From assembly GCA_022447625.1 (NCBI GenBank), contig JAKVAX010000020.1:1-58762 (forward strand): a stretch of 58,762 nucleotides of DNA, given 5' to 3'. The stretch comes from Flavobacteriales bacterium (GTDB lineage: Bacteria > Bacteroidota > Bacteroidia > Flavobacteriales_D > Sanyastnellaceae). The translations under genes and the position numbers were made by a program. This document shows positions 1 to 58,762 of the stretch, piece after piece (position 1 is the stretch's first letter; every line of letters starts with the position of its first letter). The notes beneath the pieces are model-generated. The model worked only from the letters and a program-made list of their open reading frames with translations. It ran no database searches and had not been told where the DNA came from.

Positions 1-105
1 AAGACAACCTAAAGCAGGAAATAAGAACACTTGTAAACCTATAACAGTATTTTAGTACAAACACTGTCAACTTTTTTAGGACGGGTCATGTTTTACCCCA
101 CTTAC

Positions 106-136
106 GCCTTATGCCTTATGCCTTACGCCATACGCC
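106..136. repeat. Heptameric tandem repeat (GCCTTAT-type)
   Basis: Four consecutive 7-bp units (GCCTTAT, GCCTTAT, GCCTTAC, GCCATAC) followed by a partial GCC. They lie upstream of the first gene. Similar 7-bp arrays with other unit sequences occur just after that gene, so the gene is bracketed by heptamer repeats. The period of 7 makes a conserved coding role unlikely, which supports the downstream start chosen for the gene. The resemblance to short tandemly repeated repetitive sequences of cyanobacteria is only in form. Confidence 0.75.
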
Positions 137-210
137 TGGAAAAAAAAGTTTTTTTTCCCGTGACATCTCCGCAATACCATATCCCGACTTTAGCACCAAA
201 GCTGCTAACC

Positions 211-981
211 ATGAAACCGTATTTACAGGCTGACGCCTATTTGCATGGCGCGAGTCAAGTTTTAGCGAAATTGAACAGAGCCTTCGTTGCGCAACAGCCC
301 GACGATTGTCATACCAACTTGCGGTATAAGAATAGCGAGAAGCGTATCTACGGCAGACGTATTATGGTGCCTGATGCTGGTTTACAGTTCGTCCCCTCGA
401 TTCACCTTCCAACGATGAAGTTGGAAATGGTGCATCCTACTACGAAGAGCATCGTTGCGTCGCTTTCCATGGCTGGCAAACCGATCTCTGAATTTAATGA
501 TGAACTCGCTGCCTGGCTCAAAGAGCACACCTTGGAGACCTTGATCTTCAGAGAAAACATGCACTACGATATTCCAGATTACGGAATTGAATCTTACCGT
601 GCACTCACTAACGAAGAACTCACGGAATGGCATGAGGGGCGAAAGCAAGCCAATGAATTGCTCGACGCCCTCGCCACCAAACTGGCCCAGACCGATAAAA
701 AATCGCGCATCTGGCCCCACCACTTTGATACGGGCATCTACGTCAAACTCGAATCAGGTGTAGGCATAGGTGCTGGCTTCGCCATGAAAGACAAGTACTG
801 CAACGAACCCTACTTCTACCTCGCCGTCTACAGCGACGAACACGAATTCCCCTCAGACACAAAACTCACCCACGGACTCTGGGTATCCGACGAACGCTTC
901 AACGGCGCAGTCATCGCCTTCCCAAGCAACCACGTAGAGGAGTTTTTCGCAGAAGTACTCACAGCCTACGGGCTAACGTAG
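211..981 (+). CDS. DUF5996-like protein of unknown function
   Basis: A 256-residue soluble protein with no signal peptide. The open frame extends upstream to 88, but that part is encoded by 7-bp tandem repeats and low-complexity DNA, so the ATG at 211 (MKPYLQADAY) is the likely start. The C-terminal half has a WPHHFD motif followed about 35 residues later by EPYFYLAVYSDE, a pattern resembling DUF5996-family proteins; this assignment is from memory of the family and is tentative. No catalytic function can be named. The stop codon lies inside a heptamer repeat (GTAGGCG), so the present C-terminus may have been set by repeat insertion or expansion. The gene stands alone, with repeats on both sides. 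Confidence 0.7.
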   Translation: MKPYLQADAYLHGASQVLAKLNRAFVAQQPDDCHTNLRYKNSEKRIYGRRIMVPDAGLQFVPSIHLPTMKLEMVHPTTKSIVASLSMAGKPISEFNDELAAWLKEHTLETLIFRENMHYDIPDYGIESYRALTNEELTEWHEGRKQANELLDALATKLAQTDKKSRIWPHHFDTGIYVKLESGVGIGAGFAMKDKYCNEPYFYLAVYSDEHEFPSDTKLTHGLWVSDERFNGAVIAFPSNHVEEFFAEVLTAYGLT

Positions 982-1113
982 GCGGTAGGCAGTAGGACTA
1001 AATCGATAATCTATAATCGATAACCGATAACCTGTCCCCCCTGTCAACCGTCAACCGTCAACCGTCAACCGTCAACCAAAAAAAAACAGCATACCGCTTA
1101 CAGCCTACAGCCA
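978..1113. repeat. Cluster of heptameric tandem repeats
   Basis: Several 7-bp arrays follow one another: GTAGGCG/GTAGGCA/GTAGGAC (978-998), CGATAAT/CTATAAT/CGATAAC/CGATAAC (1004-1031), five perfect copies of GTCAACC (1043-1077), an A-tract, then GCATACC/GCTTACA/GCCTACA (about 1090-1110). All have the same period but different units. The first array contains the stop codon of the preceding gene. Apart from these repeats, nothing else is seen between the two genes. Confidence 0.8.
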
Positions 1114-1186
1114 ACATTTGTTAGCCAACGGCGAACAATAATCCCTGTCTTCCTGAGTTATTGGTTTGCAACCAATACCTATAGCC

Positions 1187-2935
1187 ATGAAGCATATTAC
1201 ATTACTGGTTGCCTGTTTGCTCACCGTATGCACTTTTGCATCATCCACCACACACCATCTGGCTGTTCTTTTTGAGACGGCCAGTCATGAGCTCACGCCA
1301 GAAGCTCATCGCGCTCTCAACGAATTCTTAGCTGATTTTTCACCCGGCGACAACCTCAGTTTGGTGATTTCAGGGCATACCGATTCCCGCGGTAGCGTTG
1401 ATTATAACGAAGCCTTGGCAGAACGGAGAACGCAAGTCGTAAAAAGCTATTTGCTGTCTTTGGGGTATCACCCGAAAAGTGTCGTGAGTTATTCCTTCGG
1501 AGAAGCAGAACCACAGTTCAGCAATACTACCGAAGATGGAATGGCCGCGAACCGAAGGGTTGACCTTCAATTGACACGTCACTTTTTTGAATCCGAAGCG
1601 GAACTGCTCGACCAACTTCGGGAACAGAATCAAGTGACCGTTCATATCGATCCCACAGAAGATCACCTGATCAAAAGCGACCGAGGCTCTGTCATTGCCA
1701 TTCCGGCCATGTCTTTTGTGAACGCTTCGGGGGATTTAGTCGACCAAGAGATTGAATTCACCATTGTGGAAGCCTTGGACCCCTTTGATTTTGTGGCCTC
1801 GAAACTATCTACCGTCAGCGATGATCAATTGATCGAAACGGGAGGCATGATGAAGTTAACCGCGAGTCTAAACGGAGAAGAACTCGAATTGACAGAAGGT
1901 GCTTCGCTCACCGTAGCTCTTCCCACAGATCAACTTCAACCAGGCATGCAGCTTTTCGTTTCGAATGACGGGGGAAATTGGCAGGCCACTGGCCAACAAC
2001 CGTTGGGGATTGAAGAACTTGTGTTCCCTCCTATTCCAAAGCCCTACACTAACGGGTACAAAGAGCCCAAACGCAATTTCGACTTGCCTGATCAACCAAA
2101 GAAACCGGTAAGTCCGATCTACCCTCGAGAGCCTAAGTACCCGAATCTTCAAGCCTATGATGTGGAGTTCAAGTGGTACGAAGTTTTCGGACGAGGAAAG
2201 AAAATCATGCGTGCGGAAGAGGCGCGTCAAGCCAAAATCGATCTGTACGACAAAGCGGTAGAACGCTGCGAAAAACGCAAAGTTCGGTACCAAGAAGATA
2301 TGCGCACTTTGCCAGCAAGAGCTGCGCAATATGCCAAAGACAGTGTTACCTACTTTACGGCGCTCGATTCGGCAGAACGCCACTTTCAAGAAGTCATCAT
2401 TCCAGAAGAAAAGGCCAAATGGAAGAAGCTCATGGCTGAATTCAACGGACAATACGAAGAAGAAATGGAAGCGTGGAGAACCACCTGCGATTCGATTCGA
2501 ACGAACCGTGCGCTTGAACTTGAAGCTGCTGGACAATTAGGGATGAATCCACTCAATCAATACGTCTACAGCGTAGGCCACATGGGATGGATTAATTGTG
2601 ATCGATTCATAGGTACACCTGAAGAAGAAAAAGAAGATGTACTTGTCAAGGTTGATTTGGAAGGACAAGGACGTGTTGTACTAGCCTTCACGGAGATTCA
2701 GAGTATGATGAATATGACACAAGGAGATAAAGGCTACGTTGCCCGAAGAATTCCAAAGGATGCCAACGCGATTATTTTCTCCTACTATCTCGACGATGAA
2801 GGAGATATCATGTTGGGGCATACCCCCTTGAATGGAAAAGCCACTCAAAAAGTGAAATTCAAAGAAGTCAACCTCGCCGAACTGAGGGAGTTCTTGAATG
2901 AGTTGCGACAGACTGATTATCAAGCATCACTATGA
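1187..2935 (+). CDS. Secreted OmpA-domain protein with long unique C-terminal region
   Basis: A 582-residue protein beginning with a signal peptide (MKHITLLVACLLTVCTFAS). The ATG at 1187 is preferred to an upstream TTG at 1166 because it places the signal peptide at the N-terminus. Residues about 22-132 match the OmpA_C peptidoglycan-binding fold: a VLFETASHELTPEA strand, then SGHTDSRGS, and NRRVDL at the end. This domain is normally C-terminal in OmpA proteins and is N-terminal here. The remainder includes a likely beta domain (about 150-260), a proline/tyrosine-rich linker and a charged, coiled-coil-like segment rich in E, K and R (about 345-460). It is probably periplasmic and peptidoglycan-bound; no enzymatic motif was recognised. 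A strong terminator follows directly, so it is the last gene of its transcript. Confidence 0.8.
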   Translation: MKHITLLVACLLTVCTFASSTTHHLAVLFETASHELTPEAHRALNEFLADFSPGDNLSLVISGHTDSRGSVDYNEALAERRTQVVKSYLLSLGYHPKSVVSYSFGEAEPQFSNTTEDGMAANRRVDLQLTRHFFESEAELLDQLREQNQVTVHIDPTEDHLIKSDRGSVIAIPAMSFVNASGDLVDQEIEFTIVEALDPFDFVASKLSTVSDDQLIETGGMMKLTASLNGEELELTEGASLTVALPTDQLQPGMQLFVSNDGGNWQATGQQPLGIEELVFPPIPKPYTNGYKEPKRNFDLPDQPKKPVSPIYPREPKYPNLQAYDVEFKWYEVFGRGKKIMRAEEARQAKIDLYDKAVERCEKRKVRYQEDMRTLPARAAQYAKDSVTYFTALDSAERHFQEVIIPEEKAKWKKLMAEFNGQYEEEMEAWRTTCDSIRTNRALELEAAGQLGMNPLNQYVYSVGHMGWINCDRFIGTPEEEKEDVLVKVDLEGQGRVVLAFTEIQSMMNMTQGDKGYVARRIPKDANAIIFSYYLDDEGDIMLGHTPLNGKATQKVKFKEVNLAELREFLNELRQTDYQASL

Positions 2936-2942
2936 CGGAATA

Positions 2943-2973
2943 AGAGGCCCCATAAGGGGTCTCTTTCTTTTTT
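2943..2973 (+). terminator. Rho-independent terminator
   Basis: Nine-base stem AGAGGCCCC/GGGGTCTCT (one G-U pair) with an ATAA loop, followed by a T-rich tail. It begins 7 nt after the stop codon of the OmpA-domain gene. Confidence 0.85.
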
Positions 2974-3112
2974 GACAATTGTCAGGATTGTCATTTTAGC
3001 ACTGTTCTGTGGGGTAAAAACGGGAAGCGTTTGCTATATTTATTCTTCCAAAACCTTAATGACGCTAAGCACTCGCAGAAGTATAACGGCAATTAGCAAA
3101 TACTCTCTATAC

Positions 3113-6100
3113 ATGGACAAATTTTTACGCACCGAAATATTTCGCGTATTCTTTGTTGTTCTGACCCTTGGGATTTTCTTCCCCCAAACAACACATGCAC
3201 AAGAAATCACAGTAGCTCATCAATGGAATGAGGTCCTACTTGACGCGATTCGAAATGATTTTGCACGTCCGACCGTGCACGCTCGTAATCTCTGGCACAC
3301 TTCGGTGGCTATGTACGATATCTGGGCTGTATACGATGGAGAAGCTGAACCTTTCTTCCTTGGGGAAACGGTAGGTGACTACGAATGTTTATTCGATGGT
3401 GTGCCTGCAACTGATGACATTCAAGCAGCCCGAGAAGAAGCGATCAGCTATGCGATGTACAATCTAATCCTTTACCGATTCCAGAACGCGCCTGGAGTGG
3501 CTGAGATCTTCCAAGAAGTGAATGCGAAAATGGATGAGCTCGGTTACGACACAGGAATCACTTCTGTGGATTATATCGATGGAACTCCAGCACACTTAGG
3601 GAACTACATCGCTCAAGAGATCATCGCCTTCGGTTTGACAGACGGATCAAACGAAATCAACGGATTTGCCAATCAGTACTACACGCCATTCAATGAACCT
3701 CTGGATATGGGTGCTTCTGGAAATCCAGATGTTGTAGATATTAACCACTGGCAACCGCTCATAGTAGAAGGTGCAGTGGATCAAGCTGGAAACCCAATTG
3801 ACGCTATCGTTGACTTCCTTTCTCCAGAATGGGGAGATGTGGTTTCATTCACCTTGGATGAAGACGATCTGACGACCTACATGCGCGACGGAGATACTTA
3901 CCAAGTGTGGAAGGATCCGGGTGCGCCACCATACCTTGAAGAAGGGCTTGGTGAAGGGCTAGAGTCACTGTGGAAGTGGGGGCATGTTATGGTTCCTTAC
4001 TGGCAGTCAATGCACGATGTAAATGATGGCGTGCTTTGGGATATCTCTCCAAATTCAATTGGTAACAACCCTCCACTCCCAACAACATTCGAAGAGTTCG
4101 AAAACTTCTATGATTTCTGGAACGGTGGTGATGCCTCTCAAGGTTATGACCTCAACCCAGTTACAGGAGAGCCTTACGAAGTACAGCTCGTACCTCGTGC
4201 TGACTACGGACGTGTGCTTGCTGAGTTCTGGGCTGATGGTCCAGATTCAGAAACACCTCCAGGACACTGGTTTACTATCCTCAATGAAGTAAACGCTCAC
4301 CCACTTCTTGACAAGCGTTGGAACGGACAAGGTCCTATCCTAGACGATCTTGAGTGGGATGTGAAGACATACTTCGTTCTTGGATCTACAATGCACGATG
4401 CAGCCATCTGTGCATGGAGTGTGAAAGGATGGTATGATTACTCTCGTCCGGTTGCTGCTGTTCGCCACATGGCGGAAATGGGACAGTGTACTGACGAAAT
4501 GTTACCAAACTACCATCCAGATGGTTTCCCGTTGATCGACGGTTTCGCTGAACTCGTTGAGTCAGGTGATCCATTGGCCGGAGACGCTGAGGAGAACATC
4601 AATGAAATAAAGATCCTCACTTGGAGAGGTCCTGATTACATCACATATAACGATGATGGTATCGGTCTTGATGAAGCTGGTGTAGGCTGGATCCTTGCAA
4701 AGGACTGGTGGCCTTACCAACGTCCATCATTCGTTACTCCTCCTTTTGCAGGTTACGTTTCTGGTCACTCAACATTCTCTCGTGCTGCGGCAGAGGTAAT
4801 GACACTGATGACTGGTACACAGTACTTCCCTGGAGGTAAGAGTGAATTTTTCGCGCCAGCGAATGAGTTCCTTGTATTCGAAGAAGGTCCTTCCGTTGAC
4901 ATTCACCTTGAGTGGGCAACTTACCAAGATGCTTCAGATCAGTGTTCATTGAGCCGCATCTTCGGTGGCATTCACCCACCGGCTGATGATATACCTGGTC
5001 GTTTGATCGGTCTAGAACTCGGACCTGAAGTTTATGACCTTGCGGTAACTTACTTCACTTCGAATGCGCCACGCGTTGAGAACGTTCAAGCTTCTATAGA
5101 CGTGGTGAATGAAGGAGACGCAGGTTCGAACCTACAGATTAACATCACTTATGACACGAACATGGATATGATGTCAACGCCAGAAATTACTTGGCCATTT
5201 GACGATCCTACCATGTCTTCTTTATCTCTCGCTAACGCGGAATGGGCAGACGCTACAACGTACTCACTACAGTACTTGATCACTGATGCAAACGTTGAGC
5301 TATTCTCCATCTACATGCAAGTAGTGGGAGCGGCGGATACAGATGGATTCTCTCAGGCTCCACACGTAGAAGACTTCGCTTTCGCGATCGATACACGCAA
5401 CCCATCGGTTGATTTCACAGATGACTTCTCATTGATCAGCGATAGTGAAGTCGCTGAGTCTACAATCGCCATCACGGTGTCTTACGACGAGTCAATGAAT
5501 ACTGCAGTTGAACCAACTGTGAACTTCCCGATGGAAGATCCGAGCAACACATTGGCTGTGAATACCGATGCGAGCGCGTGGCTTGACAATGTGAGTTACC
5601 AAGTGGTATTCGACTTGACAGACAATAACGAGGAAGTAGTAGATGTAGATATCGAATTGCTAGATGCGTTTGACGTCGCTGGTAACATTCAGAACATCTA
5701 CCTCGATGCTGATCTATTCTCAATTGATACGCATAATCCATCTGTGATGATGGTAACACCTGACGCTACCGTGATCAACGATGCGGTAGCAGCAGAAGGA
5801 ACATTCGCGATTGATGTTACTTTCGATGAGGTAATGTCTATGATGGCTAACGCCGAAGTGGTGTTCCCTAACGATGATCCATTGGCAAACTCATTGACAC
5901 TGGATGAGATGAACTCAATGTGGATAGACGATATGACTTACCACTTCGAATTCACAGTAATCGATGCGAACGAAGATCTATCAATGATCAACCTCGAAGC
6001 GGCGACTGCTACTGATATGGTTGGAAACGAAGTTGTGGTGGAGATGGTGATGACACCATTCGCCATTGATACTGAGAACCCTTCACTTCAGAATGTTGAT

Positions 6101-7027
6101 ATCAATGACAACCTCCTAGCAGATATCAACGTTGGTGCTGAAAGTGTTGACGTAACGTTAGAGTTCAGTGAAGCGATGGACGTGATGTCAGTACCGATCA
6201 TTGAATTCTCTGAAGACATTACCGCATCAGTAAGCTTCGCTAATGGATCTTGGGATGACGACATAACGTACACAGCCCTGTATGACCTTTCTGATGAAGG
6301 CGTTGAAATCGACAACATTGGAATCTCTGTTAGTGGAACATTAGATGCAAACGGAAACGAGCAGTTGATGATGTCAATGGACGATGTGCTCGCTATTGAC
6401 ACTCGTAACCCAGAGCCGATTGTATTGAGCGCAAACGACTACGAGTTGATTTTCGCAGATGCTGGAGACGAGAACTTCTCTCTCTTGATCATCTTTGATG
6501 AAGCGATGGATACAGACGTTGATCCGTTCATCTTGTTCCCTGATGAAGACCCATCAACTACGCTTACAGCGAATGACGATGCTTCAGGATGGTTGAACAA
6601 CACGAGCTATCAGCAAGTCTACAACGTGAGCAACGAAACAGTGCTTCTTCTTGATATCGACATCGTTGTCACTGGAGCCATTGACGGCGCTGGCAACCTA
6701 GTGGTTCAAACTGATTACGCTGACTTCTTCGATATCGACATCAACCCAGTTGGGGTGAACGAAAACGAAAACTTCGGTGTATCGATTTACCCGAACCCAG
6801 TAACAAGTGGTGATGTCCTAACGATCCGCATGGATAACCCAGATATGGTTGAGTCACTTGACATCTACGGAGCGAATGGAGAGTTGGTTCGCCAGATTCC
6901 AATACTCGCTGGAACGCTACAACAACAGATTGCTGTTCAGACAAATGAGATGGCAGCAGGAAATTATACTATCGCTATTCAAACAGCAGAAGGTGTAAGC
7001 ATACTGAGATTTAACATCCTACGCTAG
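3113..7027 (+). CDS. Secreted vanadium-haloperoxidase/PAP2-family enzyme with Ig-like repeats and T9SS type A tail
   Basis: A 1304-residue secreted protein starting MDKFLRTEIF with a signal peptide ending near THAQ. The ATG at 3113 is chosen because the upstream extension would bury the signal peptide. All three phosphate/vanadate-binding motifs of the haloperoxidase/PAP2 superfamily are present: K438-x6-RP (KGWYDYSRP), S550-G-H552 (YVSGHSTF) and R615-x5-H621-x3-D. From about residue 660 come about five Ig-like repeats of about 110 residues, each marked by 'AIDTRNPS'-type linkers. The end (YPNPVTSGD...AAGNYTIAI) is a type A T9SS sorting domain, so export by T9SS is expected. It could oxidise halides with peroxide or be a phosphatase; the sequence alone does not decide. 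A paralogue follows. Confidence 0.88.
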   Translation: MDKFLRTEIFRVFFVVLTLGIFFPQTTHAQEITVAHQWNEVLLDAIRNDFARPTVHARNLWHTSVAMYDIWAVYDGEAEPFFLGETVGDYECLFDGVPATDDIQAAREEAISYAMYNLILYRFQNAPGVAEIFQEVNAKMDELGYDTGITSVDYIDGTPAHLGNYIAQEIIAFGLTDGSNEINGFANQYYTPFNEPLDMGASGNPDVVDINHWQPLIVEGAVDQAGNPIDAIVDFLSPEWGDVVSFTLDEDDLTTYMRDGDTYQVWKDPGAPPYLEEGLGEGLESLWKWGHVMVPYWQSMHDVNDGVLWDISPNSIGNNPPLPTTFEEFENFYDFWNGGDASQGYDLNPVTGEPYEVQLVPRADYGRVLAEFWADGPDSETPPGHWFTILNEVNAHPLLDKRWNGQGPILDDLEWDVKTYFVLGSTMHDAAICAWSVKGWYDYSRPVAAVRHMAEMGQCTDEMLPNYHPDGFPLIDGFAELVESGDPLAGDAEENINEIKILTWRGPDYITYNDDGIGLDEAGVGWILAKDWWPYQRPSFVTPPFAGYVSGHSTFSRAAAEVMTLMTGTQYFPGGKSEFFAPANEFLVFEEGPSVDIHLEWATYQDASDQCSLSRIFGGIHPPADDIPGRLIGLELGPEVYDLAVTYFTSNAPRVENVQASIDVVNEGDAGSNLQINITYDTNMDMMSTPEITWPFDDPTMSSLSLANAEWADATTYSLQYLITDANVELFSIYMQVVGAADTDGFSQAPHVEDFAFAIDTRNPSVDFTDDFSLISDSEVAESTIAITVSYDESMNTAVEPTVNFPMEDPSNTLAVNTDASAWLDNVSYQVVFDLTDNNEEVVDVDIELLDAFDVAGNIQNIYLDADLFSIDTHNPSVMMVTPDATVINDAVAAEGTFAIDVTFDEVMSMMANAEVVFPNDDPLANSLTLDEMNSMWIDDMTYHFEFTVIDANEDLSMINLEAATATDMVGNEVVVEMVMTPFAIDTENPSLQNVDINDNLLADINVGAESVDVTLEFSEAMDVMSVPIIEFSEDITASVSFANGSWDDDITYTALYDLSDEGVEIDNIGISVSGTLDANGNEQLMMSMDDVLAIDTRNPEPIVLSANDYELIFADAGDENFSLLIIFDEAMDTDVDPFILFPDEDPSTTLTANDDASGWLNNTSYQQVYNVSNETVLLLDIDIVVTGAIDGAGNLVVQTDYADFFDIDINPVGVNENENFGVSIYPNPVTSGDVLTIRMDNPDMVESLDIYGANGELVRQIPILAGTLQQQIAVQTNEMAAGNYTIAIQTAEGVSILRFNILR

Positions 7028-7049
7028 GATTTAAATACTTGTTGAACTT

Positions 7050-7106
7050 AGGGTTTCTTCTGGATGTTGGGTAAGACTGACACTAGAAGAAACCCTTTGT
7101 AATTTT
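7050..7106 (+). terminator. Terminator between the two haloperoxidase-like genes
   Basis: A perfect 12-bp inverted repeat (7050-7061 AGGGTTTCTTCT and 7085-7096 AGAAGAAACCCT) with a 23-nt loop and a T-rich tail. It lies 23 nt after the stop codon of the first paralogue. It implies that the second paralogue is at least partly transcribed from its own promoter. Confidence 0.75.
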
Positions 7107-7107
7107 G
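7100..7107 (+). promoter_or_regulatory. Candidate -7 promoter box (TAATTTTG)
   Basis: Matches the Bacteroidota primary sigma -7 consensus TAnnTTTG, 16 nt before the ATG of the second haloperoxidase-like gene and directly after the terminator stem. No well-spaced -33 TTG was found, so confidence is moderate. Confidence 0.45.
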
Positions 7108-7123
7108 GATAAATCCTGCAAAC

Positions 7124-10100
7124 ATGAAAAGAACCCTACTCCTCCTTTTTGTGCTCCTCTTTGCACAACCAATGTTCACTTCGGCGCAAGAAACCATCGC
7201 GCATACTTGGAATGAAGTTTTAATCGATGCTATTCGAGCTGACTTTGCACGTCCAACGGTTCATGCGCGAAACCTATTTCATTCATCTGTACTGATGTAT
7301 GACGCATGGGCGGTGTATGATGATCAAGCATCGACCTACTTCCTAGGGAATACATTGGGAGGTTTTGAAGTTCCATTTGCAGGGGTCGCAATGCCTGAAG
7401 ACATTGACGCAGCGCGAGAAGAAGCGATTTCATACGCCACCTATCGCTTGCTGACACATCGTTTCCAGTTCTCTCCGGGAGCAGACGAAATCCTTGAAAG
7501 CCTGGATGAGACCATGATGGATCTCGGTTACGACACTGAATTCACTGATACTGATTATGAAATGGGGCCACCAGCTGCGCTGGGGAATTACCTAGCGGAG
7601 ATGATGATCGCATTTGGTCTACAAGACGGATCAAACGAGGGATCAGATTACACCAATTCATACTACCTCCCTGTCAACGACCCACTAGACATGACAGGTC
7701 CTGGGAACCCGAACATCGATGACCCGAACCGCTGGCAGCCGTTGGAAGTACCAGAGTTTATTGACCAAGGAGGAAACCCATTCACCGATACTCCACCTTT
7801 TCTAAGCCCTGAATGGGGAAATGTTGTACCCTTCGCTCTTGCCGATTCAGTGATGACGCAGTACGAAAGAGACGGTTTTAATTACAACGTTTATCATGAT
7901 CAAGGGCCGCCACCATTCATTGACACCCTTGGAACCCGCGAAGGAGACGAGTTCTACCGTTGGGGCTTTAGTATGGTGACGGTTTGGCAGTCACACCATG
8001 ATCCGAACGACGAAACACTCTGGGATATTTCACCAGCTAGCATTGGAAACGTGGAGAGTCTACCGACCTCGTTTGATCAATACGAAACATTCTACAATTT
8101 CTTCGATGGCGGAGACGCAGGAGAAGGACACGATATCAACCCGGCTACGGGCGAACCATACATTCCACAGTTCGTGAAACGAGCAGACTACTCTCGCATC
8201 CTCGCCGAGTTCTGGGCAGACGGACCTGACTCTGAAACACCTCCTGGGCACTGGTTTACTATTCTTAATTATGTGAATTCTCACCCCATGCTCGAAAAGA
8301 GATGGCGTGGCCAAGGTCCAGAACTAGATGACCTCGAATGGGACGTGAAAACATACTTTACTTTAGGAGGCGCGATGCATGACGCAGCTGTCACTGCGTG
8401 GAGCGTCAAAGGCTGGTATGACTACATTCGGCCGGTAGCTGCGCTGCGCTTCATGGCCGATCGAGGACAGAATACAGATCCAGACCTTCCTTCCTTCAAC
8501 CCAGCCGGCATTCCTTTGATTGATGGATTGATTGAACTGGTTAGTGAAGATGATCCCCTTGCCGGTCTTGGCGGAATCAACGTAGGCAAAATCAAGTTCT
8601 ACACCTGGCGAGGACCAGACTTCATTCCTGAACCAGAAACAGATTATGCTGGTGTCGGATGGATTCTTGCTGAGAACTGGTGGCCTTACCAGCGTCCAAC
8701 GTTCGTAACCCCTCCGTTTGCGGGATATGTCAGTGGACATTCTACCTTTTCTCGAGCGGCAGCAGAAGTCTTGACATTTATGACGGGTGATCCTTTCTTC
8801 CCTGGCGGAATTGGAGAGTTTCAATGCGAACAAAATGAATTTTTGGTCTTTGAAGAAGGACCTTCTGAAGATGTGACCTTGCAATGGGCTACTTACCGTG
8901 ATGCCTCCGACCAATGCAGCCTAAGTCGTATTTGGGGTGGTATCCACCCTCCTGCCGATGACGTTCCTGGCCGTTTGATGGGTATTGAGATTGGCCTTCA
9001 CAGTTTCATTCATGCGAATGAATTCATCGAAGCAGGACTTCCACGCGTGGCGGCGGTGACGCCTTCTACGAACGTCGTAAATACCTTGATGGATGGGATG
9101 CAGATGACGATTGATATCATGTTCGATCAAGATATGGATCAGATGGGCGTGCCAACGATTGAGTTTAGTGATGAGAACGCATCATCTGTTCTGACACCAT
9201 CCTCTGGTATTTGGCTTGACAACATGACTTACAGTGTAATCTATGATATTTCACTGCTTGCTGTTGACCTTGGAAGTATCGACATGACTATCACTGAGGC
9301 TCCTAATGCGGAAGGAGAGTTATCGATTCCTCATACCGAAGAAGACGTGTTCATCATCGATATGATTGTTCCAGCACTCATGGCTAGCTCAAGTGATCAA
9401 ACCTTGATTAACGAGGATTTCGCAGGAAACGAAATTGAGTTCGATTTTGAGTTTTCCGAATTGATGGATGCCGAGTCACTATTGAACTTGACTTTTGATG
9501 ATGCTGAAGTTGCTTCTGTTTTCGCTAACGCGGAAGGAGAATGGCTCACCCCTACAATATGGAGAGCCAGCTTTGAAACAGTTGATACTGATTTGGAGCT
9601 GGATGGTGTTGCCTGGTCAATTGAGACGGCAACTGACCTTGCCGGAAACCCAATTGAAGCCACGAGCGATGTAACTGAGATTTTGATTGATACCAAGGCT
9701 CCTGAATTGAGTTTAATCTTGCCTTCACTTAATCCGCTGACTGAAACCGCTGTGGGAGAAGCTACGTTCGATCTTCTCTTTGTTTTTGACGAGGCGATTG
9801 ACACTGAAACTGACCTCACATTCACACTAGAAGGTGGTCAGATCAACCAAACAGTTTCATCTGTAGACGAATCATGGCAAAACCCGTTCAACTTCCTTGC
9901 CACCTTTGACGTGGAACTATTTGATCCTGTGACAACCACAGTTGACATCAATGTGCTCGGTCCAACTGACTTGGTAGGTAACCCACTTGTATTGTTGACT
10001 GTCGAAGACGCGTTTGACGTTGATTTCACGGTAATTGGCATTGACGAATCTTCACTTGCTGAAAGCAGCGTATTCCCAATTCCAACTGTGATTGGTCAGG

Positions 10101-10303
10101 ATCTCCAGGTCCAATTCCGCGCTAGCGAAAACATTACCTACGAGCTTTACAGCACAACAGGTCAACTACTAACTAGTGGTCAAACTAATGGTACGATGCT
10201 TCGTATCCCGACAGATAGTTATGCGGCGGGTCAGTACATTCTTCATCTGAAGAATGGGACTCAGGCATTGACGAAAACCGTAGTCTTCGTTAAAGAGAAG
10301 TAA
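7124..10303 (+). CDS. Second secreted vanadium-haloperoxidase/PAP2-family enzyme, T9SS type A cargo
   Basis: A 1059-residue paralogue of the preceding gene with a clear signal peptide (MKRTLLLLFVLLFAQPMFTSAQ). The catalytic domain is closely similar and keeps the motifs K429-x6-RP, S537-G-H539 and R602-x5-H608-x3-D. It has only about three Ig-like repeats against about five in the upstream copy, which accounts for the shorter length. It ends with a T9SS type A-like sorting domain (SSVFPIPT...AAGQYILHL), in which the usual YPNP is FPIP. The tandem arrangement and matching catalytic domains indicate local duplication followed by divergence of the repeat region. One copy of the 17-bp TTCCGC-loop-GCGAAA repeat lies in the sorting-domain region and is read as FRASE. 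Halide specificity cannot be told from sequence. Confidence 0.88.
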   Translation: MKRTLLLLFVLLFAQPMFTSAQETIAHTWNEVLIDAIRADFARPTVHARNLFHSSVLMYDAWAVYDDQASTYFLGNTLGGFEVPFAGVAMPEDIDAAREEAISYATYRLLTHRFQFSPGADEILESLDETMMDLGYDTEFTDTDYEMGPPAALGNYLAEMMIAFGLQDGSNEGSDYTNSYYLPVNDPLDMTGPGNPNIDDPNRWQPLEVPEFIDQGGNPFTDTPPFLSPEWGNVVPFALADSVMTQYERDGFNYNVYHDQGPPPFIDTLGTREGDEFYRWGFSMVTVWQSHHDPNDETLWDISPASIGNVESLPTSFDQYETFYNFFDGGDAGEGHDINPATGEPYIPQFVKRADYSRILAEFWADGPDSETPPGHWFTILNYVNSHPMLEKRWRGQGPELDDLEWDVKTYFTLGGAMHDAAVTAWSVKGWYDYIRPVAALRFMADRGQNTDPDLPSFNPAGIPLIDGLIELVSEDDPLAGLGGINVGKIKFYTWRGPDFIPEPETDYAGVGWILAENWWPYQRPTFVTPPFAGYVSGHSTFSRAAAEVLTFMTGDPFFPGGIGEFQCEQNEFLVFEEGPSEDVTLQWATYRDASDQCSLSRIWGGIHPPADDVPGRLMGIEIGLHSFIHANEFIEAGLPRVAAVTPSTNVVNTLMDGMQMTIDIMFDQDMDQMGVPTIEFSDENASSVLTPSSGIWLDNMTYSVIYDISLLAVDLGSIDMTITEAPNAEGELSIPHTEEDVFIIDMIVPALMASSSDQTLINEDFAGNEIEFDFEFSELMDAESLLNLTFDDAEVASVFANAEGEWLTPTIWRASFETVDTDLELDGVAWSIETATDLAGNPIEATSDVTEILIDTKAPELSLILPSLNPLTETAVGEATFDLLFVFDEAIDTETDLTFTLEGGQINQTVSSVDESWQNPFNFLATFDVELFDPVTTTVDINVLGPTDLVGNPLVLLTVEDAFDVDFTVIGIDESSLAESSVFPIPTVIGQDLQVQFRASENITYELYSTTGQLLTSGQTNGTMLRIPTDSYAAGQYILHLKNGTQALTKTVVFVKEK
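10114..10130 (+). repeat. 17-bp interspersed repeat, copy 1 (GCTA loop)
   Basis: ATTCCGCGCTAGCGAAA inside the second haloperoxidase-like gene. Imperfect inverted repeat TTCCGC-GCTA-GCGAAA with one C-A mismatch; the same sequence recurs at 30406, 35948 (reverse) and 37535. Confidence 0.8.
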
Positions 10304-10306
10304 AAA

Positions 10307-11098
10307 CTAGAGCACAAACTTGAAGCCTAAATTGATGTCTAGGCGACTGGTATTGTTGTGCAGATCTCCACGGTTGATCAGTTTACTGTAATCAGCGCCA
10401 ACAAAGATTCCTACCGGAGTCACCACCTCTGCAGCAAAGTGGAAGAAATGCGGGTGCGGATAATCAGGATCATCAATTCCGTAGCTCAAGGCCACTGGCT
10501 TCGCGAAGGGCATGGAGAAATCAGACTGAGCGTGAAGGATTAAAAAGCGCGTGAGTAAGACGTCAGCGAATATCGTCGGACCGGAAGCGATATACCAACC
10601 ATGCGGTTCATTGGATATAAGGCCTGTTTCAACTGAATCTTGGTAGAGGTAACTCGTACCGGCGAAGTAGTCATTGAAATTGAACCCCGCAGCAACCACC
10701 AGACGATCTCGAGCTATGAAGTTCCAACCAAACCCATGCCATCCAATGATGCCATTGGAAAGGCTGGAACTCTCGCTGCGATAATAACTCTCACCGTCAT
10801 CATTGACCACGTCATCCGCGATATAGAGGAGATCGGTCAGCAGTTTATAATTGAGGCTATAACGTCCTTCACCCCACCCAAAATGGGCCGTGCGGATATT
10901 GACATCGACGTTATAAATCTGTAGATCATGCACTTCTTCTCGAGGAGCACCTGGGTTCTTCACTGACGAAGACTTTACCATGGCACCTATGTACAGATAC
11001 CCATCATAGGAGTCTCCGATATAACCGAAGTCTTGTAAAGTCTGGCTGTAGATCGCGTTCGCCAAAAGCAAACCAACAGCCATCAAGAGCAAACGCAT
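10307..11098 (-). CDS. Predicted outer-membrane beta-barrel protein, unknown function
   Basis: A 263-residue protein with a signal peptide (MRLLLMAVGLLLANAIYSQ). The mature part is made of alternating hydrophobic/polar stretches ending in an aromatic-rich strand with a terminal hydrophobic residue (DINLGFKFVL), typical of outer-membrane beta-barrels. No family was recognised. It lies 6 nt downstream of another predicted outer-membrane protein on the same strand, so the two are probably co-transcribed. It converges with the second haloperoxidase-like gene with only 3 nt between the stops; no terminator hairpin was seen in that gap. Confidence 0.7.
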   Translation of the reverse strand: MRLLLMAVGLLLANAIYSQTLQDFGYIGDSYDGYLYIGAMVKSSSVKNPGAPREEVHDLQIYNVDVNIRTAHFGWGEGRYSLNYKLLTDLLYIADDVVNDDGESYYRSESSSLSNGIIGWHGFGWNFIARDRLVVAAGFNFNDYFAGTSYLYQDSVETGLISNEPHGWYIASGPTIFADVLLTRFLILHAQSDFSMPFAKPVALSYGIDDPDYPHPHFFHFAAEVVTPVGIFVGADYSKLINRGDLHNNTSRLDINLGFKFVL

Positions 11099-11104
11099 GA
11101 TGAA

Positions 11105-12091
11105 TTAGTTAAGCGTCGCCGGACGAGTGGTTTTCACCAGGGTAATGCTGAGTCCACCATTCATGAACCATCCCATATACGGGTTGTACCCAACCTCCAT
11201 GGACGTAGCCATACCAAACTTCTTTCCGGTGAGCGTGCGCTTTTCAAATTGGTAGAGGTTGTACCCCAGACGGAAACCAAGCGATGCGAAGCTTTGCACC
11301 TCTTTCAAATCATCAGTGATGTCTACAGTGTCCTCCCCTTCTTCGACGTCTAGATGCGTGATCCTATTCCTAGGCACCAACAACACGTCGAGATAGATAT
11401 CAGACATCGCGGAATTGAACTGACGCCCATGAGTATTCGTATTGATGAAGACATTTGAAGAGCGACGAACGAAAAGTCCGGCATAAACACCAGTAGAAGT
11501 GAGCTCTGTGTATTCGTAAGGGAACTCAAGGTCTTCAATATCAAATGCGTCGCGTACGTTGTAAGCATTCGATTTGCGGAACAATCCGCCACGCACACCA
11601 TACTGACGGTAGCGCTGTGCTGGAACCATAATGAAGGTTTCAATTTCTTCTCGATTTGCCACACGATCACCTGCGGCATTCGTAGAGTAGGTAGTTGCTC
11701 CTTGTTCTACATCCAGCGTTACCTTGGTTGGTTTCGTCTTGAGATTCTTTCCGAAGACGAAGTACCCTCCCAAGTTCAATTCTTGACCCGGACGGTAATC
11801 GCTGAAGTTTATTCTTCCGAACGACACCATGTTGCGGTTGTACTTGAAGTTGATTCCGATTCTTGGAACGGGTTCAACGATTCCCCAAGCCCCCCACGTA
11901 AGCGCCATGGCATCGAGACTTCTCGAATTAATGTCTACTGACATCAACTCCAGATTGAGAATGACTACGGGGTCTTTCGCAGGGTCGTCTGCTTCTACTG
12001 TGTAATTCACTTGCTGTGCTTTTCCAACAAGGAAAGCACAAAGAATGAGAGCGGTGAAAAGAATACGTGTAGCGTTCATCGTGACATTCAT
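11105..12091 (-). CDS. Predicted outer-membrane beta-barrel protein, unknown function
   Basis: A 328-residue protein. Two ATGs are possible (12091 and 12079); the shorter form gives the more typical signal peptide (MNATRILFTALILCAFLVGKAQ). The mature protein has many short amphipathic strands (for example RIGINFKYNRN, LNLGGYFVFG and GMATSMEVGYNPYMGWF), consistent with a beta-barrel. No conserved catalytic motif or named family was recognised. It is the first gene of a likely two-gene unit with the barrel protein at 10307-11098, and it is divergent from the cNMP/AlbA_2 gene. Confidence 0.65.
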   Translation of the reverse strand: MNVTMNATRILFTALILCAFLVGKAQQVNYTVEADDPAKDPVVILNLELMSVDINSRSLDAMALTWGAWGIVEPVPRIGINFKYNRNMVSFGRINFSDYRPGQELNLGGYFVFGKNLKTKPTKVTLDVEQGATTYSTNAAGDRVANREEIETFIMVPAQRYRQYGVRGGLFRKSNAYNVRDAFDIEDLEFPYEYTELTSTGVYAGLFVRRSSNVFINTNTHGRQFNSAMSDIYLDVLLVPRNRITHLDVEEGEDTVDITDDLKEVQSFASLGFRLGYNLYQFEKRTLTGKKFGMATSMEVGYNPYMGWFMNGGLSITLVKTTRPATLN

Positions 12092-12153
12092 TGATTAGTC
12101 TTCACAAAATTCTACCTAAAGGCCGCTGAAGTAAATAAGGCACTTGTCGTATT

Positions 12154-12186
12154 TTGACTACGCCATCCATCTAAGTCCTACATTTG
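12154..12186 (+). promoter_or_regulatory. Promoter with -33 TTG and -7 TACATTTG
   Basis: A TTG at 12154-12156, then 22 nt, then TACATTTG at 12179-12186, fits the Bacteroidota primary sigma consensus. The -7 box ends only 3 nt before the ATG at 12190. The predicted transcription start therefore coincides with the start codon, implying a leaderless mRNA. Confidence 0.65.
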
Positions 12187-12189
12187 CGT

Positions 12190-13086
12190 ATGCAAAAACT
12201 AGAGCGTTCAACATTTGACCAAGCGATGGAGGCTTCCGTACTTAACGCACTATCTGAAGAGAAGCGATCTGCCCTTTACGAGATTCACGAAGTGTGGACC
12301 TTGAGCCGCAACGAAGAGGTATTCAAATCGCATCAAGAAGGGAAACGACTATTTGTTGTTTCGAAAGGCTGCTTCAAGCTATTCTTGAAAAACGGAAAAG
12401 TGAAAACGCTCAAAACAGGTCAGCTTTTCGGTGAGGTGGCCGCGTTAACTGAGAATGAACGCCTTGGCTCGGCTACAGGAGGAGATGACATTTCCCAAGT
12501 GATCACCTTCGAAAAAAGTAAGCTCGAAACCCAAGGGCTTATCCCTTCAGACTCCAATCCTTCATTGCTTCGTTTGTTGTTCCAAAACACGGTGAACTAC
12601 CTCCATGAATTGCTTGACAACAGCACTGAAACCTTGATTCAACGAGGGGAAGATGAACAACTAGAGTTCAAAGAAGGAGGCCACAATCCTAACATCATCA
12701 AATCAATCGCAGCTTTCCTGAATACACAGGGAGGAACATTACTCATCGGGGTGAATGATGCGGGAGAGGTCATTGGCGTTCCTGATTATTCCAATCAAGC
12801 GGCAGATAAATACGACCAAGATTTCCAAAACCTCATCCGTGAGAAACTGGGTACTGACGCCATGCCTTTTGTGCACTTCTGTCACTCCTGTTTTGAAGGC
12901 AAAGGGGTCTACCGTATTGATGTGGTTCCATCTGATCGTCCGATCTACGCCTTTACTGGAAAAGGAACTTCAGGTGAAAGCTTCTTCATTCGATCGGGCT
13001 CAACCAACCAACAGCTTGGTTTCGGTGCAGCCTTGCATTACATCGCTCGCAGATTCCCTGCTGAACTTCTTCGCGTAAATGACTGA
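12190..13086 (+). CDS. Cyclic nucleotide-binding domain fused to AlbA_2 (Schlafen-like) domain
   Basis: A 298-residue cytoplasmic protein starting MQKLERSTFD. A TTG six bases upstream is in frame but lies in the -7 box. Residues about 30-130 look like a CRP-type cyclic nucleotide-binding fold with the phosphate-cassette-like FGEVAALTENERLGSATG; the arginine usual for cAMP binding is not at a clear canonical position, so the ligand is uncertain. Residues about 155-275 match the AlbA_2/divergent AAA-4 family (EQLEFKEGG, then AFLNTQGGTLLIGVND, then FFIRSGSTNQQL), which occurs in putative nucleic-acid-binding or Schlafen-related proteins. No helix-turn-helix follows the cNMP fold, so the AlbA_2 part may be the effector. 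It overlaps the next gene by 8 nt. Confidence 0.8.
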   Translation: MQKLERSTFDQAMEASVLNALSEEKRSALYEIHEVWTLSRNEEVFKSHQEGKRLFVVSKGCFKLFLKNGKVKTLKTGQLFGEVAALTENERLGSATGGDDISQVITFEKSKLETQGLIPSDSNPSLLRLLFQNTVNYLHELLDNSTETLIQRGEDEQLEFKEGGHNPNIIKSIAAFLNTQGGTLLIGVNDAGEVIGVPDYSNQAADKYDQDFQNLIREKLGTDAMPFVHFCHSCFEGKGVYRIDVVPSDRPIYAFTGKGTSGESFFIRSGSTNQQLGFGAALHYIARRFPAELLRVND

Positions 13087-14299
13087 TCTCGATTTGATCG
13101 TAGTTGGTGCCGGAGCCGCAGGAGTTTTCGGAGCCATTCGTTGTGCAGAGGTACATCCTTTGGCTAAGATTCTAATCCTTGAAAAGGCGAAAAGACCCCT
13201 AGAGAAGGTCAAGATCTCAGGGGGTGGACGTTGCAATGTGACACACGGCATCTTTGACCCAAGGGAGCTTTCTAAATTCTATCCACGTGGTCAACGTGAG
13301 CTTTTAGGGCCATTCAACACCTTTATGACAGGAGACATGATGGGTTGGCTCGGCGAACGAGGTGTGGAGACAAAGATCGAAGACGACGGTAGAGTATTTC
13401 CCATTTCCGACGATAGTCAAACAATCATAGACTGCTTCATGAAAGAGCTGAGAGATCGAAAGATTGAGCTCAGAACTAGCAGTGGAGCCGCAGACATTGT
13501 GCCTAAAGATGATCATTGGGAAGTGACAACTTCTGAGGCTACTCTGACCACGAAGAAACTCTTCTTTACTGCCGGTTCTAGTCCTGCAGCCTGGAAGATG
13601 CTTCATGGGCTGGGTCTACCAATGGTGGATCAAGTGCCTTCGCTTTTCACTTTTAATATAAAGTCAGCGGTCATTGATGGTCTTATGGGACTAAGCGTTC
13701 CCAGTGCAGAAATTAAAATCCCGGGAACCAAGTTGAATGATCATGGTCCTCTGCTTATCACCCACTGGGGATTGAGTGGCCCAGCAATCCTTAAGACCAG
13801 TGCTTGGGGAGCACGAGATTTGCATGAGCGCAACTATCGATTCGACGTAGTTGTGAACTGGACCATGGATCAAGAATCGACCATCGATGACTGGATCACA
13901 GATCAACGAACTCGATTCGCAACACGCAGTGTGGCTTCTACGGTATACCCAGAGATTCCAAAACGTCTTTGGCACCAAATGGTAGATGACGCTGGTGTTC
14001 ATGTCGGGAACTGGGCCGATCAAAACAAGCGTAACCTAGAACACCTCAAACGGAACATCATCTCATGCACACTCGAGGTCAACGGTAAGAGCACCTTTAA
14101 GGAGGAATTCGTAACCGCTGGAGGTGTAGAGTTGAGAGCAGTGAATTTCAAATCTATGGAGTCAAAAGACTTCCCTGGTTTATATCTGGCTGGTGAAGTG
14201 CTAAACATAGACGCAGTGACCGGAGGATTCAACTTTCAAGCAGCTTGGACATGCTCCTGGATTGCTGGTACTTCTATTGCCAATTCCCTGCTCGATTAA
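13079..14299 (+). CDS. HI0933/BaiN-like FAD-dependent flavoprotein oxidoreductase
   Basis: A 406-residue soluble flavoprotein. The N-terminus has a Rossmann FAD-binding motif (VVGAGAAGVFGAI), followed by the family signature KISGGGRCNVTH at about residue 47. The C-terminus carries a second FAD-contacting segment (LAGEVLNIDAVTGGFNFQAAWTCSW). Length and motifs fit the HI0933/YhiN/BaiN family, a conserved group of NAD(P)/FAD oxidoreductases whose cellular substrate is mostly unknown. The ATG overlaps the end of the cNMP-AlbA_2 gene by 8 nt, so translation of the two is probably coupled. Confidence 0.9.
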   Translation: MTDLDLIVVGAGAAGVFGAIRCAEVHPLAKILILEKAKRPLEKVKISGGGRCNVTHGIFDPRELSKFYPRGQRELLGPFNTFMTGDMMGWLGERGVETKIEDDGRVFPISDDSQTIIDCFMKELRDRKIELRTSSGAADIVPKDDHWEVTTSEATLTTKKLFFTAGSSPAAWKMLHGLGLPMVDQVPSLFTFNIKSAVIDGLMGLSVPSAEIKIPGTKLNDHGPLLITHWGLSGPAILKTSAWGARDLHERNYRFDVVVNWTMDQESTIDDWITDQRTRFATRSVASTVYPEIPKRLWHQMVDDAGVHVGNWADQNKRNLEHLKRNIISCTLEVNGKSTFKEEFVTAGGVELRAVNFKSMESKDFPGLYLAGEVLNIDAVTGGFNFQAAWTCSWIAGTSIANSLLD

Positions 14300-14348
14300 A
14301 CCTTCTTCCTTTCAGCAAGTCCTATTAGCGATAAATCTGAAAGACACT

Positions 14349-14768
14349 ATGAAGAAAATGATGATGATGCTACTTGCTGGATTCTTGGCAATCGGGGCAA
14401 GCGCACAAGAAAGCAAAGACTGTTCTGAAAAGTGCAGCAAAGAAGATCGACGAGCGAACGCAGAAGAGCGTCGCGAAAGACGTCGCGCAGAAACGATCGA
14501 AGCTCTTCAACTCACAGAGACACAAATTGTACAGTGGGATGAAATCCACGAAAATTACCGTCCGGAGCGCAAGAAGATTAAGGCGGAAGCTAATGACGAT
14601 CGTGAAGCGCGTCATGAAGAAATGAAGGCTCTGCGTGAACAGATGGGTACAGAGATTGATCAGATATTGACTCCTGATCAGCGCAAAACATGGGCTACTA
14701 TGAAAAAAGACAAGGAAGCGAAGCGCAAGCACCGCCGAGATGTTGACCCAACCATACCACGGCAATAA
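14349..14768 (+). CDS. Small secreted LTxxQ/Spy-like protein
   Basis: A 139-residue protein with a signal peptide (MKKMMMMLLAGFLAIGASAQ). The ATG at 14349 is chosen over an upstream in-frame start that overlaps the flavoprotein gene. The mature part is strongly charged and helical. It has an LTETQIVQWDEI segment and later LTPDQRKTW, matching the two LTxxQ-like motifs of Spy/CpxP-type periplasmic proteins, which act as chaperones or metal/stress sensors. Early cysteines (DCSEKCSKEDRR) could bind metal or form a disulfide. The neighbouring arsenic operon makes a metal-stress role conceivable, but a terminator separates them. Confidence 0.75.
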   Translation: MKKMMMMLLAGFLAIGASAQESKDCSEKCSKEDRRANAEERRERRRAETIEALQLTETQIVQWDEIHENYRPERKKIKAEANDDREARHEEMKALREQMGTEIDQILTPDQRKTWATMKKDKEAKRKHRRDVDPTIPRQ

Positions 14769-14816
14769 TCAGCAACGGCAGAACGCTGCCGAATCATGAT
14801 ATACAGGTTAAAAGAA

Positions 14817-14841
14817 AAGGTCTCCTTGAGGAGACCTTTTT
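14817..14841 (+). terminator. Rho-independent terminator
   Basis: Stem AAGGTCTCC / GGAGACCTT with a TTGA loop followed by a T run. It lies 48 nt after the LTxxQ protein stop and separates it from the arsenic operon. Confidence 0.85.
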
Positions 14842-14947
14842 GTTTCAGTTTAGCCACGAGTCTCTTGTTCAGACCTTAGCTCAGGATAAAGATTCGAATG
14901 TTAAGTTTTCGTTGCAATACGACATATGACCTATTCTTCCCATCGTT

Positions 14948-14967
14948 ATATTGTAATATTGCAATAT
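14948..14967 (+). promoter_or_regulatory. Candidate ArsR operator palindrome
   Basis: Inverted repeat ATATTG-N8-CAATAT, with a further ATATTG in the spacer. It reaches into the arsR start codon. Location and symmetry fit autoregulation by the dimeric ArsR repressor; binding itself is inferred. Confidence 0.55.
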
Positions 14968-15295
14968 GGGAATTACGAAGACTGAAGGGTTCAGTACGGA
15001 TATCCTCCGTAAAGTGACTTTGATGAAGAGCTTGGCTCATCCAGCGCGCCTCGCGATTGTAGAGCATTTATTAGCTACACCAAACTGTATTTGTGGAGAC
15101 CTTCAAGATGTAGTTGGACTCGCACAACCTACCATCTCTCAGCATCTGAAAGAGATGAAAAACGCGGGATTAATTGAAGGTACCGTGACCGGAAGTCGCG
15201 TTTGTTACTGTATTAACGAGCATACCTTTCAAGAACTCGCTGACTTCTTTAACGAGCGCTCTGAGCATTTCGCTGAACGTAACAAGTGTTGTTGA
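14966..15295 (+). CDS. arsR: ArsR/SmtB-family transcriptional repressor
   Basis: A 109-residue winged-helix protein. The DNA-recognition helix region reads LAQPTISQHLKEMKNAGLIEG, a standard ArsR pattern. CICGDL at about residues 36-41 sits where the classic arsenic-sensing Cys-x-Cys pair (ELCVCDL) is found. Other cysteines occur in CYC and at the very end (NKCC) and may add metal ligands. It is the first gene of arsR-arsC-acr3: arsC overlaps its stop by one base and acr3 follows with a 1-nt gap. A palindrome overlaps its start codon, suggesting autorepression released by As(III). Confidence 0.9.
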   Translation: MGITKTEGFSTDILRKVTLMKSLAHPARLAIVEHLLATPNCICGDLQDVVGLAQPTISQHLKEMKNAGLIEGTVTGSRVCYCINEHTFQELADFFNERSEHFAERNKCC

Positions 15296-16011
15296 TGAAA
15301 ACGTTCACACTCTCCATCATTCTTATCTCATCGCTGTTCGGGATTTCAGAATATTGCGACGAATCTCCCACTACAACCAATGAAGACAAAAAGATGAAGC
15401 TCTTCCCACAGATTGAAGAAAGAATCTCTTCCCTCATCGCAGAACAGGATCAGATTGAAGAGACACGCAAAGACGAACTGCAGGAGCTGGCAGACTTCAT
15501 TTCTGAAAAAAGGCAGAATAACGAGCCTGTTGACTTGACCTTTATTTGCACACACAATAGTCGTCGTAGTCACCTCAGTCAAATCTGGGCTTCAACTGCG
15601 GCTGTCTATTATGAACTGGGCGGTATCTCAACATTCTCAGGTGGAACAGAGGCAACCGCTTTCAATATTCGCGCAGTGAATGCGCTACGCAAAGACGGTT
15701 TCAAGATCTCAGACGCACAGGGAGACAATCCTAACTACGAATTACAGATTTCTCCTGAAGGGCCGTCAATGGTTTGTTTCTCCAAGAAATACACCGATGA
15801 ATCAAACCCTCAAAGTGGGTTCATTGCTATTATGACCTGCTCACATGCCGATGAGAGTTGCCCTATCGTCTATGGAGCGGAAGCGCGTTTCCCTATCCAA
15901 TACATTGACCCAAAAGTTTCTGACAATACTGATAAAGAAGACTCCACCTACTTCGCTAGAAGTCATCAGATTGGAAGAGAAATGCTGTGGTTGATGTCTC
16001 GTGTGAAGTAA
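15295..16011 (+). CDS. arsC: Arsenate reductase / low-molecular-weight phosphatase-like, with N-terminal hydrophobic extension
   Basis: A 238-residue protein if read from the ATG overlapping the arsR stop (TGATG). The catalytic P-loop is FICTHNSRRSH, with the reactive Cys and the Cx5R arginine of the LMW-phosphatase/ArsC fold. Further cysteines (MVCFSKK, MTCSHADESC) could serve the disulfide relay, and the aspartate loop is likely IDPK. The usual family N-terminus corresponds to the internal Met at 15394 (MKLFPQIEER). The extra 33 residues (MKTFTLSIILISS...) look like a signal peptide or membrane anchor without a proper lipobox. Either translation starts at 15394 and the enzyme is cytosolic, or a membrane-targeted form exists. 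Role: reduction of As(V) to As(III) for export by the next gene. Confidence 0.85.
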   Translation: MKTFTLSIILISSLFGISEYCDESPTTTNEDKKMKLFPQIEERISSLIAEQDQIEETRKDELQELADFISEKRQNNEPVDLTFICTHNSRRSHLSQIWASTAAVYYELGGISTFSGGTEATAFNIRAVNALRKDGFKISDAQGDNPNYELQISPEGPSMVCFSKKYTDESNPQSGFIAIMTCSHADESCPIVYGAEARFPIQYIDPKVSDNTDKEDSTYFARSHQIGREMLWLMSRVK

Positions 16012-16012
16012 A

Positions 16013-17041
16013 ATGACAGAGCGTCGATCGATACAGGGGTTTGAGAAACACCTCACTTGGTGGGTACTGCTGTGTATCGCCCTTGGTATTGGTATCGGTA
16101 AACTCGCCGGCGATCAGATTCAAGGCATTGCCGAACTTGAAGTATACCATGTGAACATCCCAATAGCGATGTTGATCTGGGCTATGATCTTTCCGATGAT
16201 GGTACAGATTGATTTCTCTTCCATCAAAAACCTGAAGTCTAATTCAAAGGGTATTGGATTGACCGTTGTCATCAACTGGTTGATCAAACCATTTTCGATG
16301 GCGTTGATCGCTTGGCTATTCTTTGACTTCATCTACGAAGGGCTGATCGATGATACCACCGCCAATGAATACATCGCTGGTGCCATCCTTTTAGGTGCAG
16401 CACCATGCACTGCGATGGTTTTTGTGTGGTCTTACTTAGCGGAGGGAAATCCGAACTACACCTTGATTCAAGTGTCTGTCAATGATCTGATTATGGTTTT
16501 CGCTTTTGTTCCAATCGTTCGACTCTTGTTGGGTATCACTTCCATCGAAACACCATGGAATGTGTTGATCACGAGCACCATTGCCTTTGTAGTGATTCCA
16601 TTAACAGCGGGCTATTTAGCCAATATGTACATCCTGAGAACGCAAGGGGCGGAATGGTTGAAAGAGCGATTCATTCCCAAGCTCAAGCCGGTTTCAATCA
16701 TTGCCTTACTCAGCACATTGATTCTACTCTTTGCTTTTCAAGGCGAGAAGATTCTGAATGATCCACTGGCTATTCTATTAATTTCCATTCCCTTGGCCAT
16801 TCAAACCTACTTGATCTATTTCGCGGGATGGCTCGGGGGGAAGTTCTTGAAACTGCCTTACCAGACCTGCGCACCTGCAGCCATGATTGGTGCGAGCAAT
16901 TTCTTTGAATTGGCCGTTGCTGTTGCCATTGCCTTGTTCGGATTGGAATCCGGAGCCGCGTTGGTCACCGTAGTCGGCGTGCTCATAGAAGTGCCGATTA
17001 TGCTTTCACTCGTTCGCATTTCCATGAACCGCCGGTACTAG
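16013..17041 (+). CDS. acr3: ACR3-family arsenite efflux permease
   Basis: A 342-residue integral membrane protein with about ten hydrophobic segments. It contains GAAPCTAMVFVWS at about residues 123-135, including the conserved Cys essential in ACR3 transporters, and a downstream GASNFFELAVAVAIALFG segment also typical of the family. It exports arsenite, the product of the upstream reductase, across the inner membrane using proton motive force (family knowledge). Start ATG is 1 nt after the arsC stop, so it is the last gene of the arsenic operon. Confidence 0.93.
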   Translation: MTERRSIQGFEKHLTWWVLLCIALGIGIGKLAGDQIQGIAELEVYHVNIPIAMLIWAMIFPMMVQIDFSSIKNLKSNSKGIGLTVVINWLIKPFSMALIAWLFFDFIYEGLIDDTTANEYIAGAILLGAAPCTAMVFVWSYLAEGNPNYTLIQVSVNDLIMVFAFVPIVRLLLGITSIETPWNVLITSTIAFVVIPLTAGYLANMYILRTQGAEWLKERFIPKLKPVSIIALLSTLILLFAFQGEKILNDPLAILLISIPLAIQTYLIYFAGWLGGKFLKLPYQTCAPAAMIGASNFFELAVAVAIALFGLESGAALVTVVGVLIEVPIMLSLVRISMNRRY

Positions 17042-17054
17042 GTGTCTTTTATTC

Positions 17055-18500
17055 TTATTCTCCTTGGGCTAGTGAGTACCCTCTCTTCCCATCGAATTCG
17101 TAGAGTTGCTCTGTTTTGATGAAATCGAAGTCAGCACCCTCGATATTTGAGAGAAGCTCAATCACGTCTGCGTTACCCAAATCGTTTCCGTTTTGCGCCG
17201 TGAATCGACATCTCCAGTGATCTGTCTTGAAAGTCTCTGGCAATCCGTCAGGGTAAACCTTCACCCCACGATTGGTGATCATTTTGAGGTACATCTTCTC
17301 CCCTTGAATCGCGCGCAGACCATCTCCAATTACTTCTGGATCGCGGTTAGCCTTGTCCCAATCAATGAATACATCAACCCCAACAAGCTTTTTGCTAGCG
17401 CGGTTGTTCTTGGTTATCTTGATATTGATCTTCCCTCCTTTTGCGGCGAGCGCTGCAGGTAACTGAGAGGGCTCTTGTCCAAGGTTCTCGATCACTTTTG
17501 CGGCGAATCCTTGAGTATTCACTCGTTCTTTACTGATCTCTTCGCGATAGATATCACCAGTGTGGTAACCGTCTTCCAGTGTCTTAAAGAATGCATTCTT
17601 AATCATTCGAGCCTTGTCTTGAAGACCAAGGTGATCTAGCATCATAATTGCTCCATTCAGGAGCCCTGATGGATTCGCAATTCCTTTTCCAGCGATATCA
17701 GGTGCCGAACCGTGGATGGCTTCGAACATACTTACCGTAGCTCCTGCGTTTGCCGAACCTCCGAGTCCAACAGAACCTCCAACTTCAGCGGCGATATCTG
17801 AAATGATATCTCCATATAGGTTCAGCGTCACGACGACATCCAGGGTTTCTGGACGATTAGCTACAACTGCAGAACCGATATCAATGATCCAGTGATTTGC
17901 TTCGATATCTGGGTATTCTTCTTTGACTTCATTAAACACTTGACGGAACAATCCATCACTGTGCTTCATAATGTTGTCTTTCGTCATGCAAGTCACCTTT
18001 TTACGTCCGTTCACACGAGCGTATTCAAAGGCGTAGCGTACAATCTTCTCACATCCTGGGCGACTCACCAACTTTAGCGTCTGAACAACCTCAGGGGTTT
18101 GTTGGTGTTCGATGCCGGCGTATAGATCTTCTTCATTCTCGCGAACGATCACGAGGTCCATCTTCGGGTGGTTCGATTTTACATAAGGTGTTAGAGCAAC
18201 AACAGGACGAACGTTAGCGAAAAGTCCGAGTGACTTACGAATCGTCACATTCAAACTTTTGTACCCCCCTCCTTGAGGGGTGGTGATTGGTGCTTTCAGA
18301 AAGGCGGCATTGTGACGAAGAGTATCCCAAGCTTCCGAGCTAATTCCGCTCTTCACTCCACTTAAATAGATCTTCTCACCGATCTCTATAACGTCATATT
18401 CTAGAGGTACTTCTGCTGCCTCCAAAATTGATAGTGTTGCCTTCATGATTTCAGGCCCAATTCCATCGCCATAAGCGACCGTAACGCGTTGTTTTTCCAT
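17055..18500 (-). CDS. icd: NADP-type isocitrate dehydrogenase with C-terminal extension
   Basis: A 481-residue enzyme starting MEKQRVTVAYGDGIGPEI; a longer in-frame start at 18524 is rejected because family members begin near this Met. The isocitrate/isopropylmalate dehydrogenase fold covers about residues 1-340, with the substrate loop KSLNVTIRKSLGLFANVRP, the metal-binding region DIISDIAAEVGG and the cofactor region EAIHGSAPDIAGKGIANPSG. The extra domain of about 140 residues at the C-terminus matches the Thermus-type isocitrate dehydrogenase (about 496 residues) rather than the E. coli length (about 416). It catalyses oxidative decarboxylation of isocitrate to 2-oxoglutarate in the TCA cycle. 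It converges with acr3. Confidence 0.9.
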   Translation of the reverse strand: MEKQRVTVAYGDGIGPEIMKATLSILEAAEVPLEYDVIEIGEKIYLSGVKSGISSEAWDTLRHNAAFLKAPITTPQGGGYKSLNVTIRKSLGLFANVRPVVALTPYVKSNHPKMDLVIVRENEEDLYAGIEHQQTPEVVQTLKLVSRPGCEKIVRYAFEYARVNGRKKVTCMTKDNIMKHSDGLFRQVFNEVKEEYPDIEANHWIIDIGSAVVANRPETLDVVVTLNLYGDIISDIAAEVGGSVGLGGSANAGATVSMFEAIHGSAPDIAGKGIANPSGLLNGAIMMLDHLGLQDKARMIKNAFFKTLEDGYHTGDIYREEISKERVNTQGFAAKVIENLGQEPSQLPAALAAKGGKINIKITKNNRASKKLVGVDVFIDWDKANRDPEVIGDGLRAIQGEKMYLKMITNRGVKVYPDGLPETFKTDHWRCRFTAQNGNDLGNADVIELLSNIEGADFDFIKTEQLYEFDGKRGYSLAQGE

Positions 18501-18802
18501 GCTCGTCTCATTTATAGAAGACAAAGTAAGTGCAAAAATGCCTCAATAGTTCAATCAATGCTTGTTATGAAATCCATAAGCACGTCCTACATCAAAATCC
18601 TTGACTGTACGTGCCTTCTAGCTCAAATCAACTTGAACAGTCTTCAGTTTCTATCCTACAGTACCCTACAAGAGTCCTACATGTCGGTCGGCATTTTTGA
18701 AATACCTGCTTCGGTCATTGTCGACAACTCGCTAGGTGACTCACCGACAAACCTCTGGACACCACGCAAGTAGATTCGCCTAGAAATCAATTAAGTCACC
18801 CT
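18501..18802. other. Intergenic region between icd and the adhesin operon
   Basis: About 300 bp between divergent genes. A 94-codon open frame crosses it but has no recognisable domain and is judged spurious. It probably holds the promoter of icd (a TTACTTTG element about 20 nt upstream of icd on the minus strand, one mismatch from TAnnTTTG) and that of the adhesin operon. No repeat or hairpin stands out. Confidence 0.4.
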
Positions 18803-19210
18803 ATGATCACGAGATTCAAGAACCGGATCGGTTTGGTGGTTGCCCTCATTATTTCTTGTTTGGCAACTCAAGCGCAAGATGTTGCGCCCGTAGAAAAAGT
18901 AGCAAATGCATTCACCAATGTAGAGCTCGAAAGCTTCAATGCTGAAGAGATGTCATGGTTGAACTTTGTTGCTGAAGACAGCTATCAGGTGAGCTATATG
19001 CCTGGTAAAGAACGCGACTTGGAAGACCTTCTAGCAAGGGACCCAAACGCTACTCAAACCAATATCAACCCTTTTAAGGCGCAGATCCTCCCAGGTTCTG
19101 AACACCAGTATTTCCGCATCGGGGATACCGGATACGTCGTGATTTTCTATTCAGAGAGCCGTTGTCAAACGCTTCTGGACAGAAAGAACATCAACCAACA
19201 ACCTCACTAA
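18803..19210 (+). CDS. Small secreted protein of unknown function
   Basis: A 135-residue protein with a signal peptide (MITRFKNRIGLVVALIISCLATQAQ). The mature part is acidic, has a single Cys near the end and no recognised domain. It lies 9 nt upstream of the giant adhesin gene, so it is likely the first gene of the adhesin-SprF-OmpA operon. Its position suggests an accessory role in adhesin export or presentation, but this is only inference. Confidence 0.65.
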   Translation: MITRFKNRIGLVVALIISCLATQAQDVAPVEKVANAFTNVELESFNAEEMSWLNFVAEDSYQVSYMPGKERDLEDLLARDPNATQTNINPFKAQILPGSEHQYFRIGDTGYVVIFYSESRCQTLLDRKNINQQPH

Positions 19211-19219
19211 GCTAAAGAC

Positions 19220-22200
19220 ATGAAATCAATTCTGACGACCCTCCTGGTCATGGCAATCGCTGTCGTGACCTCATTCGGGCAGCAGATTCCAATTGGAACG
19301 GCGAACATCACTGATTGTGGTGCTTTTATCGTTGACAGCGGATATAGTGCTGCCGATTACAGTGACAACGAAGATTTGACCACAACTATCTGCTCTGATG
19401 GTTCTGGTGATTCTGATTTAATCAATCTGTATTTCACCGTATTTGACCTTAGCGTTGGCGATCAACTATCAATTTATGATGGTTCTGATTATACAGCGCC
19501 TCTCATAGGAACCTATTCAGGTACTGACTTGCAAGGTCTAGATATCACCGCAACAAACGGTGCAGGATGTTTGACAATTCAATTCACTTCTAATGGTGAC
19601 GGCAACGTCGGAAACTTTGGCGCTGCTATAAGTTGTGGTGTTCCGTGTGCAAAACCATGGGCCGAAATCACCACTGATCAAACCATTCCTGTTCAGGTTT
19701 GTGTTGGTGAAGAAATCACATTCGATGGGTCCTCTTCATCATTTCTAGGCGGAGCCTCTTTTGGAGGCGCCTCATGGGATTTTGGAGATGGGAACTCAGA
19801 CACAAGCTGGCCAACCAGTACACACGCATTTACCGAAGCCGGTGCATACTTTGTACAATTGGCTGTCACAGACGATAATGGCTGCGAAAGTGTAAACTCT
19901 CCAGATTACATCGTTTATGTGAGTACTACACCCGACATTCAATTGACTGCCTCGGCAGACGGAGAATGCCTCGGCACAGAAGTAGATCTTTCAGCTGTGG
20001 TAACTCCAACCACTTGGACTAACATTCCACAGGCTGACTTTGGGGAGCCGCAGTGGGTTCCTGATAGCCAGGCGGCATGTTTCGAGCATGATCTCACATT
20101 CTCACACTTCCTTCCAGGAGCGACAATTACTGACGAAAGTCAAGTTGAAAGCATTTTTGTGAATTTCGAACACTCATTCATGGGTGACCTCGTCATCACC
20201 TTTATATGTCCAAACGGTCAAGCCATCGTGACGCACCAACAAAGTGGTGGCGGAACAAATCTAGGAGAGCCCGTTGGTGGTACTGATGGTACTCCAGGAG
20301 TTGGGTATGACTATTGGTGGGCTCCGGATGCAACGAATGGCACATGGGCTGAAAACTCTCAGAGCACCCTACCATCTGGCGAGTACGAAGCTGTTCAACC
20401 TTTCTCAAACCTTGTAGGATGTCCACTGAACGGAACATGGGAAGTCGAAATCTGTGACCTTTGGGGTGCAGATGATGGCTATCTATTTGATTGGGCCATT
20501 ATCATGGATGAATCGCTCTACGCCGGAGTAATTTCGTTCGCTCCTGAGATCACCGCAGATTGTAGCAATTCGGATTGGTCGGGAGATATCGATAACACTG
20601 ATGCTGACTGTTACGGAGCTTCTGTTACCGGAACTTCTGCAGGAAGCAACGACTATTCGTTTGAAATTACCGATAGCTATGGATGTACCTACGAAGAGAG
20701 TATCAGTGTAAACTTCATTACCGGAGTGGGTTGTAATGCGGCCCCTATAGCTGGCGACGACATCTTTGAAACGGATGAAGACCTCTCAGGTAGTGGAGAT
20801 GTAAGCACAAATGACAGTGACCCTGAAGGTGCTGATCTTACTTATTCTGTTGTTTCTCAACCATCTAATGGAACGGTGAATATGAATGACGAAGGACTGT
20901 TTACCTACACTCCTGACGACGATTATTATGGTACTGACTCTTTCACCTATCAAGCATGTGATGATCTAGACCAATGCACTACAGCAACGGTTTCGGTTAC
21001 CGTAAATGCCGTAAATGATCCACCGGTCGTGAACAATGATCAGACAGAAGTCGACGAAGACAGTTCCATCGAGATTGCAGTACTCGATAACGATAACGAT
21101 CCTGATGGACTCCTAAATACATCAACCCTCACCATCAGTCTCCAACCGAGTAATGGTACCGTTGAAATAACAGATGATAACACTCTCGTCTACACGCCTT
21201 TTGGTGATTTCAATGGCGAAGACGAATTCTTCTACGCCATTTGTGACGATGCTAGTCCTGCACCCGAATTATGTGGAACGGGAACAGTGACCATCTCTAT
21301 CAACGCGGTCAACGACGCGCCAAAGGTGATTGACGATACTGGCGTGACTGAAGAAGATGATGAACTAGGAGTTGTCGTTGATGTAATTAGCAATGACTCT
21401 GACATCGATGGGGCCTTGGATTTAGGTTCTCTTTCGATCACCGCAGAAGCTGAAAACGGAACTGCCGTTGCATTTGACGATGGTACCATCCGTTACATTC
21501 CAAACCCTAATTTTTATGGTACTGATGAAATCACCTACCAAATCTGCGATGACGGATCACCGAATCCATCTGCTTGTTCAGAAGGTGTTCTTACCATCGA
21601 AGTTACGGGTGTGAACGATGGCTTGATGGCCGAAAACGATGCGACCTCAACCTATGAAGACGAATCTATCAATATTGATGTCTTGGCAAACGACACAGAC
21701 ATTGACGGTGCCGCCGATCCGAACTCATTGATCATCATTGATAGCCCGGAGCATGGAGAAGTTATTATCGAAGATGACGGAACGATTACTTATGTACCAA
21801 ACGACAACTATGAAGGAACGGACTTCTTCCGCTACCAAGCATGTGACGATGGCTTCCCAACACCAGCTATTTGCGACCTTGGAGATGTCGCCGTGACGAT
21901 TGTTCCCGTGAATGACACTCCAATTGTTGAAGACGACCTTGTGACTTGTTTGATCGAAGAATCGGTAACAGTAGATGTTGCAGCGAATGATTCCGACATT
22001 GAGCAATTACTCGATGCCACTTCTGTGACCCTATTATCTGCGCCAGTTCAAGGTACTGCTGAAGTCAATGCTGACGGAACGATTACCTACACGGCAAATG
22101 CAGATGCCATCGGTTCAGATGCGGTTGTTTATCAGATCTGTGACCTTGGCGCTCCTGAACCAATTTTATGTTCAGAAGGAACCCTAGTGATCTTGATCGG

Positions 22201-25200
22201 TGATGACCGTCCAAATCCAGAAGGTGACTATGCCATTACTCCTGAAGACGTACCAGTTCAAGTGGCTGTTGCTGACAACGATAGCGACCCTAATGGAGAT
22301 CTAGACCTTAGTTCCGTCTCGATTCTAGCTGTTCAAGGAGAGGGTGTTGCCAACGTTAACAACGACGGCTCGATCACTTTCCAACCAGCTTCGAACTGGT
22401 ACGGCTTTGCACTCATCTCTTACCAAATATGTGATGCACAAGGACTTTGTGAATCTGCAGGCCTAGTCATTGAAGTGACGGAGGTGAACGATGGTATTCA
22501 AGCGATCAATGACGTCAATAACGTTCTCAATAACGCTAACGCGGAAGGGAACGTACTCTTTAATGATACTGACCCTGATGGCCACAACTTCTCTCTTGAG
22601 ACAGGATTGGTGGATGAACCGAACTTCGGAACCGTAACAATGGATGAAGATGGAAACTACGTCTACACTCCTTTCGAAGGATATAGCGGCTCAGATTCAT
22701 TTACTTACAAAATCTGTGACGACTTTGATCCACAAGCATGTGACGAAGCTACTGTGACGATTGAGGTAATTAACACGAATCCAAACGAAAACTCGAACCC
22801 AATTGCCAATGACGACATCTTCGTTATGTCTGTCAATGGAACACTCCAAGGGTCAGTATCACTGAATGACTTCGACCCTGAAGGAGATATGCTTACCGTG
22901 GCTGCAGTGCCAATACTGGCACCAGAACACGGTGAAGTTACCCTCAATGCCGCTGGTGATTTCACATACGAGCCAGATGCCGGATTCGAAGGAGTAGATG
23001 AATTCACATACATGGTCTGCGAAACCGTGAACGGAAACAACTGTGGTATTGGTATCGTATCGATTGAGGTTGTTGCTCCAGACTTAGTGCAGAACATGGC
23101 GCCAGTGGCCATCGACGATATCTTCACCTTATACGAAGGTGAGTCGATTACAGCTCAGTTGACAGAGAATGACTTCGATCCTGAAGGAATTCTACTACTA
23201 GTGAGTGATAACTATGCTACGGAAACAGCGCATGGTACCATTGCCATCAGCATCCTTGGTGAATTCACATACACACCAAACGATGAAAACTGGTTCGGTA
23301 ATGACACCTTCACTTACGAGATCTGTGACAATGAAGGCCTGTGTTCTCAAGCATCTGTAATGCTCAACGTATTGCCGGTGAATGATGCACCGGTCATCGC
23401 TATAGTGAATGGCTACACTCCAGTTGACGGGGTATTTGATGGACAGTCTCTGGTGATGAATGAAGACGGCACGATCGACATATGTATCACCCTTGAAGAT
23501 ATTGATGGAGACGGAAACGTATTCCAAGTTGAGAACTCATCGGCATCACATGGTGTGGTATCTGATGGCTTCTCAACAACGGACGCTTGTTTCCGCTATG
23601 AACCTGAACTCAATTACCACGGTGAAGACTTTCTCGAAATCACTTGGTGTGATGACTACGGAGCATGTGCTTCAGCCTTGGTTCAGATCGATGTACTCCC
23701 AATCAACGACGCTCCTGTAGGTGTAGTTGACAGCGGATCAACAACAGATCAAATCCCACTTGATATTGATGTCTTGAACAACGACTACGATATTGATGGC
23801 GATAACCTCACGGTGACGTCCATCCTTGATGAAGGCAACGGAGAAGTAGTCATGAACCCTGATGGAACCATCACTTATATCCCTGAACTAGGATTCTGTG
23901 GAGAGGATGAAATTACTTACGTGGTTTGTGACGATGGATCTCCTGAGCTCTGTGAAAATGTGACTGTAACGATTACTGTAACACCTGCAGATTCAGATGG
24001 CGACTCTGTTCCTGATTTCCTCGAAGGGGTCACTGAAGATACCGATGGTGACGGAGTGATGAATTACCTCGACACAGATTCAGATGGAGATGGAATTCCC
24101 GATGAAATCGAGGCTGATCCAACAACCCTAGATCTTTGCACTGTGGTTGTTGTCGATACTGATAACGACGGCATTCCTGACATTCTTGATACCGATTCAG
24201 ATAATGACGGCATCGATGATGAAACAGAAGCTGGAAACGGAAACAATCCGGTAGATACAGATGGCGATGGAACGCCGGACTACCAGGATAGTGATTCTGA
24301 CAACGACGAAATCCCTGACTACGCCGAAAACGGTGACGACGGAGACATCACCGATACAGATGGTGATGACATCCCTGACTACCTAGACGAAGATTCAGAC
24401 AACGACGGTATTAGTGATGAAGATGAAGCAGGTGAAGATGCAACCGATCCAATCGATACAGATGGTGACGGTGAACCTGACTTCCAAGACACAGACTCAG
24501 ACGGTGACGGAATCGACGATGAGGAAGAAGCCGGTGACGGCAACGACCCTGTTGATACCGACGGCGATGGAGTTCCTGATTACCAAGATGAAGACGCTGA
24601 TAACGATGGAATCAATGACGATACTGAAGGTGACGTAGACACTGACGGTGACGGTGTTCCAGATTATCAAGATGAAGATTCAGACAACGACGGAATTGAC
24701 GATGAAATCGAAGGCGATGTCGATACTGACGATGACGGTATGCCTGATTACACTGATGATGATTCAGATAATGACGGTGTTCTCGACGAAGAAGAAGCGG
24801 GTAACCCAGAAGACCCTATCGACACTGATGGAGACGGGAACCCCGACTACGTTGATGAAGATGCCGATAACGACGGAGTACTTGACGAAGACGAATCTGA
24901 TCAGACTGACTGTGATGGTGACGGAATCGTTGACTCGCTTGACCCAGATGATTGTTTCACTGACCTAGTGATCCCACAAGGATTCTCTCCAAACGGAGAC
25001 GGTGTTGGTGACACATGGGTTATCGAAGGGCTTGAACAGCTTTACCCAAGAGCATCGGTAACGATAATCAATCGCTGGGGTAACGAAGTGTACAAGGCAC
25101 TCCCTTACGCAAATGATTGGGATGGTAATGGAAACACCTCTGGTGCCGGAACACTCCCAACAGGAACGTACTACTATATCCTCGAACCAAATGACGGTGT

Positions 25201-25243
25201 CACAGCCCCAATGCAGGGTTATGTCTACATCAATCGTCAGTAA
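19220..25243 (+). CDS. Giant multidomain surface adhesin, T9SS type B cargo
   Basis: A 2007-residue protein with a signal peptide (MKSILTTLLVMAIAVVTSFGQ). Domains in order: CUB-like (about 29-141); PKD (about 157-235, WDFGDG); a proprotein-convertase P-domain-like beta sandwich (about 257-434, including GTWEVEICDLWGADDGYLFDW); eleven cadherin/VCBS-like repeats of about 95-100 residues (about 506-1590, marked by NDAP/NDxP and YTPxxxxxGxDxFTY); a long Asp-rich thrombospondin-type-3-like calcium-binding region (about 1592-1912, DTDGDGVPDYxD units); and a type B gliding-motility-associated C-terminal domain (about 1914-2007: GFSPNGDGVGDTW, INRWGNEVY, WDGNG, LPTGTYYYIL). Type B cargo usually needs a cognate SprF-like protein, and one is encoded next. 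It is probably a surface-attached adhesin. Confidence 0.93.
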   Translation: MKSILTTLLVMAIAVVTSFGQQIPIGTANITDCGAFIVDSGYSAADYSDNEDLTTTICSDGSGDSDLINLYFTVFDLSVGDQLSIYDGSDYTAPLIGTYSGTDLQGLDITATNGAGCLTIQFTSNGDGNVGNFGAAISCGVPCAKPWAEITTDQTIPVQVCVGEEITFDGSSSSFLGGASFGGASWDFGDGNSDTSWPTSTHAFTEAGAYFVQLAVTDDNGCESVNSPDYIVYVSTTPDIQLTASADGECLGTEVDLSAVVTPTTWTNIPQADFGEPQWVPDSQAACFEHDLTFSHFLPGATITDESQVESIFVNFEHSFMGDLVITFICPNGQAIVTHQQSGGGTNLGEPVGGTDGTPGVGYDYWWAPDATNGTWAENSQSTLPSGEYEAVQPFSNLVGCPLNGTWEVEICDLWGADDGYLFDWAIIMDESLYAGVISFAPEITADCSNSDWSGDIDNTDADCYGASVTGTSAGSNDYSFEITDSYGCTYEESISVNFITGVGCNAAPIAGDDIFETDEDLSGSGDVSTNDSDPEGADLTYSVVSQPSNGTVNMNDEGLFTYTPDDDYYGTDSFTYQACDDLDQCTTATVSVTVNAVNDPPVVNNDQTEVDEDSSIEIAVLDNDNDPDGLLNTSTLTISLQPSNGTVEITDDNTLVYTPFGDFNGEDEFFYAICDDASPAPELCGTGTVTISINAVNDAPKVIDDTGVTEEDDELGVVVDVISNDSDIDGALDLGSLSITAEAENGTAVAFDDGTIRYIPNPNFYGTDEITYQICDDGSPNPSACSEGVLTIEVTGVNDGLMAENDATSTYEDESINIDVLANDTDIDGAADPNSLIIIDSPEHGEVIIEDDGTITYVPNDNYEGTDFFRYQACDDGFPTPAICDLGDVAVTIVPVNDTPIVEDDLVTCLIEESVTVDVAANDSDIEQLLDATSVTLLSAPVQGTAEVNADGTITYTANADAIGSDAVVYQICDLGAPEPILCSEGTLVILIGDDRPNPEGDYAITPEDVPVQVAVADNDSDPNGDLDLSSVSILAVQGEGVANVNNDGSITFQPASNWYGFALISYQICDAQGLCESAGLVIEVTEVNDGIQAINDVNNVLNNANAEGNVLFNDTDPDGHNFSLETGLVDEPNFGTVTMDEDGNYVYTPFEGYSGSDSFTYKICDDFDPQACDEATVTIEVINTNPNENSNPIANDDIFVMSVNGTLQGSVSLNDFDPEGDMLTVAAVPILAPEHGEVTLNAAGDFTYEPDAGFEGVDEFTYMVCETVNGNNCGIGIVSIEVVAPDLVQNMAPVAIDDIFTLYEGESITAQLTENDFDPEGILLLVSDNYATETAHGTIAISILGEFTYTPNDENWFGNDTFTYEICDNEGLCSQASVMLNVLPVNDAPVIAIVNGYTPVDGVFDGQSLVMNEDGTIDICITLEDIDGDGNVFQVENSSASHGVVSDGFSTTDACFRYEPELNYHGEDFLEITWCDDYGACASALVQIDVLPINDAPVGVVDSGSTTDQIPLDIDVLNNDYDIDGDNLTVTSILDEGNGEVVMNPDGTITYIPELGFCGEDEITYVVCDDGSPELCENVTVTITVTPADSDGDSVPDFLEGVTEDTDGDGVMNYLDTDSDGDGIPDEIEADPTTLDLCTVVVVDTDNDGIPDILDTDSDNDGIDDETEAGNGNNPVDTDGDGTPDYQDSDSDNDEIPDYAENGDDGDITDTDGDDIPDYLDEDSDNDGISDEDEAGEDATDPIDTDGDGEPDFQDTDSDGDGIDDEEEAGDGNDPVDTDGDGVPDYQDEDADNDGINDDTEGDVDTDGDGVPDYQDEDSDNDGIDDEIEGDVDTDDDGMPDYTDDDSDNDGVLDEEEAGNPEDPIDTDGDGNPDYVDEDADNDGVLDEDESDQTDCDGDGIVDSLDPDDCFTDLVIPQGFSPNGDGVGDTWVIEGLEQLYPRASVTIINRWGNEVYKALPYANDWDGNGNTSGAGTLPTGTYYYILEPNDGVTAPMQGYVYINRQ

Positions 25244-25261
25244 TCATCAAATGCAGAAATC

Positions 25262-26209
25262 ATGAAATTCAATATTTCACATGTGAAAAACTTGCTGAAG
25301 ACCACACTGGCGGTAATCGCGATGCTGACTTTTTCAGCAGACGCTGATGCACAGCAAGACCCAATGTTCACCCAGTACTTCTTCAACCCATTGAGTATTA
25401 ACTCAGGGTATGCAGGAACGCGTGAAGCTATGAACGTGACCCTACTTGCGAGAGAGCAGTGGGTAGGTATCAAAGGTCGACCACGCACCCAGTCTTTGGT
25501 AATGCACACTCCGCTTCCAAACGAGAGTTTGGCAGTAGGTCTCTCCTTCCGACGAGACGAAGCAGGTCCAACAAAGAACACCTCAATTTTTGGAGACTTC
25601 GCATACCGCATGCGCGTGACTGAGAAATCTCGTCTTGCCCTTGGACTGAAGGCTGGAGTTAGCCTGTTCACAGCTGACCTCACCTCTCTAACAGGTACTG
25701 ATGGTGAAGACATTAGCTTCTCACAAAACCTACGCAACAAGCCCCTGCCGAACTTCGGATTCAGCGCCTACTGGTGGTCTGATCGCAGCTTCTTGGGTAT
25801 TTCAACTCCCAAGCTGATCGAGAACGAAGTAGATGGTGCAGATGACTTGATGCAAGGACGAGAAGTGCGTCATTATTTCTTAACGGCTGGAACGGTCATT
25901 GACCTGAACAGCACATTGAAATTGAAACCTACAACGCTCATCCGCTATGTCAATGGAGCTCCGATTTCGTTTGACGTTACTGCCAATCTTTTGATTGATG
26001 AACGTCTATGGATCGGTGGTATGTACCGATACCAAGAGTCAGCAGCTGTCTTGTGCAGCTTTAGCTTGACTGATCAACTCCGAGCTGGATACTCTTATGA
26101 CTTCCCGCTCTCTGATCTCGCTTCATATAGCACAGGATCTCATGAGTTGATGTTAAGCTACGACTTCACTTTCAAGAAAGACAAAACGCTTTCACCACGT
26201 TACTTCTAA
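25262..26209 (+). CDS. PorP/SprF-family type IX secretion membrane protein
   Basis: A 315-residue outer-membrane protein with a signal peptide ending near ADADAQ. The mature N-terminus QQDPMFTQYFFNPLSINSGYAGTRE and the following REQWVGIKGRPRTQSL are hallmarks of the PorP/SprF family. Known members assist secretion or surface attachment of type B cargo and are usually encoded right after it. Here it lies 18 nt after the 2007-residue type B adhesin and 10 nt before an OmpA-type protein, which supports a dedicated export trio. The C-terminal part (LMLSYDFTFKKDKTLSPRYF) has the aromatic ending of a beta-barrel. Confidence 0.93.
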   Translation: MKFNISHVKNLLKTTLAVIAMLTFSADADAQQDPMFTQYFFNPLSINSGYAGTREAMNVTLLAREQWVGIKGRPRTQSLVMHTPLPNESLAVGLSFRRDEAGPTKNTSIFGDFAYRMRVTEKSRLALGLKAGVSLFTADLTSLTGTDGEDISFSQNLRNKPLPNFGFSAYWWSDRSFLGISTPKLIENEVDGADDLMQGREVRHYFLTAGTVIDLNSTLKLKPTTLIRYVNGAPISFDVTANLLIDERLWIGGMYRYQESAAVLCSFSLTDQLRAGYSYDFPLSDLASYSTGSHELMLSYDFTFKKDKTLSPRYF

Positions 26210-26219
26210 TTCGATCACA

Positions 26220-28352
26220 ATGAAAAAGGACATTCTAATCATATTCAGTCTCTTTATCACGACCACCATGGTGGCTCAAGAAGGAGCACTTCGTAAAGCT
26301 GATCGTTCTAGAAATGATTTGGCTTACGCCGAAGCAATTGACCGTTACACCAATCTGCTCGATCGAGGAGTTGATAGCAGTCGGGTAGCCCTTGGGCTAG
26401 CAGAAAGCTATTTCGCACTCCGAAATATGCAGGCCGCAGCTGACTGGTATGCTCAAGCAGGTGAACTCGAAACTGATGAAATGTGCCGATTCACTCATGC
26501 ATTAAAGAGCACCGGGAATTCAGCTCAAGCCGAAATCTTGAGTCAAGGATGTTCAGGAGAAGCCTACACTGCTGAGCTTATCGAATTGATTCAAACAGAC
26601 AATGGTCGTTTTGACGTCACGAGAGAAGAGTTCAACACCGAAGGCTCGGAATTCGGCCCATGTTTTATAGACGGTGACTTAGTATTTGTTTCAGATCGTG
26701 AAAACGATATCGCTGTCAAGCGCCGCTTCAAATGGAATGGACGTCCATTCCTTGACCTGTACATGCTCTCGGAGTCTGTAGAAGGCACTCCTGAATTCAC
26801 TCCGATGCCATCAACGGTGAACACTCCATTGCATGAAGGACCAGGTTGTTTCGTAGATAACGGAGGAACTTTCTATTTCACACGGAATCAAACTTCCGCC
26901 GAAGGCGACCAAACATTAAAACTGGAAATTCTAACCTCTGAAATGGTCAATGGAGAATGGTCTACACCCAGTGGATTCACTCACAACAGTGCAGACTATT
27001 CAACCGGACATCCAACCATCACTGCCGATGAGGAATTCATTGCGTTCACTTCTGATATGGACGGTGGACTTGGTGGAACAGATATTTGGATCTGCCAAAA
27101 AATGAACGATGGAACCTGGGGAACCCCTATGAACGCTGGACCTTCGATTAATACAGTCATGAATGAAATGTTTCCTCATTTCGGTGTAGATGGGTTCTTG
27201 TACTTCGCTTCTGACGGTCACGCAAATCTTGGTGGATTAGATGTTTTTGAAGCGCCATTCAAGAACGGTGCTTGCGGAAATGCCTTGAACCTTGGTGCGC
27301 CCGTGAACTCCACTGCGGATGATTTTTCTTTCACCCTTCGAGAAGATGAACGTATAGCCTATTTCGCTTCAAACCGAGATAATGATGCCACAAACGATGA
27401 CTTGTACAAGGTGAAAGTCTTGAAAAATCGCGAGTGGAATTATACCGGTATCGTGATAGACAACGAAGGTACAGCCGTGATGAACTGCACTGTCAATGTA
27501 CTGAACGCGACCGGCGAAGTTGTTGGCACGGCGGTAACGAATAGCAGTGGAATCTTTGACTTAGTCACTAACGTACCAGCAGCAACTGATGCCGAGTTAA
27601 CATTTAATGCTGGTCCTGCGTTGGCTAGCGCCGAAAAATCGGTAGCTGATTGTACTCAAGAATTGTACAATTTGGATGCGGGGACTATTGAACTTGCAGC
27701 ACTAGGGTACATTGGTGCTACAGTTATTCGAGATAAAGCAACGAATGAAGGATTGGCCAATTTGAAAGCGACATTAACAGACCTTGGAACCAACTCGGCG
27801 ACTACTATTGTTACTGATGAAGATGGTAGTCTGAACTTCGATTTGAATCCGACAACCAATTATGAAATCACCCTGACGAAGGAAGGTTACTTCACAAAGT
27901 CAGCTTTCTTCAATACTAACAACATCACTTCAGGAGTAACTGATCTTACGGCTTTAACAGGTGTAGATCTGAACTTCGAGAAGATCGAGGTGAACAAAAC
28001 GGTGCGAATCGAAAACATCAACTACGACTACAACGATTACCGTATTCGTGATGATGCCGCAACAGAACTAAACAAGATCATCACCTTGTTGAACGACAAC
28101 CCAACAATGAAGATCGAATTAGGATCGCACACCGATGCTCGTGGTAGCGACTCATACAATCTGAAACTAAGTCAAAAGCGCGCGAAAGCCGCTGTTGAAT
28201 ACCTTATTCAAAACGGTATCGACAAAAACCGCCTCTCATCAAGAGGTTATGGAGAAACCGTGTTGATCAACAACTGTGGAAATGGGAACGACTGTTCCGA
28301 TGAAGACCACGAGATCAACCGAAGAACTGAATTCCGCGTAACGGAGTTCTGA
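26220..28352 (+). CDS. PorE-like TPR / PD40 propeller / OmpA protein
   Basis: A 710-residue protein with a signal peptide ending near MVAQ. Domain order is TPR-like helices (about 20-110), a WD40-like PD40 beta-propeller (about 140-405, repeats such as FGPCFIDGDLVFVSDRE and ITADEEFIAFTSD), a carboxypeptidase-regulatory-like fold (about 415-490) with a second such segment (about 500-590), and a C-terminal OmpA peptidoglycan-binding domain (about 594-710, with GSHTDARGSDSYN and EINRRTEF). This is the arrangement described for PorE of the T9SS, though many paralogues exist beside SprF-like genes. It likely anchors the SprF/adhesin assembly to peptidoglycan. It is the last gene of the operon; a strong terminator follows. 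Confidence 0.88.
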   Translation: MKKDILIIFSLFITTTMVAQEGALRKADRSRNDLAYAEAIDRYTNLLDRGVDSSRVALGLAESYFALRNMQAAADWYAQAGELETDEMCRFTHALKSTGNSAQAEILSQGCSGEAYTAELIELIQTDNGRFDVTREEFNTEGSEFGPCFIDGDLVFVSDRENDIAVKRRFKWNGRPFLDLYMLSESVEGTPEFTPMPSTVNTPLHEGPGCFVDNGGTFYFTRNQTSAEGDQTLKLEILTSEMVNGEWSTPSGFTHNSADYSTGHPTITADEEFIAFTSDMDGGLGGTDIWICQKMNDGTWGTPMNAGPSINTVMNEMFPHFGVDGFLYFASDGHANLGGLDVFEAPFKNGACGNALNLGAPVNSTADDFSFTLREDERIAYFASNRDNDATNDDLYKVKVLKNREWNYTGIVIDNEGTAVMNCTVNVLNATGEVVGTAVTNSSGIFDLVTNVPAATDAELTFNAGPALASAEKSVADCTQELYNLDAGTIELAALGYIGATVIRDKATNEGLANLKATLTDLGTNSATTIVTDEDGSLNFDLNPTTNYEITLTKEGYFTKSAFFNTNNITSGVTDLTALTGVDLNFEKIEVNKTVRIENINYDYNDYRIRDDAATELNKIITLLNDNPTMKIELGSHTDARGSDSYNLKLSQKRAKAAVEYLIQNGIDKNRLSSRGYGETVLINNCGNGNDCSDEDHEINRRTEFRVTEF
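26894..26908 (+). repeat. Interspersed repeat, CGAAG-loop copy
   Basis: TTCCGCCGAAGGCGA inside the PorE-like gene, read as SAEGD. It shares the TTCCGC...GCGA arms with the 17-bp family but has a CGAAG loop; matching copies are at 52331 and 55752. Confidence 0.6.
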
Positions 28353-28372
28353 TTTGAATAGTGTACGTAAAG

Positions 28373-28405
28373 AAAAGCCCCGCAAATGCGGGGCTTTTTT
28401 TCTGC
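28373..28405. terminator. Bidirectional terminator
   Basis: A 12-bp inverted repeat, AAAAGCCCCGCA / TGCGGGGCTTTT, with T runs, between convergent genes (the PorE-like gene and the lipoprotein gene). The arms are almost the same as those of the terminator at 38687. Confidence 0.9.
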
Positions 28406-28430
28406 AGGTCAAAAATGAGATCTACAGCTT

Positions 28431-29540
28431 TCAATAAGCAAACGCAATCGCTGCGTTTTGAAGTTCGAGAAGTACCTCCTCTCCAAGCGGTCCTCCCGAT
28501 TCTTCTTTGAGCAAGATGGAAGTCGAAAAATCGACTTGTAGCGTGGCTTGCCCTTGCTCATTTGCTTCATATGGTGTAACAGTATGAATTGAAAAGAATG
28601 ATTCATCGGGTTGCCCTCCAAGAGGGTCACACTCCAGAATCGAAGAATAGCGGTTTCCTCCTTCATCCGTGAAGAATACTTGAATCACTGGTTCGTGATC
28701 GCGTTCAACTTCACTTTCTACCCATGGTAGTTGACAATCATCTAAAGGTAGCTCGATAAATTGGTCAATGAAGGGAACAAACTCAGTTCCATTATCTGTA
28801 ATGGCCAATGAAACAGAGATCTCCAACCCAAATCCAAACGGATCAAATGGAATCACCAAAGGATCTGTTCCAATGGTCTGGTAGAATGACTCATTCACCT
28901 CCCAAAGCAAAATCATATCCGGGTCAGTGACAGGAGGAAATAGAATAAACTCTTCGGCTTCGTAATCGATGTGCGCGTTGATGATTCCGATCATTATATC
29001 TCCAGAGCAAGGCGCTACAGGAAATACCGTGCATTCAGTGCTTCCTCCACAGAAGAGATCATTAAAATATCCGATTTGCACAGGCTGATTTGGATCAATA
29101 GCAACAGAAGGATCTTCTCCATCTATGATAGGTGTTCCGTTGACGATCCAAAAGACCTCTTCCTCTTCAGAACTTAAATGAAGTACACTACTCAAGCCTT
29201 CTTCAAAACCGAGCGCAACATCTGTCTCTTCAAGATCTTCGATGTGTTCAGCTGTGTCATTTATTTCTTCATCTCCAGCAATGAAACGGAAACTCAATTC
29301 CATGCCATCTGCATCGGGCACCGTGATGGTTGTGATGGATTCGAATCTACCAAAGTCGTTGCCCCATGATTCAGTAAACATGTACAATCCGTTGGTACCT
29401 GGAGTCATGTCAAAGGCTTCTCCGTTCAAGGTGCCTTCAACATCGAAATCTGGAGTGCGGTGCACTTCGCTTTCCGGCTCTTCTTTTCGACAAGCGGAAA
29501 GGGCCACCAAGCACAGAGCTATGATCAATATCTTTCTCAT
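28431..29540 (-). CDS. Lipoprotein of unknown function, downstream of an ECF sigma module
   Basis: A 369-residue predicted lipoprotein starting MRKILIIALCLVALSAC, with lipobox LSAC and early charged residues (RKEEPES). The ATG at 29540 overlaps the stop of the upstream beta-barrel gene by 4 nt, which favours it over an in-frame start 12 nt earlier. The mature protein is very acidic, with several cysteines (CGGSTEC, PC, DDC, LEC) that may pair, and looks beta-rich. No family recognised. It is the last gene of the sigma / barrel / lipoprotein operon, so its expression probably depends on that sigma factor (inference). Confidence 0.75.
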   Translation of the reverse strand: MRKILIIALCLVALSACRKEEPESEVHRTPDFDVEGTLNGEAFDMTPGTNGLYMFTESWGNDFGRFESITTITVPDADGMELSFRFIAGDEEINDTAEHIEDLEETDVALGFEEGLSSVLHLSSEEEEVFWIVNGTPIIDGEDPSVAIDPNQPVQIGYFNDLFCGGSTECTVFPVAPCSGDIMIGIINAHIDYEAEEFILFPPVTDPDMILLWEVNESFYQTIGTDPLVIPFDPFGFGLEISVSLAITDNGTEFVPFIDQFIELPLDDCQLPWVESEVERDHEPVIQVFFTDEGGNRYSSILECDPLGGQPDESFFSIHTVTPYEANEQGQATLQVDFSTSILLKEESGGPLGEEVLLELQNAAIAFAY

Positions 29541-30778
29541 TTCAGTCTCCAATTTAGTCTGACAATGAAACGCTTATTTCGGGCATCGCTTCCTTGAACC
29601 ACTGAGTTCAAACCGGTGCTGTAAGTGAAGTCAAGTGATGCAGATCGGGTCAATCGGTAACGGTATCCTCCATGTAAGTTCCACATGAGTGGGGAGAATC
29701 CGGTGAGGTAACCATAATCTTCAGACTCAGCCACTACCTCTTCACTGAACAAGCTCACCTCAGTGGTTGTCAGCTCGTTCTTCGTGACTGCTACATATTC
29801 TAGTCCTGCTCCTCCGAAGAATGAGTGGCGAACGTTCGCATCCCATATCAAAGAAACTGGCAGTTCCGCTAGGTAGAGCTTCACCGTTGAGATCTCAGTA
29901 TTTGAGTACTCGTACCCAAAGCCAGGCGTCACTTCACGGAAATCTTTACTCACGCGTACTTCCGTCAGCTGCTGACCTCCAAGTCCTCCTCGAATCCACA
30001 GTCCGTTGGCGATGCGTTGTTCAAGTGCAATCCCTGCTTGAGGGTTGAATACAGTAGCTCCTTTGACCGTTCCATAGCCCGCCGCAAAGGCGTTTCCAAC
30101 GTACACCATCAGTTGAGTAGGTTTCACTGACTCACGGAGGAAGTTGCGATGCTTATCTTCAAAAGTGCGGAACTTAAGTACACCCGACGGATCAACATGG
30201 CGGTACCCGCGAATGGAAGCGAGCGACAAACCGGTTGGTGCATTGATCGTAGGGGTAGTTTTGGTAGTACGTTCGAGCATTGATCCACCATAGCCCTCAG
30301 ATTCTACTACAGTTTCTAATTCCAATTCTTCCTTTAATTCGAATTCTTCCTTCACCTCATCTCCCGTTCTGAGATCAGCCACCACCTCTTGTTCAGGAGT
30401 GTCCGATTCCGCGCTAGCGAAAACAATAGAAGAAGAGGAAGAATGAGAATGAGAATTCGATGTTAAATTTTGGGGTTGAGTTGTATTTCCCACTTCATTC
30501 TCATTGTAGAAAGTCTCTTGGGGAGCGGTATCCGTTGACATCACTTCATGGGACGACTCATATTGAATTGGGTCGCGAGAAGTGTTATCCGCAAGCTGCG
30601 CCGGGCCATGTTCTGCCGGCAGGAAGTACATCACCACTGCGGCTACCACAACCGCAGCAGGTGGCAACCACGACAATACCTTGCGCGTGAACTGCTTGCG
30701 CTCTTCGCGCTTCAGTACGGCGAGGGCATCATCCCAGTACTCTTCCTTAAAAGCTTCGTTATGCAGATGCTTTTCCAT
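29537..30778 (-). CDS. Transmembrane protein with beta-barrel-like C-terminus, candidate anti-sigma partner
   Basis: A 413-residue protein. Residues 1-36 are charged and cytoplasmic in character (KEEYWDDALAVLKREERKQFTRK); a single hydrophobic segment follows (about 37-55, WLPPAAVVVAAVVMYFL); then a polar, Ser/Glu-rich linker (about 60-200). The last 200 residues have alternating strands and end NKRFIVRLNWRLK, resembling small Bacteroidota outer-membrane barrels. It has no cleavable signal peptide. The start overlaps the ECF sigma gene by 20 nt, which suggests an anti-sigma role for the N-terminal part. How one chain would span the inner membrane and also form a barrel is unclear. A 17-bp interspersed repeat encodes FASAES in the linker. 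Confidence 0.75.
   Translation of the reverse strand: MEKHLHNEAFKEEYWDDALAVLKREERKQFTRKVLSWLPPAAVVVAAVVMYFLPAEHGPAQLADNTSRDPIQYESSHEVMSTDTAPQETFYNENEVGNTTQPQNLTSNSHSHSSSSSIVFASAESDTPEQEVVADLRTGDEVKEEFELKEELELETVVESEGYGGSMLERTTKTTPTINAPTGLSLASIRGYRHVDPSGVLKFRTFEDKHRNFLRESVKPTQLMVYVGNAFAAGYGTVKGATVFNPQAGIALEQRIANGLWIRGGLGGQQLTEVRVSKDFREVTPGFGYEYSNTEISTVKLYLAELPVSLIWDANVRHSFFGGAGLEYVAVTKNELTTTEVSLFSEEVVAESEDYGYLTGFSPLMWNLHGGYRYRLTRSASLDFTYSTGLNSVVQGSDARNKRFIVRLNWRLK
30406..30422 (+). repeat. 17-bp interspersed repeat, copy 2 (GCTA loop)
   Basis: ATTCCGCGCTAGCGAAA, identical to the copies at 10114 and 37535, inside the barrel-protein gene, where the minus strand is read as FASAE. Confidence 0.8.
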
Positions 30779-31337
30779 TCTTTGTCAAATGCTCTAGTTC
30801 AGGTTGGAGGAATTCTTTCAACGCTTTTCTGGCCACACTGTAGTGCCAAGCGGAAGTACCCTCCGAAATCTTTAATAGTTCTGCGATTTCACGATGCTTA
30901 TAACCATCAATCGCATATAAGTTAAACACGCTACGGGTCATGGGATGCAGCTCAGTGAGCTTGTCTTGGATCACCTCCAGTAGGTTGCTTCCAATTCGGA
31001 GGTGTTCTGAATTTTCCATTCTGTATTCCTCCACGATATCCGTCCCGATCGCGATATTCTCTTTGTATCGTTTTTGTTTACGGAACTCGTCAATAATGCA
31101 ATTGACAGTGATGCTCCGGATCCATGTTTTTAGGGCTTGTTCTTTGTTGTACTTATCTAAGTTCAACATAATCCTGGCGAATGAGAGATTCAACATCTCC
31201 ATAGCTTCTTCTCTGGAAGACGCGTAGCGTAGACATATCGAGAACAGGTAGGCAAAGTGATGTTTGTAAAAAACATACTGAGCCTTACGGTCTCTTTTCA
31301 GACACCCCCGGAGTATCTTGTCTTCCTTGTAGTTCAC
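30759..31337 (-). CDS. ECF-type RNA polymerase sigma-70 factor
   Basis: A 192-residue sigma factor when started from the GTG at 31337 (VNYKEDKILRGCLKRDRKAQ), which matches the usual Bacteroidota start 'DxxIIxGCLKGDRKAQ'. A longer frame to a TTG at 31382 is rejected because it runs through the terminator hairpin of the upstream gene. Region 2: AYLFSICLRYASSREEAMEMLNLSF and TWIRSITVNCIIDEFRKQKR. Region 4: LHPMTRSVFNLYAIDGYKHREIAELL followed by a recognition helix. The 3' end overlaps the transmembrane/barrel gene by 20 nt. It probably directs core RNA polymerase to envelope-related promoters; the targets are not known. Confidence 0.88.
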   Translation of the reverse strand: MNYKEDKILRGCLKRDRKAQYVFYKHHFAYLFSICLRYASSREEAMEMLNLSFARIMLNLDKYNKEQALKTWIRSITVNCIIDEFRKQKRYKENIAIGTDIVEEYRMENSEHLRIGSNLLEVIQDKLTELHPMTRSVFNLYAIDGYKHREIAELLKISEGTSAWHYSVARKALKEFLQPELEHLTKNGKASA

Positions 31338-31349
31338 CAGGTTAAAGGG

Positions 31350-31377
31350 AAAAGGACCCACTCCGAAAAGTGGATCC
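31350..31377 (-). terminator. Terminator between Kazal-repeat gene and ECF sigma gene
   Basis: On the minus strand GGATCCACT-TTTCGG-AGTGGGTCC (one G-U pair) followed by TTTT. It starts 16 nt after the Kazal-repeat stop and ends 12 nt before the sigma GTG. It may fully or partly insulate the two genes. Confidence 0.7.
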
Positions 31378-31393
31378 TTCAACTATACAATCT

Positions 31394-33409
31394 TTAGTGT
31401 GTTTTCACTAATCGCTCTGTCGCAGAAGCGCCTGTGCTATCTGTCAGTTTCACGATGTAGCTACCTACTGGTAAGTCTGTGATCGATAGTTCGATCTGGA
31501 TCTGACCAGCTCCCATCTGATGGTTCGCACTATGTACGAGTTGTCCCATTGACGAGTAGATCTCTACTTGTACCGAACGTTCGTCGGTAACTTCTAGCTG
31601 GAGCGTTGTGCGGTGTTGCGTGGGGTTCGGGAACAGCAACATTGATTCCAGGTCATTGCGTGCTGAAAAGAATACAGCTTCTTCGGCTTGAATTCCAACG
31701 AGTGGGATATTCACACCACCACCATTGACACCGTCGCCATCTTCTTCACCTTCGTCTTCGTAGTCACAATCAACTACGTCCAAGCCTTCACATTCTGCCA
31801 AGCAAGCAGGCAGTTCGAAGATTCCGAATCCTGTGTCTACACATACTAGATCGAATGCTCCTTCGTAGTCACAATCGCAATCGAAATCATCGTTTCCACC
31901 ATCATCGTTTCCGTCGCCGTCTTCGAAATCACAGTCTACTACTTCTAGTCCTTCGCATGCTGCCAAACAAGCTGGCATGACGATAACCTCAAATCCTGTG
32001 TCTACACATACTAGATCGAATGCTCCTTCGTAGTCACAATCGCAATCGAAATCGCCATTGTCCCAGTCGTCACCCCAATCATCTCCCCAATCATCACCCC
32101 ATGGGCAATCACCTTCGTCGTAGTCACCATCGTTGAAGTCACAGTCGCCTTCAACAACCTCGAATCCGAAGCATTCAGCTAGACATGCACTTGGGAATGG
32201 TTCAATTCCGAATGGAGTCTCTACACATACAATGTCTTCCTCCGTTGGTTCAGGACAATCACACTCTTCATCAAATGGGTCTTCGTAGCCATCGCCGTCA
32301 TCGAAATCACAGTCAACGGTCTCCAATCCTTCGCATTCTGCGAGGCACAATGGCATTTCAATTACAATACCGAATCCAGGGTCTACACATACGAGTTCAA
32401 AGGCACCTTCATAATCACAATCACAGTCGTAATCGTAATCATCATTACCCCAATCATCATCCCAGTCGTCACCGCCGTCGTAGATATCACAATCTCCTTC
32501 TACTACTGTCAGACCTAGACATTCAGCAAAACAAGCGCTTGGGAATAACTCAATTCCAAATCCTGTTTCAACACAAACGAAGTCATCTTCGGTGGGCTCC
32601 GGACAATCACAATCAACATCCCATGGATCTTCGTCATCGTAATCATCATCGTTACCATCTCCGTAATCGCAATCAACGATTTCTAGTCCGTCGCATTCAG
32701 CGAAGCACAATGGAATTTCAATGATTCCGAATCCCGTTTCAACGCATACTAGATCGAAAGCTCCTTCGAAATCACAATCACAATCGTAACCGTAATCATC
32801 ATCGTCACCCCAATCGTAATCATCGTCACCACCGTCGAAGATGTTACAATCGCCTTCTACTACTTCTAATCCAAAACACTCTGCGATACATGCACTCGGG
32901 AATAGCTCAATCCCAAATTCTGTTTCAACACAAACGAAATCATCATCGGTGGGCTCGGGACAATCACAATCAACATCCCATGGATCTTCATAGTCATAGT
33001 CATAGTCATCGCCATAATCGAAATCACAGTCTCCTTCTACTACAGTCAAACCTAGACACTCTGCAAAACAAGCGCTTGGAAATGGTTCGATTCCAAAGTC
33101 TGTTTCTACACATACTAGGTCATCTTCAGTTGGTTCCGGACAGTCACAATCGAAATCGATTGGGTTATTTCCTCCTCCATTGAAGTCACAATCACATTCA
33201 ACTATTTCCAGTTCAAGGCATTCAGCAATACATGCGCTTGGCATCGGGAAGATGTCTCCCTCCACTTCCACACACACGATGTCTTCCGGAGTCGGTTCCG
33301 GACAGTCGCAGTAGATCCCGAATGGGTCGTCTCCTTGGGCAGATGCAGCCAGCCCCAGTAGGCCGAAAAAAGCTGCGATCATTACTCTCTGTAAAGTTTT
33401 CATACGCAT
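31394..33409 (-). CDS. Secreted protein with nine Kazal-like repeats and T9SS type A tail
   Basis: A 671-residue protein (a second in-frame ATG at 33403 is equally possible) with a signal peptide ending near AASAQ. It carries nine Cys-rich units of about 40 residues with the pattern C-x-C-...-VC-x(12-13)-C-x(2)-AEC-x(8-10)-C, close to Kazal-type inhibitor domains ('SACFAECLGLTVVEGDC'). Two subtypes occur: A begins CDCPEPT and B begins CDC(D)YEGAF; the order is A-A-A-B-A-B-A-B-B. Linkers are very rich in D, G, Y and W. The end (LLFPNPTQHRTT...LPVGSYIVKL) is a T9SS type A sorting domain, so it should be released or displayed outside the cell. It may inhibit serine proteases or bind calcium; neither is shown. 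It is divergent from the CHAT protease gene. Confidence 0.85.
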   Translation of the reverse strand: MRMKTLQRVMIAAFFGLLGLAASAQGDDPFGIYCDCPEPTPEDIVCVEVEGDIFPMPSACIAECLELEIVECDCDFNGGGNNPIDFDCDCPEPTEDDLVCVETDFGIEPFPSACFAECLGLTVVEGDCDFDYGDDYDYDYEDPWDVDCDCPEPTDDDFVCVETEFGIELFPSACIAECFGLEVVEGDCNIFDGGDDDYDWGDDDDYGYDCDCDFEGAFDLVCVETGFGIIEIPLCFAECDGLEIVDCDYGDGNDDDYDDEDPWDVDCDCPEPTEDDFVCVETGFGIELFPSACFAECLGLTVVEGDCDIYDGGDDWDDDWGNDDYDYDCDCDYEGAFELVCVDPGFGIVIEMPLCLAECEGLETVDCDFDDGDGYEDPFDEECDCPEPTEEDIVCVETPFGIEPFPSACLAECFGFEVVEGDCDFNDGDYDEGDCPWGDDWGDDWGDDWDNGDFDCDCDYEGAFDLVCVDTGFEVIVMPACLAACEGLEVVDCDFEDGDGNDDGGNDDFDCDCDYEGAFDLVCVDTGFGIFELPACLAECEGLDVVDCDYEDEGEEDGDGVNGGGVNIPLVGIQAEEAVFFSARNDLESMLLFPNPTQHRTTLQLEVTDERSVQVEIYSSMGQLVHSANHQMGAGQIQIELSITDLPVGSYIVKLTDSTGASATERLVKTH

Positions 33410-33506
33410 TGGTTTTTGGATTAAATTTCCTTCACTAGACAGTACGTCCCTCCTTGGATTTTCCTTGGCAGGATTTTGAAATTAAACTCCAACCAACTGA
33501 ATTCCT

Positions 33507-36218
33507 GTGATTTACAGGTTATCTTTTTTCATCATCGCATTGATCCTCTCAGGGTTTTCGTCGTTTGCTCAAGCAGATAAAGACGAACAACGACTGCGTG
33601 ATTTGATGCACGATGGACAAATGGAAGTAGCGGCGGAAGCAGCCGACTCTTTGTTAGCACGGATGCCGGCTTGGCCTCCAGAAAGATACTTGCGCAATGT
33701 GGGGGCGATTGGTTCCGTTGCTGTTCGCGTTGGTGATAACGAAAGAGCAGATTCGCTCTTTGCTCAAACATTTTCTCGTCTAGCCACCGATTTCCCAGAA
33801 GCCCAATGGAATGACAAAAGCACCTTTATAGATTCTTATGCCGAGTTCCTTTGGTTCACAGGCAGTCCGGTAGATGCCCGAAACATGATGCGGAATGTCG
33901 CTCCTTATTTAGTCAACGACACGATTGGTTCTGACCAAGCCAAATTCCACAACAACATGGGCATCGTTGAATGGAATCTAGGAAATGCGTCAGAAGCGCT
34001 CTATCATCTGAAAGCCGCACTGGAACTCAATGGTAAAATCCACGGTGAGGATAGTCGTAGATACGGGCGAAACTTGAATAACATCGGAGTACTTTATTTA
34101 GAACAAGGTGATCTTCCGCTATCGCGAGAATTCTTTGAACGTTCCATCACCATTGCAGCTAGCAAATCTGAAAACGACACCCCTGACATGATCTACCCAT
34201 GTAACAACTTGGGAACGATCTGTGCAGAGATGGGCGACGCTGAAAGCTCCGCTAGATGGTTTGACCGTAGTCAGTCCATTCTAGAAACGAGTCGTCAACC
34301 CGAGCTACGCTACATCGAACTTCAACTGCTCCGTGGCCAGGCTTACTTGGATTTGGGGGACACGGCGAAAGCGGCCATAACTTTTCGAGAGGTGCTGGAA
34401 GGTGACATGTCTCAAGTGAATCCAGTTCGTCAGCTCGAGACGCAATGGTCGGCTTATCTCTTTGATCCACCTTCGGTAAATGGGTTCGAGATCTTGAAGA
34501 CAATAGATGGCTCCTTCATTGCATTCGACAGTACTTATGCGAATCACCCAGCACGTCTTCCATTAGCCAATGAAAAGATTAGACTTGCATTGAATGAAGG
34601 CTCTGAATTAGCTGAGCAGCTGATCACACAGACGCTGCATCGCTATGAACTTGATGGGAAGCTTATGCCTGAAGTTGATCTTTCTGAAACACTTCTGTTG
34701 GCATCTCAGCTTGAATCGAAGCTAGAAGATCGGGTTCCGCATTACCAACGCGCAATTGATTTGCTGCTTGATTGCAGAAGTGCACTCATCTTTGAAGAAG
34801 CGAGTTCTACATTCTATGAAGATGTGCGTGACTCCTACCACTACATGATTAATGATGTTTACGTTGAGCTCAATGGCGACATTAGTGAGGAGTATCAGCC
34901 CATGATTTTTGAGTGGATTGAAGAATGTAAATCATTCACGCATCAATGGTTCTTAGCAAGCTATAGTGATGAAGATGAGCAGATTCGCGATGATCTTTCA
35001 AAGATCTTTTATCTCAGATCGCAGATTGAGAATTCGGGTGACGGCACCGGCGAAATGCGCGCTGAATTGATCCAGCGAATTCAAGCATTACCTGAAGACC
35101 GAAGAAGTCAATCGCAATCGCTCTCGAAATTGCAGTCTAGTCTGAATGGCCAACAACGATACATCAGCTTTCTGTTGATTAATGACGTTTTGTGGAAAAT
35201 GGATGTGACCGCAAACGCCTTTGAGCTGCAACGGATTACTGCCATTGATCTTGAGGATCAAGTAATGGCAGCATACACCTCTGTCAGTGATCGTGCCTAT
35301 GCAATCGGTTCAACACAGCTTCGCGAAGCATGGAAAACGCATTATTCAAACCTGGGAAAACTGCTAGACCTAGAGAACTTGAATGATCGAGTCTATATCA
35401 ACGCTGACGGGCCGCTTCATCAGATCAATTTATCGCTTTGTCAGCTTGCCACCGAAGGCAAACTCAGCGAGATCATTCGCGTTCAAAGTGCCGGTCACTT
35501 CGAAGCAATAACAGATCAAGAGTTGAAGGTTGAAGCCATGACCAAGCAATTTTATACTTCAAAATTAAGTTCACTAATTGGCGTAGAGAAAGAGTTGCAA
35601 TTGCTTCAAGATTTAGGGTTAATCAAGCACTCATTTCAAGACAGCTTATGTTCCATGGCCTCACTCAAAAAAGTGGCCTATTCTCATCGGGCTCTTCATT
35701 TGGCGATGCATACCCAGTCAGAGCGTCTATCCCGAGGCTTGGTACTTACCGGAAATGATGGAAACGACACCATCGTAACCCCGCAAGGGTTGTATGAGTT
35801 GGCGTTTACCACACCGCATGTCACATTGAGTGCGTGTGAAACGGCCTTCGGCGAGATTCTTCCTGGTGAGAGTGTACAAGATTTGAGTACGCCTTTCTTA
35901 CGCCGTGGAGCGCAGACGGTGTTGGCTGGTCTTTGGAAGGCTGATGATTTCGCTAGCGCGGAATTTATGGCTTCCTATTATCAACATCTTGCCGAAGGTG
36001 CTACTGCTTCCAATGCCCTGATCGCCGCATCAAATCTTATGCGAAACGGAGAAGATCCCTTGCGAGCTCACCCTTATTTCTGGGCCAATTGGCAGGTGTA
36101 CGGAGGTAACATTCAATTTGCTCAACCGAAGACAGAAATGGAGTATGTACTTTCGATTGCGGTACTTATCGCACTAGTCTTTTTCGGCGCATGGATCATA
36201 CGAAAGCGCTTTGTATAA
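33507..36218 (+). CDS. Membrane-anchored TPR-CHAT caspase-like protease
   Basis: A 903-residue protein from a GTG start that begins a good signal peptide (MIYRLSFFIIALILSGFSSFAQA). Residues about 25-310 hold TPR-like helical repeats (for example FHNNMGIVEWNLGNASEALYHLKAALELN). The CHAT domain fills about 610-870, with the catalytic pair His735 (LHLAMHT) and Cys777 (LSACET), both intact, and the usual ending GAQTVLAGLWKADD. A C-terminal transmembrane helix follows (about 877-898) with the basic tail RKRFV. With a cleaved signal peptide this gives a type I topology: TPR and protease in the periplasm and the tail in the cytosol. The 3' end overlaps the opposite-strand anti-sigma gene by 45 nt. 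Regulation of that sigma system is a reasonable hypothesis. Confidence 0.9.
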   Translation: MIYRLSFFIIALILSGFSSFAQADKDEQRLRDLMHDGQMEVAAEAADSLLARMPAWPPERYLRNVGAIGSVAVRVGDNERADSLFAQTFSRLATDFPEAQWNDKSTFIDSYAEFLWFTGSPVDARNMMRNVAPYLVNDTIGSDQAKFHNNMGIVEWNLGNASEALYHLKAALELNGKIHGEDSRRYGRNLNNIGVLYLEQGDLPLSREFFERSITIAASKSENDTPDMIYPCNNLGTICAEMGDAESSARWFDRSQSILETSRQPELRYIELQLLRGQAYLDLGDTAKAAITFREVLEGDMSQVNPVRQLETQWSAYLFDPPSVNGFEILKTIDGSFIAFDSTYANHPARLPLANEKIRLALNEGSELAEQLITQTLHRYELDGKLMPEVDLSETLLLASQLESKLEDRVPHYQRAIDLLLDCRSALIFEEASSTFYEDVRDSYHYMINDVYVELNGDISEEYQPMIFEWIEECKSFTHQWFLASYSDEDEQIRDDLSKIFYLRSQIENSGDGTGEMRAELIQRIQALPEDRRSQSQSLSKLQSSLNGQQRYISFLLINDVLWKMDVTANAFELQRITAIDLEDQVMAAYTSVSDRAYAIGSTQLREAWKTHYSNLGKLLDLENLNDRVYINADGPLHQINLSLCQLATEGKLSEIIRVQSAGHFEAITDQELKVEAMTKQFYTSKLSSLIGVEKELQLLQDLGLIKHSFQDSLCSMASLKKVAYSHRALHLAMHTQSERLSRGLVLTGNDGNDTIVTPQGLYELAFTTPHVTLSACETAFGEILPGESVQDLSTPFLRRGAQTVLAGLWKADDFASAEFMASYYQHLAEGATASNALIAASNLMRNGEDPLRAHPYFWANWQVYGGNIQFAQPKTEMEYVLSIAVLIALVFFGAWIIRKRFV
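35948..35964 (-). repeat. 17-bp interspersed repeat, copy 3 (reverse orientation)
   Basis: TTTCGCTAGCGCGGAAT, the reverse complement of the copies at 10114, 30406 and 37535, inside the CHAT domain region, read as FASAEF just after the LWKADD motif. Confidence 0.8.
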
Positions 36219-36899
36219 CGCCCTTGCCTCGTCGGCCTTGTACCCTTGTGTTCTAGCCAAAAAAGCTAAGTAGTTTTGTGCATAAACACAAGAATCAATT
36301 TCAATCGCGCAGATTGCCCCATACCAGTACGACGCTCGCTTGTAGGCGTGATCTTCGTAGGCCAAATCACCAAACTCATCAAAGGCCTCGGAGTATTGAT
36401 TATTGTACATCGCGCTCAGGGCAGAATAGAATCGATCTTCAGGATTCTCCGATGTTGAGCTTTGGAAGAGCGTTCTTGCCAGCTCGTAGTTTCCTTGTGC
36501 GTATGCTTCATGCGCCTTTGCATCTTCTTCACCACGCACAACAGCCGCCGGATACCTCTCAGTTACCGCTTCAGCCATCATATCATCGAAGTTCGGTTGA
36601 AGTGCAAAGAATAGAAAACCTGCTACTAAGAGCACCGCGATTGCCGCCGCAGCCCATATCCATGAAAGTGAAGACTTCTTCATTTCTTCAGAAACCTCGG
36701 TTGAGGGCTGGATCATTTCTATCAACTCATGTGGCTCCATGCCTGAAGCAACCATTTCTTTGATGGTATGTAGATGAGCTTGTGCCTCTTCATCTGTAGT
36801 CAAAATCTCGTTCACTCTCTTCGTTCCTTCCACAGTAGTCAGTCCTAAGGTGTAGTCGATTAAGAGCTCAATGGTGTATCTGTTCTTATCTCCAGTCAT
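36174..36899 (-). CDS. Single-pass anti-sigma-like protein with periplasmic TPR domain
   Basis: A 241-residue protein. Residues 1-78 are soluble and helical and probably face the cytoplasm to bind sigma; one transmembrane helix spans about 79-100 (WIWAAAAIAVLLVAGFLFFAL); the periplasmic C-terminus (about 120-235) has TPR-like helices (EAYAQGNYELARTLFQSS, AMYNNQYSEAFDEF). The start overlaps the ECF sigma gene by 14 nt, the classic sigma/anti-sigma order, though no zinc-finger anti-sigma motif (HxxxCxxC) is present. Its 3' end overlaps the CHAT protease gene tail-to-tail by 45 nt. The periplasmic TPR part is a plausible partner or substrate of the TPR-CHAT protease. Confidence 0.8.
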   Translation of the reverse strand: MTGDKNRYTIELLIDYTLGLTTVEGTKRVNEILTTDEEAQAHLHTIKEMVASGMEPHELIEMIQPSTEVSEEMKKSSLSWIWAAAAIAVLLVAGFLFFALQPNFDDMMAEAVTERYPAAVVRGEEDAKAHEAYAQGNYELARTLFQSSTSENPEDRFYSALSAMYNNQYSEAFDEFGDLAYEDHAYKRASYWYGAICAIEIDSCVYAQNYLAFLARTQGYKADEARALYKALSYDPCAEKD

Positions 36900-37413
36900 G
36901 TAACTTCTTCATCAAGGTTTTACGGATCAGTGACTTTCTGTTTGCCACGGTTTTCGGAATCATTGTACAGGCTTTAGCAATCTCAACATTGTCGAAGCCT
37001 TGCATGTGCAGGTTCCAAATCTTTTGATCCAGTGCATTCAAGCTCGCGTTGATCGTTTCCTCCAACTGGCTTAGCCTTACTTTTTCATCGGCAATGGCTG
37101 CACGTTCTGATTTCTCAGGCATCTCTTTTGCTACGATTTCTCGTCTTCGTTTATCCAGACGAATCTTCGTTAATGCAGCATTCTTGCATGCAGTGATGGC
37201 CCATGTTCTCACATTCTTCACCCCATCAGCTGGAGTAAGCGCTACCACCTTTATCATGGTTTCTGAGGCAGTATCTTGAGCATCTTCTTTCTGCTTAAGA
37301 ATGCTGTAAGCTGAAATGATCAAAGGCGGATATAATACTCGGAACAATTCATTATCTGCCGAAGAATCGCCTTCCATCTTCCGTTGCCATATGTGCTCGA
37401 TCGGAGTTGCCAT
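36886..37413 (-). CDS. ECF-type RNA polymerase sigma-70 factor
   Basis: A 175-residue sigma factor (MATPIEHIWQRKMEG). Region 2 covers NELFRVLYPPLIISAYSILKQKEDAQDTASETMIKV and NVRTWAITACKNAALTKIRLDKRRR; region 4 covers LNALDQKIWNLHMQGFDNVEIAKAC followed by TVANRKSLIRKTLMKKL. The charged segment between them is typical of the ECF group. It overlaps the anti-sigma-like gene by 14 nt, indicating co-expression. No -7 box was seen close to its start. Confidence 0.88.
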   Translation of the reverse strand: MATPIEHIWQRKMEGDSSADNELFRVLYPPLIISAYSILKQKEDAQDTASETMIKVVALTPADGVKNVRTWAITACKNAALTKIRLDKRRREIVAKEMPEKSERAAIADEKVRLSQLEETINASLNALDQKIWNLHMQGFDNVEIAKACTMIPKTVANRKSLIRKTLMKKLHDWR

Positions 37414-37534
37414 GCCACCTTCCCGACCGCTTTCATGAGTCTAGACGACCGGAACTGATTTGATTCCCGAATCTACTCAAATTCATTTGTTAAAATAAGG
37501 AACACCGACCTGTAAATAAGTACATCATTGCCTC

Positions 37535-37551
37535 ATTCCGCGCTAGCGAAA
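37535..37551 (+). repeat. 17-bp interspersed repeat, intergenic copy 4
   Basis: ATTCCGCGCTAGCGAAA followed by TAA, in the gap between the ECF sigma gene and a divergent lipoprotein gene. The intergenic location shows that the sequence is not kept for its coding content alone. Confidence 0.8.
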
Positions 37552-37611
37552 TAAACAGCAAATTGCACTTTGGCATGTGCCTTGTGTATAGAGAACAAGT
37601 CACAAAACCCA

Positions 37612-38295
37612 ATGACCATGAATTGGAAAACACTCACACTACTCGCTTTTCTTGGCATGAGCTTAGCTAGCTGCATGCGCGAGGACTCAGAAAATGTAAA
37701 TCAAGATCGCATCTGGGCTCGCTACGAACTGTTTTACGATGCAGATGAAGACATTACCTACGCCCGAGCAACTTTCCGCTTCGGACATTCCGCAGGAACT
37801 AAACTCGAATTGACCGAGCCATCTGAAGTACGCTTCAACGGCGATCCGATTCCCTTCCGTGAAGGATTGGCTTATTATGAAGAAGATTACGCTGGGTTTG
37901 TTAGCTCAGGAACCTTCGAGTTTGAAGATTTGAATGGCAACACCTACGTGAATGATGCGGAGATTCGTTCTATTGAATTCCCAAGTACATTCGGACCAAT
38001 TGATCAGAATGCTTCCTTCGAAATTGAATGGGAAGGAGACGCCCTAGGCACTGATGAAATTGTCAGCGTTTGGCTGAATGGAATCAATGAAGGCAACGCA
38101 CAGTTCTTCACAGAAAACAGCGACGGTGCAACGAACATTCTGCTTGGAATGAATCAGTTGCAGCAACTACCTGCTGGAACGACTACTGCCATCATTGAAC
38201 GCAGCTACACTCCTGACATTCAACAAGGAACTGACGTTGGAGGAGTCATACACGGACGCTACCGTGGATCTACTCGTTCAGTAGAAGTGGAATAA
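37612..38295 (+). CDS. Lipoprotein of unknown function
   Basis: A 227-residue lipoprotein (MTMNWKTLTLLAFLGMSLASC), with lipobox SLASC near residue 21. The ATG at 37612 (or 37618) is preferred over an upstream in-frame start at 37570 that would disrupt the signal peptide. The mature part is beta-rich and acidic with no further cysteines. No family recognised. It is divergent from the sigma/anti-sigma pair, so it could be a target of that sigma factor, but nothing in the sequence proves it. Confidence 0.75.
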   Translation: MTMNWKTLTLLAFLGMSLASCMREDSENVNQDRIWARYELFYDADEDITYARATFRFGHSAGTKLELTEPSEVRFNGDPIPFREGLAYYEEDYAGFVSSGTFEFEDLNGNTYVNDAEIRSIEFPSTFGPIDQNASFEIEWEGDALGTDEIVSVWLNGINEGNAQFFTENSDGATNILLGMNQLQQLPAGTTTAIIERSYTPDIQQGTDVGGVIHGRYRGSTRSVEVE

Positions 38296-38386
38296 ACAGC
38301 CTGTTAACAGATTGAAGTGAAGAAGTAAGAAAATCTCCGTTATTTCTTACCGAAAGTTTGGCGACCTTCAACCTAACATTACAATT

Positions 38387-38581
38387 ATGGCAAATATCAC
38401 TCAACTCACAGCTGAGCGCCAAAAGCTTATGCAAGACTTCTTGAAGGTTAAGCACGAGTTGGCGAAGATCAAAGAAGAGAACAAAGCACTGAAGGCTGAA
38501 AATGATTCACTTCATGTTCAATTAGAAGAACGCGAAATCGAGTATTCGAACCTATTCCACGCAATTCAAGAAATGGACTGA
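38387..38581 (+). CDS. Small coiled-coil protein
   Basis: A 64-residue cytoplasmic protein that is almost entirely a heptad-patterned helix (LAKIKEENKALKAENDSLHVQLEEREIEY). It starts ATG GCA AAT ATC and is followed by about 100 bp without a gene and then a strong terminator, so it is probably its own transcript. Such short coiled coils can act as cell-division or structural adaptors, but no named family is assigned. Confidence 0.65.
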   Translation: MANITQLTAERQKLMQDFLKVKHELAKIKEENKALKAENDSLHVQLEEREIEYSNLFHAIQEMD

Positions 38582-38686
38582 AACCTTTTTGCTTGTTACA
38601 AGTAATAAAGTTCAACATCCTTTCACATGTGTGGGAGATTTAGGGAACGAGATGGAGCGTGAAGAGATTGTATATAGTTAAAGGTT

Positions 38687-38717
38687 AAAGCCCCGCATAT
38701 GCGGGGCTTTTCTTTTG
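38687..38717. terminator. Bidirectional terminator
   Basis: A perfect 24-nt palindrome, AAAGCCCCGCAT/ATGCGGGGCTTT, followed by TTCTTTT, between the coiled-coil gene and fabD. The DNA at 38582-38686 contains no recognised gene; it is the 3' untranslated part of the coiled-coil transcript. Confidence 0.9.
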
Positions 38718-38736
38718 GCTTATGTTGGGAAAGTTA

Positions 38737-39630
38737 TCAGCTCGTTTCAAGCGCAACGCCACTCACTGGGAACTTGCGATCGATCTTCTTGAAGAGCCCT
38801 TGTAGCACCTTACCTGGTCCTACCTCAACGGCTTCACCTGCACCATCAGCGATCATCTGCTGCATTGTTTGCGTCCAACGAACTGGAGCAGTCAACTGCT
38901 TTACTAAGTTCGCTTGAATCTCTTCTGGTGAAGTCACTGCTGAAGCGGTTACATTCTGGTAAATCGGACAAACAGGAGAGGTAAAAGCTGTTGCTGAAAT
39001 CGCACCTTCAAGTTCTTCACGCGCTGGTTCCATCAGCGGTGAGTGGAATGCTCCCCCTACAGGAAGAAGCAACGCACGACGTGCCCCTTTCTCGGTGAAA
39101 ACTTCACAAGCTTTCTGAACGGCTTCGTTTGATCCAGAGATCACTAGCTGTCCTGGACAGTTGTAGTTTGCAGCGACAACAACACCATCAATTTCAGCAC
39201 AAGTAGATTCAACCACATCGTCTTCTAGGCCAAGGATTGCGGCCATGGTAGATGGATTGATTTCACACGCTCGTTGCATGGCTTGGGCACGAGCTGAAAC
39301 GAGTTTAAGTCCGTCTTCGAACTTCATCGCTCCTGCAGAAACAAGCGCAGAGAACTCACCAAGGCTGTGTCCGGCAACCATGTCAGGTTGGAATGCATCT
39401 CCCATTGACTCAGCGAGTATTACCGAGTGAAGGAAGATTGCTGGTTGGGTCACCTTCGTTTGTTTCAGCTCCTCTTCAGTTCCATCGAACATAATATCTG
39501 TGATACGGAAACCGAGAATATCATTGGCTTGCTCGAAACGGGCTTTTGCCGCTCCTAGCGTATCGTAAAGATCTTTGGCCATTCCAGGAAATTGAGTACC
39601 CTGTCCTGGGAATACAAATGCCTTTTTCAT
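38737..39630 (-). CDS. fabD: Malonyl-CoA:ACP transacylase
   Basis: A 297-residue enzyme with the family signature FVFPGQGTQFPGM at the start, the nucleophile motif GHSLGE (catalytic Ser in VAGHSLGEFSALV, about residue 90) and the catalytic His in GGAFHSPLM. It transfers malonyl from CoA to acyl carrier protein, the entry step for malonyl units in type II fatty-acid synthesis in the cytosol. It stands alone here, not beside other fab genes. A -7 type box lies 16 nt upstream. Confidence 0.95.
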   Translation of the reverse strand: MKKAFVFPGQGTQFPGMAKDLYDTLGAAKARFEQANDILGFRITDIMFDGTEEELKQTKVTQPAIFLHSVILAESMGDAFQPDMVAGHSLGEFSALVSAGAMKFEDGLKLVSARAQAMQRACEINPSTMAAILGLEDDVVESTCAEIDGVVVAANYNCPGQLVISGSNEAVQKACEVFTEKGARRALLLPVGGAFHSPLMEPAREELEGAISATAFTSPVCPIYQNVTASAVTSPEEIQANLVKQLTAPVRWTQTMQQMIADGAGEAVEVGPGKVLQGLFKKIDRKFPVSGVALETS

Positions 39631-39646
39631 AATCTGAAGATTTCGG

Positions 39647-39654
39647 CAAATATA
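39647..39654 (-). promoter_or_regulatory. -7 promoter box of fabD (TATATTTG)
   Basis: On the minus strand TATATTTG matches the TAnnTTTG consensus, 16 nt before the fabD ATG. This gives a very short 5' leader of about 10-12 nt. Confidence 0.55.
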
Positions 39655-39664
39655 GGCGAAGAGC

Positions 39665-40663
39665 TTAGTCGTTCAGAAAATGGTCAACAGCCTTCTTTCC
39701 ACTTTCGATTAACGACCTTCTTTCTTCCATTGATAATTCTCGAATGCGCGGACCAATCCCTTCGGTCGAAACACTGATAGTTCGACTCCAATCATCTTCT
39801 GACATGCTATTTCGACTTAATGTCTCTAGGGTCAAGACATACAAGGCTTCAGTGTAGCTCTGTAATGAATTGATATCGATATCTACCAACCCTTCACGTT
39901 GTTGATCAGCGTCAATTTGTTCAGGGGTATCCATGCGAACGCCGATAGTTCTTCCTGAGTGTTGCCCATCCGCTCTATCGAACATATGAATCGGATAGTT
40001 CGCGAGGAGTCCACCATCGATTAAGAGATGCTGCACAGAATTGCTGGATGGGTCTTCTACTACTTTTCCTTCTGCAGTAATAGGTACTGCTTCGAAATAG
40101 AATGGAATAGAAATCGCGATGCGCATCGCATCCGAGAGGCGCATTTCCGGATAGGTCTCTACTGATAAGTACACCAGTTCTTGACGGTTCACAGAGGTGG
40201 CTGTTACATAGAGATCGAGGAACCCCGCTATTCTAGCTTCTTCGAAAGTGGTTTCTGTACTTCCCGTTTTCGAAGCAATGACAGAGGCAATCCACTCATG
40301 AAACTGATCACCAGGGTACCAACCGTAGTGCTTATTCATGCGATACACCCCTGAAGCTAAAAAAGGAACCTGAGCATCGTTGAAACTCTCCCAGGGAGTA
40401 GATTCTACAATGCGAATAATCTCTTCAGGCTCATAGCGAAGGGAAATCAATAAAGCCGTGACCGCTCCAGCTGAAGTACCGCCAACACGCTGCAATGAAT
40501 CCAATTGACCTTGTTCTTTCAAGGCGTCTATCACCCCTCCATAGGCGAGTCCGCGAATTCCGGCACCCTCAAAAACCAGGTTCTCCGGATGTTGGGCATA
40601 GCCATTCCGCGCCAGCGAAATAATGAGAAAGACGAAGAGTGAAAGGTGAAGAAGGATGCGCAT
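39665..40663 (-). CDS. Secreted patatin-like phospholipase
   Basis: A 332-residue protein starting MRILLHLSLFVFLIISLARNGYAQ (signal peptide); the ATG at 40663 is preferred over an earlier frame start overlapping the neighbour. Patatin features: oxyanion-type loop FEGAGIRGLAYGG, nucleophile elbow GGTSAGAV (Ser about residue 69) and catalytic Asp in DGGLLANYP. It probably hydrolyses phospholipids or other acyl esters in the periplasm or outside the cell. The signal-peptide region contains a variant copy of the 17-bp repeat. It follows a T9SS-type secreted protein gene with a 28-nt gap. Confidence 0.88.
   Translation of the reverse strand: MRILLHLSLFVFLIISLARNGYAQHPENLVFEGAGIRGLAYGGVIDALKEQGQLDSLQRVGGTSAGAVTALLISLRYEPEEIIRIVESTPWESFNDAQVPFLASGVYRMNKHYGWYPGDQFHEWIASVIASKTGSTETTFEEARIAGFLDLYVTATSVNRQELVYLSVETYPEMRLSDAMRIAISIPFYFEAVPITAEGKVVEDPSSNSVQHLLIDGGLLANYPIHMFDRADGQHSGRTIGVRMDTPEQIDADQQREGLVDIDINSLQSYTEALYVLTLETLSRNSMSEDDWSRTISVSTEGIGPRIRELSMEERRSLIESGKKAVDHFLND
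40604..40620 (+). repeat. 17-bp interspersed repeat, variant copy 5 (GCCA loop)
   Basis: ATTCCGCGCCAGCGAAA followed by TAAT, one base different from the GCTA-loop copies. It lies in the signal-peptide coding region of the patatin gene and is read as SLARN. Confidence 0.75.
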
Positions 40664-40691
40664 AAGGTAGTTTTCAAAAAGGTAGTAACCT

Positions 40692-41696
40692 CTAGAAAAC
40701 GAACTTCTGGCGGAATATATTTCCGTCAGCATCCATCACATGAAGAATACCGCGGTGTATGTTGAGATCCATTTCAAACACCTCACCTTCATCCATCGTT
40801 CGTGTTTGTTGCTGGATCAATTGACCGCTGAACGAATAGACCGAAAACTGACAGGCTTGGATTGACTTCCCTTGGTAACGAATTTGAGCACGTTCATAAC
40901 CAAAAGACACATCGAAGATTTCGTAGTACGGCAAAGTCACTTCAATCACCGGCGAATAGGTGAACATACCGTTGAAGTCTTGCTGGCGAAGTCGAACGTA
41001 GTAACTACCCCCGGCATGGAGATCAAGCATCTGATGGTAGGTGTGTGAAACACTGGAATTTCCATTGCCTGGTACAAACTGAACCGGTTCAAAATCGGTA
41101 AATGTGCGTCCTATCTCTATGAAAAAGCCTTGATTATCTTGTTCTGAAGCCGTTTCCCAACTCAGCAAAAGATCGGTTCCATCTAAAAAGGCGTCGAAAC
41201 TGGTGTAGGTAACCGGAAGAAGAATACAGAATGGACAGGTTCCATCAACGTAATTTACGTCGTAGGTAATGATTTCATCAGCACGATTCGCCGAACCTTC
41301 TACAACAATATATCCGCCCGTCTGCGTATGTAAATCGTATAAGGTAGAATTGCTTGCACCTGTCATCCAAGGCGAAGAGCCTGAGCTGTTTCTTACCCTC
41401 AATTGATCTCCACTATCTGCGCCGCTGGCTGTACAACCTGGACGGTTAGACATACGTGCTTCCACTTGGATTTCGCAGGAAACATCTTGTGTATCAATCC
41501 AAACAGACATAGACTGTTGTCCTCCATTACAATTACCTGAAGTTCCGCCACCGCAATTTGGTCCGCCGTAAGCCAAGAGATTACAACCACCAAGACATCC
41601 ACAACCTGCCCCTGAAACACTAAGGGTTCCAGAAAGGCATTGAGCCTGAGCGAATAGAGGTAACATGAACAAAACGCTAAAAAGAGAGCGAAGCAT
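40692..41696 (-). CDS. Secreted Cys/Gly-rich protein with T9SS-like C-terminus
   Basis: A 334-residue protein starting MLRSLFSVLFMLPLFAQAQ (signal peptide). The ATG at 41696 is preferred to an upstream in-frame start at 41771. The N-terminal part is glycine- and cysteine-rich (GCGCLGGCNLL, GGPNCGGGTSGNCNGG). The middle reads LPVTYTSFDAFLDGTDLLLSWETASEQDNQGFFIEIG, a segment very common just before T9SS sorting domains. The C-terminus (about 260-334) resembles a degenerate type A sorting domain. The function is unknown; it is probably a surface or secreted protein. It is 28 nt upstream of the patatin gene and may be co-transcribed with it. Confidence 0.75.
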   Translation of the reverse strand: MLRSLFSVLFMLPLFAQAQCLSGTLSVSGAGCGCLGGCNLLAYGGPNCGGGTSGNCNGGQQSMSVWIDTQDVSCEIQVEARMSNRPGCTASGADSGDQLRVRNSSGSSPWMTGASNSTLYDLHTQTGGYIVVEGSANRADEIITYDVNYVDGTCPFCILLPVTYTSFDAFLDGTDLLLSWETASEQDNQGFFIEIGRTFTDFEPVQFVPGNGNSSVSHTYHQMLDLHAGGSYYVRLRQQDFNGMFTYSPVIEVTLPYYEIFDVSFGYERAQIRYQGKSIQACQFSVYSFSGQLIQQQTRTMDEGEVFEMDLNIHRGILHVMDADGNIFRQKFVF

Positions 41697-41780
41697 GTTT
41701 TTCGTTTTTGCGCCGCAAAGGTCTGATATCCTATCCATTTCCAGCGATAATCTTCCATTAATTTTATCCAATATCAGCCC

Positions 41781-42308
41781 ATGGCTACTATCGGATTAAT
41801 CAGCGTTGCTTGCGCCATCGCAACCGTACTTGGAATTGCCCTCTACATCTTTGGCTACGCCCGAAAAGCGAGAGTGATGAAAATTAGCGCCATCCTCACT
41901 TTTGTATTGGGGTTTGGAGGCTTGATTTACATCTTGGCAAAATATGGTGAGAAGCCTGAGCAAGCAGGCTCAGCTTCGGCTACCTACTGGAATGTGATCA
42001 AATGGACGCAAACCACTGATCTTGGGGGCGACAATATTCATATTGATGATCTGACCGTAAGCTGGGATGGAAACCTAAAAATTGTGGTTGACGGCGATCG
42101 AATTAAGTTCGGAGATGGAAAATCACAGTGGGTTCAACGCGAGTTTCAGGCCACTGATTCCACTTGGGAATTTGCGCTTGACTCTACCCCAGGTGGCCCT
42201 CCGCTTACGGGAACATTCAAGATTCTATTGCCAGGGGAGAACGAATTGCAGCTCTCTAAGACAGATGGTCGCATGACCGAATCGATTAACCTAGTCAAAG
42301 TCAACTAA
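41781..42308 (+). CDS. Two-helix membrane protein of unknown function
   Basis: A 175-residue protein with two N-terminal transmembrane segments (about 5-24 and 33-54) and a soluble beta-rich C-terminal domain (about 65-175). No family recognised. It is 6 nt upstream of the bestrophin-like gene, so the two are likely co-expressed and may be functionally linked. Confidence 0.7.
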   Translation: MATIGLISVACAIATVLGIALYIFGYARKARVMKISAILTFVLGFGGLIYILAKYGEKPEQAGSASATYWNVIKWTQTTDLGGDNIHIDDLTVSWDGNLKIVVDGDRIKFGDGKSQWVQREFQATDSTWEFALDSTPGGPPLTGTFKILLPGENELQLSKTDGRMTESINLVKVN

Positions 42309-42314
42309 GCACCT

Positions 42315-43355
42315 ATGTATATCTACAAATCCTTTGGAGTCAAGGGCATTTTATCATTTAGTGGCGGGCATATCGCCTGGCTTACATTGTGGATGACCCC
42401 AGTAGCGGCGCTACACTATTTTACTGACGGTTCTGTGTTTTATGTCTCATGGATACCGGTCAGTGTGATTGGTACCGCAGTTGCATTCTATGTTGGCTTC
42501 AAGAACAACCAATCCTATGACCGAATGTGGGAAGCCCGGAAAATCTGGGGCGCCATTGTCAATAGCAGTCGCGAATGGGGCACTGCAGTAAAAGGCTATT
42601 CCATTGGAGGCTTTGAAGGGAAAGAACCGCTTTCGAATCAAGAACTGGAAGAAATCAAGACACGCTTGATTCACCGACACATCGCTTGGATGTACCAGTT
42701 GCGTCTGAATTTATTGGTCCCAACAGAATGGGAGCACATTAACCAAGGATTCCACGTTGCACGAACAACGGAAAATCGAATGAAGCGCTTCGGACTTGGG
42801 CTCATCAAGGATCGAGACCATGAAGATGTCATTCAGCGTTGTATAAGCAAAGAGGAACAAGCCATTATGGCTGAAAAAAAGAACAAGGCTACTTTCTTAG
42901 TTGACCGTCAAGGTGAAGACCTGAAAACACTCTACGAAGCAGGTGTTATTGATAGTTTCCGTCATACTTCACTACAAAAGATCTTAGGCGATCTCTACAT
43001 CCATCAAGGAAAATGTGAACGCATTAAAAAGTTCCCTTTCCCTCGTCAGTACGCGAATATGAGCTCCATCTTCGTTAGTATCTTCATTTTTCTATTACCC
43101 TTCGGACTCTTACCGCAATTCGCGGAAATGGGCAGCTACGGAATCTGGATTGCCATTCCGATTCTAGTTGTTGTAAGCTGGATTTACATGATGATGGAAT
43201 TGATTGGTGATTACAGTGAAAACCCCTTTGAGGGTCTCGGGAACGACATACCAATGTTGAGCCTTTGTCGAACCATTGAGATTGACTTGAGACAGATGCT
43301 TGATGAGAAGGAAATTCCGCCAGGTATTGAAGCTAATAATGGTGTTTTAATGTAA
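42315..43355 (+). CDS. Bestrophin-like (UPF0187) membrane protein
   Basis: A 346-residue inner-membrane protein. The N-terminal part has two transmembrane helices (about 20-36 and 44-64) and the family-typical FYVGFKNNQSYDRMWEARKIWGAIVNSSR; two more helices lie at about 243-263 and 270-290. The segment ENPFEGLGNDIPM near the end corresponds to the conserved acidic C-terminal motif of bestrophins. Bacterial members are ion channels, several reported as cation-selective; ion selectivity here is unknown. It follows a small two-helix membrane protein gene by 6 nt. Confidence 0.85.
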   Translation: MYIYKSFGVKGILSFSGGHIAWLTLWMTPVAALHYFTDGSVFYVSWIPVSVIGTAVAFYVGFKNNQSYDRMWEARKIWGAIVNSSREWGTAVKGYSIGGFEGKEPLSNQELEEIKTRLIHRHIAWMYQLRLNLLVPTEWEHINQGFHVARTTENRMKRFGLGLIKDRDHEDVIQRCISKEEQAIMAEKKNKATFLVDRQGEDLKTLYEAGVIDSFRHTSLQKILGDLYIHQGKCERIKKFPFPRQYANMSSIFVSIFIFLLPFGLLPQFAEMGSYGIWIAIPILVVVSWIYMMMELIGDYSENPFEGLGNDIPMLSLCRTIEIDLRQMLDEKEIPPGIEANNGVLM

Positions 43356-43455
43356 ATCACCATTTTTTCGCCATTTCCAGCTACCGCTGGGAATTCTCTA
43401 GATTCCGCTCACCACTATTTCCGGCTGTAACACCCTGTTTTACATAGAATAAGAC

Positions 43456-43749
43456 ATGGGAAACTTCGGAAGTATATCGGCCATGCGGAAGTCCATCAAA
43501 GAGAATCGTGACGCCGCGAAATACGCCACGACGAGTCATCGTAAGTCAAAGCATTCAGACGAACACCGAAAAGAAATCTATCTCGATCTTCCTGAGCCAG
43601 ATCCTGTGCGATTAGCTGCCCTTAAAGCAGAATTTAAACGAGCCAATCGCAGACAAAAACGGCGCTTGTTCATCTTGGCTATGGTTTTAGCTTCAGCAGC
43701 TGTAATGGTATACTTTGTGTACATTCAATCCATCTTATTTGATTCATGA
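43456..43749 (+). CDS. Small single-pass membrane protein
   Basis: A 97-residue protein: a basic cytoplasmic N-terminal region, the segment EIYLDLPEPDPVRLAALKAEFKRANRRQKRR, then one C-terminal transmembrane helix (about 72-92). No family recognised. Its stop overlaps the start of the GNAT gene by 4 nt (ATGA), indicating translational coupling. Confidence 0.7.
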   Translation: MGNFGSISAMRKSIKENRDAAKYATTSHRKSKHSDEHRKEIYLDLPEPDPVRLAALKAEFKRANRRQKRRLFILAMVLASAAVMVYFVYIQSILFDS

Positions 43750-44222
43750 TCACCATACGTCAAGCCACCAATTCAGATCTCACCTCCATAGTGCTCTTGC
43801 TTGCTAACGACAAGCTCGGCGCGCAAAGGGAGGATGCCACGCTCCCACTAAACAGCACGTACACAGCAGCTTTTGCCCGAATTGACGCAGATGAGAATCA
43901 AGAATTGATGGTGCTAGACCATGAAGGAGAAGTGGTGGGGTGTTTCCAACTGACGTTTATCCCCTATTTGACTTACCGAGGGGGTACCAGAGCTCAAATT
44001 GAAGGGGTGCGTATTCATGAGCGCATGCGAGGTCAAGGCCTAGGTGAGCAAGCATTTCGATGGGCCATCGAAAGAGCACGAAGCAAAGGCGCTCATTTAC
44101 TGCAACTTACGACTGACAAGCAACGACCAGATGCACTTCGCTTCTATGAAAAGCTAGGATTTGTTGCTTCTCATGAAGGGTTGAAGCTCAAATTCCCTGA
44201 AAATGAAGGTCATTCGAAATAA
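43746..44222 (+). CDS. GNAT-family N-acetyltransferase
   Basis: A 158-residue acetyltransferase fold. The acetyl-CoA pyrophosphate-binding motif is seen in RMRGQGLGEQAFRWAIERA (R/Q-x-x-G-x-G/A), and the C-terminal ALRFYEKLGFVAS is the usual GNAT motif B. The substrate is unknown. It starts within the last codon of the small membrane protein gene (ATGA overlap). Confidence 0.9.
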   Translation: MITIRQATNSDLTSIVLLLANDKLGAQREDATLPLNSTYTAAFARIDADENQELMVLDHEGEVVGCFQLTFIPYLTYRGGTRAQIEGVRIHERMRGQGLGEQAFRWAIERARSKGAHLLQLTTDKQRPDALRFYEKLGFVASHEGLKLKFPENEGHSK

Positions 44223-44261
44223 ATAGACGACCTTTGCACCTTACTTTTTAAACAATCCCAC

Positions 44262-45728
44262 TTGTCATCATTTGATCACCTGGGGCTTTCAGAGCCTAGT
44301 TTAAGGGCAATCCGAGAGATCGGATTTGAAAAGCCAAGCGAAATTCAGGCGAAAGCCATCCCCGAGCTCATTTCTGGGTTTACTGACTTGATTGGCCTCG
44401 CGCAGACAGGTACAGGCAAGACAGCTGCATTCGGGCTTCCAATGTTGGAGCACATCGATCCATCAAAACGATACACCCAAGCGTTGATTCTGGCGCCTAC
44501 CCGAGAATTGGGTCAGCAGATTGCCGAGCAGATCAAATTGTTTGGAAAGTACCGCGAGAAAATCAACATCCTTTGTGTCTATGGTGGAGCTAGTATTGTT
44601 CCCCAACTGAAAGCCTTGGAGCGCCCACAACACGTGATCATCGCTACGCCTGGACGTTTGATTGACCTTATCCAACGCAAGGCGGTAAAACTTGGACAGC
44701 TTCGCATCATGGTTCTTGATGAAGCTGATGAGATGTTGAATATGGGATTCAAGGAGGATCTTGATCGTATTCTGAGCTACACTCCAGAAGAAAAACTCAC
44801 ATGGCTATTCAGTGCCACGATGTCGAAAGAGATTCGTCGTATTGTTCAAGAATACATGGAGGACCCGATGGAGATCAAGGTCAGCCAGAAAAACGAAGTT
44901 AATAAGAACATCGATCACCGCTTCGTGGTGGTGCGTATGTCTGATAAGCTAGAAGCGCTCAAGCGTTTCATGGATGTGACTCCAGATATGCGGGGTATTG
45001 TATTCTGCCGCACAAAGAGAGATACACAAAACACTTCTGACGAGCTCTTCAAAAAGGGCTACCGCGCCGATTCTCTTCACGGAGATTTGAGTCAGCATCA
45101 GCGTGATCGTGTAATGCGTCGATTCAAGAACCATGACCTTCAGGTTTTGGTAGCAACAGACGTAGCGGCACGTGGTATCGATGTCTCAGATTTGACACAT
45201 GTATTCCATTACAGTTTGCCAGATGACTCTGCATTCTACACTCACCGAAGCGGACGCACAGCGCGCGCAGGAAAGAAAGGAACTTCTATTTCATTCGTTG
45301 GCGGACGTGACAAGCACCGCATCGATCGACTAAGTCGTGACCTTAAGATTCGTTTCCGTGAGATTTCGATTCCTACGGCTGAGTTGATTCAAGAAATCCG
45401 CGTAGAAGAGTGGGCTCGAAAAATCGAACAGCAACGAGTAAGTCCATTGTTAGATGACCAGCTTTTCAACAAGGCGCGCGGCATCCTGAAAGACATGGGG
45501 AAAGACGAGTTAATTGCTCGTTTGTTGACTCGTGAAGTGGAGCGACTTGAAATCGATTTATCACTAGACGCAGCTACTACGAAAGGACGTTTCCGCGATA
45601 GCGATGAGGAACCGAGATGGCGTAAGAAGGGCCCAAAAGGCTACAACAAACGCAGTGGTGGTAGAAAAGAGTTTAAGCACGGTCGTAAGAAGTCTTCTTA
45701 TGGGAAGAAGAAAGGGAAGCGCCGTTAA
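44262..45728 (+). CDS. DEAD-box ATP-dependent RNA helicase
   Basis: A 488-residue helicase from a TTG start (MSSFDHLGLSEP...); no suitable ATG occurs before the Q motif. Motifs seen in order: Q motif (GFEKPSEIQAKAIP), Walker A (AQTGTGKT), PTRELGQQ, GG, TPGR, DEAD (VLDEADEML), SAT, then C-terminal helicase motifs VFCRTKRDT, VATDVAARGID and HRSGRTARAGKKG. A lysine/arginine-rich tail (about 440-488) probably binds RNA. It lacks a recognisable DbpA-type RNA-binding domain, so it is RhlE/CsdA-like rather than DbpA. Likely role: RNA remodelling in ribosome assembly or RNA decay. Confidence 0.93.
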   Translation: MSSFDHLGLSEPSLRAIREIGFEKPSEIQAKAIPELISGFTDLIGLAQTGTGKTAAFGLPMLEHIDPSKRYTQALILAPTRELGQQIAEQIKLFGKYREKINILCVYGGASIVPQLKALERPQHVIIATPGRLIDLIQRKAVKLGQLRIMVLDEADEMLNMGFKEDLDRILSYTPEEKLTWLFSATMSKEIRRIVQEYMEDPMEIKVSQKNEVNKNIDHRFVVVRMSDKLEALKRFMDVTPDMRGIVFCRTKRDTQNTSDELFKKGYRADSLHGDLSQHQRDRVMRRFKNHDLQVLVATDVAARGIDVSDLTHVFHYSLPDDSAFYTHRSGRTARAGKKGTSISFVGGRDKHRIDRLSRDLKIRFREISIPTAELIQEIRVEEWARKIEQQRVSPLLDDQLFNKARGILKDMGKDELIARLLTREVERLEIDLSLDAATTKGRFRDSDEEPRWRKKGPKGYNKRSGGRKEFKHGRKKSSYGKKKGKRR

Positions 45729-45789
45729 TTCGTAGCTCTTTGGGTTTAAGGCAGATTCTTCTAAATTGAGGAGTCCTCAATTAAACCTT

Positions 45790-46239
45790 ATGAACCCTAT
45801 CCTCAGGAATGTACTTGCTATCATAGCAGGAATCGTCGCTGGATCCTTCCTCAATATGGGCCTAATCCAAGTGATTGGCATAATGATACCCGCTCCTGAA
45901 GGAGTGGATGTCAACGACATGCGAACCATTATTGACAATGCAGACAAATTCGAAGGCAAACACTTCGTTGGACCATTCCTAGGTCATGCAATTGGAACCC
46001 TAATGGGAACTTGGGTAGCTGTAAGACTTTCAGCTAGAAAGCGCATCAGCATTGCCTTGGCATTAGGAATCTGGTTCTTGTTAGGCGGAATTACCGCCGC
46101 TGCACTCATCCCTTCACCAACCTGGTTCATTGTGCTAGACCTTGCGCTGGCGTATATCCCGATGGCATGGTTCGCATGGATGATTTCGAAGAAGGATCCA
46201 CCAGAAACGGATGCGCCTGCTGAGGTGCTCGATGCGTAA
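45790..46239 (+). CDS. Four-helix integral membrane protein, unknown function
   Basis: A 149-residue protein (MNPILRNVLAIIAGIV) with about four transmembrane segments (about 5-30, 62-80, 88-108 and 115-135) and a short acidic tail. The ATG at 45790 is preferred to an earlier in-frame start at 45766. It has the size and pattern of small uncharacterised membrane proteins. It is followed by a terminator shared with the convergent DUF3078 gene. Confidence 0.65.
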   Translation: MNPILRNVLAIIAGIVAGSFLNMGLIQVIGIMIPAPEGVDVNDMRTIIDNADKFEGKHFVGPFLGHAIGTLMGTWVAVRLSARKRISIALALGIWFLLGGITAAALIPSPTWFIVLDLALAYIPMAWFAWMISKKDPPETDAPAEVLDA

Positions 46240-46255
46240 AGAACATGAAACAAAA

Positions 46256-46280
46256 AAGGCGCCTCAAGGGCGCCTTCTTC
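46256..46280. terminator. Bidirectional terminator
   Basis: Inverted repeat AAGGCGCC / GGCGCCTT, with an A-tract before and a T-rich tail after, between the convergent four-helix membrane protein gene and the DUF3078 gene. Confidence 0.85.
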
Positions 46281-46295
46281 AATATCTATCAGTGA

Positions 46296-47270
46296 TCAGA
46301 ACTTGTAACTGAATCCGATCGCTAGTACTTCTTTAAATTGTACCCCTGGTCCTTGACCTGAATCGATCAATACACCTTCGTCATTGAAGACCTCATCCTT
46401 CTTCTGAAGAGCGATATCATCATCATACAACAACTGCGTAGAAACTGTTGCGTTCATGAACTCGTTGATCTTCATTGAGATCAATACTTCCCAGTTGATA
46501 TCAATGTTACCTGGGTTATTTAAGTAGTTTGAGAAGAGATCAACCCTAGTAAGGAAGCTCACATTCTCCACAACTTCAGTATTGTATGCTGCACGAATAT
46601 ACCCTCCGATCTCTGAACGGAAGTTTTCACCCGGATCTACTCCAAAAGCCCCAATGTCAGCCAATGAATCATTCATGACGATGGTCAACTTATATGTCGC
46701 TGGCGAGATGAATGCCGTAAACTTGTCGTTCGGCTTGTAATCCATACCAAGCGACGCCAATGTATAGGCTGGTGCTAAGAGATCCGAAATGATATTCGAC
46801 TCATCAAGCACTCCGTCAACCAAAGCGTAACCTGGTGCAAACTGTGTTCTGAAATTCAGCAATGCGGCATAGTACCATTTCTGGCTTGCTTGGTAACCGT
46901 ACTTCGAAGCGAAGTCAATACGGTCATCAGTCTTAATTAACACCCCGTCATCTCCCTGACGAAGTAGTCCGTAGGCAAGGTCAAGGGTATTATCCCAAGA
47001 GGCTTTTCCTTTAGAGTAGTTCGCGAAAAGGTTGACCAACGCCGTGCCGGATAGTGAACTTTGTCCACCGGCTGCCCAGTTTTCAAGGTAAACCTGGCTG
47101 AAGTTGAGCCCGAGAGTACCCCCTTTCTTCCAGCTAGTGTCAGCCGGTGCAGCATCATCTTGCTGAAGTGCAGTGAATATCTTTTCCTTTTCTGGTTGAG
47201 ACAGTAGGCTATCTTGAGCAAAAAGGCCCACGCTCGAAAGAAGAGCGATCGATAGAAGTAGCTTTTTCAT
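46296..47270 (-). CDS. DUF3078 outer-membrane protein
   Basis: A 324-residue protein with a signal peptide (MKKLLLSIALLSSVGLFAQ). The mature region contains WKKGGTLGLNFSQVYLENWAAGGQSSLS, the hallmark of DUF3078 proteins, followed by beta-barrel-like strands ending EVLAIGFSYKF. Function unknown; an outer-membrane location is likely. It is the last gene of a run with the sigma factor and two MscS-type channels (24-nt gap upstream), which hints at an osmotic or envelope-stress role. Confidence 0.85.
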   Translation of the reverse strand: MKKLLLSIALLSSVGLFAQDSLLSQPEKEKIFTALQQDDAAPADTSWKKGGTLGLNFSQVYLENWAAGGQSSLSGTALVNLFANYSKGKASWDNTLDLAYGLLRQGDDGVLIKTDDRIDFASKYGYQASQKWYYAALLNFRTQFAPGYALVDGVLDESNIISDLLAPAYTLASLGMDYKPNDKFTAFISPATYKLTIVMNDSLADIGAFGVDPGENFRSEIGGYIRAAYNTEVVENVSFLTRVDLFSNYLNNPGNIDINWEVLISMKINEFMNATVSTQLLYDDDIALQKKDEVFNDEGVLIDSGQGPGVQFKEVLAIGFSYKF

Positions 47271-47294
47271 CGTTCTAAAATTGATTCAAACTAA

Positions 47295-48116
47295 TTAGTT
47301 TTTGATAATATGCACATCCACCTGCGGGAACGGTATGCTAATGTTCGCATTATCCAGTACCAATTTACAGTTTTCCAATGTATTGAAGTATACATCCCAG
47401 TAATGATCGGGGTGACACCAAGGACGAACTGCGAAGTTCACTGAGCTATCAGCTAATTCAGAAACCGCACAAGTTGGTGCTGGATCCCTCAACACACGCT
47501 CATCGGCAAGCATGACGTTCATCATCATTTCTTTCGTTTCCTTGATATCAGCATCATAAGCTACACCAATTGTCAAGTCAACACGAATCATACCTTCTTC
47601 TGTGTAGTTGATCAGGTGATTGTTCATCACCGCCCCGTTTGGCATGATCGCTGTCTTGTTTTCCGGAGTGAGCAGTACCGTGTTGAAGATTTGAATCTCT
47701 TTCACCACACCTAGCACGCCTTGTGACTCAACCAATGATCCAACCTTGAACGGCTTGAAGATCATGATCAACACACCACCTGCGAAGTTGGCAAGGGTTC
47801 CTTGAAGAGCAAGTCCAATCGCAAGTCCAGTAGCACCAATAATAGCCACGAAGCTAGTGGTCTCTATTCCTACCATATCCGCTACAGCGATGAACAGAAG
47901 AATCTTCAAGATCCAGCCTGTTAGGCTAGTAATGAATGATTTCAATGCCTCTTCCATTTCGCTGCGCTCGCATGCTTTGCGTACCGCTTTCTGTACGAGT
48001 TTGATGATTCTCATACCAATGACGAGGACCAAGATGGCAAGCAGCAACATTGGCGCATAGCTCATAATTAGTTCTCCGCCTTTATCGATCCAGGCGTTCC
48101 AGTCAATGTTTTCCAT
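47295..48116 (-). CDS. MscS-family mechanosensitive channel
   Basis: A 273-residue protein with three transmembrane segments and the MscS pore helix (GLAIGLALQGTLANFAGGVLIMIF), followed by the beta domain (KPFKVGSLVESQGVLGVVKEI and the PNGAVMNNHLINYT segment). Length and motif match small-conductance MscS channels (E. coli MscS is 286 residues). It releases small solutes during hypo-osmotic shock. It lies 25 nt after another MscS-like gene in the same operon, which is headed by an ECF sigma factor. Confidence 0.93.
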   Translation of the reverse strand: MENIDWNAWIDKGGELIMSYAPMLLLAILVLVIGMRIIKLVQKAVRKACERSEMEEALKSFITSLTGWILKILLFIAVADMVGIETTSFVAIIGATGLAIGLALQGTLANFAGGVLIMIFKPFKVGSLVESQGVLGVVKEIQIFNTVLLTPENKTAIMPNGAVMNNHLINYTEEGMIRVDLTIGVAYDADIKETKEMMMNVMLADERVLRDPAPTCAVSELADSSVNFAVRPWCHPDHYWDVYFNTLENCKLVLDNANISIPFPQVDVHIIKN

Positions 48117-48141
48117 ATTGTATTTGGTTGTCTGTTTAGGC

Positions 48142-48984
48142 TTATTCCTCTTTCGGTTTCTTGAGGATCAAAACTTGTTCTTCGATCAATTGCTTACTTG
48201 GCACCACCATGTTTCCGTCAGCTGTTTCGATTGTCACAGAAACACTGTCAATGGTCAGGATAGTCCCTTCCACTTCCCCCATGCGAATGCGCTGACCTTC
48301 TATGAATTTCCCTTTGCTATAGAAAGAGCTCAACATATTGGTTACGATGTGTCGAGAGGCGATTCCATACGACAATGCAAAGGCAAGCAGCACAGAACCA
48401 AGAATGATGGTCAGGTTCGAAGTGATGATATCCGTATCAATACCTGCTTGGTTCAAGGCAGTGATTGCGATGAAAATAAAAAGCAGGTAATACACGATGT
48501 TCGCGATCGTCTTTGCACCTGAAATCCCAATCGAGTTGGCCGCGGTATAAACCATGGTCTTGATCAACTCAGCAACATAAACACCGATAATGAAGATGAT
48601 CAATGAAATACCCAAGGTTGGCAAGTACCCCATGAAGGCTGCAATTCCATCTGTCAACATTTGCCAGCCTAGTACGTTGGCTGCTGAGGTGATGAAAAGC
48701 AACATGAGAATCCAGTAGAAAATACGCGAAAGGACGTATGCGCCGCTCAAATCCTTTTTGAGCTTCGAAAGCATTTTGTCAAGACCGATCTTCTCAATAA
48801 GGGTATCGAATTTGATCGATTTAAGTCCTTTGTGAATGAGTCCGGCGAATAACTTAGAGATGATCCAACCGACAAGAAGCACCACCAATGCACTGATCAC
48901 GATTGGAACGTAATCAGCGATGCCTTCGCCAAATGAGGCAAAGGAATTAAATAATGCTTCTTTAATTCTATCAAGAGTTTCCAT
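48142..48984 (-). CDS. MscS-like membrane protein with extended transmembrane region
   Basis: A 280-residue protein with about five hydrophobic segments in the first 200 residues, including the MscS-related TM helix repeat (LVGWIISKLFAGLIHKGLKSIKFDTLIEKIGL). The C-terminal third carries SKGKFIEGQRIRMGEVEGTILTIDSVSVTIET and PSKQLIEEQV, which correspond to the MscS beta domain in short form; the large alpha-beta cytoplasmic cage is missing. It may form a channel or a hetero-complex with the neighbouring MscS. It is the third gene of the sigma-headed operon. Confidence 0.82.
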   Translation of the reverse strand: METLDRIKEALFNSFASFGEGIADYVPIVISALVVLLVGWIISKLFAGLIHKGLKSIKFDTLIEKIGLDKMLSKLKKDLSGAYVLSRIFYWILMLLFITSAANVLGWQMLTDGIAAFMGYLPTLGISLIIFIIGVYVAELIKTMVYTAANSIGISGAKTIANIVYYLLFIFIAITALNQAGIDTDIITSNLTIILGSVLLAFALSYGIASRHIVTNMLSSFYSKGKFIEGQRIRMGEVEGTILTIDSVSVTIETADGNMVVPSKQLIEEQVLILKKPKEE

Positions 48985-48993
48985 GGCTGTATT

Positions 48994-49191
48994 TTAAGAT
49001 TCGTCGTTTTGGTCTGAAGGTTTATTCGAGCGAGACAATTTCTCGATAATCACCGCGGAGAAGTCACCTACAAAAAGCTGTACGAAACGCAACATCAAGA
49101 CCACGGTCTTCACGCTACCCATCACGTCTTTCCGAAGGTTTTCCGGAAGCTCTTCTCGAGGCTCTATGATCTTGAATGGATTATCACTCAT
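48994..49191 (-). CDS. Small protein encoded between ECF sigma and MscS genes, possible regulator
   Basis: A 65-residue protein (MSDNPFKIIEPREELPENLRKDVMG) with a hydrophobic helix in the middle (VKTVVLMLRFVQLFVGDFSAVII) and polar ends. It overlaps the sigma gene by 8 nt and precedes the MscS-like gene by 9 nt. The size and position fit a small anti-sigma or membrane-docking protein, but no known family is recognised; similar proteins appear to occur at this position in other Flavobacteriia (recollection). Confidence 0.65.
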   Translation of the reverse strand: MSDNPFKIIEPREELPENLRKDVMGSVKTVVLMLRFVQLFVGDFSAVIIEKLSRSNKPSDQNDES

Positions 49192-49756
49192 CCGTGTAAG
49201 TTTTGCGGTAAATTTCCACAGCTTTTGCTCTTGCTCTTTTCACCCTCATTTTCACTGCACTTTCAGAAACTTCAAGGGCAACCTCAAGATCTTTGACAGA
49301 CATATCATCTTGATACTTCATCAAGAGTATTGCCTTATCGTCAGGAGAAATCAGATCCAGAACACTCGCAAGCCTATTAGCTTTTAGGCTTAGTAGTTCC
49401 TTTTCGTTTCGGTCATCTTCGTCATTTGGTATGTTGACCAGTTGGTCATCTGACTCATAGCGCACCTTATTGTTTTTGCGCAGGTAATCGATGCAGAAGT
49501 TGTACGTCAAACTATACAACCATGTCGAGAAGCGAGACTTGTGCGTGAATCGAGATAGATTCACGAAGGTCTTTATAAAGATATCGTGCGCAAGGTCTTG
49601 TGCGAGATCGGTATCCTTGACGAAGCTGATGCATTTGCGATACACCTTCTCTGCATACCGATCGTACAGTATCCCAAAATCATCGTGGCTTTTTTCTTCC
49701 ACTACGATCTTGACGATTTCCTCGTCAGATAACTTACGCTTCTTGCGCTTTAACAA
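49184..49756 (-). CDS. ECF-type RNA polymerase sigma-70 factor of the MscS operon
   Basis: A 190-residue sigma factor from a TTG start (MLKRKKRKLSDEEIVKIV); no ATG is available near the expected N-terminus. Region 2: ILYDRYAEKVYRKCISFVKDTDLAQDLAHDIFIKTFVNLSRF and FSTWLYSLTYNFCIDYLRKNNK; region 4: LISPDDKAILLMKYQDDMSVKDLEVALEVSESAVKMRVKRARAKA. It heads an operon of a small protein, two MscS-type channels and a DUF3078 protein, so it probably controls an osmotic/envelope response (inference). Confidence 0.9.
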   Translation of the reverse strand: MLKRKKRKLSDEEIVKIVVEEKSHDDFGILYDRYAEKVYRKCISFVKDTDLAQDLAHDIFIKTFVNLSRFTHKSRFSTWLYSLTYNFCIDYLRKNNKVRYESDDQLVNIPNDEDDRNEKELLSLKANRLASVLDLISPDDKAILLMKYQDDMSVKDLEVALEVSESAVKMRVKRARAKAVEIYRKTYTDE

Positions 49757-49851
49757 TTTAGTGTGGCTATTTGTCAGTCTTGTGACGGCACTCCGTTCGA
49801 AAGGTCACACTAAGGTGTCATTTTTCTTATATGGGAATTCGAGTGAAAGAA

Positions 49852-51030
49852 CTATTCACTAACAAAAGGCTTGTGGAATCTAGGTTTCATGAATATCAAA
49901 ACCACCACACCTAGCACCGAGAGAAGTGCAGATAATTGATAAGTCAGTGGGATAATGGATACATCTCCTTGGTACATCGCACCGGAAATAAACGCACCCG
50001 CACCGATTCCAACTTCTAATGACATGAGCATTGTTCCCAAAGCCATAGCTGTCTTTCCTGGCTTGGCAAAGTCAACCGTCCATGCGAAGATCGTGGGCAT
50101 GTTGATTCCAATGCTGACTCCATAGATCACACCTCCGATACTGGCTACCAGTGGATCTTTCGCAATACTGATAACGCCCATTCCAATAGCTAGCAACACC
50201 GCACCTATAATCAACAGAGGTATACGGCCATGCTTATCACTCGCCTTTCCAGCAAAGAAGCGTGTGGCGATGGAACTGATCACAATGGTGGTATTGAAAG
50301 CCCCTCGATAAGTGTAACCTAGATCCCCTACGAAGTCTGGAGATACCGTCAAAAACACTCCGAATGCAAAGGCAGGAGGAAGCAATACCACCGCTGCTGG
50401 CCAGCTTGAAAAATCGAACAGTTGTCCTTTGAACAGATTAAAATGACGTAGCTGAATCGGTTTAGGATTAGGTAATGATTCCTTCAGGCGTGTGGTTAAG
50501 ATTAATGCCACTACCCCTAAGAGCCCAGAAGCGATAAACATGGCATCATAACCATAATGAACACGTACCACACTGCCAATGGCTGGCCCGAGGGCCATAC
50601 CCGCATTTCCCGCTACGCCAAGCAGCCCCATAGCCTCTCCCCTTCGTGAAATATGGATGACGTCAGATAAGTAGGCCGTGGTACCAGTTGGACGAAACCC
50701 AGTACTCAAACCATGGAAGAATCTTAGCGCTAAGAAGGCCCAGACTGACCATACTCCGAGGTAAGCAAAGCTCGCTACTACCGTAACCGCTGTTCCGATG
50801 TAAATCACTTTCATCCGGCCGGCGTCATCTGCCATTCGTCCACTAACAAATCGTGAGAAGAAAGCGTTCAAAGTGAACAGGCCAACGATCCAACCGATGT
50901 ATTCTTCTCCACCAAGAGTTTTCAAGTAACCAGGAAGCTCTGGAAGAAGCATCGAAAAGCTACACATAAAGAAAACCGTACTGCTACAAAGTACCCAGAA
51001 CTGAGGGGTAAAGATTCGATGCTTCGTCAT
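49852..51030 (-). CDS. Major facilitator superfamily transporter
   Basis: A 392-residue membrane protein (MTKHRIFTPQFWVLCSS) with twelve predicted transmembrane helices. The MFS motif A-like loop SGRMADDAGRMKVI lies between helices 2 and 3 and is repeated in the second half as AGKASDKHGRIPLL. The family is drug/metabolite antiporters; the substrate is unknown. The ATG at 51030 is chosen over an earlier in-frame TTG at 51039 because that TTG is part of the TACCTTTG promoter box. It starts 6 nt after this box, implying a leaderless message. Confidence 0.9.
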   Translation of the reverse strand: MTKHRIFTPQFWVLCSSTVFFMCSFSMLLPELPGYLKTLGGEEYIGWIVGLFTLNAFFSRFVSGRMADDAGRMKVIYIGTAVTVVASFAYLGVWSVWAFLALRFFHGLSTGFRPTGTTAYLSDVIHISRRGEAMGLLGVAGNAGMALGPAIGSVVRVHYGYDAMFIASGLLGVVALILTTRLKESLPNPKPIQLRHFNLFKGQLFDFSSWPAAVVLLPPAFAFGVFLTVSPDFVGDLGYTYRGAFNTTIVISSIATRFFAGKASDKHGRIPLLIIGAVLLAIGMGVISIAKDPLVASIGGVIYGVSIGINMPTIFAWTVDFAKPGKTAMALGTMLMSLEVGIGAGAFISGAMYQGDVSIIPLTYQLSALLSVLGVVVLIFMKPRFHKPFVSE

Positions 51031-51036
51031 GTGGTG

Positions 51037-51044
51037 CAAAGGTA
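51037..51044 (-). promoter_or_regulatory. -7 promoter box of MFS gene (TACCTTTG)
   Basis: TACCTTTG on the minus strand, 6 nt before the MFS ATG. An exact TAnnTTTG match; no clear -33 TTG at standard spacing. Confidence 0.5.
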
Positions 51045-51065
51045 GGTCAGAATCAAAGATTTGCA

Positions 51066-52330
51066 GTGAGTATTAATGAACTTCTCTCAGAGATGTCAGT
51101 TCTCGAAGCAAACACACGAACCATTCTCAAACGCACTCATCTAGAGGCACTTACCCTTACCCTGCCTCTCACGCCACAAGCCACGAAGCAACTCAACTCA
51201 CAGGGTACGCGCTTTTATATGGCCTACACGGAGAACATCACCTTGCATTTTAACAGAGAACAACCTTTCGTATTTGGGTGTACAGTAACGGCCCCGTCTC
51301 AGTAATAATGACTGTTCCTCAAACCAGTCTAATGGTGGAGTTTTAAAGTTCGAGAGATGCGCTAGAAGTGATCTAACCTGAAGCAATCCGGTACAATAAA
51401 ACCTCCCAAGTCATGACAAATAAGGAGATCCTTATTGAGACTGACATCCCGGTCAATGTCTAGGGATCCACTATCGGACTTACTTCGGCGACAGATTTCG
51501 GCTGATAAGTGAAGACCTACTGGGAAACGATGACTTGGTACTTATAGGCATAGATTAGAATGGCGGGTCCTTCACCATGACCATTGTAGCGACAGAAGAT
51601 CAAACTGAAATCGAGACCACCCCAAGTACTTTAGCAACGAGCTGTTTCCTGGAGGTACACCTTTCTCGATCACCATAGATGAAGGGAAGTCATACCAAAT
51701 AAAAGCTCCAGGAGACCGAACGGGCACGACGGTCACTGCTCTCGACGGAGAGAAGATTGCTGAATTCTCTGGAACTCAACCAGCAGTGGTTGGTTGTACC
51801 AGCGAAGACAGCCACATGTGAAAGAAAATGACGTCAACCTGAGAATGGAAACACAGTCTAGTTTTTTGACTATTTCAGGCAACTCCAATTGGGTGTACGC
51901 GAGTGTCTCGATGCCAACAGACACAGACAGCTTTACCGTCCCAGATGGCGTTTGGATTCAGAGGGCATCCTTTAGTGATTTCGATGCCTGCACTGATGCT
52001 TTGGATTTTAAAGTAAAAGTAGTTCCAGATAATGAACTCGCCTTAACGGCGGAACCAAACCCAACGACCAACTCCTTCTGTGTAGGAAACCAAATCCCTT
52101 TCAGCTATGAGAGCGATGGTATATTGACCAATATCCTCTAGGATTTCACCGGGCTAGGAACCAGTATGGAAGAGCCCTCCATATTCATATTCACGGATCC
52201 TGGAACCTACGAAGTGCTTTATGCGGCAGAGCTCGATGGCTGTCCGGTTTCTGCTCGTATCGTGATTGAAGTCGAGCAATGTGACATTGTGCGTGTGCAG
52301 GAGCTAACAAGCTCATCACAACTGAACTAG
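51066..52330 (+). pseudogene. Decayed secreted protein with IgGFc-binding-like and PKD-like parts
   Basis: Fragments in several frames together resemble one gene. The N-terminal piece (51066-51305) contains GTRFYMAYTEN, similar to the opening of IgGFc-binding domains. Stops follow, then TNKEILIETDIPVNV-stop-GSTIGLTSATDFG-stop (about 51413-51510), then GSFTMTIVATEDQTEIET and, after a frameshift, FSITIDEGKSYQIKAPGDRTGTTVTALDGEKIAEFSG (about 51640-51790), which is the IgGFc-binding core pattern. A PKD-like portion (51794-52330) has an in-frame TAG at 52139-52141, where PKD domains usually have Trp before DF. All three kinds of stop codon and frameshifts are present, so this is decay rather than recoding. 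It was probably a large T9SS-exported adhesin; no sorting domain remains. Confidence 0.75.
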
Positions 52331-52348
52331 TTCCGCCGAAGGCGAAAT
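52331..52348 (+). repeat. Interspersed repeat, CGAAG-loop intergenic copy
   Basis: TTCCGCCGAAGGCGAAAT followed by AAT, directly after the pseudogene end. Same arms as the 17-bp family (TTCCGC / GCGAAAT), different loop. Confidence 0.7.
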
Positions 52349-52394
52349 AATTATGAGCGGAAATCAAACGGCACGACTAAAAGTTTTCCGATGA

Positions 52395-52982
52395 TTATAT
52401 ATCGAAGCTTTTGGCCCATATGGGAACCAGTACCTGGACGGGGTCACCCACGTTAATGCGGGCGCCTTTTTCTACCCAGCCAACTAATCCACGCTTACCT
52501 TTAGCTGCTGCGGCAAAAGCCTTGCCATCCACATTAACGCCAGCTTGCTCCATCTCTTCTTGAGGGAACTTGCATGGCAAGTTCTCTTCATAAACCACGA
52601 GCGTAGCAATGTATGGGTTCTTACCGATTCGAATGCGGGTAAAGGGAGGAAGTTTGGTAAGGTTAGGAATACCTTCAAAAAGCATGTTCGCTCCAAGATG
52701 TGAAGGCTCTACTTGCTCCAGCTCCATGGCTTCAGCGATTTCTCGTAATTCCTCTACACTGAGTGCAGACCACTGACGATGGTTAGCCACAGGAGTTCCT
52801 TTCTTGTAGAGGTTCTGTTCACGCACCCCAGCACTTTTATGGAATCCCGAGTGACGGTCACCAGGAATACCCGCTAAGGTTAAACTCATCTTGTCTACAT
52901 GTTGAGTCACAAATGATTTCCCTTTAAAGGTTCTCAGGAGTGCAACAACTTTTCCCTGCTGTGGTAGTTTTTCAAACTTCAT
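52395..52982 (-). CDS. MOSC-domain protein
   Basis: A 195-residue protein starting MKFEKLPQQGKVVALLRT. An earlier in-frame start at 53033 would add residues not typical of the family, and the MKF start sits 8 nt after a GATATTTG box. The MOSC fold is shown by GDRHSG, SVEELREIAEAM, LGANMLFEGIPNLTKLPPFTRIRIG, the conserved Cys in ENLPCKFPQ, and the end GKRGLVGWVEKGARINVGDPV. The family binds molybdenum cofactor or carries sulfur; YiiM-type members reduce N-hydroxylated compounds. The substrate is unknown. It is divergent from the 139-residue repeat protein. Confidence 0.87.
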   Translation of the reverse strand: MKFEKLPQQGKVVALLRTFKGKSFVTQHVDKMSLTLAGIPGDRHSGFHKSAGVREQNLYKKGTPVANHRQWSALSVEELREIAEAMELEQVEPSHLGANMLFEGIPNLTKLPPFTRIRIGKNPYIATLVVYEENLPCKFPQEEMEQAGVNVDGKAFAAAAKGKRGLVGWVEKGARINVGDPVQVLVPIWAKSFDI

Positions 52983-53037
52983 CTTCTCCGCAAATATCAT
53001 AAAGTCAAGGCACTTTCCGTTCATCATAAACAATGAG

Positions 53038-53045
53038 TACCTTTG
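53038..53045 (+). promoter_or_regulatory. -7 promoter box of 139-residue repeat protein (TACCTTTG)
   Basis: TACCTTTG, 4 nt before the GTG start codon. An exact TAnnTTTG match implying a leaderless message. Confidence 0.5.
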
Positions 53046-53049
53046 ATTC

Positions 53050-53469
53050 GTGCAGTTAAAGACAGATTATCCATCAAAAGTGATCATCGCTTGGGGAGAG
53101 GCAATCAGCGGAAATAACGAGATCCGTGATTGGCTGATTCGAAGTGGTTACCCTGAACTAGGGCTATTTTGCTTTGCCCTGAGAAATGACCAAAGCTCAC
53201 GTGATTGGCTACTCCAAAATGGCTTCCCTCACCTAATGGCACTCATCAACGGGTCCGAAGGAAATCCCAACGCTGTGTTCTGGCTGCGTAAGAACGACCT
53301 CGATATCATGGGATATATGGCTCGAGCAGCAGACAATGACGAAAATGCTGCCATGTGGCTCATTGAGAATGGTTACAGAGAATGGGGTGTTATCGCTGAG
53401 AAGATGCGATTAGTAAAGAACCAAATCGAATTCGACAACAACGACGTCCACAAATTCTCAACTGACTAA
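53050..53469 (+). CDS. Small soluble protein with Trp-Leu repeats, unknown function
   Basis: A 139-residue protein from a GTG start (MQLKTDYPSKVIIAWGEAISGN). It has about four helical repeats of about 35 residues with a shared pattern: RDWLIRSGYPELGLFCFA, RDWLLQNGFPHLMALING, VFWLRKNDLDIMGYMARA and AMWLIENGYREWGVIAEK. The likely structure is a short alpha-solenoid similar in form to ankyrin or TPR proteins, but the motif matches none exactly. Its stop overlaps the convergent M16 peptidase gene by 4 nt. Function unknown. Confidence 0.75.
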   Translation: MQLKTDYPSKVIIAWGEAISGNNEIRDWLIRSGYPELGLFCFALRNDQSSRDWLLQNGFPHLMALINGSEGNPNAVFWLRKNDLDIMGYMARAADNDENAAMWLIENGYREWGVIAEKMRLVKNQIEFDNNDVHKFSTD

Positions 53470-54698
53470 GAACGCGAAGGCTTGTACAATAGCCTCGTCA
53501 GTTTCTTCTCGTCAAAGATTTCATTCGCTACTTCCAGTAATTGTTCTGCTGAAATTTCTTCGATCGATCGATAAACCTCTTGGAGTGAATCTACGCGATC
53601 ATACATCAAGAAGCTTTTCCCTAGAGCAATCATAGTCCCTACTCCACTCTCTTGAGCGAGCGCAATCTGTCCAATCAACTGTTGTTTCGCCATGTGAAGC
53701 TGGGTAGTACCGAGCGCTTTTTCACGTAGTTTCTTCAGCTCGTTTCTCACGAGTCGTTCAGCTTTTGCAAATAATCGCTCATCTGTACCCAAGTAGATTT
53801 GAACGATCCCAGTATCTGAATAAGGAGAGTAGCTTGACTCAATATTGTAAGCGATACCGTGCTTCTCACGTACTTGCAAGTTCAAGCGACTATTCATGGC
53901 CGGCCCCCCAAGCAAATTGTTCAATAGAACCAGAGTTGTCTTGTTTTTATGGCCGGCGTGGTAACCTTCATTCCCCAGGATGTAGTGCATCTGAAAAGTC
54001 TCCTTCTGTACTTCCTCTTCTCGGGCTTGATATCCGCTAAACGGCTGGCGTGGTTCCTGGGTAATGAGGTCACCCCATGAAGCAAAATGCTTCTCACACA
54101 TCGCCTTGATTCTCTTCGGTGAACTTGGCCCCACCGAACTGAAAACGATTTGATCACTTCGGTAACGACGATCAATCATCTCAAAAATGTCTTCCCGCGA
54201 TAGCGATCTGACGCTATCCTCCGTTCCGAGAATGTTCCTTCCGATGGGATGCCCTTTGAACAAAAGCTCTTCAAAATCATCAAAGATCATTTCACCCGGG
54301 GCGTCCAAGTAGCTATTGATCTCATCGATAATCACATCTTTCTCCTTCTCAATTTCTTTGAGCGGGAAAGTGCTTCTGAAGGTAATATCCGCGATCAGCT
54401 CAATAGCACGCGAAAGGTGCTTATCGAGAAAACTAGCGTAAACCCAGGTCTCTTCCTTGGTCGTGTATGCATTGATTTCAGCGCCTACGCTATCCAATCG
54501 ACTAAGAATGTGATAAGTCTTGCGGCGTTCAGTCCCTTTGAAAAAACAATGCTCAATGAAGTGAGCAAGCCCCTGTTGATTGTCCCTTTCATCGCGTGAA
54601 CCAGCATTCACAATCAAACCACAATGCGCAACTTGGCTTGTCGTCTGTCTATGAATTACTCGAATGCCATTCGGCAATTGGAAAGTGTGAAAGTCCAT
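53466..54698 (-). CDS. M16-family zinc metallopeptidase (processing protease-like)
   Basis: A 410-residue protein without a signal peptide, so probably cytosolic. The M16 inverted zinc motif H-x-x-E-H is HFIEHCFFKGT (about residues 46-50), with the third ligand Glu further on (EKDVIIDEINSYLD region). The typical segments SVGAEINAYTTKEETWVYASF and VREKHGIAYNIESSYSPYSDTG are present. It is a PqqL/mitochondrial-processing-peptidase-like M16B protein that degrades small peptides; the partner is unknown. The ATG at 54698 is 7 nt after a TATCTTTG box. Confidence 0.92.
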   Translation of the reverse strand: MDFHTFQLPNGIRVIHRQTTSQVAHCGLIVNAGSRDERDNQQGLAHFIEHCFFKGTERRKTYHILSRLDSVGAEINAYTTKEETWVYASFLDKHLSRAIELIADITFRSTFPLKEIEKEKDVIIDEINSYLDAPGEMIFDDFEELLFKGHPIGRNILGTEDSVRSLSREDIFEMIDRRYRSDQIVFSSVGPSSPKRIKAMCEKHFASWGDLITQEPRQPFSGYQAREEEVQKETFQMHYILGNEGYHAGHKNKTTLVLLNNLLGGPAMNSRLNLQVREKHGIAYNIESSYSPYSDTGIVQIYLGTDERLFAKAERLVRNELKKLREKALGTTQLHMAKQQLIGQIALAQESGVGTMIALGKSFLMYDRVDSLQEVYRSIEEISAEQLLEVANEIFDEKKLTRLLYKPSRS

Positions 54699-54705
54699 GG
54701 ACCCG

Positions 54706-54713
54706 CAAAGATA
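54706..54713 (-). promoter_or_regulatory. -7 promoter box of M16 gene (TATCTTTG)
   Basis: TATCTTTG on the minus strand, 7 nt before the M16 ATG. An exact TAnnTTTG match implying a leaderless message. Confidence 0.5.
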
Positions 54714-54733
54714 CGCTAAGGAAACCTTTTGAT

Positions 54734-55605
54734 GTGCGAAACATATTTACGCACAGCGACTGCAATTATCCTGACCCTTCATTCTCTGATGTCACAGCAA
54801 CGTTGGCTCTATACCTTTTGGATGGTGCGCTCGAACGTTCTTGCGTTTGGATTGACTACAAAAATGATGGCTGCCTAGACTGTGCTCGAAATCGAGCATA
54901 CCACCTCGAAGTGTATTTGAACCAAAGACCAGGTGGAAATCCGACAAGGAGTTTTGGTGATGGTGATCATGAACCCAACTATGAAATTACGACGCTATCG
55001 AACGGTCTGAACTGTAATGGATTAGCGTGGCTCGATTATGAAGGTGACGGTTTCCTGGCCGCATCCTTGAGAATCACAATTACCGAGTCGATATTCTGGA
55101 GAACCCAGGGGATTGCACCAGCAACTTCACCCATGTTACGCCAAATTCGAATGCTTTAGGCCTCTAAACTTCTGATACAGACGGTGACTATATGCCTACC
55201 GCCGACGACAAAGATGATGGTTCGATAGATCTCTTGGTTCGTAAAAAAGGCCAGAATGACCTTCTTCGCAACATTGGAGCAAGCTTCACTGATATCATGA
55301 ATATTGACGACGCTGATAATGGAAACAAAGGGGCCTTCATCTTCGCTGATTAAGATGACGACGGAGACACCGACCTTCATACCAACCGTTCAGGAGGTTA
55401 CCAACTCTGACGAAACAGCATCTAACTCTTCATTGAACCACTGCTTGGATCAGGTGGAAAGATCATCGACACCTATGATCTGCCTTTTGATGGCACGCAT
55501 GTGACGCTCGAACTCAACAAACCGATTAATATCAATCCTGGAGTCTTTTTCATCAAGGTTCGTTCAGGATCACACACGGTTACACGAAAACTACTCTTTA
55601 GATAG
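54734..55605 (+). pseudogene. Decayed FG-GAP/VCBS-repeat protein with T9SS type A remnant
   Basis: Fragments in more than one frame recall a secreted FG-GAP/ASPIC-type protein. The first part (to a stop near 55159) has FSDVTATLALY, WIDYKNDGCLDCARN and GLAWLDYEGDGFLAA, with decayed metal-binding loops (D-x-D/N-x-D-G). A later piece reads DKDDGSIDLLVRKKGQNDLLRNIGASFTDI, then FIFAD-stop-DDDGDTDLHTNRSGGYQL-stop, then a C-terminal piece, NPGVFFIKVRSGSHTVTRKLLFR, that matches the final strands of a T9SS type A domain and ends at the TAG at 55603-55605. Several nonsense mutations mark it as a pseudogene. Its intact relatives bind Ca2+ through these loops and are exported. Confidence 0.7.
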
Positions 55606-55642
55606 TCTTGCGATTCCCCGCTCAAATGGGCATCTTCACGCC

Positions 55643-56599
55643 ATGGAACGTCGAATTTCCGAGGCTCTGATCATTTGTTTTTCGCTTTTGGCTAACGCCG
55701 GAACGAGCTTCGCTCTTCTAGGTCAATATACCGCAGGAGACACGATAGCCGTTTCCGCCGAAGGCGAGATCACCCCACTCACTATTCAAACAGAGAATGG
55801 TCCCTTAGACATTCACATCAAAGTTGAAGAACCACCTGGAATTCTAGACGAAACCGGAGTCTGGATCTTAATCTCAGTGATCGCCGTGGCAATTATCTAT
55901 TTCGCTTTCCGCTTCTTCTTGAATCGATCAAGGAAAAATGCTGTACTGGAGGCGAAACTGGCGCACCTTGAACGTTCTGCCCTTCAGGCTCAGATGAATC
56001 CGCATTTTATATTCAATAGCTTGAACTCTATACAGAGCTACATCGCCAATGAAGAAAATGAGAAGGCGAATCGATTCCTTGCGAAGTTCAGCCGACTTGT
56101 ACGTTCAATGCTGAACCATGCACGCTCACAGAAAATTACCTTGGAAGATGAAATTGAATCACTCCGCCTCTACATGGAGCTGGAGAAAATGCGTTTCAAA
56201 GACAAATTTGACTTCGACATTGTGATTGATGAGGATATTGATCCAACAGATATTATCCTTCCTCCACTACTTATTCAACCGTATCTCGAGAACGCGATCA
56301 TTCACGGACTAGCTCAAACGCGCAGCCAAGGTCAAATTCGTCTTTACTACATCATGGACGGAAAGTACCTGTTGGCTACGGTGACAGATAACGGTATCGG
56401 TTACGAGACTTCAAAACGCCTCAAGCAACAGCAAGGAGTTAAAACGCTCCATAAATCTGTTGGGATGACGATTACCCAAAAACGACTTGAAATGTTGGAC
56501 GAAGGGAACACAGATAAGAAAGTCACTATCCAAGAGGTGAAAGATCGTCAGGGAGAGGTTCTAGGGACGAAAGTGGACGTCAAGATCAGGGTATCCTGA
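55643..56599 (+). CDS. LytS-type sensor histidine kinase
   Basis: A 318-residue membrane kinase. The N-terminus is signal-like or a first membrane segment (residues 1-25), followed by a short periplasmic part (about 30-70), one transmembrane helix (about 72-91), a coiled coil, and the His_kinase domain with phospho-accepting His in QMNPHFIFNSLNSIQSYI. The ATPase N-box is PYLENAIIHGLAQ and the G-box TDNGIGYETSK. It is 46 nt upstream of a LytTR response regulator, its obvious partner. The sensing part is small, so the signal may be membrane-derived or come through another protein. A repeat copy (TTCCGCCGAAGGCGA) encodes SAEGE in the sensor part. Confidence 0.92.
   Translation: MERRISEALIICFSLLANAGTSFALLGQYTAGDTIAVSAEGEITPLTIQTENGPLDIHIKVEEPPGILDETGVWILISVIAVAIIYFAFRFFLNRSRKNAVLEAKLAHLERSALQAQMNPHFIFNSLNSIQSYIANEENEKANRFLAKFSRLVRSMLNHARSQKITLEDEIESLRLYMELEKMRFKDKFDFDIVIDEDIDPTDIILPPLLIQPYLENAIIHGLAQTRSQGQIRLYYIMDGKYLLATVTDNGIGYETSKRLKQQQGVKTLHKSVGMTITQKRLEMLDEGNTDKKVTIQEVKDRQGEVLGTKVDVKIRVS
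55752..55770 (+). repeat. Interspersed repeat, CGAAG-loop copy
   Basis: TTTCCGCCGAAGGCGAGAT inside the histidine kinase gene, read as SAEGEI. It shares TTCCGCCGAAGGCGA with the copies at 26894 and 52331. Confidence 0.6.
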
Positions 56600-56645
56600 G
56601 CCATTTGCGAACTTTTTCTCAACTTAGGACAACCAGAACAACGCC

Positions 56646-57383
56646 ATGATCAAGACTATTATCGTAGACGACGAGGAGGATGCACGCGGAACATTGCGCG
56701 CCTTTCTTCGCATGTACTGCCCATCTGTAGAGCTCATTGACGAAGCCTCGGGTGTGCAAGATGGTTATCGAAAGATCATGGCTGGTGAACCTGATCTCGT
56801 ACTTCTAGACATTCAAATGGAAGACGGAACTGGTTTTGATTTGCTCGAGAAAGTCCGAAACCCAAAGTTTCAAGTCATCTTCTGCACTGCATTTGATGAA
56901 TTCGCGATCAAAGCTTTCAAATACAGTGCGATTGACTACTTACTGAAGCCTATCGACCCAGATGAACTCATAGAGTCAGTATCGAAAGTCAAGAATTCTC
57001 AAGAATCAGGAGAGCAACGCATTGACAATCTTCTTGAGTTCAAGAAATCGGGTAAGTCAGATCGAATCACTTTAAGTTCTCAAGAAGGCTTCACGGTGGT
57101 GAAACTTGAGAACATCATTCGCCTAGAATCAGATTCAAACTACACCAACTTCTTCTTAACAACTGGGGAACGAATTCTCGTTCCTAAATCCATGAAGGAG
57201 TTTGAAGGTATCCTACCTGATGAGCAATTCTTCCGCACTCACCAATCACATATCGTGAACATGGAACACGTGAAGAAGTACATGAAAGAAGACGGTGGAT
57301 ACATTCTGATGGATGACGGCTCTGAGGTACTCGTCGCACGCCGCAGAAAAGAAGAGTTCCTTTCCTTCTTGACAGGTCAATAA
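56646..57383 (+). CDS. LytR/AlgR-type response regulator (LytTR DNA-binding)
   Basis: A 245-residue regulator. The receiver domain (about 1-125) has acidic DDEED at the start, the phospho-acceptor Asp in LVLLDIQMEDGTGFDLL and Lys in YLLKPIDPDEL. The LytTR DNA-binding domain (about 140-240) shows ITLSSQEGFTVVKLENIIRLESDSNYTNFFL and FFRTHQSHIVNMEHVKKY. It works with the histidine kinase directly upstream. The target genes are unknown. A weak terminator follows. Confidence 0.94.
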   Translation: MIKTIIVDDEEDARGTLRAFLRMYCPSVELIDEASGVQDGYRKIMAGEPDLVLLDIQMEDGTGFDLLEKVRNPKFQVIFCTAFDEFAIKAFKYSAIDYLLKPIDPDELIESVSKVKNSQESGEQRIDNLLEFKKSGKSDRITLSSQEGFTVVKLENIIRLESDSNYTNFFLTTGERILVPKSMKEFEGILPDEQFFRTHQSHIVNMEHVKKYMKEDGGYILMDDGSEVLVARRRKEEFLSFLTGQ

Positions 57384-57388
57384 ATAGA

Positions 57389-57414
57389 GAAAGCGGAGTC
57401 ATTACCCCGCTTTC
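57389..57414 (+). terminator. Weak terminator after response regulator
   Basis: Stem GAAAGCGG / CCGCTTTC with a 10-nt loop and no strong T run. It lies 5 nt after the stop. The following 150 bp up to the minus-strand terminator hold no recognised gene. Confidence 0.55.
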
Positions 57415-57564
57415 ACAATAAAGCACCTGTTCGAGCGACTATTTGATCGTCTGCCCTCACTTCGAATATCTGCACTTCTTGCCTCCCATTTCACGTCATT
57501 GAGTATTCGGTCATCCCGAAGACACATTCGCGCTTTTCAAATGAGGATTCGGAAAAAGACAATG

Positions 57565-57594
57565 CACAAAAAAGGGAGGCCGAAGCCTCCCTTT
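57565..57594 (-). terminator. Rho-independent terminator of PKD protein gene
   Basis: Inverted repeat AAAGGGAGGC-CGAA-GCCTCCCTTT with a T run on the minus strand, 25 nt after the stop codon. Confidence 0.88.
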
Positions 57595-57619
57595 ACTTGG
57601 TTAGTCGAGTCACTGCAAC

Positions 57620-58762
57620 TTAGTTACAGCTATTTGAGCCAAAACTCGAAAGAATCTGGAGTAGGTCAGCAATACTGATCTGCCCATCTTGATTCACATC
57701 AGAATCACAGTAGCAATCTGCTTCCACTGTCCAACAGAAGGTCTCCTGACAAGTTCCTTCTGGAGAGACTCCAGTGATTGTGAGACATACAGTGTATGTT
57801 CCACTTCCCGCATATGTATGTGACGGATCACTCAACGTTGATGTGTTACCATCTCCGAAGTCCCAAGAGTAGCTAGTGATTGTAGTGTAAGTACCTGCAA
57901 CACTCATGTTGTAGAACTGGTAAGTACAATCATCTTGATCTTGTACAATGAATACCGGATGCAACTCACATGGCTTCGGACAAGGGTCATCGCATAGCGC
58001 ATCAAACTCTTGACAAATCGTGTAGTTGATCGAAGGATCATTACAACAGAATACCGTCAAGCATACGTTGTATACTCCACTCGCTCCATACGTGTGCGTC
58101 ACAGATGGAATACCTGTGTATACCGTTCCGTCACCCATATCCCATGTGAAACAGAAGTCGTTCGGACATGGAGTGAATGGTAGGAACATATCAGTCACCA
58201 CTGTACAATCATCTTGTCCATATGTCAACGCAATGTCAACGTTCGTAGGTAGCGTACAACAGTCTACTGTTACGATCTGACATGACGTAACACGTATATC
58301 TGGTTCATCACAGCAGTAGATATCTACACATACTTCGTACTCGCCGCTACACTCGTAAGTGTGAACTGGACAGAACGCGAATGGGTAGTCAGCAACTGTT
58401 CCATCGCCAAAACTCCAAGTTGTGCAGTAATCAACTGGATTGGCTCCCGGTGGCAACATCGTTGCTGGAATACAGAATCCGAGTTCACATGATGCATTTG
58501 TTGAATCATCGAATACGTCGAAATCAAACTGATTTGGTAGTTCACAAGGCTCCGGACAGTTCGCCTCGAATTCTTGACAAATTGTGTAGTTGATCGAAGG
58601 ATCATTACAACAGAATACCGTCAAGCATACGTTGTATACTCCACTCGCTACATACGTGTGCGTCACAGATGGAATACCTGTATACACCGTTCCGTCACCC
58701 ATATCCCATGTGAAACAGAAGTCGTTCGGACATGGAGTGAATGGTAGGAACATATCAGTCAC
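57620..58762 (-). CDS. PKD-repeat secreted protein, 5' part cut by window end, dockerin-like C-terminus
   Basis: The 380 visible residues are the C-terminal part of a longer protein; the apparent Met at the window edge is internal. At least four PKD-type units are visible (FTWDMGDGTVYTG...HTYxASGVYNVCLTV; TTWSFGDGTV...HTYECSGEYEVCV; SYSWDFGDGNTST...HTYAGSGTYTVCL), rich in cysteine pairs. Two units are nearly identical in DNA over 190 bp with a period of 564 bp (188 residues). The protein ends CDSDVNQDGQISIADLLQILSSFGSNSCN, an EF-hand-like D-x-N-x-D-G calcium loop as in dockerin domains, instead of a T9SS sorting domain. It is probably an extracellular, calcium-dependent repeat protein. Confidence 0.82.
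   Translation of the reverse strand: MTDMFLPFTPCPNDFCFTWDMGDGTVYTGIPSVTHTYVASGVYNVCLTVFCCNDPSINYTICQEFEANCPEPCELPNQFDFDVFDDSTNASCELGFCIPATMLPPGANPVDYCTTWSFGDGTVADYPFAFCPVHTYECSGEYEVCVDIYCCDEPDIRVTSCQIVTVDCCTLPTNVDIALTYGQDDCTVVTDMFLPFTPCPNDFCFTWDMGDGTVYTGIPSVTHTYGASGVYNVCLTVFCCNDPSINYTICQEFDALCDDPCPKPCELHPVFIVQDQDDCTYQFYNMSVAGTYTTITSYSWDFGDGNTSTLSDPSHTYAGSGTYTVCLTITGVSPEGTCQETFCWTVEADCYCDSDVNQDGQISIADLLQILSSFGSNSCN
58009..58198. repeat. 190-bp near-identical direct repeat, copy 1 (period 564 bp)
   Basis: Nearly identical to 58573-58762 with an exact offset of 564 bp (188 codons). It encodes one PKD unit of the PKD-repeat protein. The low divergence points to recent duplication or gene conversion. 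Confidence 0.85.
58573..58762. repeat. 190-bp near-identical direct repeat, copy 2, runs off window
   Basis: Second copy of the repeat, interrupted by the window end, so the full length of the identity is unknown. Confidence 0.85.

Follow-up and report, generated by a model that had tools for sequence, protein, structure and literature searches.

A TPR-CHAT protease gene recurrently paired with membrane anti-sigma and ECF sigma factor genes in Bacteroidota: a candidate site-1 protease and its predicted cut site

A gene for a TPR-CHAT protease lies beside genes for an anti-sigma factor and an ECF sigma factor in the window (the whole analysed stretch of 58,762 nt, contig JAKVAX010000020.1 of the Flavobacteriales bacterium assembly GCA_022447625.1), and the question is whether the protease acts on the anti-sigma and in this way frees the sigma factor. 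An initial annotation had proposed that it may, and this reading, proteolysis of the anti-sigma driven by the CHAT protein, is supported by the sequence comparisons given below. The features of the locus are as follows.

33507..36218, + strand: TPR-CHAT protease gene, 903 aa, GTG start (ORF list, Pfam, hydropathy)
35592..35594, + strand: E696 codon; the residue lies close to where CHAT-domain helix alpha1 begins; predicted S1-pocket acid and best-covarying CHAT column with P1
35709..35711, + strand: codon of catalytic His735, after strand 729-733
35835..35837, + strand: codon of catalytic Cys777, after strand 771-774
36144..36200, + strand: C-terminal membrane anchor of CHAT, residues 880-898 (hydropathy 2.61)
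36174..36899, - strand: membrane anti-sigma factor gene, 241 aa (ORF list, hydropathy, AlphaFold model, NCBIfam)
36534..36536, - strand: Arg122 codon, in motif YPAAVVR↓G; P1 residue after which CHAT is predicted to cut, located 23 residues past the TM helix
36603..36659, - strand: anti-sigma TM helix, residues 81-99 (hydropathy)
36886..37413, - strand: ECF sigma factor gene, 175 aa (ORF list, Pfam, NCBIfam)

According to the ORF list, the convergent CHAT and anti-sigma genes overlap by 45 bp at their 3' ends, and the anti-sigma gene overlaps the sigma gene by 14 bp; the convergence and the overlap with the sigma gene are as first annotated. The sigma factor is recognized by Pfam Sigma70_ECF (E 2.7e-7) and Sigma70_r2 (E 2.8e-7). 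The anti-sigma and CHAT proteins are encoded by two separate ORFs and not as one chain. A tRNA-Ser call within the CHAT gene is missing from a 94% identical relative and was taken as spurious.

The CHAT protein matches Pfam CHAT (PF12770) with E 3.6e-32 and 112.4 bits, above the curated cut-off of 24, and TPR_12 with E 1.5e-21. It is arranged as a signal peptide (about residues 1-22), a TPR-type helical region, a caspase-like fold (about 549-872), the membrane segment, and a short basic tail. Both His735 and Cys777 are invariant in 57/57 linked CHATs, and both catalytic residues are kept in 39/39 linked CHATs of the named set. Of the 123 CHATs at least 700 aa long, 105 have a C-terminal TM. 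The protein is thus a predicted secreted, C-terminally anchored protease with intact catalytic His and Cys, and here the initial annotation, which had named the same two residues, the signal peptide (a signal-like segment at the N-terminus) and the anchor, was borne out. Residue 696 is inside helix 691-702, which in the caspase-like fold follows the first strands and precedes the His strand.

The anti-sigma has a predicted cytosolic N-terminal domain, a single TM, which confirms the one helix noted before, and a periplasmic TPR-like domain from about residue 124. The earlier claim of a TPR domain stands in part: helix pairs are present from residue 124 onward in the AlphaFold model, while the Pfam match is marginal (TPR_16, E 0.012, under the cut-off). 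NCBIfam anti-sigma models match the N-terminal half weakly (8.2e-6 and 4.4e-4, both under the cut-off). The protein shares with one-TM ECF anti-sigmas the overlap with an ECF sigma gene, the single TM and an N-terminus predicted inside. Of 132 anti-sigmas examined, 126 had a TM call, and in 115 of these K/R residues are more numerous before the TM than after it. The topology proposed for the window, with CHAT and the anti-sigma TPR domain both in the periplasm, is predicted across the family. Close to the membrane on the periplasmic side, the anti-sigmas share a motif that ends in [M/R]-[S/G], and the first [MR][SGAND] sits a median of 24 residues beyond the TM (IQR 23-26.5). The predicted cut in the window is Arg122↓Gly123.

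The three-gene protease/anti-sigma/sigma switch is carried by many Bacteroidota, among them the cultured environmental species Zobellia russellii (L308) and Aquimarina muelleri (L291) of the named set. When loci were picked by anti-sigma score, CHAT was nearby (within the fetched stretch, up to about 15 kb) at 38/60, with 1.9 expected from CHAT density, and adjacency is kept although gene orders vary among same-strand, convergent and divergent. CHAT is present in 53/56 genomes with a strong anti-sigma and in 89/339 others (Fisher 1.7e-23, kinship ignored). Both the conserved neighbourhood and the co-occurrence that the initial annotation had looked to in relatives were thus found. No CHAT was in reach at 22/60 and 24/60 loci of two anti-sigma-seeded sets, and the motif is kept in 20 of each. 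In the named scan, seeded with a six-row CHAT alignment, 41/80 CHATs had no anti-sigma within 5 kb. Seven of these 41 unlinked CHATs have neighbours that are related among themselves, and the four neighbours listed resemble additional TPR/CHAT genes; the clusters listed showed no other recurrent partner near the 41. In the first set, anchored CHATs were linked in 18/23 cases and unanchored ones in 0/13 (Fisher 3.7e-6; L091 excluded, as the contig ends inside it). The C-terminal anchor was dropped as a marker of sigma linkage, since 35 of the 41 unlinked CHATs of the named scan are also anchored; it marks a CHAT subfamily and not linkage.

What is new here, as read from the sequences, is the juxtamembrane motif of the anti-sigmas and the covariation of its M/R residue with CHAT residue 696. 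Among 863 CHAT columns, 696 scores highest for P1 with 0.99 bit, ahead of 0.81 for the next column and of 0.71 as the top value in 100 label shuffles; conversely, no anti-sigma column scores higher for CHAT 696 than P1 does (0.95 bit). P1 Arg is paired with Glu at 696, and P1 Met with a residue other than Glu. By the automatic rule, Glu accompanies Arg in 30/30 and Met in 0/23 pairs of the discovery set, so that 53/53 callable pairs fit. In the held-out set, for which the prediction was written down before scoring, the counts are 18/18 and 0/8 (26/26 callable pairs fit), and at the named loci 34/34 and 0/1 (35/35). An example of an M-type pair is L083, with PGLPVPM up to the predicted cut and Ala where the window CHAT has Glu696. 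Three pairs that the rule could not call are discordant by eye: L231 (P1 Lys, residue 696 Met), L260 (P1 Leu, residue 696 Glu, with CHAT 3 kb off) and L290 of the named set (P1 Leu, residue 696 Glu). Asp, likewise an acid, is at 696 in three M/L pairs (L101, L187 and L193), where the alignment is poor; in another alignment L101 has Phe there. Alignment A4 holds 76/79 anti-sigmas (L189, L198 and L204 omitted), and L096, L090, L165 and L091 were omitted from alignment A6. The P1-specificity residues of other clan CD proteases, MALT1 Asp365, gingipain Asp163 and TbMCA2 Asp95, belong to the same helix as 696, according to parts of PMC4357240 and PMC4626109. Craspase cut sites vary among orthologs, and CHAT therefore need not depend on P1; those of Csx29 in three orthologs are M↓K, L↓D and A↓S (PMC11106740). 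The E696 region of one Csx29 is a gap in the CHAT profile alignment.

Could this covariation be due to a few deep lineage splits inherited together, and not to residue-residue contact? Each trait has 8 parsimony changes, but few independent P1/696 switches fall on well-supported branches; with one independent pair on the starred branches, the sign test is powerless. The pairs with non-Glu and Met or Leu fall in a small number of clades with mostly weak branches between them, as co-inheritance would predict, but they form five starred groups (19, 3, 3, 3 and 2 rows) with differing residues at 696. The reciprocal best columns and the position of 696 in the helix bearing the P1-binding residue of other clan CD proteases also argue against it, and co-inheritance is considered unlikely. 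A correlated-evolution test gave LRT 31.7 (p 2e-6), which rests on a quick tree.

A different site-1 protease might cut the anti-sigma, with CHAT being an output of the sigma regulon, e.g. an effector of cell death or envelope stress, whose gene stays close by so that it is co-regulated. Sigma factors often control their neighbouring genes, and the 46/120 loci of the two anti-sigma-seeded sets where CHAT is out of reach, 40 of which keep the motif, are consistent with such an arrangement. It gives no reason, however, for CHAT 696 tracking P1 of the anti-sigma. In genome G054 the strongest anti-sigma and the sole CHAT are on different contigs and yet matched (M↓S in L148, Phe in L095), and this alternative is quite improbable. 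That the CHAT TPRs bind the anti-sigma TPR domain without cleavage, as a sensor or clamp, is suggested by TPR-type repeats in both partners and by DdvA, an anti-sigma whose own chain includes a CHAT domain (PDB 8rot), but a pure scaffold would predict neither the strict His/Cys conservation in all 57 linked CHATs nor the S1-P1 covariation, and it seems a quite unlikely role.

CHAT is most likely the site-1 protease of the anti-sigma, as judged from four computed features of the module: the genes occur together, the catalytic residues are intact, the predicted topology fits, and the putative S1 and P1 residues covary. The cleavage, the signal that would trigger it and what follows are inferred. 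The ECF sigma would be kept at the inner membrane by the anti-sigma, with the anchored TPR-CHAT protease positioned on the periplasmic face. On a signal, CHAT would cut the anti-sigma between the TM helix and the TPR domain (after Arg122 in the window), and a site-2 (M50) protease and cytosolic proteases would then remove the remaining stub and free the sigma. To this whole module a probability of about three in four is assigned. One M50 match was found in the same genome (PF02163, 1.6e-52), which is non-specific, as 14/14 control genomes also have one. It is somewhat probable that Bacteroidota hold a large family of such pairs, in each of which a caspase-like site-1 protease is dedicated to its partner membrane anti-sigma. 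Some genomes apparently hold dozens of these pairs, and the protease pocket would co-evolve with the residue that is cut (Glu for Arg, non-Glu for Met or Leu). The family would represent a clan CD route to periplasmic activation of ECF sigma factors and a plausible relative of the Csx29-Csx30-sigma circuit of type III-E CRISPR.

If this is true, many TPR-CHAT proteins of Bacteroidota gain a function, caspase-like cysteine proteases join the enzymes that open ECF signalling, and the CRISPR circuit takes its place alongside protease/anti-sigma pairs that have no CRISPR component. With both a cut site and a specificity residue predicted, the model can be tested. Among the open-licence PMC matches listed (subscription papers and preprints were outside the scope), no report was recognized in which a membrane anti-sigma is the target of a periplasmic CHAT protease that is a protein of its own.

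The module resembles Csx29-Csx30-sigma in logic and DdvA in placement, and belongs to neither. Csx29 acts together with Cas7-11 and a target RNA, and its substrate Csx30 is a soluble protein; in contrast, the CHAT of the window is predicted to be secreted and anchored, and its predicted substrate is a membrane anti-sigma. The common logic is a TPR-CHAT protease cutting the inhibitor of an ECF-like sigma, the cut being predicted here and, for Csx29, described in part of PMC10028731 as that of Csx30, the inhibitor of the ECF-like CASP-sigma. Csx29 (PDB 8eey; VIA Z 30.6, rmsd 13.0, 536 aligned) shares the top of the CHAT fold matches with yeast separase, and the window CHAT scores 18.3 bits against the curated Csx29 model, below its cut-off of 300. 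PADLOC gave no match for CHAT; its weak matches of anti-sigma and sigma to CARF-type models (E 3.4e-4 to 7e-3) were taken as chance. No CRISPR-like array was found in 28000-42000, and the direct repeats found there fall within the coding region 31394-33409.

A PDB sequence search with the full-length CHAT alignment gave TPR proteins in the best 60 of 518 matches, and the CHAT domain was therefore searched alone. In that search the CHAT profile matched DdvA best (E 8.8e-14), with the aligned His and Cys kept, and the DdvA fold compares with the window CHAT at Z 22.5, rmsd 6.6 and 578 aligned. Its structures (PDB 8rot and 8rw5) are those of a transmembrane anti-sigma factor, judging by the name from Myxococcus xanthus. 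In DdvA the CHAT domain is within the anti-sigma chain, whereas in the window it is a separate protein. DdvS is described in part of PMC4374960 as active once DdvA is inactivated.

In the sigma-E system, RseA, an anti-sigma with one TM, receives a site-1 cut from the periplasmic side by DegS, and the site-2 protease RseP follows. The logic is the same here, but the predicted site-1 enzyme is a caspase-like cysteine protease, whereas DegS is a PDZ serine protease. Regulated proteolysis of the sigma-E type is also mentioned in a passage of the Csx29 paper (PMC10028731). For the ECF54 group, excerpts of PMC8999054 report CHAT proteins in the genetic context and propose proteolytic control, describing the group as one that acts without an anti-sigma. 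A CHAT gene near an ECF sigma gene is common to ECF54 and the window, but the window has an anti-sigma gene. Separase, which cuts after Arg according to part of PMC4626109, is eukaryotic with cohesin as substrate, unlike the bacterial CHAT; its structure (PDB 5fc2) compares with the caspase-like fold of the window CHAT at Z 27.4, rmsd 3.0 and 302 aligned.

The module of CHAT protease, anti-sigma and ECF sigma genes is real and widespread, and the mechanism put forward in the initial annotation, in which CHAT would cut the anti-sigma, is the best-supported reading of the sequence data. This mechanism can be sharpened, with Arg122-Gly123 of the anti-sigma as the predicted cut bond and E696 of CHAT as the predicted specificity residue. 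A check of ORFs and residues found the coordinates and residues of that annotation right for all three genes:

33507-36218, + strand, TPR-CHAT protease (Pfam CHAT, 3.6e-32)
36174-36899, - strand, anti-sigma gene (Pfam TPR match marginal)
36886-37413, - strand, ECF sigma gene (Pfam ECF sigma, 2.7e-7)

The 3' ends of the CHAT and anti-sigma genes overlap by 45 bp, and the sigma and anti-sigma genes by 14 bp. In the AlphaFold model of CHAT (pLDDT 83.9, pTM 0.80), a long helical region of TPR type is accompanied by a caspase-like sheet and a helix at the C-terminus. In the anti-sigma model (pLDDT 86.3), helix 79-99 lies across the transmembrane (TM) segment and is followed by a short helix 104-113, coil 114-123, and helices from residue 124 on. 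The 3.9-Mb genome carries one CHAT and has 26 Sigma70_r2 matches.

A CHAT match was found in 27 of 150 related genomes; 35 regions around these matches and the window form the CHAT-seeded set, with 36 scorable CHAT genes. A sigma gene lies within 7 kb of 18 of its 23 anchored CHATs, but of none of the 13 unanchored ones. Locus L091 was excluded from scoring as the contig end cuts its CHAT; a sigma/anti-sigma pair adjoins this CHAT too. Within the genus of the window, genome G002 has the same trio (CHAT 94%, anti-sigma 88%, and sigma 98% identical) and G001 a diverged trio (L098) with Met before the predicted cut and non-Glu at the column of E696 (M-type). Four genomes of the same family beyond this genus have a CHAT match, among the matches listed. 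In the opposite direction, the first 73 rows of an anti-sigma profile search of 395 class-level genomes were taken; five were already in hand, eight, mostly near-duplicates, were skipped by hand, and 60 were fetched from 41 genomes. This co-occurrence survey in Bacteroidota, a check named in the initial annotation, revealed CHAT in 38 of the 60 loci (1.9 expected) and in 53 of 56 genomes with a strong anti-sigma versus 89 of 339 others, numbers biased upward by a profile made from CHAT-linked anti-sigmas, the genome counts also ignoring relatedness and using a cut-off for strong (best E under 1e-27) chosen post hoc to drop TPR-only matches. Gene order is variable: sigma, anti-sigma, and CHAT on the same strand; CHAT converging on the anti-sigma, as in the window; CHAT-sigma-anti-sigma; and divergent.

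Both His735 and Cys777, recognized as intact in the initial annotation, are invariant in the 57 CHATs within 7 kb of a sigma/anti-sigma pair, and both are present in all 39 CHATs of a later named-genome set. The periplasmic topology given in that annotation also holds as a prediction. In three pooled sets, a TM was called in 126 of the 132 anti-sigmas examined, and in 115 of these its N-side is richer in Lys/Arg. Of the 123 CHATs that reach 700 aa, 105 have a C-terminal TM and 101 a hydrophobic N-terminus. The Lys/Arg of the CHAT tail equals or exceeds that of the ten residues preceding the TM in 99 of the 105. By these predictions, the TPR part of the anti-sigma shares the periplasmic face with CHAT.

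The TM-to-TPR stretch of the anti-sigmas has a rough common motif, P-[GNA]-[hydrophobic]-x(2-4)-[M/R]-[S/G], first occurring at a median of 24 residues past the TM. An automatic rule, [MR] before [SGAND] within this stretch, matches 73 of 79 anti-sigmas (500 shuffles of the segments: mean 29.7, maximum 43), and 12, 14, and 16 of the 79 in windows shifted C-terminally by 25, 50, and 75 residues. By itself, the motif is no proof of a part for CHAT, because anti-sigmas without a nearby CHAT carry it too (20/22 and 20/24 loci in two anti-sigma-seeded sets).

The identity of the residue before the predicted cut (P1; Arg122 in the window) covaries with one CHAT position. In 53 callable discovery pairs, some of them close relatives (the window and L096 are counted as two), residue 696 was the best of 863 CHAT columns for Met versus Arg at P1, with 0.99 bit, the maximum possible for these labels; the next-best column reached 0.81 bit, and the best of 100 label shuffles, which ignore relatedness, 0.71. 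Arg is paired with Glu in 30/30 and Met with Thr, Leu, Ala, Phe, Tyr, or Asp in 23/23. In the reverse scan, the anti-sigma column that best separates Glu from other residues at 696 was P1 (0.95 bit). Four uncallable discovery pairs fit the rule by eye (L076 Lys-Glu, L157 Leu-Leu, L193 Leu-Asp, L197 Arg-Glu).

After the rule was fixed, 60 further anti-sigma loci were fetched as a held-out set, many from genomes already used; 36 had CHAT, 34 a readable 696, and 26 were callable automatically. All 26 agree (18 Arg-Glu, 8 Met-other; Fisher 6.4e-7), as do 18 and 5 when three loci of an already-used genus are removed (p 3e-5). By eye, six of the eight uncalled pairs agree and two disagree, L231 (Lys with Met) and L260 (Leu with Glu, CHAT 3 kb away). 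For a third set, named genomes were scanned with a six-row CHAT alignment; of the 80 loci obtained, 39 have an anti-sigma and 35 are callable, and in a comparison made with the earlier sets none of these 39 CHATs has a best match above 85% identity. All 35 pairs agree (34 Arg-Glu, one Met-Ala), which mainly confirms Arg-Glu because the scan was seeded with CHATs of that type. Of its four uncalled pairs, two are unreadable (L294, L298), one fits the rule (L337, Lys-Glu), and one goes against it (L290, Leu-Glu). Over three sets, callable pairs have Glu at 696 in 82/82 Arg pairs and 0/32 Met pairs. In genome G054, the strongest anti-sigma (L148, Met-Ser) and the single CHAT (L095, Phe) match though on different contigs. 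The CHAT of L095 is split over two adjoining ORFs, of 382 aa with an N-terminal hydrophobic segment and of 399 aa with CHAT and TM.

Shared descent was weighed on a quick tree of 91 CHAT/anti-sigma pairs. Each trait changes eight times by parsimony, or five with five long branches removed. Pairs with non-Glu and Met or Leu form five starred groups, with mostly weak branches between them, and the sign test cannot decide because just one independent pair is found on starred branches. Dependence of the two traits is favoured by a likelihood test of correlated evolution (LRT 31.7, 4 d.f., p 2e-6) when this tree is taken as given. The direct-contact reading of the covariation is strong, but not closed.

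In the AlphaFold model, 696 is in helix 691-702, after the first caspase-like strands and before the strand leading to His735. In clan CD, the P1-binding residue follows strand beta1 and sits where helix alpha1 begins or close to it, with caspase-3 Arg64, gingipain Asp163, and MALT1 Asp365 as examples, and TbMCA2 Asp95 is likewise on alpha1 (PMC4357240, PMC4626109). Residue 696 need not be the sole determinant, since the P1 contact of separase is given as another residue, D2151 (PMC9729208).

The window CHAT shares its fold with Csx29 (8eey; Z 30.6, rmsd 13.0, 536 aligned) and separase (5fc2; Z 27.4, rmsd 3.0, 302 aligned). The nearest working analogy is Csx29-Csx30-sigma of type III-E CRISPR, in which the inhibitor of a sigma factor is cleaved by a TPR-CHAT protease (PMC10028731); membership in the Csx29 family was rejected, with 18.3 bits against 300 for the curated model. 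Nearest in placement is DdvA (PDB 8rot), a membrane anti-sigma bearing its own CHAT domain, and a fusion of this type was also rejected for the window CHAT. For ECF54, the passages of PMC8999054 propose a CHAT context without an anti-sigma. No description of the trio was found among the open-licence papers listed by the literature searches.

The CHAT/anti-sigma pair is apparently much expanded in genomes G446, G466, G503, and G150: each has 33-40 CHAT candidates on a first look, and its anti-sigma profile matches number 52-55 when E values up to 0.001 and TPR-only matches are admitted. Seven CHAT genes (L286, L292, L296, L309, L310, L315, L339), five of them from Aquimarina, have no sigma or anti-sigma in reach; the genes beside them are mutually related, and the four examined resemble further TPR/CHAT genes. 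Only three genomes have a strong anti-sigma and no CHAT, too few for a test. The anti-sigma of L250 is without the [MR][SG] motif, and no CHAT was found in its genome, G222.

ARAGORN called a tRNA-Ser at 35221-35314 (+), within the CHAT coding region, and it is probably spurious because L096, 94% identical, has no such call. At 29537-31382 (-), a second ECF sigma gene overlaps one whose product has a hydrophobic segment and weakly matches an outer-membrane barrel model (OMP_b-brl_2, 9.2e-4, below cut-off); the two are possibly another sigma/anti-sigma-type pair. The gene at 31394-33409 (-) encodes a repeat protein rich in Cys and Asp that carries a sorting domain for type IX secretion (Por_Secre_tail, 3.4e-10); it is divergent from the CHAT gene, with starts 97 bp apart, and is a candidate for shared regulation with it.
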